From IMG/VR virus record IMGVR_UViG_3300032029_000010, positions 1 to 20,161 of that record: a stretch of DNA of 20,161 nucleotides; one strand, written 5' to 3'. Numbering within the stretch: the stretch's first letter is position 1; every line of letters begins with the position of its first letter. This document shows, piece by piece, positions 1 through 20,161 of this stretch. The notes under the pieces were generated by a model. It was given only the letters and a program-made list of their open reading frames with translations, was not told the DNA's origin and did not search any database. This DNA is from a virus. A program made the translations under genes and the position numbers.

Positions 1-15
1 AGAGGAGAATTGTCA

Positions 16-59
16 GCTGAAAGTTATTTTGCGACAAAATGAAACGTATTTTGCGACAG
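16..59. repeat. Paired 22-bp direct repeats, probable R1/R2 transposase-binding sites
   Basis: Two abutting 22-bp units, 16-37 and 38-59, agree at 17 of 22 positions and share the core TATTTTGCGACA (25-36 and 47-58). Five bases outside them, at 11, the sequence begins 5'-TG, as at Mu ends. In Mu the right end also carries two adjacent 22-bp MuA sites starting about 5 bp inside the TG. The TGCGA core also resembles Mu sites as I recall them. The role as transposase sites is inferred. Confidence 0.65.
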
Positions 60-94
60 AAATACGGCTTTTTTGGGTCAGTGATTTTAGAGCG

Positions 95-134
95 CAAAAA
101 TCCTGTTCGATTCGGGGCTCCCGATTCGAGCAGG
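95..134 (-). terminator. Rho-independent terminator-like hairpin after the methylase gene
   Basis: Arms 120-134 and 102-116 pair at 13 of 15 positions around a 3-nt loop. Read on the minus strand, the hairpin is followed by ATTTTTG. It lies 27 bp past the methylase stop, the expected place to end late transcription before the phage terminus. Two internal mismatches in the minus-strand RNA lower confidence. Confidence 0.5.
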
Positions 135-160
135 TTAAAATTGTGTAATTTCCGACTTAT

Positions 161-928
161 TCAGCCAGCATTCTTCGGCTTATAATTCATTATCAGCAGT
201 TCATCAACTCGCTTCTTTTTATTCGCTCCCGCTGCAGAATAACTCGTTTGAACACTCTCAATATGAAAGCCTTTAAACAGCTTTCTTATATGCTCTACAT
301 CGTTAATCGACAGAATGAATTTCCCGGCGATCCCGGCCATGATATCTCTTAATTTCGCAAACTCCTCACGGCTGAAAATCCCCTTGCCGTAATAATCTTC
401 ACAGCCATAATACGGTGGATCAACATAAAAGAACGTGTCAGGTTTATCAAAACGTGAGAATATCTCTGCATAACCCTTATTTTCGATATAGACCCTCGCA
501 AGCCGAAGATGGACAGCGGATAATTCCTCCTCTATCCTCAGGAGGTTCAGCCTCGGCTTTGAGGTCGTTGCAACAGAAAACGCAGGATCTTTAATCCTGG
601 CCGCATATCCTAATTTCAGCAGGTAATAAAACCTCGCCGCCTTCTGTATATCCGTCAGGGTTTCCGGATTTTCAGCTCTAAAGCGGGAAAATTCGTCTCG
701 CGAGATCAGCTCCCATTTAAAATACCGTATAAACTCTTCCAGATGATGCTTAATCACCCTGTATAACGTCACGAGGTCCAGGTTAATATCATTGATAATT
801 TCCACATGGGAGCTGTATTCATCCTTTTTAAACAGCAGCCAGGCTGCACCGGCAAAGACTTCCACGTAACAATTATGATCGGGTATTTTCGGGATAATCT
901 TCCCGGCCAGTAAAGATTTCCCGCCCAT
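161..928 (-). CDS. dam: D12-class DNA adenine N6-methyltransferase (Dam-like)
   Basis: The protein should transfer a methyl group from S-adenosylmethionine to adenine N6 in phage or host DNA, probably as protection from host restriction. Visible motifs are GGKS at residues 2-5, FAGAAW (SAM-binding) at 25-30, NDIN at 46-49 and the catalytic DPPY at 170-173. The C-terminal end resembles other D12 enzymes. The gene is the last before the phage right end, where Mu carries its DNA-modification gene mom. The ATG at 928 is the only start in this frame, but it falls inside the family's usual Y-M-G-G-K-S motif. Upstream in-frame codons (929-940) still encode family-like residues (LLAY). The likely original start, ATGATG at 951 behind a GGGAGAGG Shine-Dalgarno, is one base out of frame. 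The true N-terminus is therefore uncertain; the family call is firm. Confidence 0.88.
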   Translation of the reverse strand: MGGKSLLAGKIIPKIPDHNCYVEVFAGAAWLLFKKDEYSSHVEIINDINLDLVTLYRVIKHHLEEFIRYFKWELISRDEFSRFRAENPETLTDIQKAARFYYLLKLGYAARIKDPAFSVATTSKPRLNLLRIEEELSAVHLRLARVYIENKGYAEIFSRFDKPDTFFYVDPPYYGCEDYYGKGIFSREEFAKLRDIMAGIAGKFILSINDVEHIRKLFKGFHIESVQTSYSAAGANKKKRVDELLIMNYKPKNAG

Positions 929-951
929 GTATGCTAAAAGCTCTTCATCAT
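929..951 (-). pseudogene. Detached N-terminal codons of the methylase (1-base frameshift)
   Basis: ATG-ATG-AAG-AGC-TTT-TAG gives MMKSF and then a stop. One more T in the T4 run (936-939), or a -1 slip there, gives MMKSFLAYMGGKS, which matches the usual N-terminus of D12 methylases. A purine-rich Shine-Dalgarno (GGGAG) lies just upstream of ATGATG, whereas the ATG at 928 has no convincing one. Confidence 0.6.
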
Positions 952-1095
952 GCCTCTCCCTTTTCTTTTCCTTCCGGACCTGCTATCATTCTCCTGCCGT
1001 GCGCGGCAGTAGGGGCAGCCCGGAAACGGGTGATCCGATGTGTCTGCATCGGGTCGGTGGGGAGGGGCATCCTCCTCGCCTGCTCCTATTTCAGG
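952..1095 (-). other. 144-bp gap with open frames but no confident gene
   Basis: Two minus-strand frames stay open here. One (1070-948, 40 codons from ATG) ends in a TGA overlapping the ATGATG of the methylase, and GAGGAGG sits directly against its ATG. The other continues in frame from the amber stop of the upstream gene (1098-1096) through 48 sense codons, including an H-P-F-P-G-C-P-Y-C motif, to ATGATG. Neither resembles a family I recognise. Unlike the other large gaps, this one holds no palindromic repeat. Confidence 0.4.
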
Positions 1096-1341
1096 CTAAA
1101 TATTCAACAACAATTTCTCGCTCGGCATCGCCTTGCGCGAGTCCTGGACCACAAACCAGGATGAGTCATTATTCCGCGCCACAATGACGGCGTCGCCCAC
1201 CTCGAGGCTCAATTGTGTCTTGATCCATACAGAGCCCTCACTTCCTATTCGCACCTGCACCTTTTCATCGACGCTATTAACGGCGGCGACCTCTCCGTAC
1301 CTGAATACCCGTTCGGCTTTTTTCAGGATCTGCTCTATCAC
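1096..1341 (-). CDS. Small OB-fold-like tail protein
   Basis: This 81-residue protein starts at GTG. The start overlaps the TGA of the upstream gene as GTGA, which indicates translational coupling. After a short N-terminal helix (MIEQILKKAERVF) it alternates beta-type segments (GEVAAVNS, KVQVRIG, GDAVIVARN, SSWFVVQ), suggesting a five-stranded OB- or KOW-like barrel. Small OB proteins of this kind are common in phage tail hubs and spikes, and the gene closes the tail module. The function is inferred from fold-like pattern and position only. The reading frame continues past the amber stop for 48 more sense codons. Confidence 0.6.
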   Translation of the reverse strand: MIEQILKKAERVFRYGEVAAVNSVDEKVQVRIGSEGSVWIKTQLSLEVGDAVIVARNNDSSWFVVQDSRKAMPSEKLLLNI

Positions 1342-1913
1342 CGTTTCAGCTCCAGGTATTTCCGGATCTCTATCTCGCTCACCAGGCTATCCGGCGTACC
1401 AATGATCTGATGCTCGTGGATCTGGCTCAGGTCATCCACCCCCCGCCTGGCGCTGTCCATCCCGGCGATCTGTCCCACCTCGATCTCAGGGAGATGCGTA
1501 CCCAGGAAGATATTTCTGATGATTGCGGCGTGCGTATGGGCGTTGATTTCAGCCGCGGCCCGTGCCGCGATCAAAGCGCTATTTCGGTATACCGGATGGG
1601 AGATCTCGTCCATCTCCACAAATTCCCGGACTTTGAAAATTCTGGTCGGATCTTCGCTCTCTCCGGATACCGTCACATGCCAGTCATAATCCTCGATAAA
1701 TAACGACACAGGCGTTACGGCATCCCCTTCGTTTGTGAGCTCAACCTCCATTTCCGATCCGTATCCCGAGGACTCGCCGCTCGCCTGCAGGCTGGTCCGG
1801 GCCTCGGCATCCGTCTGTGTCAGATAGAATTCCACTGAAACCCCGCTCCCCGAATCCGACAGCCTAGCGTACCACACAATGTTTTCAGCTATATTCCAGT
1901 TTTCAATTTCCAT
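1338..1913 (-). CDS. Tail protein, possible hub-type component
   Basis: The 191-residue protein starts at an ATG that overlaps the stop of the upstream gene as TAATG, and it ends in a GTGA overlap with the next gene, so all three are probably translated as a coupled set. The first half is acidic and beta-rich. The second half (from about residue 100) has EINAHTHAAIIRNIFLG and a C-terminal stretch with IHEHQIIGTPDSL, reminiscent of the end of phage tail hub domains. I do not recognise a named family. A role in the tail tip is inferred from its place beside the receptor-binding candidate and the OB-like protein. Confidence 0.65.
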   Translation of the reverse strand: MEIENWNIAENIVWYARLSDSGSGVSVEFYLTQTDAEARTSLQASGESSGYGSEMEVELTNEGDAVTPVSLFIEDYDWHVTVSGESEDPTRIFKVREFVEMDEISHPVYRNSALIAARAAAEINAHTHAAIIRNIFLGTHLPEIEVGQIAGMDSARRGVDDLSQIHEHQIIGTPDSLVSEIEIRKYLELKR

Positions 1914-3589
1914 TATGTCACCTCGTGGACAATGCTGGCCACGCGCTGGGCCGTTATGGTGCGGAAGGCCGGGATGGCCTGGATAACCTTCAGGCTAAGC
2001 GTCACATTGGTCAGGACGATCCCGTCCAGTGCGATCAGAAAAAAGCCCAGGTCGTCCAGAACAATGCCGTCCGTGACGGCCAGGAGGGCGGCGAGATCTC
2101 CGAAACTGTGCTTACCGGCCCGGAGCAAAACCGCAAGGGATGACAACTGCTGTCCCCAGGCGCACAGCCAGGCCGCAAGATCTTCCGTGTTCCACGCAGC
2201 CGCTTCCGCCATGCTCTTGAGATCGCCATAACCAGTGGCCCAGGTTTCAAGGCCGGCCTTCATGTCTTCAACAAGGGCCTGAAAGTAAGCGGCCAGGAAG
2301 GATTTCAGATCGTCATACCGGGTGCCCCAGGTCGTAAGATCCATGCCGGCATCTTCCATCCTTTCGTAAAAGGCCGAAAGAAAGCTCGCCAGATCCTCGA
2401 TGTTCCAGCCCGCGGCCTCCAGCTTCGCGGTCAGGTCATGAAGCTCAACGCCGTCATGAGCCCGAAGAAAAGAGGCGAGATCTTCCTGGCGACTATAATA
2501 TGCCGAGAGATCAAAGGAGGCATCCTGGAGAAGCGTCGCTCCGATCGCCCACGTGATAATATTATCCGACAACGCATAGTACGTTGCTTTGAGCCAGGCT
2601 GCCGATCTATCTATATCAGACAGTCTTGATTCGTCAACAATTCCATCGAGTGGTTCACTCGCATCTTCCGGTCCACGACAGCCGATGGATACACCTGTCC
2701 CGGCTGTTATAGACCCGGAGCCATTATACGTGTCCCTGTCCTTTGCTCCATCTACATAAATATCAATAACGCCATTATCGTAATTAGCCGCCGCATAGTG
2801 GTACCCAGACCTTACGCTCGTAGCCCCACTCAGGCTGACCGGACTCCCACCTATGAATGGAATGAATGTGATAACACTACTTCCTGCATCTACTCTAAAC
2901 TGCCATGATCTTTGAGCAGCGTCGGCACTAAGTAACGCCTCATACGAAGACCCACTATCTTCAACATTAAAAAAGCTTTCCAATGTAAGAGTTGATGTAG
3001 GTCTTGTAAGTGAATTTTCTATTACCCGGTCATCGGATCCGTCAAAATCCAAGGCTTTCCCAATTTGCCCATCCACTAAATCATCGGCGGTCATCGATCC
3101 CGCAGGAGTGGCATGATTGATATTGGACGTCGAGTCCTTGATGCATCCGGCTCCGCCAGACGGGTCTTGAGACATGTGCCAAACACCTACAAAGTCGGCA
3201 TCCCAGACTGCCTGGGCCGGGCTTTCCGTAGTCTCTCCAACATAGGTGTCATTATCGGGCTGGGAGGCATCGTAATATAAATACAGTACGGTCGTGGAGG
3301 CGGACGAAAGAGTTAAATCGGATTTGGACGCGAACAGTACTGCTTTCTCGTTTGCTTCATCCCACAGTTCTATCTCGACATACAGTTGCGTGGTGCCATC
3401 GTCTTTGGTGACGGCGATTTTTTTCGAGCTCGACCCCAACTCATCGAAAACGCAAGACACATCGGCGCTGTTTTGGCCCACTGAGGTGCCCAGGATAAGC
3501 GGCAGCGGGAAATGCGTGAGATCCGAATCGATATTCGTGTTATCGACAGTAATTTCTATGCGTTCTGCCCAATCGCCTAACCAACCCAT
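1913..3589 (-). CDS. DUF2341/LamG-like tail protein with amphipathic repeat tail
   Basis: This 558-residue protein is probably a tail fibre or receptor-binding component. Residues of about 8-110 resemble DUF2341 (RIEITVDNTNID, then LYLYYDAS). Residues of about 130-330 resemble a LamG/concanavalin-like domain (VGVWHMSQD, GKALDFDGSDD, IDIYVDGAKD, GIVDESRLSD), a fold that often binds glycans. From about residue 355 to 530 there is a degenerate repeat of about 28 residues built on EDLASFLxA-type units, rich in Leu, Ala and Trp. A GAGG Shine-Dalgarno precedes the ATG, and the upstream stop is 7 bp away. The domain calls are by eye; the receptor role is inference. Confidence 0.75.
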   Translation of the reverse strand: MGWLGDWAERIEITVDNTNIDSDLTHFPLPLILGTSVGQNSADVSCVFDELGSSSKKIAVTKDDGTTQLYVEIELWDEANEKAVLFASKSDLTLSSASTTVLYLYYDASQPDNDTYVGETTESPAQAVWDADFVGVWHMSQDPSGGAGCIKDSTSNINHATPAGSMTADDLVDGQIGKALDFDGSDDRVIENSLTRPTSTLTLESFFNVEDSGSSYEALLSADAAQRSWQFRVDAGSSVITFIPFIGGSPVSLSGATSVRSGYHYAAANYDNGVIDIYVDGAKDRDTYNGSGSITAGTGVSIGCRGPEDASEPLDGIVDESRLSDIDRSAAWLKATYYALSDNIITWAIGATLLQDASFDLSAYYSRQEDLASFLRAHDGVELHDLTAKLEAAGWNIEDLASFLSAFYERMEDAGMDLTTWGTRYDDLKSFLAAYFQALVEDMKAGLETWATGYGDLKSMAEAAAWNTEDLAAWLCAWGQQLSSLAVLLRAGKHSFGDLAALLAVTDGIVLDDLGFFLIALDGIVLTNVTLSLKVIQAIPAFRTITAQRVASIVHEVT

Positions 3590-3596
3590 CTTTTCC

Positions 3597-4034
3597 TCAC
3601 TTAAGGAGTATAGAAAGCGGTTTCCCGCTAATGCCCTGCTTCCAGCCGCTGGTCGGGCCTCCGCCCCATTCCCGGCCCCAGGGCTTGCGGTCCCGGATAA
3701 TCTTACCGTATCCTACCCGCCACATTTCTACGACATCGTTTCCGGGCAGCTTACCGCAAAACCAAAAGGCTTGAATCTTGGCGCCACCCCGTGTCCTGGT
3801 GGACTGCACCGCCTCAACGAAAAAATTATACTGCTCCATGCCGGACATGACGAGCCGGTGCCCGGTGGGCAGAAAAAACTCCAGCATCTCGATAGGGCGG
3901 CTGAAAATTTCGCTCGCCCAGCCCGGATCATGATGCCGGATATCGGGCGTCATATATTTTTTCGGCGGCAGCTTGCCTACAAACGTCACCCGAATGCGCC
4001 AGGCCATCTGGTGTTTGGGAATACCCGGGATCAT
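3597..4034 (-). CDS. Phage tail-region protein of unknown function
   Basis: The 145-residue protein starts at an ATG overlapping the upstream stop as ATGA (4034-4031). A longer open frame extends upstream on the same strand, but it lies wholly inside the preceding gene and reads as Arg/His-rich shadow sequence, so the overlapping ATG is chosen. The protein is basic and aromatic-rich, with WRIRVTFVG near the N-terminus and MEQYNFFVEAVQS in the middle, suggesting a compact structural protein. I recognise no family. Its place between tail-tip genes and the LamG-like protein suggests a virion or tail-assembly part. Confidence 0.65.
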   Translation of the reverse strand: MIPGIPKHQMAWRIRVTFVGKLPPKKYMTPDIRHHDPGWASEIFSRPIEMLEFFLPTGHRLVMSGMEQYNFFVEAVQSTRTRGGAKIQAFWFCGKLPGNDVVEMWRVGYGKIIRDRKPWGREWGGGPTSGWKQGISGKPLSILLK

Positions 4035-4687
4035 GAGTACAGAAACCTCAGCGTCAGGACGATGGCGCTGTCCGACTGCGCCGTAAAGGTGCTCGGGATA
4101 ACCTGCTTGATGTTGAAATACAGGTTTTTTGCGGCCCCAAGGGCGCCGGTGTCCAGCTCGATCCGGCTGTCCGTGCCGCTCAGCGGTGTGCCCGCCCATG
4201 TGGCAGATCCGGGGGCTCCGTTTGTGGTTGCGATCGCAAGCAGGGTCGAATTCGCAGGCGTTCCTCCGCCTAAGAAATCGTCGTCTGCTGTGGCATGAGT
4301 ATCGTCGTCCCATGCCTCCAGGGTGGGTACCCCGGCGGTGGCGCCGTCGAAGTAGATGGCAAAAACATACCTGGTGTCCCCGCCGCTCTGCTCGCCGTTG
4401 GTCGTGCCGGCAAGAGGAACCTGGTCGAAGATCTCCTCGGAATCGTCATCCACGAACGTCTTGGGCGCCTCCAGGTCCCCGGCGTCCGGTATGATCACCG
4501 GGTACTTTGTCCCGGCGTGATCGTCCCCGTCGGTCTGCTGATCGTCCAGAAACAGGATCGTATCGTTTGTCAGGTCTATCACCACCCAGTTGGATGACGC
4601 ACCCCCGGCCCCGCCCGAGGCGTTTCCCGTGTTCGCGCCGTCGTTGGCCGTGTTGTTGAACAGCCAGTATGTGTTAGGTAAGCTCAT
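4031..4687 (-). CDS. Acidic phage structural protein, unknown family
   Basis: The 218-residue protein begins MSLPNTYWLF, with GGAGGGAAACCA directly before the ATG; the frame also opens 12 codons upstream, without a better site. Its start overlaps the end of the zinc-ribbon gene by 14 bp. It is acidic, rich in Gly, Ala, Asp and Thr, and predicted to be mostly beta, with a C-terminal stretch (LYFNIKQVIPSTFTAQSDSA) typical of a beta-sandwich virion protein. It has no signal peptide or membrane segment. A fibre-like or tail-decoration role fits composition and context, but no family is recognised. Confidence 0.7.
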   Translation of the reverse strand: MSLPNTYWLFNNTANDGANTGNASGGAGGASSNWVVIDLTNDTILFLDDQQTDGDDHAGTKYPVIIPDAGDLEAPKTFVDDDSEEIFDQVPLAGTTNGEQSGGDTRYVFAIYFDGATAGVPTLEAWDDDTHATADDDFLGGGTPANSTLLAIATTNGAPGSATWAGTPLSGTDSRIELDTGALGAAKNLYFNIKQVIPSTFTAQSDSAIVLTLRFLYS

Positions 4688-5054
4688 TGGTTTCCCTCCA
4701 TTTATTCTCAGGACATTTTTCATTCTTTATCCTGATCTTTGCATAAAGATAACAGTTGCATTTTGAGCATCGGCCTATGTCGTTCAGGGCACAGGACATG
4801 CAGACTGCCTTCCGTTCGGCAATCACCTCTTCGGACGCCTTATCAATTCCAAATTCCGCCTTTGCCAATCCGACTATGCCTTTCGGCATATTCTTTTTAC
4901 CGCCGCAACCCTTACAAGGCTCGGTTCTTACATGAGATTCAGGCGATTTTAGATACTTGTCAATGTCGTCAACTGTAATGCCATGTTGTATTATACGCCG
5001 TGCTTCCCGAACAATTTTGGAATTAAAGGCGCTTAAATATGACAGGTTTTTCAT
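4674..5054 (-). CDS. Zinc-ribbon-like protein in the tail operon
   Basis: The 126-residue protein has an N-terminal helical part, a CKGCGG pair near residue 47 and a C-terminal cluster (CMSC, then CSKCNCY, then KCPENKW) that looks like a four-to-six-cysteine zinc ribbon or treble clef. Small proteins with a similar CxxC...CxKCxC...CPxxKW pattern occur among phage late genes, but I cannot assign a function. The ATG follows the upstream stop with no gap (TAAATG), so it is coupled to the Cys-rich hub gene. It is basic in its first third. Metal binding is inferred from spacing only. Confidence 0.7.
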   Translation of the reverse strand: MKNLSYLSAFNSKIVREARRIIQHGITVDDIDKYLKSPESHVRTEPCKGCGGKKNMPKGIVGLAKAEFGIDKASEEVIAERKAVCMSCALNDIGRCSKCNCYLYAKIRIKNEKCPENKWRETNELT

Positions 5055-7664
5055 TTAGCACTCCCAGTATTGGAGTTCGACGAAAGTACCCGCACATTCG
5101 TCACAGATTTCCTTAAGACAGTGGTTATAACAAGGGCTCGGGCACCATCCGTAACAGTAGCGGATCTGTCCTTCACAACAGTTATAATCCCACGCCCCGC
5201 AAGAGCCGCATCCATCATGGATAAGTTCACAGGGAGCCGAGCAGAGCCAATCGTCAGATGCCACCCAGTGGCCATCGGTGCATCTCACGTATCCGGTAAC
5301 ATCGAACCCGCAGGCATCGGTCACCGTTATCGTTGCAGGGCCGCAGGCGGTGTCGTCGGAGTTCAGCAGATTGACCCCGTCTTCGGTTTCAGACGCTCCC
5401 AGGGAAAAACCGGTTCCCTCAACACTCCATTTATACGGAGCTCCCCCGCCGGTGACGGATATGGGAATCGAGTCGTCCGGATCGATCGTCTCTTCATTGT
5501 CCTCCGCCCATTTCATCGGCTGCCCGCACTTATCGCATTGTTCCACGCATTCCGCGATCGCCTCGTCTTTCAGCTCCGCGTATTTCTCCCAGTATGCCGG
5601 GCTGCCCTCCGCCAGGCCGTAATCCTCGGTCACGATCTCGGATATATCCCGCCCGCTAGCCCCGTCATAGCTCTGTATCGTATCGTATATGTAGAGCTCC
5701 GCATCGCACACGTCTTCGCAGGCGCAGTCATGCTCCAGGGCCGTTGCAAACCTCGCGGCCAGGGCCTCCTCGCTCGGATCAGCGGACACGTTATCCGGCA
5801 CGCACCAGTTCAAGTCGGATGTCGGCTCTCCCATTTCCGTCGGGTCATAGCCCTCGTCCTCTTCCTCGTCGGAATCCCCGCCCAATCCGCCGTAACCCCC
5901 GTCCCCGTCTCCGGCTGCCCATTCACTCGGATACTCGTCCGTGATCTCGGTATTATCCACAATCCTCACGCTTGCGCTTGTCTCTGCCCCCTCTTCCCTG
6001 TTCGTGATCATCCAGGCGTTTATGGTCGCCGTGCCCAGTACCGCGCCGGTAAAATGGTTTAGGGCAGCGCCTTGGGCGGTGTAATTGACCAGCAGGTCCG
6101 TTGCAGTGGCCACGATACCGTTCAGGTCGATCACCTTGCCGTTATGAGAGGAATATAAATTTCCTCCTGTTGGGTTGCCGTCCTCGTCCGCCTTGTGCAC
6201 GCCCGACACGCTCGCCGGAAACATCGATATCTCGCACTGGCTGACTCCCGCTATCTCATTAATCGCCGCGGCCTGCTCGTTGGCCACACCCACCGTGCCC
6301 AGCCTGGCGTAGGTCCACGACAATGTCCCGCGTTTCGTGGCGCTCACCTCGGCCATGAACACCATCCTGCCCGTGGTAATCGGCCCGGCCTCCTCCCCGT
6401 ATACAAGCAGGCTCGCCGAGCCTCCAAGGTAGATGGACGTGGGCGCCGCGGTCAGACGAATCATGGGCGGGCACTCGCACGGATTGTCAATATATACAGT
6501 GCCTGAGTCCGCCTGGCCTTTAACGCTTGCGGTTACGGTCACGTCCTCGGCCTCATCGCCGGCCTGGAGATAATTAACCCCGATCCCGCCGGCCCTGTAG
6601 TCGATAAGCACCGATTGATCGCAATAGGCGAGCTTATCGGTCAGGGTGATGCTATTGCCGTTTATCTCGTAGCCAGCCGCCGCGAAATTATTCCGCCGGG
6701 CCGTATCCGAATAAGCATATATCCCGTCGACAGAGCTCGGCGGAAAATCTACCGCCACGCTGTAAAAATTAGTCGCCCTCTGCGACTCGCTGCGGATAAT
6801 GATCTCCTGGGTATTCGACGTTTCGTGGTCCAGAGCCGCGCTGTCGCTGTCTGCCTCCCAGTTGACCGCAAGGCCATCGACGGGCTCTCCGTCCGGATCT
6901 CTCACCTGGGCATATATTTTTGCTCGTGAGGTGCCGTCCGCCTTGAGGCACGGATCGGGGATAAAGAGCGTGACGGAATAATTCCCGAGGTCTCCGGTGG
7001 GAGTGATCCTGACCCGGTTGGCAAACACGGGCCATTCCGGGCTCTCGGTGATCGTCCCGATATCATCGTCCGTGATCGTCACATCCGCCGAGGATGGAGA
7101 ATAATCGATTTGTTTTATGCAGAGGTGCCCGAGACGATCGGTCGTGACCAGGGCGCCTGCCAGGCCCGCAAGCTCGCTGATTACGTCGATCGGATAGAGC
7201 CCGTCGGCCTCGTAGGTGTAGGGAAAGATAATAAAATCGTCTATGTCGCTGTAGGCCGGGTTCCACTCAAACCCCGCGAAGTCGCACAGCTCCTCGCAGA
7301 TATTGAAAAAGGTGGTTTTCTGCTCCCATGCCTTTGTTATCTTCGGGGCAAAGGGCTCCGCTAATCTGGCGGTCAACGACCTCCCCCACACGCCCTGCAG
7401 CAGATCCGATTGAATGCTCACGGCCAGGGCCGGCCGCTCGATGAAAAACGTGCCCTGGCTGATCCAGTCCTCCCCGGTCCTGGTGAATATCTCGATCTCG
7501 GGGGTTTCGGAAATCTGCGAGAAATCCAGGTCCGCGTAGAGATCGGGATCGGATATATCCAGGGTCATCTCCCTGCAGAAACTATCCAGCGAACAGGCAA
7601 TCGAGAACCTCGACACCTTGCCGGAGATGTCCGCGCTGTTCAGTGTTATTTTCCAGGCATACAT
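5055..7664 (-). CDS. Large tail-tip/hub protein with Ig-like region and Cys-rich C-terminus
   Basis: The start is placed at MYAWKITLN (869 residues). A further 15 upstream in-frame codons are just the palindromic repeat read through. The N-terminal 220 residues resemble a tail hub domain (DISDPDLYADLDF, then SQGTFFIERP, then an F-N-I-C-E-E-L region). Residues of about 240-420 contain a bacterial Ig-like segment (IYAQVRDPDGEPVDGLAVNW). A Gly/Asp/Glu linker lies near 620. The last 75 residues hold 14 cysteines, with many more between 650 and 790. The gene sits between the distal-tail candidate and other tail-tip genes, so it probably forms or caps the tail tip. Hub identity is inferred; the cysteine count is direct. 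Confidence 0.78.
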   Translation of the reverse strand: MYAWKITLNSADISGKVSRFSIACSLDSFCREMTLDISDPDLYADLDFSQISETPEIEIFTRTGEDWISQGTFFIERPALAVSIQSDLLQGVWGRSLTARLAEPFAPKITKAWEQKTTFFNICEELCDFAGFEWNPAYSDIDDFIIFPYTYEADGLYPIDVISELAGLAGALVTTDRLGHLCIKQIDYSPSSADVTITDDDIGTITESPEWPVFANRVRITPTGDLGNYSVTLFIPDPCLKADGTSRAKIYAQVRDPDGEPVDGLAVNWEADSDSAALDHETSNTQEIIIRSESQRATNFYSVAVDFPPSSVDGIYAYSDTARRNNFAAAGYEINGNSITLTDKLAYCDQSVLIDYRAGGIGVNYLQAGDEAEDVTVTASVKGQADSGTVYIDNPCECPPMIRLTAAPTSIYLGGSASLLVYGEEAGPITTGRMVFMAEVSATKRGTLSWTYARLGTVGVANEQAAAINEIAGVSQCEISMFPASVSGVHKADEDGNPTGGNLYSSHNGKVIDLNGIVATATDLLVNYTAQGAALNHFTGAVLGTATINAWMITNREEGAETSASVRIVDNTEITDEYPSEWAAGDGDGGYGGLGGDSDEEEDEGYDPTEMGEPTSDLNWCVPDNVSADPSEEALAARFATALEHDCACEDVCDAELYIYDTIQSYDGASGRDISEIVTEDYGLAEGSPAYWEKYAELKDEAIAECVEQCDKCGQPMKWAEDNEETIDPDDSIPISVTGGGAPYKWSVEGTGFSLGASETEDGVNLLNSDDTACGPATITVTDACGFDVTGYVRCTDGHWVASDDWLCSAPCELIHDGCGSCGAWDYNCCEGQIRYCYGWCPSPCYNHCLKEICDECAGTFVELQYWEC

Positions 7665-7678
7665 TGGTATCTTTTTTC

Positions 7679-7745
7679 GCCACCAAGACACGAAGTCACT
7701 AAGTAACAATAATTAAAAACCTTGGTGCCTTTGTGCCTTCGTGGC
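7679..7745. repeat. Palindromic tandem-word repeat, family A copy 1
   Basis: The left arm reads as 8-nt words (CACCAAGA, CACGAAGT, CACTAAGT) and the right arm as their complements (CTTGGTGC, CTTTGTGC, CTTCGTGG) around an AT-rich loop. It fills the gap between the distal-tail candidate and the hub gene. Confidence 0.85.
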
Positions 7746-7751
7746 TATCCT

Positions 7752-8249
7752 CTAATCCCCTGCGACGGCTTCGAGGGAAAGCCCGCAATCCGCCACCCCC
7801 GGCAAAAGACTTGCCGTAACAATCAGGTTGATTTCATACGAATAGATTGCTTTTCCGTGCGCGGCCCAGAACAGGTTCCTCCGGTACCTGAACCCGCCCG
7901 GCCGTGCAAACCGAACGCGCCAGATATCATAGCCGTCCGTAAAGAAATACTCCCCGTCCACTGTTTCGTGGATGGTCCTGAGATCCGCTACGGTCTCCGC
8001 GCCCAGGGCATCGCTGTCGGAAAACGAGATCCTCTGATCCCCGTCCACAACACCGAAGTCCTGGATGACCACGCCGCCCAGGGTCGGTATCACGCTTCCC
8101 CGCCCGGTCTCCACGGCCATGAGGTCATAGTGGGCATCGCCCAGGATCGGCACCTGGTCCAAAACTACCAGGGTCTCCGGAGCAGGGTCCGCATTTGCCG
8201 GGTCGGTTGTAGGATCTATATCCGTGCTGTAAAAAGCAAAATCAGCCAT
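7752..8249 (-). CDS. Tail protein, possible distal-tail (Dit-like) component
   Basis: The 165-residue acidic protein lies in the slot between tape measure and hub, where siphophages encode the distal tail protein. Its pattern is beta-rich, with an N-terminal Pro/Asp/Thr-rich leader, a middle GSVIPTLGGVVIQDFG stretch and a C-terminal GKAIYSYEINLIVTASLL strand pair. The upstream region is a palindromic repeat, so the Shine-Dalgarno is poor. I do not recognise the family, and the Dit-like assignment is positional inference. A small tail adaptor is an equal alternative. Confidence 0.65.
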   Translation of the reverse strand: MADFAFYSTDIDPTTDPANADPAPETLVVLDQVPILGDAHYDLMAVETGRGSVIPTLGGVVIQDFGVVDGDQRISFSDSDALGAETVADLRTIHETVDGEYFFTDGYDIWRVRFARPGGFRYRRNLFWAAHGKAIYSYEINLIVTASLLPGVADCGLSLEAVAGD

Positions 8250-8251
8250 TT

Positions 8252-8346
8252 GTTAACCGTTCCGGGTTCAGGGTTCCCCGTTCAGGGTTGAAGGATGTCA
8301 ACTTTTGTCAACTTTGAAGCTCTCAAGTCTGAACCTTTGAACCTTA
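8252..8346. repeat. Palindromic tandem-word repeat, family C copy 1
   Basis: The left part is a run of 7-nt words (GTTCCGG, GTTCAGG, GTTCCCC, GTTCAGG). The right part has TCAACTTT-type and GAACCTTT-type words in 8-10-nt steps. It fills the whole gap between the Gly-rich gene and the Dit-like gene. Confidence 0.65.
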
Positions 8347-8348
8347 TC

Positions 8349-8522
8349 TCATTCCCGTCCTTGGCCGCCTCCCTGTCCGCCGCCCTGGCCTTGTCCCGGG
8401 CCGCCGTCCGGGCACGGCTGATCATTTGCGCCGCCCCTTTGCCCGCCGGGCATGCCTGTTCCGCCTCCCCGGCCGTCATGGGGCCGTGGTGCTCCACTGG
8501 GGTTTGTTTTTGTATCCGCCAT
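8349..8522 (-). CDS. Small Gly-rich protein downstream of tape measure
   Basis: The 57-residue protein is nearly half glycine, ending in a GQGQGGGQGGGQ run, with two prolines near its single Cys and no hydrophobic core. The ATG has a good Shine-Dalgarno (AAAAGGAG, 9 nt away), only 23 bp after the tape measure stop, which favours this frame. A second minus-strand frame covers 8497-8282 from a GTG without a ribosome site; it encodes an Ala/Arg-rich peptide that runs into the repeat and is judged less likely. Probably disordered. Function unknown; a tail linker or tape-measure accessory would fit the position. Confidence 0.55.
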   Translation of the reverse strand: MADTKTNPSGAPRPHDGRGGGTGMPGGQRGGANDQPCPDGGPGQGQGGGQGGGQGRE

Positions 8523-8545
8523 GATACTAGTCTCCTTTTCGTCGG

Positions 8546-11539
8546 TTAACGTTTCGACAATCCCATTTTAATCAGTTCTGCCTCGAACTCCTTGACCATC
8601 GCCCTGGTTACCTTCCTGTCTCCCATGACCATCAACGGCATCTCTGCGCCGCCCGCCTGAAAGCGTATGGTCATGGTCTCCCCGGACATGCCCGGCACAG
8701 AACCGCCCGCCTGAAACGCATATTGCGGGGAGGGCATCTCGGGCAGGGAGATGTTCGAGACCAGGCCTCCTATCCGGGCGCGTACCATATGGGACAAATC
8801 CAGTTTCATGGCGTTGAGCGCCTGGAACAGGCCCGCCCCGTATTTTCTGACCGCCTCCTTGCGGATCACGAACTCCCCGGCCTCCAGGAGCGCGCGTATC
8901 CGGTCGCCCCCGCCGTACCCGGCGAGCATGGATCCTGAAGCGAGCCCCGCAAGGCCGCCCGCCTTTTTTTCTTCGACCGTTTTGTGATGGGTAACCACAT
9001 ATATGTGTTTGATAGCCTTGGTACCAATAAACTTATTAATCGCATTCTGGGCCGCCTCAAGGCCGCTCAGCGTGATTTTTACGTTTGCCTCGCGCTGCTT
9101 TGCGATCTCGTCGAGCTGTTTCTTTATGCCGTCCGCCGTGGCCGTCCATTCGTCCCTGGCACTCGCAGCGGCATCCCGCTGCAGCGAATACAGCTCCTCG
9201 ACAAAATTCCCGACCTCGGTAACGCCGTTGATTGCCACCTGCTTCGTGTCTTCCAGCGAGCGGACCACGACGTCCTTGCCGCCCTCGCTCTTCTTGACTT
9301 CCGTGGCGAGATCGGCATACAAACCCTCCGCGTCTTTGGCCAGCTTTTCCGCAAGCTTGTAATCGCCCCTGGCCATCGCCTCCCTGGCCGCGTACAATTT
9401 CTCCTCGGCCTGGAGCTTTTTGTCGGCCCAGATCTCCGCGTCCTCCAGTCCCCTGCGGCCCAGCTCGCGGAGCTTGTCCTCGGTGGAAAGCCTGGCGTAC
9501 TTGATCTTGTCTTCCCAGGCGATCACCTGCTTTGCATAATCGGCCGCCTGTTTTTTGGCCTCCTCGTACGCCTTCTTGGCCTTTTTCTCGAACTCGTCGA
9601 GCTGCTCTGTCGTGGCCTCCACAGCCTTGACGGGCTTTTCCATCTCCCCTGCCGCGCCGGAGGCGGCCTCGCCGACCTTTTTAAAAGCCGCCTGGATCTC
9701 TTTGAGCTTGGCGTTGACCCCAATGAGTTCTTTCTGTGCCTCTTTCGCATCCTTGGTCGCGTTGCCGAGGCCGAATAGCGTCTTCTCGGCTGCCCGTGTC
9801 TCCAGCTTTGCCTTGAGCGCCGTGTAATATACCCTGGCCTCCGCCAGTTTCTTTTTGAAGTCCTCCAGGTCCTCCTGGGCCAGCTGCGTGATGTCGTCAG
9901 GGAGCTTCACGTCCTTGAATTCCTTAAACTTTCTCATGAGCCGGTCCGAGTTTTCCCTGAGCCGGTCCTGGGATTCCCTCATGGCCTTGTGCGCCTGGAT
10001 CGCCTTGTATGCTTCCGCTGTCAGGGTGGCCAGCTGGTAAGATGTGTACAATACAGCCGCTGCCAAACCCGCCTTCATCAGAACCCCGGTTACGGCGAAT
10101 TGTGCGTTCAAAGAGCCTACGGCTGCCTGGGCCGCACCGGCGTGAACAATGAGCCCCTTGAGTCCCGATACCATAGATCCCAGTCCCAATTTCCAGATGA
10201 TAAACGCGCCCGCTGCGCTCGCCAGCGTGGCCACGACTGACTTTGTCACCGGGTCCATCTCCTCAAACGAGTCGATCAGTTCCCGCACTCCCCTGGCCAG
10301 GGGCAGCAGCACCTTGGAGGCCAGGGCGCCCGCGGAGATCATCAGATCGTCTATCGCATTTCTGAAGAGCTTCATCTGGTTGGCCGGCGTGTCTTTCATT
10401 TTTTCGTTGGCCTCAGCCATCGCTCCGGCGGAGTCCGCCATCTTGTCCAGGGTTTTGGTGAGATCGTCGAAATTGTTGATCAGGGCCAGAACTCCGGTAC
10501 GCGCTTCAACGTCCGGAATAAGGAACCGCATTTGTTTTATGTCTTTATGTAGACCTTTTTGCCGGATCGCGTCCAGGGTCGGAATGAGGCCTTTCCAGGT
10601 GATCCCGAGCTCGTCGAACTTTTTCTTTGCCTCAGCCGTGGGAGCGGCCATCGCATTGATCGCGCCCTTGAGCGCGGTCATGGCCTGGGGCGTGCGGAGG
10701 GCGCCCTTGGTCATGGTCGCAATGGCGGCGGAAACATCCCGGAACTCCACACCTGCTGCCCTTGCCGTGGGCAGGACCTCGCCTATGGAATGGGCGAGCT
10801 GGGGAAACGTGGTGACGCCGAGCCTGACGGTTGTAAACAGGATATCGTAGACCTCTTCCAACTCGTCGATCGACTTGCCGTAGGCGTTGATCACCGCGAT
10901 CCCGGCGTTCGCGGCCGTCTTGGTATCGGTAACGCCACCGACCGCGGCCTTGGCGGATAGTGCTAAAACCCCGACCGATTTCTCCAGGGCCACTCCCGCT
11001 GAAAGAATATCGTACTGTGCGGCCGCGAGCTCCGTGGCGCTCTGGGGGATCTCCTTTGTCATTGCCCGGATCTCCTTGCCCAGGGAGGCGAACTGCTCCT
11101 TGCTCACGTCGATCAGGGTGTTGACCTCGGCCATGCGCTGGGAGAACTCGCTGTACCGGTTAAAGGATTTGATGACCGCGTACCCGGCCCCTGCCAGGGC
11201 GATCAGCCCGGTCTTTGCCTTGCCCAGCTCACCCGCCCAGTCGCCGGTCTCTTTGCGAAGCTCGGCGGTCTTTTGCTTGAGCTTTACCTTGGCCTGATAA
11301 AGCTCCGCGCTGGACAGCTTGCCCGATTTTTTGAGCGTGTCGTAGGAGCCCCGGAGTTTTGTAATCTCGTCCCGGATCTCCTTGTAGGGACGCACCCCCA
11401 GGGCCGATCTGGCCTCCATGACCTTCCGGGCCTCGGCCGCGGACTTTTTGGTCTTGTCCAGCTCGCTCCTGGTCTTGCGGAGCTCTTCCTTTGTCCGGTC
11501 TTTTGCCTCGACCGTTATTTTGACTTTGCGGTCCGTCAT
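8546..11539 (-). CDS. Tail tape measure protein (TP901 type)
   Basis: The protein sets tail length and passes through the tube during DNA entry. Its 997 residues begin with a charged coiled coil (1-105). A TP901-like core follows at about 110-330, with Q-S-A-T-E-L and a stretch ending in GALRTPQAMTALKGAINA. A hydrophobic, membrane-like zone lies at about 430-520, and a long coiled coil rich in Lys, Glu and Ala at about 530-850. The C-terminal motif GEFVIRKEAVRKYG at 888 is typical of tape measures. By the usual rule of about 0.15 nm per residue, the tail would be near 150 nm. The chaperone pair lies directly upstream. The start ATG has only a weak ribosome site, next to a palindrome. Confidence 0.93.
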   Translation of the reverse strand: MTDRKVKITVEAKDRTKEELRKTRSELDKTKKSAAEARKVMEARSALGVRPYKEIRDEITKLRGSYDTLKKSGKLSSAELYQAKVKLKQKTAELRKETGDWAGELGKAKTGLIALAGAGYAVIKSFNRYSEFSQRMAEVNTLIDVSKEQFASLGKEIRAMTKEIPQSATELAAAQYDILSAGVALEKSVGVLALSAKAAVGGVTDTKTAANAGIAVINAYGKSIDELEEVYDILFTTVRLGVTTFPQLAHSIGEVLPTARAAGVEFRDVSAAIATMTKGALRTPQAMTALKGAINAMAAPTAEAKKKFDELGITWKGLIPTLDAIRQKGLHKDIKQMRFLIPDVEARTGVLALINNFDDLTKTLDKMADSAGAMAEANEKMKDTPANQMKLFRNAIDDLMISAGALASKVLLPLARGVRELIDSFEEMDPVTKSVVATLASAAGAFIIWKLGLGSMVSGLKGLIVHAGAAQAAVGSLNAQFAVTGVLMKAGLAAAVLYTSYQLATLTAEAYKAIQAHKAMRESQDRLRENSDRLMRKFKEFKDVKLPDDITQLAQEDLEDFKKKLAEARVYYTALKAKLETRAAEKTLFGLGNATKDAKEAQKELIGVNAKLKEIQAAFKKVGEAASGAAGEMEKPVKAVEATTEQLDEFEKKAKKAYEEAKKQAADYAKQVIAWEDKIKYARLSTEDKLRELGRRGLEDAEIWADKKLQAEEKLYAAREAMARGDYKLAEKLAKDAEGLYADLATEVKKSEGGKDVVVRSLEDTKQVAINGVTEVGNFVEELYSLQRDAAASARDEWTATADGIKKQLDEIAKQREANVKITLSGLEAAQNAINKFIGTKAIKHIYVVTHHKTVEEKKAGGLAGLASGSMLAGYGGGDRIRALLEAGEFVIRKEAVRKYGAGLFQALNAMKLDLSHMVRARIGGLVSNISLPEMPSPQYAFQAGGSVPGMSGETMTIRFQAGGAEMPLMVMGDRKVTRAMVKEFEAELIKMGLSKR

Positions 11540-11552
11540 CGCTCACTTTTCC

Positions 11553-11637
11553 GCCACTAAGGCACAAAGGCACGAAGTTTAATTTTCAATTTTCACTTGT
11601 CAATTTTCAATTGTTTGTGTCTTAGTGACTTCGTGGC
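11553..11637. repeat. Composite palindromic repeat, family A copy 2 with a second repeat inside
   Basis: The outer arms are family A 8-nt words (CACTAAGG, CACAAAGG, CACGAAG and complements). The loop holds a different array of 7-nt words (AATTTTC, AATTTTC, ACTTGTC, AATTTTC). It lies between the chaperone second frame and the tape measure gene. Confidence 0.85.
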
Positions 11638-11638
11638 A

Positions 11639-11740
11639 TCATGGTTTATCTTGCGGAGGCTTGAGCCACCGGACGGCCTCCTCGATCGCGAGATTAAAAA
11701 AACTCCAGCCGTAGTCCCACGCCTGCGCGTGTCCCATCAT
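11639..11740 (-). CDS. Tail assembly chaperone, second frame (T-like)
   Basis: Read alone from ATG this frame encodes 33 residues (GHAQAWDYGWSFFNLAIEEA in the middle). It stays open upstream, across the end of the chaperone gene, in the -1 frame, exactly as the T extension of phage lambda G/GT does. The first ATG has no good ribosome site, so expression as a -1 fusion is favoured, with A-AAC-CCT at 11836-11830 as the candidate slip site. Its stop lies next to the repeat in front of the tape measure gene. T domains normally bind tube protein or tape measure. This is inferred by architecture and short-motif resemblance. Confidence 0.6.
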   Translation of the reverse strand: MMGHAQAWDYGWSFFNLAIEEAVRWLKPPQDKP

Positions 11741-11742
11741 GA

Positions 11743-12081
11743 TCAGCCGGCAGATTGCTCTTCTGATTTCTGCGCTGCCAGCGCCGCTCGCCCCACGTTT
11801 GCCAGCCTTTGCATCAGGCCGGCGAAAGTAGGGTTTATGCCTTCTACCTCGTCGATCATGGTCTCTATCTCGGACGGGGCATATTTGGCCAGTTCCTCGA
11901 CCGGCATCTCGAGGCTCATCGCGAGAGCGCTTGACGGAAGCCGGTCCGGGAACAGCATGTCGATATCGCTGATTTCCGTGTCCGTCCCCGCGGATTCGAG
12001 TATCTGCGCAATCTGTTTGACCGTGAGCTCACGGGCGGTAAATTTCTTATCGCCGATTTTAAACGGCTTTTCTTTTCTCAT
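11743..12081 (-). CDS. Tail assembly chaperone (G-like)
   Basis: The 112-residue acidic, helical protein sits between tail tube and tape measure, the fixed place of the G-type tail chaperone. It begins MRKEKPFKIGDKKF and has ARELTVKQIAQILES, similar to other phage chaperones that start with a short beta pair followed by helices. The start at 12081 is chosen for its AAAGGAGATCCCAACC ribosome site; an upstream in-frame GTG lies inside the family B palindrome and is rejected. Near the 3' end the -1 frame is open, allowing a G-T fusion. It would keep the tape measure soluble and recruit tube subunits. Confidence 0.8.
   Translation of the reverse strand: MRKEKPFKIGDKKFTARELTVKQIAQILESAGTDTEISDIDMLFPDRLPSSALAMSLEMPVEELAKYAPSEIETMIDEVEGINPTFAGLMQRLANVGRAALAAQKSEEQSAG
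11830..11836 (-). promoter_or_regulatory. Candidate -1 ribosomal frameshift heptamer
   Basis: In the chaperone frame the codons ATA AAC CCT contain A-AAC-CCT, which fits the X-XXY-YYZ pattern for tandem -1 slippage. After a slip, the ribosome reads TAC TTT CGC and continues without a stop into the T-like frame. It is not one of the best-known strong heptamers, so this is a candidate only. Confidence 0.45.
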
Positions 12082-12098
12082 GGTTGGGATCTCCTTTA

Positions 12099-12170
12099 GC
12101 CACGGATTCACACAGATAAACGCGGATTAAGAAAAATTAATATCTGCGTAAATCTGCGTAAATCCGTGGC
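12099..12170. repeat. Palindromic tandem-word repeat, family B
   Basis: Arms are 10-nt words: CACGGATTCA, CACAGATAAA, CGCGGATTAA on the left and TATCTGCGTA, AATCTGCGTA, AATCCGTGGC on the right. It lies between the tail tube and chaperone genes, and its left edge reaches the chaperone ribosome-site region. Confidence 0.85.
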
Positions 12171-12197
12171 CAAATATTATTGGCCCCGGAAGCGGGA

Positions 12198-13172
12198 TTA
12201 CATCGTCTCGACTTTGTAATACTCCTGGCCGCTGGCCTGATCGCTGTCCTTGAGCACTGTGCCCGTGACCGCGAGCACTGAGGCGCCTTCCCCGATCAAC
12301 GGGAACTCGCCGTTGAGCAAGATATTGACCTTGTGGAACGTCCATCTCTGGCGCACGCCGTTGTCGTCTTTATCGGAAACGAAGATCAGCTTGCGCTCCA
12401 CCGATCCCGCGGACATCCCCCAGATATAGCTGCGGTCCACGGCCTCGTAATCGTAAGAGATCACGTCCGTGTCGATGATGTCCCCGTCGCTGATCTTGCG
12501 GATATACCCGTAATCCGGGTCCAGGCTGTAATCCGTTCCCTGCACGCGGCGCGTCGTTCCGGCCGCATCGGTGACCACCACGTCCTCGAGGGTCTCGATA
12601 CCCGTGGGCGTGATGTAATTGGTGCCCTGGGTCTCATACACCTCCTCGCCCACCTGGAACGTTCCCACGATATTGACCAGCTCGATGTATCCGGCCGCCT
12701 TAAAGGCTATGTCGCCCGTGGCTGCCGAGGTGTCTCCCGTCACTGTGTCGCCCACCGCAAGCGCTCCGGTAATCGTGCCGGTCAGCTTGATGCTGAACAC
12801 GTTCAGCTTGCCCAGATCTATATACAGATCGTCTTCCAGGTCCACGTCCGTGCCGATCGCGTCCTGATACACATAGCTCGCGGCCTGGTTGTCGGTGTTA
12901 ATGTCCGAGCCGAGCAGGGTCATCTTCAGGTTCTCGTTCGTCATCTCCCGGAGCCCGAAGGTAAGCACCGCGTCCCGCTCCGTCTCCTTTTCGATGATGG
13001 TTGCCCTGGCCGCGTTCCGCGTGCTCTTGAGCTTTTCGATCGTGACCGTGAGGGCGAAATTGATATTCTCCAGCTCGCCCAGGTCATCGAACGAATCCTC
13101 GTCCACCTCGCCGGCGTATGCCCTGCCGGTGCCGTAATAGCGAATATTGTCCGCGCTTGATGCTAATGGCAT
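12198..13172 (-). CDS. Major tail tube protein (siphovirus type)
   Basis: The 324-residue protein should polymerise into the non-contractile tail tube. The N-terminal part (DDLGELENINFALTVTIEKL, residues about 28-48) and a following beta pattern resemble siphophage tube proteins, and it stands where tube genes stand, before the chaperone pair. Residues of about 130-190 form a Gly/Thr-rich beta insert (TGTITGALAVGDTVTG) that could be an extra surface domain. No sheath gene lies upstream. An AAAGGAGG ribosome site precedes the ATG. Tube identity rests on position plus N-terminal resemblance. Confidence 0.8.
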   Translation of the reverse strand: MPLASSADNIRYYGTGRAYAGEVDEDSFDDLGELENINFALTVTIEKLKSTRNAARATIIEKETERDAVLTFGLREMTNENLKMTLLGSDINTDNQAASYVYQDAIGTDVDLEDDLYIDLGKLNVFSIKLTGTITGALAVGDTVTGDTSAATGDIAFKAAGYIELVNIVGTFQVGEEVYETQGTNYITPTGIETLEDVVVTDAAGTTRRVQGTDYSLDPDYGYIRKISDGDIIDTDVISYDYEAVDRSYIWGMSAGSVERKLIFVSDKDDNGVRQRWTFHKVNILLNGEFPLIGEGASVLAVTGTVLKDSDQASGQEYYKVETM

Positions 13173-13190
13173 AATAAAACCTCCTTTTTT

Positions 13191-13247
13191 GCCACTAAGT
13201 CACAAAGTCACAAAAGATAAAACTTAGTGTCTTAGTGTCTTTGTGGC
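13191..13247. repeat. Palindromic tandem-word repeat, family A copy 3
   Basis: Left arm words are CACTAAGT, CACAAAGT, CACAAAAG; right arm words are CTTAGTGT, CTTAGTGT, CTTTGTGG. It fills the gap between the gp37-like and tail tube genes. Confidence 0.85.
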
Positions 13248-13250
13248 CTC

Positions 13251-13703
13251 CTATGTTTTAATTGTCTTGAACTCATACCGCGCCGCGTAAAAACACAGCC
13301 CCCTTTTAGGCGCCAGGTATAGCGGCGCAGCGGAGCGCAGGAGCATGACGCCTGAGCTGTGGATCTTTTGCCTGTGCAGCAGTCCCTCGGTCAGCTCCAG
13401 GATCTCATAGACTCCCATGCTCGTGGAGTCCCCACGCCTGGAGGCCTCCGTGCCCCGCAGGTTTTTATCCCCGACAAGGAGCATGATCCCGATATCCTCT
13501 TCGTCGTAGCGGTCCTTGTGCGTGAGCGCCAGGCCCGTGGCCACCACGTAAACACAGGGAAAAAGCAGCGTCATCCTGGCCAGCTCCTCAATGTCCTCCG
13601 CCTCGGCCTGGCCCGCATAAAGCTCCAGGGTCTTGACGCCTTGATCTTTCAGCGGCTCCAGAGTAACGAGAGTAACCTGCTCCAGCTCCTCGAACTCGTG
13701 CAT
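13251..13703 (-). CDS. Mu gp37-like protein (DUF1834)
   Basis: The 150-residue protein matches the Mu gp37 family in size and position (after gp36, before the tail genes). It has a KTLELYAGQAEAEDIEELAR segment, hydrophobic LFPCVYVVATG, and a later GVYEILELTEGLL helix. Members probably act at the head-tail junction or as tail terminators. The ATG overlaps the stop of the small basic gene as TAATG, so translation is coupled. The stop lies just before a family A palindrome. Confidence 0.8.
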   Translation of the reverse strand: MHEFEELEQVTLVTLEPLKDQGVKTLELYAGQAEAEDIEELARMTLLFPCVYVVATGLALTHKDRYDEEDIGIMLLVGDKNLRGTEASRRGDSTSMGVYEILELTEGLLHRQKIHSSGVMLLRSAAPLYLAPKRGLCFYAARYEFKTIKT

Positions 13704-13849
13704 TACTTAGCTCCCTTGATAACCTTCACGGCGAACCACAGCCGCTGCCTGAGCGGCAGGCGCCCGATCTGCCCGACCATCGCCATAAACCGTTTATCCG
13801 CCTCCTTGCGGGCCGCCCGCCGGATCTTTTTGTGGAGCCTCCCGCTCAT
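13703..13849 (-). CDS. 48-residue basic protein between gp36- and gp37-like genes
   Basis: A short gene begins MSGRLHKKIRRAARKEADKR and ends in FAVKVIKGAK. Both ends are TAATG overlaps with neighbours, so the three genes form one coupled block; this is the main evidence that it is real. It is strongly basic, with an Arg/Lys-rich N-terminal helix and a more hydrophobic second half. No family is recognised. A small virion-assembly or nucleic-acid-binding role is possible, though only composition points that way. Confidence 0.75.
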   Translation of the reverse strand: MSGRLHKKIRRAARKEADKRFMAMVGQIGRLPLRQRLWFAVKVIKGAK

Positions 13850-14286
13850 TAAAGCCCGCTCATCTTGTCGCGATCGAAGATCCTCTTATTCGATGAAATA
13901 TTAACCGTATCCGGCGTGTTGGACGGCGCCGGCGTTGCAGCGCCCAGCCTGATCTTTCCTTCCCCGACCTTTTCCAGGAAACGGATCGCCTCCTTGTGCC
14001 TGTCCTTGCGTGTCTCGGGCGCGGCGTCCCCGCGCCTGGAGAAGAGATTATAGATGGCGATATCCACGCTGACCTGCCGGATCTTATCCGGTACCGGCGA
14101 AAGAGGAATCGTATATCTGCCCTGGCAGTACGCGTCTATGGTAGCGTCCGCGTCCTCGATCGCCTTGGTTACCTTGTCCTCGTCCACCGCGCCTGCGCCT
14201 GTGTCATCCGTCAACTGGATAAGAATAGCCTCATCGATCTGGTCCAGGATGTCGTTATGTGTCTCGTCTTGCGCGCAATAGGCCAT
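13849..14286 (-). CDS. Mu gp36-like protein (DUF1320)
   Basis: The 145-residue protein matches the Mu gp36 family: a helical N-terminus, the phrase DADATIDAYCQGRYTIPL (residues about 46-63) and then a PDKIRQVSVDIAIYNLFSRR helix. Family members are head-tail connector proteins. It starts two bases after the stop of the gp35-like gene and ends in TAATG with the small basic gene. A poorly conserved C-terminal tail (about 115-145) carries no motif. Confidence 0.88.
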   Translation of the reverse strand: MAYCAQDETHNDILDQIDEAILIQLTDDTGAGAVDEDKVTKAIEDADATIDAYCQGRYTIPLSPVPDKIRQVSVDIAIYNLFSRRGDAAPETRKDRHKEAIRFLEKVGEGKIRLGAATPAPSNTPDTVNISSNKRIFDRDKMSGL

Positions 14287-14287
14287 G

Positions 14288-14668
14288 TTATTCCGTGTCC
14301 GACTGCTCGCTCATCTTTTCCGCGAGGAGTTGCTGCAGCTCTTCTTTTTTGGCCTTGGGCGGAAACTCGACTCCCATCTCTTCCAGCCGCTCTTTTATCT
14401 CCCGAACTGTCAGGTCGGGCTGCTCCCCGTCCTCCGGAACTTCAGCGGAGGAGGACTCCTCCGTGCCCTCGATCTGCCCTTCACCCTGCTCCCCGCCCGC
14501 CATAGCTTCAGCGACGGCGGGAACGATCTCCACCGTCAGTTTCGGCTCCGCCTCCAGAACCTTCACTTGCTCCGGAGTGAACGTATCATCCGGGTACTCG
14601 GTCGTCCCTTTGGGATGGGCGACCCTGCAGCGCCGGAAGTTATGCTGCTTGCTCGTTATTCGAATCAT
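14288..14668 (-). CDS. Mu gp35/HI1506-like protein with HeH-type C-terminus
   Basis: The 126-residue protein begins ITSKQHNFRRCRVAHPKGTT, close to HI1506/gp35-type proteins of Mu-like prophages. An acidic linker (residues about 55-85) separates this from a C-terminal helix-extension-helix-like motif (LTVREIKERLEEMGVEF, then a KKEELQQLLAEKM helix). The ribosome site GGAGGTCTACC precedes the ATG. It stands between the capsid and gp36-like genes, as in Mu relatives. The precise role is unknown; head assembly is likely. Confidence 0.8.
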   Translation of the reverse strand: MIRITSKQHNFRRCRVAHPKGTTEYPDDTFTPEQVKVLEAEPKLTVEIVPAVAEAMAGGEQGEGQIEGTEESSSAEVPEDGEQPDLTVREIKERLEEMGVEFPPKAKKEELQQLLAEKMSEQSDTE

Positions 14669-14682
14669 GGTAGACCTCCGTT

Positions 14683-14755
14683 GTTAGGTTCCCTGTTCAA
14701 CGTTCCGGGTTCAGGGTTAACTCTTGAACCCCTGAACCCTGAACTTCTTAACCTT
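14683..14755. repeat. Palindromic tandem-word repeat, family C copy 2
   Basis: A 7-nt word array (GTTCCCT, GTTCAAC, GTTCCGG, GTTCAGG) is followed by complementary words (TTGAACC, CCTGAAC, CCTGAAC). It lies between the capsid gene and the gp35-like gene. Confidence 0.85.
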
Positions 14756-14774
14756 ATATTTTTATCCGCGTGGT

Positions 14775-15656
14775 CTATGCGAGCCAGGGTACCAGCACCG
14801 GCTCAACCGTGTTGTACCAGGGGTTGGACGCGCCGGCATCGTTGCGCTCATTGACTATGAGCGTCCTTGCCGCTGACTCGTTGGTCGGGCCGTACACCAG
14901 GTGGCTCGGGCTTATGCCCAGCTTGGTAACCTCATCTTCTTTGGTATACGCCATCATGGCTGCGCGGGCCGCCGCATAATTGGCGGCATTCAGAGTGTCT
15001 TTAGAGCCGTAGGCGATCTGCCAGAGCCCGTAGCCCACATTTTTCCGGTCATCTACCCCATAGCGGAATTTTTTCCGCAGGAACACATTCTCGTCATCCA
15101 TCTTATCCTGCGCAACGAATTCCGGCGTTTTCCGGACCTGGAGAATAATGGGTTTGATCGCCTTGCGGAGATCCAGAAGGAACCAGGGATCGCCCCCACC
15201 GCCGCCGTCGTTGGATGCCGATCCGTCGCCCACCGGATGATCGCCATCGAAGAAATACTGCCCATCATAGCAGTCTGTGTCGAAGCCGGCAGCGAGCAGC
15301 GCCCACACGAGAATATCCGGGTGGGCCTTGGCCTCCTGGGCGAGGCCCTGGATCATGGGCGTATACACGCCGACCTGATCATCCGAGATATCGTCGCGAT
15401 CCACCTCGATCGTGGCTTCATAACTCTTGTTGACGATCTCGTAGTGGAACGCGGAGAGGTCCTTGATGACCCGGTCCCCGACCCACTCCCTCATGGTGGG
15501 ATAATCGCCCAGCCACTTGTAATCGACGCTGCGGCCGCCGCTGGGCACGTGCATTGCGACCAGGGGCCACATGGATTCGGCCTGAGCTAATGCCTCGTTG
15601 AAAATCGTCGAAAAGCTCTTATAAATGCCTTCCAGATTTGCTTGATTAATAATCAT
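14775..15656 (-). CDS. Major capsid protein (Mu gpT family)
   Basis: The protein forms the icosahedral shell. Its 293 residues match the Mu gpT family in length and order of motifs: N-terminal INQANLEGIYKSFSTIFNEA, YKWLGDYPTMREWVGDRVI near residue 47, VDRDDISDDQVGVYTPMI near 83, and a C-terminal NPWYNT. A GGGAGGATTAAATC ribosome site supports the start. A Gly-rich loop (SNDGGGGGDPW) lies near residue 150. Neighbours are the decoration-like protein upstream and the gp35-like protein downstream. Confidence 0.95.
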   Translation of the reverse strand: MIINQANLEGIYKSFSTIFNEALAQAESMWPLVAMHVPSGGRSVDYKWLGDYPTMREWVGDRVIKDLSAFHYEIVNKSYEATIEVDRDDISDDQVGVYTPMIQGLAQEAKAHPDILVWALLAAGFDTDCYDGQYFFDGDHPVGDGSASNDGGGGGDPWFLLDLRKAIKPIILQVRKTPEFVAQDKMDDENVFLRKKFRYGVDDRKNVGYGLWQIAYGSKDTLNAANYAAARAAMMAYTKEDEVTKLGISPSHLVYGPTNESAARTLIVNERNDAGASNPWYNTVEPVLVPWLA

Positions 15657-15677
15657 GATTTAATCCTCCCTTTAGTT

Positions 15678-15801
15678 TGTTGTCTGTTATCCGCCCGGCC
15701 GTCGCAGCAATAGCTGCTATGGCGCAGTCGGCTTGTCCGCCTCTGTCGGGTTATCCGTTCACCGTTGTCCGTCGGAAAACGGTGAACGGTCAACGGTGAA
15801 C
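15678..15801. repeat. Composite palindromic repeat, family D
   Basis: Two elements lie side by side. 15698-15732 is an imperfect palindrome around AGCAATAGCTGCT. 15755-15801 has 7-nt words (GGTGAAC, GGTCAAC, GGTGAAC) facing complementary CCGTTCACCGTTG. They fill the 150-bp gap between the decoration-like and capsid genes. Confidence 0.8.
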
Positions 15802-15810
15802 ATTCCTTGT

Positions 15811-16854
15811 TTACGATGCCAGCAGCTTCGACGTATATTCCAGCCACGATCCCTGCATGTAGAGCGCATCACCTGCGTGCGCGCTCGGGGTCAGCTCGAT
15901 GGTAACCGTCTGCGCCCCTGCCGGGATATCCGTGGCCGCGATGGTGATTATGGTCTCTCCGAATGCCTGGGCAATCGTAGCCGTCACGTCTTCCACCTTG
16001 GTGTCCCCATCCATAAAATAGGCATCCGATGCCAGGGTCACCGTATTGGCATCAGCGTCTTTCTTGGTGAGCAGGTGCAGGACCAGGTCTTTCGTGACGT
16101 CCATATCCGGCGGCAGCGGCACCTGGTTGACGATCGCCACCACGCTGGTAGCCACCCATGCCCACCTGAGTGCACTGTCCGTATCGCCGTCGGCCATATC
16201 CAGGATCGGATCGGTCGCAGGCCCTCCGAACGTGACCGTGTTCGATCCGTCGCTGAGCATCCAGGATGTCAGTGGAATCGGGATGAATTTCTGTTCGCTG
16301 ATCAGGTGCTGATAGATCTCCTGGAGTGCCGCCTCCATCTCTTCCTGGGCCGTGAAGGTGCCCGCGTCCGCGATGCTGATGGCCGATGCCGCATGGGCAG
16401 CGGTGCCGTCGGCGATATGGGCAGCCGCATCGGACTGGCGAATGGCCGGCTCGATGTCGATCCAGGCGTGGGTTGTGTCGATATATGCCGCGATAATGCC
16501 GGCGAAAATATCATGGGTTGTGTTGCCCACTATGTCTACCGTCTGGTCGTCCACCAGGTACACGCTGTCTCCCACGTTGGCGATGGTAATTGCGGTATCC
16601 AGGATGGCCTTTACCAGGCCGCGCCTGCGCAGGACCACGGACTCGTCGCCGTCATCACCGTCTGAGTTATCCACGTGCGCAAGGGCCACGCCCATGAAAA
16701 GGAGCCCCGTGGCATCGTCTCCCGGTGTGGCATAGCCGTCGGCCCGCACGCATACGAAGCTGCCTGCGAAAATCTCGACCGCCCGGTATAGCTCAAAGGG
16801 CACCTCCACCCCTTCGGTGTATTCCGTCTTTTTGTCTGCACTTAATGCTGTCAT
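15811..16854 (-). CDS. Capsid decoration-like protein with extra C-terminal domain
   Basis: The 347-residue protein lies directly before the capsid gene, the usual place of the decoration protein. Residues of about 25-115 resemble DUF2190-like decoration folds (FAGSFVCVRADGYATPG, then AILDTAITIANVGDSVYLVD). A linker of about 50 residues rich in Ala, His and Asp (AAAHIADGTAAHAASAIS) leads to a beta-rich C-terminal domain (about 195-347). A GGAGGTATAAAAA ribosome site precedes the ATG. Typical DUF2190 proteins are near 100-130 residues, so the C-terminal half is an addition that may project from the capsid. The decoration call is moderate. Confidence 0.7.
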   Translation of the reverse strand: MTALSADKKTEYTEGVEVPFELYRAVEIFAGSFVCVRADGYATPGDDATGLLFMGVALAHVDNSDGDDGDESVVLRRRGLVKAILDTAITIANVGDSVYLVDDQTVDIVGNTTHDIFAGIIAAYIDTTHAWIDIEPAIRQSDAAAHIADGTAAHAASAISIADAGTFTAQEEMEAALQEIYQHLISEQKFIPIPLTSWMLSDGSNTVTFGGPATDPILDMADGDTDSALRWAWVATSVVAIVNQVPLPPDMDVTKDLVLHLLTKKDADANTVTLASDAYFMDGDTKVEDVTATIAQAFGETIITIAATDIPAGAQTVTIELTPSAHAGDALYMQGSWLEYTSKLLAS

Positions 16855-16876
16855 TTTTTATACCTCCATGTTTTTG

Positions 16877-16950
16877 GTTGAATCGTTAAGTCGTTGAGTC
16901 GTTGAGTTGTTAAACCACTCAACTAGTCGACCACTCGACTCTTTGACTGT
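16877..16950. repeat. Palindromic tandem-word repeat, family E
   Basis: Left words TCGTTAAG, TCGTTGAG, TCGTTGAG, TTGTTAAA face 8-nt right words CCACTCAA, CTAGTCGA, CCACTCGA, CTCTTTGA. The array runs up to the stop codon of the protease/scaffold gene. Confidence 0.8.
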
Positions 16951-17607
16951 TCACTGCACCGTATTTTTAGGCCCGTATTTTTTCCAGCTGTCCTCAGACA
17001 CGCCCACCATCTTGTTGATGGACAGTTGCACCTGGTCAAGGATGGCGTCATCCGCCTTGATCTCTTTTTTGGCCAGCTTGTCCACCGGGACCTCGCTTCC
17101 GACCGCCTTCGAAAGCACGACTTTTTTGAATTGCTCCGGGTCGTTGAGCGCCATGTCGTTGCCCCATTTTTCCAGCTGATCTTTTGTGATCTTGCCTTCC
17201 AGCACTGCCTGTCCTACGAGGTCCTCCTTTTTTATCGCGGCAATATCGGCGCTCAATTTAGCGACTTGTCCGCTCAAATCATCCGTGGCGGCGTGGCTTG
17301 CTTTAAGGCCCCTAATGGTTGTGATTACGTCCTCCCGGGCAGCGTCTTCTTTGAGCCCGAGGGCCTCGATCACCTCCTTGGCCACCACCTCTATTTTCTT
17401 GCCCTCGACCTGCTTTTTCAGGTTCTTGTTTTCGGCCACGACCGCTTTCGCGGCCTCAGCCACCTTATCCTGGCCGGCGTCATCAGCCAGCTCGAAAAGC
17501 TCTATCATGTCTTTGTTCTTGGCCACGACCGCCTCGGCGGCCTCGACTACCTTGTCCTCGCCGGCGTCGTCGGCCAGCCCTAAAAGTTTTTTAAGTTTGT
17601 CTAACAT
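16951..17607 (-). CDS. Nested scaffold protein (Mu Z analogue), internal start
   Basis: Met 248 of the protease (ATG at 17607) is preceded by AAAGGAGG and a 5-nt spacer, as strong a ribosome site as any here. Translation from it gives the 218-residue C-terminal scaffold alone. Mu makes its scaffold Z from the 3' part of gene I, and lambda makes Nu3 from C, in the same way. The product is rich in Lys, Glu and Ala and begins MLDKLKKLLGLADDAGEDK. Two near-identical 29-residue repeats lie at its N-terminus. Expression from this site is inferred. Confidence 0.75.
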   Translation of the reverse strand: MLDKLKKLLGLADDAGEDKVVEAAEAVVAKNKDMIELFELADDAGQDKVAEAAKAVVAENKNLKKQVEGKKIEVVAKEVIEALGLKEDAAREDVITTIRGLKASHAATDDLSGQVAKLSADIAAIKKEDLVGQAVLEGKITKDQLEKWGNDMALNDPEQFKKVVLSKAVGSEVPVDKLAKKEIKADDAILDQVQLSINKMVGVSEDSWKKYGPKNTVQ

Positions 17608-18348
17608 GTTTGCCTCCTTTCGGAATTCTCCGATGTTGAATTTTTTACGGAATTTATCTAATCGCCCGTTGATGATCGAGCGTTCCTCGGGGTTGTATTG
17701 CGCCTGGTTATCCTCCTGGCCCCAGTAACCGGCAGCCGCCCGCGTCTGGGCCGCGTCGGGACACGGGTAGCGGTAATTGACCGGGTCCAGCCACTCATCG
17801 TCGGGCACGTGCTCCCACTCGGAAGGCTTGGTTACATGCCCTCCCTCCTTGATGCCGATCCTGTATTTTCTCGAGCGGGCCTCCCTGGCCTCCCGCGCCT
17901 CCTCGAGGCTCATCTTGGCCATGATCGGCCGCAGGTTATTCAGCTTCGGGAAATTGGTCAGGGCCACGTTTTCGATCTTGATAATCTTCCGGCCGTTTTC
18001 AGAGACCCAGAATACCGGCGAAAAATAACGGTATTCTCGGTTCTCCAGGTATTCCTTTGCCTGCCTGGTCCATTCCACAACCACCCAGAACCCTTCCTTG
18101 CCGCGATTGATGAATCTCTTGATCCATCCTGCAGCCGGGGCCTTGACGCCCTGGAGGGTCTGGTGCTCGTAATCGATGACCATGTCGTTTCCCCGGCGCT
18201 CGAAATCGGCGATAATGGCGTCCATCGATTCGTCGTCCACAAATGCATCGTCCTCGCCCTCGATCCCGATCTTCCCGTACGGAAAAAGCTGGAATTCTTC
18301 CGGGGCGCCCTCGATGCTCTTGAGTACATATAAAAGTTTCAATCCCAT
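16951..18348 (-). CDS. Mu I-like prohead protease with C-terminal scaffold
   Basis: The N-terminal part (about 1-145) is a Mu I-type prohead protease, with IDYEHQ at 58-63 (likely catalytic His 62), PAAGWI near 72 and a FSPVFWVSENG segment. A middle segment (about 150-240; GIKEGGHVTKPSEWEHVPDD, then WLDPVNYRYPCPDA) resembles DUF6582-type inserts. The C-terminal 218 residues are charged and coiled-coil-like, as in a scaffold. The start is set at MGLKL behind GGAGGAAGCGAT; it overlaps the stop of the upstream gene. The protease should clear the scaffold after prohead assembly, and the capsid gene lies downstream. Confidence 0.9.
   Translation of the reverse strand: MGLKLLYVLKSIEGAPEEFQLFPYGKIGIEGEDDAFVDDESMDAIIADFERRGNDMVIDYEHQTLQGVKAPAAGWIKRFINRGKEGFWVVVEWTRQAKEYLENREYRYFSPVFWVSENGRKIIKIENVALTNFPKLNNLRPIMAKMSLEEAREAREARSRKYRIGIKEGGHVTKPSEWEHVPDDEWLDPVNYRYPCPDAAQTRAAAGYWGQEDNQAQYNPEERSIINGRLDKFRKKFNIGEFRKEANMLDKLKKLLGLADDAGEDKVVEAAEAVVAKNKDMIELFELADDAGQDKVAEAAKAVVAENKNLKKQVEGKKIEVVAKEVIEALGLKEDAAREDVITTIRGLKASHAATDDLSGQVAKLSADIAAIKKEDLVGQAVLEGKITKDQLEKWGNDMALNDPEQFKKVVLSKAVGSEVPVDKLAKKEIKADDAILDQVQLSINKMVGVSEDSWKKYGPKNTVQ
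17413..17586 (-). repeat. Two tandem 87-bp coding repeats in the scaffold
   Basis: Units 17586-17500 and 17499-17413 encode LADDAGEDKVVEAAEAVVAK and LADDAGQDKVAEAAKAVVAE in register. A third, weaker unit follows (LGLKEDAAREDVITTIRGL). This points to growth of the scaffold by in-frame duplication. Confidence 0.75.
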
Positions 18349-19013
18349 ATCGCTTCCTCCATGCGATCGCGCAGCCGTGAATCGTATTTTCCAGGATCCG
18401 GCTTCCATTCCTGCACTGCCGGGTTATACCGGAACCCCGGGTCCGGCTGCAGATCCGGGACCTGCGTTTCCTCTTTCAGCCCTTCCTCCTCCATCTCCCG
18501 GGCGGAAATAGAATGTACGACACATCTGCACCTAAAACCTGCAGGCGGAAACCACGTATTCCAGAAGGGATGATCGTGGCGGTATATCTTGCCGTCGTTC
18601 GCCAGGTGGGTCGGCCTGGTGTGCGTGTCGTTCACCGCGTCGTATTCCCAGTACGGCCTGCGGTCCGCGACCGCCTTCATCTGTTTGTGCCTGCCCACGT
18701 TATAAGCGGTCTGGTTATTGGTCCTGAAGATATTGTCCAGCCGGTAGGGCGTCATGCCTTGCCAGCCCCGCCGGGCCATGATCTCATCGATCCCCTCGCG
18801 GAACTCAAAGAACGTCCCTCCTTTCTCGAGGGCCTTCAGGACCTCCCCGTGCAGGTCTTGCAGCAGGTCGGCAGAGGCAATGCGAGACACCGTAAACGCC
18901 AGGCTGTTTGCATACGCACCCACCTCCGCCACCAGAACCTCGTATTCCGCGGCGGTCATCGGGATCTTATCCCGAAAAAATTCCACCGCCTCGCTAAACG
19001 CCATTCCTTTCAT
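18339..19013 (-). CDS. Mu F/gp30-like minor head protein (SPP1 gp7 family)
   Basis: The protein is a minor virion component placed near the portal and possibly ejected with DNA. The C-terminal half has the family signature: YDAVNDTHTRPTHLANDGKI, then PFWNTWFPPAGFRCRC, a pattern of His, Asp and Cys residues seen in Phage_Mu_F proteins. The start is placed at ATG 19013 (MKGMAF, 224 residues), with AGGAGA upstream; a longer frame from a GTG at 19034 begins inside the family A palindrome. It is short compared with Mu F. The stop overlaps the start of the protease gene. Confidence 0.9.
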   Translation of the reverse strand: MKGMAFSEAVEFFRDKIPMTAAEYEVLVAEVGAYANSLAFTVSRIASADLLQDLHGEVLKALEKGGTFFEFREGIDEIMARRGWQGMTPYRLDNIFRTNNQTAYNVGRHKQMKAVADRRPYWEYDAVNDTHTRPTHLANDGKIYRHDHPFWNTWFPPAGFRCRCVVHSISAREMEEEGLKEETQVPDLQPDPGFRYNPAVQEWKPDPGKYDSRLRDRMEEAIWD

Positions 19014-19029
19014 TGTTTCAGCTTCTCCT

Positions 19030-19095
19030 GCCACTAAGGCACAAAGGCACGAAGGAAAAATAATTATAAACTTTGTGTCTTGGTGTCTTTGTGGC
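19030..19095. repeat. Palindromic tandem-word repeat, family A copy 4
   Basis: Left words CACTAAGG, CACAAAGG, CACGAAGG and right words CTTTGTGT, CTTGGTGT, CTTTGTGG. It fills the gap between the G-like and F-like genes. Confidence 0.85.
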
Positions 19096-19100
19096 TATCT

Positions 19101-19646
19101 TCATGCCCACGCCCCCGCGATAAAATCTGCTACCGAACCATTGAGATATTCCCAGTCCGCATCTTCCGCGTACATGTACGGCCGCGCCGGGATCTCAACG
19201 GATTTTTTGAGGATAAAGAGCGGCACGATATCCTCGCCCCTCTTCTGAAAGATGATTCCCTTGGCCACAAAGGTGTCCGCAAAGTCCGCGGCCCGCAGCG
19301 GCACGCGCTTATCCGCAGGCCCGCCGGGAAACGGGATGGTCAGGAACTTCTTTTTTTTCGGCCTGATCGTCCCGCCGTAATGGTGTATCGCGGCATAATC
19401 CACCTCGCCGGGGCCGCCGCCGGCGGATATCTCCCCCGTATCGGCCATCTCCTCGTGGGTCAGGCTGCCCTTGAGCCTGCTCGTTCTCTCCTTGAGCGCC
19501 GGACCGGACAGCCGTTTCGATATCTTTCTGACCATGCGCTCGCCGAAATCCGCCAGGGGCTGCGTGAGATCCCGCGCCCTGTCGCCGGTTTCATCCACGG
19601 CCTTGATAACCTTCTCCTCGCCCCCAATGCGTATGGTCAGTTCCAT
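19101..19646 (-). CDS. Mu G-like virion morphogenesis protein (tail completion)
   Basis: The 181-residue protein belongs to the phage virion morphogenesis family (Phage_tail_S type), which finishes the tail-head joint. Motifs seen are DFGERMVRKISKRL near residue 33, YAAIHHYGGTIRPKKKKFL at about 84-102 and IPARPYMY near 152. Its place beside portal and F matches Mu-like genomes, although here it precedes F. A short AAGG ribosome site precedes the ATG. Palindromes flank it on both sides. Confidence 0.88.
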   Translation of the reverse strand: MELTIRIGGEEKVIKAVDETGDRARDLTQPLADFGERMVRKISKRLSGPALKERTSRLKGSLTHEEMADTGEISAGGGPGEVDYAAIHHYGGTIRPKKKKFLTIPFPGGPADKRVPLRAADFADTFVAKGIIFQKRGEDIVPLFILKKSVEIPARPYMYAEDADWEYLNGSVADFIAGAWA

Positions 19647-19664
19647 GTTTTGCCTTTTTCTCTT

Positions 19665-19730
19665 GCCACCAAGTCACGAAGACACTAAGAAAATACCTAC
19701 AAAGACTTTGTGTCTTGGTGTCTTTGTGGC
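19665..19730. repeat. Palindromic tandem-word repeat, family A copy 5
   Basis: Left words CACCAAGT, CACGAAGA, CACTAAGA and right words CTTTGTGT, CTTGGTGT, CTTTGTGG. The right arm overlaps the portal gene and encodes its last residues. Confidence 0.85.
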
Positions 19731-20161
19731 CTCTTATTTCTGGGTTTTGCCGCATCCGCCGCGCCTGCCAGTGCCGCGGTAACCAGGGCGTCGCGTACCA
19801 ATATTTCCAAATCCGCCGGGTCCAGATCCGCGTACACGTCAAATATCCGGTCGCGCAATTCCTCCAGGCTCGAGCTGGATTCGATCAGTTTCCGGACCGG
19901 GCCGTCTATCCCTTTCCATGCCTCGGCCGCGAGAGTCAGGGAGTCGTCCGCGAGCTCCTCCAGTTCCTGCTGCTCCGCGTCAAAAACAGGCCCAGGATCG
20001 TCTTTTGCTGTGAGGCGCGTATGATTAGACGCCTTTGCCCCTGTTTTCGCAGACTGGGCGGGGTTTGTCCGCTTCATGGCCATCTGGCCGGGCGTCACGG
20101 GCTGCAAAATCGTCTGTTCTTTCTCCGGCAGGGGGATCCCGAACCGCTCGCTCACGTGCTC
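19697..20161 (-). CDS. Mu gp29-like portal protein (DUF935), C-terminal part
   Basis: Only the last 154 codons and the stop are in the window; the frame runs off the edge, and the GTG at 20155 is an internal Val, preceded by E-H. The text SERFGIPLPEKEQ followed by a helical end (SSLEELRDRIFDVYADLD, then LEILVRDALVTAALAGAADA) is typical of DUF935 portal proteins, which form the DNA gate of the head. The last ten residues (PQRHQDTKSL) are encoded by a family A repeat and look unlike the family's usual end. Confidence 0.88.
   Translation of the reverse strand, partial: EHVSERFGIPLPEKEQTILQPVTPGQMAMKRTNPAQSAKTGAKASNHTRLTAKDDPGPVFDAEQQELEELADDSLTLAAEAWKGIDGPVRKLIESSSSLEELRDRIFDVYADLDPADLEILVRDALVTAALAGAADAAKPRNKRPQRHQDTKSL

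Follow-up and report, generated by a model that had tools for sequence, protein, structure and literature searches.

What are the palindromes built from tandem arrays of short words that sit in the gaps of a Mu-like phage operon, and how did they come to lie there? The window, meaning the whole stretch of DNA analysed here, spans an entire IMG/VR record (20,161 bases) and carries Mu-like phage head and tail genes on the minus strand. The initial annotation, made from the letters alone, had noted nine such palindromes in its gaps, and a detector that requires an ungapped palindrome together with a 6–12 nt tandem array within an arm returns exactly the same nine, all between genes (Table 1), and no tandem-word palindrome in dinucleotide shuffles of the window (n = 25); it supersedes an earlier k-mer count detector that was too weak. 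Outside the gene set used lie 500 of the 556 palindrome bases, in a region (7600–19800) whose non-gene share is only 7.5%, and the remaining bases, within genes, belong mostly to the family A copy at 19665–19730, which supplies the C-terminal residues and the stop codon of ORF 19697–20155. RNA folding z-scores of the palindromes range from −2.5 to −11.2. A tenth gap, 8250–8345, holds only a degenerate C-type array. The arms of family A are mosaic within the window: 11553–11637 and 19030–19095 have the same left arm, and 19030–19095 and 19665–19730 the same right arm. As a separate observation, the protease/scaffold gene contains an 87-bp tandem duplication (1.9 copies, 81% match) at 17426–17586.

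Table 1 Word-array features in the gaps of the window (positions are those of the window)
Feature	Position	Strand	Context or basis
Family A palindrome, NCACNAAG (8-nt word) three times per arm	7679–7745	.	between tail gene 5055–7676 and ORF 7752–8249
Degenerate family C-type array, GGTTCA/TGAACC words	8259–8345	.	gap before 7752–8249; below detector threshold
Family A palindrome, AATTTTC array nested in loop	11553–11637	.	detector
Family B palindrome, 10-nt word around CGGATTNACRCA	12095–12174	.	upstream of ORF 11743–12111
Family A palindrome	13191–13247	.	upstream of major tail protein gene 12198–13172
Family C palindrome, 7-nt GGTTCAN words	about 14687–14755, core 14702–14744	.	detector
Family D palindrome, 7-nt GTTCACC words	about 15745–15805, core 15750–15794	.	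upstream of major capsid gene 14775–15656
Family E palindrome, 8-nt GTTGAGTN words	about 16876–16950, core 16889–16935	.	detector
Family A palindrome	19030–19095	.	arms shared with other window copies
Family A palindrome	19665–19730	.	AAGAG at both flanks

Our favoured answer, to which we assign a probability of about 0.7, is that all nine derive, as MITE-like copies without a gene, from mobile elements residing in the chromosomes of Desulfobacterota hosts, and that they have repeatedly entered the phage. The initial annotation had raised the possibility of non-autonomous mobile palindromes, and this reading is supported by the turnover of gap contents among related phages, in which orthologous gaps are empty or differently filled, by gene-bearing versions with the same words, and by internal-deletion copies and 8-bp target duplications in host genomes. 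The MITE criterion of inverted terminal repeats without a transposase gene is met.

Turnover is observed directly in related phages (L002, L005 and L010–L017, with mostly 82–93% DNA shared with the window over the operon, the genes that flank the compared gaps being mostly 85–93% identical). At ten homologous gaps the relatives carry a diverged palindrome of the same family, a palindrome of another family or an empty site, and because the same gaps contain different palindromes or none, their contents must turn over. The gap of 7679–7745 is empty in L005 and L014 and holds a nested A[C]A arrangement in L010. Empty sites in relatives, whose comparison the initial annotation had suggested, include 11539–11660, which measures 18–22 nt without a palindrome in L002, L005, L011, L012 and L014–L017, and which in L010 contains the window's family A arms with a nested C-type array. 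At 12090–12192, the site of family B in the window, AGCTATGAG words are found in L002 and CCCTTTTTCAAAGG words in L011 and L014, and only 4 nt without an element remain in L010, L016 and L017. Five different families occupy gap 13172–13260 over the set, the window's family A copy being replaced by four others in relatives, and the palindrome at 19030–19095 is missing in L010–L015 and L017, where the genes overlap. L010 also carries one composite, A arms around C words, in two gaps and in opposite orientation, with the outer arms unchanged from the window. Such a series in closely related viruses makes insertion, nesting and loss directly comparable. Apart from the palindromes, the Mu gpT-like capsid protein (window 14775–15656) has its last two segments in swapped order relative to L008, L009, L010, L014 and L016, with the look of a circular permutation when read from the translations.

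The same comparison bears on the test by which the palindromes might have been exposed as old phage parts, namely the same repeats at the same gaps in related phages of unrelated hosts. That test came out in the opposite direction: close relatives share the gaps and not their contents, and 40 Mu-like phages of beta- and gammaproteobacteria have mostly short gaps without word palindromes. Strong palindromes of 7–10 nt words are largely restricted to phages of Desulfobacterota-type hosts (173 loci), and INPHARED holds no DNA match to window 12060–13260.

Host genomes contain versions of these palindromes that enclose a gene. Two gene families were candidates for company with repeats of this kind, GxxExxY (TIGR04256) and the four-helix-bundle 23S rRNA intervening-sequence protein, IVP (TIGR02436). 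When tested, most genes of both families in Desulfobacterota and related genomes prove to lie inside tandem-word palindromes, and Pfam assigns the enclosed genes to PF13366 PDDEXK_3 (GxxExxY) and PF05635 23S_rRNA_IVP (IVP). An inverted-repeat score between upstream and downstream flanks above 15, a threshold never exceeded by shifted control intervals of the same loci, is reached by 28 of 40 GxxExxY genes and 36 of 49 IVP genes (17/24 and 19/25 in the two sets), compared with 0/21 ParE control genes. The median score is 18.75 for GxxExxY (n = 40) and 19.0 and 18.0 for the IVP sets, against about 9 for mispaired flanks, and as the flank tests are symmetric they are unaffected by locus orientation. 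GxxExxY proteins keep the invariant residues D63, E73-x-K75 and Q87 of the PDDEXK family; an AlphaFold model built from two sequences reached a pLDDT of only 50 and was set aside as a basis for fold comparison. At locus L199, the only one located in 23S rRNA among the first gene loci compared, an IVP element with word-array arms lies inside the rRNA, an identification that rests on our reading of the flanks. Two further observations concern IVP elements: L195 and L197 have the same flanks in two genomes, apparently inside one protein-coding gene, and the arms of L404 contain several word families nested in each other. No gene-bearing copy was found in phages of the window's group, and one query of the viral collection gave none. 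An alignment-based search of the 2.9 million contigs of that collection yielded two GxxExxY genes, which is a lower bound because the search patterns were selective; judged by eye, both viral genes (L485 and L486, around 2980–3357) lie between word-like inverted arrays.

Words of the window recur in host genomes, a search of the host for each family being one of the checks that the initial annotation had proposed. Family A words flank a GxxExxY gene in L245, and family C words flank IVP genes in L210, L504 and L505. For family B the link is thinner, resting on similar arms around GxxExxY genes and on three genomes. Family D words are present in genomes G075, G037 and G111 and family E words in G111 and L503, with no gene-bearing copy of either observed directly. 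Across 118 Desulfobacterota genomes, GxxExxY is present in 11/11 genomes with A words, against 42/118 overall (P = 4.5e-6), and in 3/3 with B words (P = 0.04); IVP is present in 17/18 genomes with C words, against 69/118 overall (P = 4e-4), and in 8/8 with D words (P = 0.011). Phylogeny is left out of account in these tests, most of the genomes are MAGs, and nearly the whole sample comes from a single phylum. GxxExxY is likewise over-represented among genomes with C words (14/18), so that co-occurrence is partly a genome effect and not fully gene-specific. The density of the palindromes in a host can be high: contig C2 of G075 carries 47 in 372 kb, 89% of them outside the ORFs of at least 150 aa that cover 84% of the contig, and its words include the window's A and D as well as the AGCTGAC-type and CCCTTTTTCAAAGG words of the relatives.

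Genome G069 provides the step from gene-bearing element to gene-less hairpin. Its full element, L389, has the order arm–gene–arm with a GxxExxY gene, and the short copies L383, L385, L387 and L390 still have the two arms, roughly 35 nt from the beginning of the ORF and a vestige of its end; L384, L388, L391 and L386 have other deletions. The short family A copies of this genome are internal deletions of the GxxExxY element and satisfy the MITE criterion. One family A copy, in L386, interrupts a GxxExxY gene and is flanked by a duplication of 7 bp (GCGAACT), and the uninterrupted form of the gene it hit is present at L389 in the same genome.

Host copies of A and C type also share their outer ends, GTWAC[TC]RYTCA, and 8-bp target duplications. 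Ends of the GTWAC type bound 12 palindromes in four genomes, and 9 of the 12 have 8-bp flanking duplications at 7–8/8 matches, compared with 0/65 other motif pairs (P = 1.4e-9), thereby meeting for A- and C-type host copies the MITE criterion of a fixed-length target duplication. Since these 12 include family A copies, the C-word MITE L435 and the IVP-bearing L505, the two gene classes have the same ends and the same duplication length. The initial description of the families as unrelated thus stands only in part: it fails for the A type (GxxExxY) and the C type (IVP), whose outer ends agree where ends are visible. Around most single-copy gene-bearing elements our search for target duplications gave no clear signal, probably because the ends are unknown or the insertions old; the full copy L245 matches at only 3/8. 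When 392 kb of G075 were scanned for other elements that end in GTWA and have duplications of 8 bp, two candidates and no recognised transposon emerged. The phage copies of the window lack GTAAC ends and clear 8-bp duplications, and what duplications they have are at most 5 nt and ambiguous by our reading of the sequence (AAGAG at 19665–19730 and ATGAA at 19030–19095). That they arose in the same way as the host deletion copies is an inference. Degenerate positions in family A pair less often between the arms than chance predicts, at 16% against 32% (z = −5.6 over 61 distinct arm pairs from L283–L350 and L351–L400), a z-score that is optimistic because the copies are related, and pairing proceeds in steps of 3 bp with mismatches in between. 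A natural reading of this pattern is selection against perfect palindromes.

As the host copies show, a full element has one small gene enclosed by inverted tandem-word arms. The gene encodes either a PD-(D/E)XK nuclease of the GxxExxY type (PF13366), with word families resembling A and B, or a four-helix-bundle IVP (PF05635), with families resembling C and, probably, D and E. When the gene is lost by internal deletion, the arms and a short loop are left. In the mechanism that we propose, such copies insert between genes, where a hairpin is tolerated and may provide a new stop codon, later to be replaced or nested over time. The moving itself would be done in trans by an IS66-like transposase, while the encoded proteins would assist or simply be carried along. 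IS66 elements have ends that start GTAAGCG and produce 8-bp duplications (PMC11946415), and the inverted ends starting GTAA and 8-bp duplications of the host copies are similar enough to suggest this proposal. However, the host word palindromes start GTAAC or GTTAC and not GTAAGCG, the elements carry no IS66 genes, and the window copies lack GTAA-type ends. That a transposase works in trans on the GTAAC...GTTAC ends is inferred from these ends and duplications alone, and no such enzyme has been identified.

A different mover is conceivable within the same identification of the palindromes, as the disagreement concerns mechanism only: GxxExxY would itself cut target or cruciform DNA, IVP would have an equivalent role, and no outside transposase would be needed. 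One small gene per element, the invariant nuclease residues and the strict presence of GxxExxY in genomes with A words agree with this, but elements with two unrelated proteins have their outer ends and the 8-bp duplication in common, which fits better with one shared mover. To our knowledge IVP has no recognised catalytic site, which also counts against it. We regard self-movement as unlikely, if a serious contender. An RNA route, in which the hairpin is cut from transcripts by RNase III like the 23S intervening sequence (IVS) and reverse transcribed into new sites, draws on the orientation of the genes, IVP sharing the direction of both flanking genes in 39 cases and opposing both in 0, and GxxExxY in 26 and 3 (match strand taken into account), as well as on the position of L199 and on the excision of the Coxiella IVS by RNase III (PMC4990558). 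Yet gene-less copies with gene remnants occur in both orientations, in small numbers, so the bias of the genes can be read as survival of copies expressed by read-through, and the fixed ends and 8-bp duplications are what a DNA transposase typically produces; this route seems to us very improbable.

The remaining alternatives dispute mobility itself. Were the palindromes regulatory hairpins of the phage, serving late-transcript termination or mRNA processing and stability between head and tail genes, at fixed places with drifting sequence, one could understand why all of them fold well, why no comparable relative leaves the gaps at the capsid, decoration, protease and major tail genes empty, and why the pre-capsid gap has a median of 93 nt in the Desulfobacterota-type set versus 15 in beta- and gammaproteobacterial relatives. 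Such a role does not explain up to five unrelated word families at one gap, nor the empty gaps and overlapping genes elsewhere, nor the same words filling host chromosomes near other genes and enclosing small mobile-looking genes, and we consider it improbable. Slippage during replication, together with template switching, could also make palindromes locally out of short repeats, and such an origin would suit arms that are tandem arrays of short words differing between copies and mosaically common to several copies of the window. The slippage or repair product that the initial annotation had offered as an alternative is not supported, however: the exact target duplications, the insertion into a sequenced gene and the recurrence of one internal deletion in several copies at unlinked sites speak against it, and we give it scarcely any credence.

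The mobile-palindrome reading places these elements beside several known systems without merging them with any. Like MITEs they are short and gene-less, with inverted ends, target duplications and an origin by internal deletion of a longer element, but here tandem-word arrays make up most of the inverted ends, and in the full element the gene codes for a nuclease or a four-helix-bundle protein and not for a recognised transposase. In REPIN/RAYT systems the linked gene is flanked by inverted repeats, as in the word palindromes. The enclosed genes here, however, are PF13366 (PDDEXK_3) or PF05635 (IVP) and not the Y1 transposase of RAYTs, and a linked Y1 (REP-associated tyrosine) transposase is absent among them by Pfam, distant host genes being outside the scope of this comparison. 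As small intergenic hairpins dispersed in bacterial genomes, the palindromes also resemble REPINs themselves (PMC3116915). In gene content they resemble the 23S rRNA IVS, whose origin and function were still called unclear in 2016 and whose 5′ arm contains tandem heptamers in Coxiella (PMC4990558): a PF05635 gene within an inverted-repeat stem is what the host IVP loci present, and L199 is such an insert in 23S rRNA itself, with word arrays as arms. Known IVS are described in rRNA, whereas the design seen here is spread over intergenic sites and phages, and the window copies lack an IVP gene and lie between genes of a phage operon and not in 23S rRNA.

What is new is the joining of tandem-word palindromes, GxxExxY genes and 23S-type IVP genes as one kind of element, with ends and target duplications defined only in copies where they are readable. 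No earlier description of word palindromes with either gene appeared in the literature searched, from which subscription papers were largely excluded, and GxxExxY proteins are barely mentioned there. The finding accounts for a class of intergenic hairpins of uncultured bacteria and ties the 23S IVS and GxxExxY to one mobile-palindrome design. It is possible, at somewhat less than even odds in our judgement, that these elements form an unrecognised mobile superfamily with interchangeable word arms, GTAAC-type ends and a nuclease or IVP gene, to which the 23S IVS also belong. If so, the superfamily would shed gene-less hairpins over chromosomes and phages, and the finding would bear on the nature of the 23S rRNA intervening sequences, which would be copies that landed in rRNA.

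Follow-up and report, generated by a model that had tools for sequence, protein, structure and literature searches.

The window (the whole 20,161-nt stretch of viral DNA analysed here, positions 1 to 20,161 of IMG/VR record IMGVR_UViG_3300032029_000010) carries a Mu-like head module and a siphovirus-like tail module on the minus strand. Pfam and PHROGs matches of the neighbouring genes give the order major tail protein, G, T, and tape measure (Table 1). G runs from an ATG at 12081 to a stop at 11745-11743, and the T frame, which overlaps G in a shifted register and continues beyond the G stop, ends at a stop at 11641-11639, all on the minus strand. An earlier note, made from the sequence by itself, had placed the chaperone and the T-like frame in a -1 relation, and our analysis agrees: its coordinates are correct, T is -1 relative to G, and the +1 frame of G is closed. 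The -1 frame is also open well upstream, as that note had it, from position 12028, with the nearest upstream -1 stop at 12031-12029, 195 nt ahead of the X_XXY_YYZ heptamer that the note had located inside the overlap; this heptamer, AAACCCT at 11836-11830, is the only in-phase one in G. The length given for the T-like end (33 codons from its own ATG) was right, but the extension past the slip site comprises 63 residues rather than about 67. Pfam and PHROGs gave no family for the T part.

Table 1 Features of the G/T locus and its neighbours in the window.
Feature	Positions	Strand	Basis
Upstream neighbour, major tail protein with Ig-like domain	12198..13172	-	phrog_807 E=1.5e-29
G, tail assembly chaperone, 112 aa, zero frame	11743..12081	-	ORF; phrog_7608 E=1.1e-11
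Slippery heptamer A_AAC_CCT, codons N83-P84 of G (Asn83-Pro84)	11830..11836	-	sequence
Downstream hairpin	11801..11823	-	8-bp stem, 11823-11816 with 11808-11801, 7-nt loop
T, -1 frame extension after slip, 63 aa, core CRLIMMGHAQAWDYGWSFF	11639..11830	-	reading frame, relatives, codon-position pattern
Predicted GT fusion, 147 aa (84 from G, 63 from T)	11639..12081	-	inferred from heptamer position
Downstream neighbour, tape measure protein, 997 aa	8546..11539	-	PF10145 E=3.8e-30; many PHROGs tape-measure families

Several other features of the window were observed in passing. A palindromic interspersed element of ~65-90 nt, with arms like GCCACTAAGGCACAAAGGCACGAAG, is present in five copies at or near gene ends (7679-7745, 11553-11644, 13191-13254, 19030-19102, and 19665-19737), and one 18-base consensus is matched 14 times, with 0.06 matches expected. 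One of the copies lies between T and the tape measure gene, where relatives L002 and L003 have a directly overlapping ATGA. Another palindrome-like stretch (CCACGGATTTACGCAGATTTACGCAGAT...), different from the five-copy element, is found between the major tail protein and G (about 12101-12180). Downstream of the tape measure, positions 5055-7709 of the minus strand encode an 884-residue protein with a Cys-rich C-terminus and a bacterial Ig-like (Big_1) match at residues 255-301 that falls slightly below the Pfam cut-off. An 87-nt tandem duplication (17404-17577, 77% identical) lies within a protease/scaffold-like gene (16951-18408).

Structural comparison of G is suggestive of a tail assembly chaperone. 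The AlphaFold model, built from 29 sequences (pLDDT 89.5), is predicted to contain a beta hairpin followed by helices, and VIA-align of this model against the 140 chains ranked highest by Foldseek placed YqbN (3klu, Z 7.4, 78 aligned, 2.7 A) and the HK97 chaperone (2ob9, Z 5.4) as the top two of 15 chains with Z>=2, scores to be read with the caution that Z<8 can be generic. Foldseek alone gave no match to the G model at E<=0.001 in PDB and BFVD, and several BFVD names among its matches were tail assembly chaperones, none of them a confident match. The model thus suggests a resemblance to YqbN and the HK97 tail assembly chaperone.

With the chaperone and the T part as queries, searches of viral contigs yielded 40 distinct related contigs, among which we made the comparison of the heptamer that the earlier note had called for. 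AAACCCT was kept, in phase and at the equivalent place, in 20 of the 40, down to about 35% chaperone identity (L028). One of these (L001/L044) is identical to the window over 10,336 bases, and the 20 contigs reduce to 16 distinct G/T sets, window included. In L013/L067 (44% identity), a -1 stop only 6 nt ahead of AAACCCT leaves it as the sole heptamer in the remaining overlap. Thirteen contigs had T_TTT_TTN, situated about three codons past the Asn-Pro site, and five (L064, L065, L072, L076, and L077) had G and T fused in one continuous frame. The remaining two were L041, with CAACCCT (no true heptamer) and nonetheless a kept T core, and L078, truncated at the contig edge. The earlier note had named an unconserved heptamer together with a broken T frame as the result that would tell against a shift; we found the T core in the -1 frame of all 20 AAACCCT contigs, and those without AAACCCT have, for the most part, a standard U-run site (13 contigs) or G and T fused in frame (5 contigs).

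Individual contigs showed variations on these types. Both site kinds occur in tandem in L053-L055 (AAACCCTTTTTTT); in L053, at 2995, this stretch forms three overlapping in-phase heptamers and may be an intermediate between slip-site types. The five single-frame relatives are without the usual slip site, so that either only GT is made or G arises otherwise. L063 has a run of nine T at its slip site (about 2965-2973), where transcriptional slippage could act too, and the T frame of L012 (3748-4041) lacks a stop at the usual position and reaches 97 codons, apparently entering the tape measure gene. An additional upstream in-phase GGGAAAG in L047 was considered as a slip site and rejected, being absent from other relatives. 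A genome scan with the chaperone alignment found no relative, and one with the T alignment found two: L079 (a Deltaproteobacteria MAG, its heptamer region reading N) and L080 (a Desulfonema limicola MAG, with TTTTTTG). From just these two Deltaproteobacteria/Thermodesulfobacteriota MAGs, the phage hosts are probably Desulfobacterota-like bacteria.

In the long ORFs of these loci, 91 of 21,380 codons (0.43%) carry an in-phase X_XXY_YYZ heptamer, so a single one in a gene of 112 codons is unremarkable alone. The window contains four AAACCCT; neither of the other two on its minus strand is in slip phase in its own frame. Conservation makes a strong case of this weak single-genome signal. The base before AAC was A in all 16 distinct sets (codons ATA, GTA, CTA, and GCA), where codon usage in long ORFs predicts a wobble A at 3-37% per locus; this base, located before the slip, is not translated in the -1 product. 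The Asn codon was AAC and the Pro codon CCT in 16 of 16 sets, against modest genomic usage, and none of the 17 Asn-Pro pairs found elsewhere in these loci's long ORFs was written A_AAC_CCT. In ten of the U-run relatives, the base corresponding to the wobble A was A once. Because the T of CCT doubles as the opening base of the first -1 codon (Tyr, Phe, or Ser), its constancy could partly come from T. A -1 stop 6-15 nt upstream of the heptamer confines the shift to the heptamer or the stretch after it in half of the sets (8/16), and the overlap held no other conserved X_XXY_YYZ. Sought by eye in the relatives' sequences, an upstream Shine-Dalgarno-like stimulator was seen at some loci with varying spacings and was not conserved.

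A hairpin follows the heptamer. It begins six nt downstream in the window, where its stem is shorter than the 11-12 bp found in relatives. When 12 of the 16 sets were aligned (L047, L067, L028, and L038 were omitted), 93.9% of cells were paired, compared with 53.8% at most in versions shifted by 1-3 columns, and three pairs had changed on both sides (compensatory changes). RNAalifold recovered the same stem unprompted. The 40-nt local fold ranked among the most stable 4% of own-locus windows in 14 of 16 sets, the exceptions being L060 (6.7%, with a different stem) and L067 (25%, with no notable hairpin). Relative to shuffled sequences, the 89-nt downstream region was not unusually stable in 8 of 11 loci (z above -1.6); the conserved element is the local hairpin, not the whole 89-nt fold. 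RNAalifold also paired the CCC of the heptamer with a far-downstream GGG, which we discounted because the ribosome would melt this pairing.

The T frame behaves as coding sequence. Among seven close relatives, differences after the G stop were distributed 77/48/206 over T codon positions 1/2/3, a coding pattern, and differences within the overlap followed the G frame (82/51/122 at G positions 1/2/3), implying no more than loose constraint on the -1 linker between the slip and the G stop. Recognisable down to 24-35% T-part identity, the T core, C-x-L-I-x-x-G-H...W-D-Y-G-W-x-F-F, was most degenerate in L028. The codons for its conserved C-x-L-I precede the internal ATG, and an internal start for T is missing from L067 and L028; for both reasons, a fusion is most likely the only form in which T is made. 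Single-frame G-T frames in the five relatives, and in uncultured phage LR797314, support the view that the fused protein would be a natural product.

The slip site of phage lambda, G_GGA_AAG, is a Lys-tRNA motif. The layout at the window locus is otherwise like that of lambda gpG/gpGT, in which a short chaperone with a -1 extension precedes the tape measure and the slip falls near the end of G (PMC5009743); the window differs in its A_AAC_CCT site with a downstream hairpin and in a T without a Pfam or PHROGs family. In lambda, G coats the tape measure and a minority of GT brings in the tail tube protein (PMC5009743). Taking these data together, we propose that a programmed -1 ribosomal frameshift would yield the tail assembly chaperone in two lengths, of the G/GT type, and we put the probability of this reading at roughly 0.92. 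Most ribosomes would translate G to its stop, and a minority would slip back one base at A_AAC_CCU, where tRNA-Asn would re-pair from AAC to AAA, retaining two of its three pairs, and tRNA-Pro from CCU to CCC, retaining all of them or, with a GGG anticodon, improving on them. The hairpin 6 nt downstream would stall the ribosome and promote the slip, and the weak heptamer and the hairpin together would set the G:GT ratio. In the 147-aa GT fusion, the G part would be expected to bind or coat the tape measure, and the T part of the minority GT to recruit the major tail (tube) protein, by analogy with lambda.

Relatives of this chaperone in named phages were found solely via divergent family members, as tblastn of INPHARED with the window chaperone gave no match at E<=0.01. 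Through L064 we reached gp012 of Pseudomonas phage F10 (YP_001293356.1, "hypothetical protein"; 35% identity, E=1e-6), which is likewise flanked by the tape measure and a major tail protein with an Ig-like domain; a similar core, ICVLVRLGHHHVLEYPWSLF, is encoded in its -1 frame. F10 differs in its T_TTT_TTC, placed about three codons beyond the Asn-Pro site, and its T frame is unannotated in the record. By gene order, the Mu-like siphophages Casadabanvirus D3112 and PaMx73 are also alike: a head module through a portal-like gene is followed by an Ig-domain major tail protein, the chaperone, a small T frame, and the tape measure. The slip site is again in the chaperone, and D3112 agrees with the description of PaMx73 (PMC4378225). 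D3112 differs in its T_TTT_TTC site, longer chaperone, and unrelated-looking T sequence.

The earlier note had called AAACCCT an unusual slip site, and the literature makes this a fair label. Among the matches listed in the open-licence literature, we did not find AAACCCT or AAACCCU as a phage tail-gene slip site, and only a paper on an insect toti-like virus gave AAACCCU as a putative -1 site, which supports the description. There the heptamer was proposed together with a downstream structure, as at the window locus, though in a eukaryotic dsRNA virus and an unrelated gene, and as a putative site (PMC7150801). AAACCCT in a B. anthracis prophage paper was merely a primer and irrelevant. Among 64 heptamers tested in E. 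coli, those with CCN A-site codons slipped poorly, on average worse than those with AAN or UUN, all-pyrimidine codons being the better ones among the CCN class; A_AA.C_CC.A failed even with a strong pseudoknot (PMC4066793). A_AA.C_CC.U was outside the three failures reported there, and so slips at least about twofold above background with that pseudoknot (PMC4066793). The exclusive use of CCT across the 16 sets fits the better member of a weak class. According to PRFect (PMC10885494), frameshifted SEA-PHAGES genes show all four bases at each heptamer position, so that, in kind, a CCC site would not be without precedent.

Several points count against a frameshift at AAACCCT. CCN A-site motifs shift poorly in E. 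coli, where a mixed purine/pyrimidine X-Z combination is worse (PMC4066793). L041 retains the T core with a CAACCCT that is no true heptamer, the 89-nt fold is unremarkable at most loci examined, and the hairpin deviates in L060 and L067; the loosely constrained linker and the want of a conserved upstream stimulator by eye point the same way. T could instead be a separate small gene, translated from an internal ATG (11740 or 11737) by termination-reinitiation, with the heptamer incidental. The sequence TGATCATGATG, which puts an ATG right behind the G stop, and an in-frame ATG, GTG, or TTG ahead of the core in 14 of the 16 distinct AAACCCT loci speak for such a gene. Yet this start is absent in L067 and L028, inspection by eye of the 14 nt preceding the starts showed no Shine-Dalgarno-like stretch, C-x-L-I is conserved upstream of the ATG, G and T share one frame in five relatives, and the fixed wobble A and the hairpin are left unexplained; we regard a separate T gene as very unlikely.

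We give slightly less credence still to the idea that AAACCCT is kept only for the Asn-Pro dipeptide of the chaperone, with the slip elsewhere in the overlap. Asn83 is indeed shared by every one of the 29 aligned chaperones, even where AAACCCT is lacking, but the synonymous choice is fixed at three places (wobble A, AAC, and CCT, each in every set), and no other X_XXY_YYZ is conserved in the overlap. Transcriptional slippage or an assembly indel, in place of a ribosomal event, would be favoured by the long T runs of some U-run relatives (such as that of L063); the window site is merely A3 and C3, however, and the two-frame layout recurs in 20 contigs from different records, making an origin other than ribosomes the least probable of these explanations and scarcely credible.

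On a tree of 31 chaperones, the distribution of AAACCCT needs 2 changes, compared with 10.6 when shuffled; on a tree without the site's own columns and with F10 added, it needs 3 compared with 10.9, and a single AAACCCT clade is compatible with the data (AU p 0.276). From its spread across the tree and its occurrence in F10 and D3112, we infer that U_UUU_UUN is ancestral, on a tree that is unrooted as to the direction of change. We tentatively suggest, as a possibility we would rate somewhat below even odds, that the signal moved from an ancestral U_UUU_UUN to an A_AAC_CCU about three codons upstream while G and T stayed unchanged, with L053-L055 having both, and that other relatives ended the shift by G-T fusion. 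In the hosts (probably Desulfobacterota-like), the tRNAs may render Asn-Pro CCU sufficiently slippery to maintain the G:GT ratio, though the site is weak in E. coli.

A G/GT -1 ribosomal frameshift is already known and an ordinary kind of event. What is new here is a little-described chaperone family and its long-standing reliance on a class of heptamers that are poor slippers in E. coli. Rules for bacterial slip sites derive mostly from E. coli, in which CCN A-site motifs perform poorly. A CCU heptamer retained all the way from near-identical sequences to about 35% identity, with a covarying hairpin, would suggest either that these rules are host-dependent or that weak sites are chosen for making little GT. 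The recognisable T core may aid annotation of T frames missing from records such as that of F10. The natural series in this family (U-run, both sites in tandem, AAACCCT, CAACCCT, and no shift) could serve as a test of how recoding signals turn over under a preserved product.
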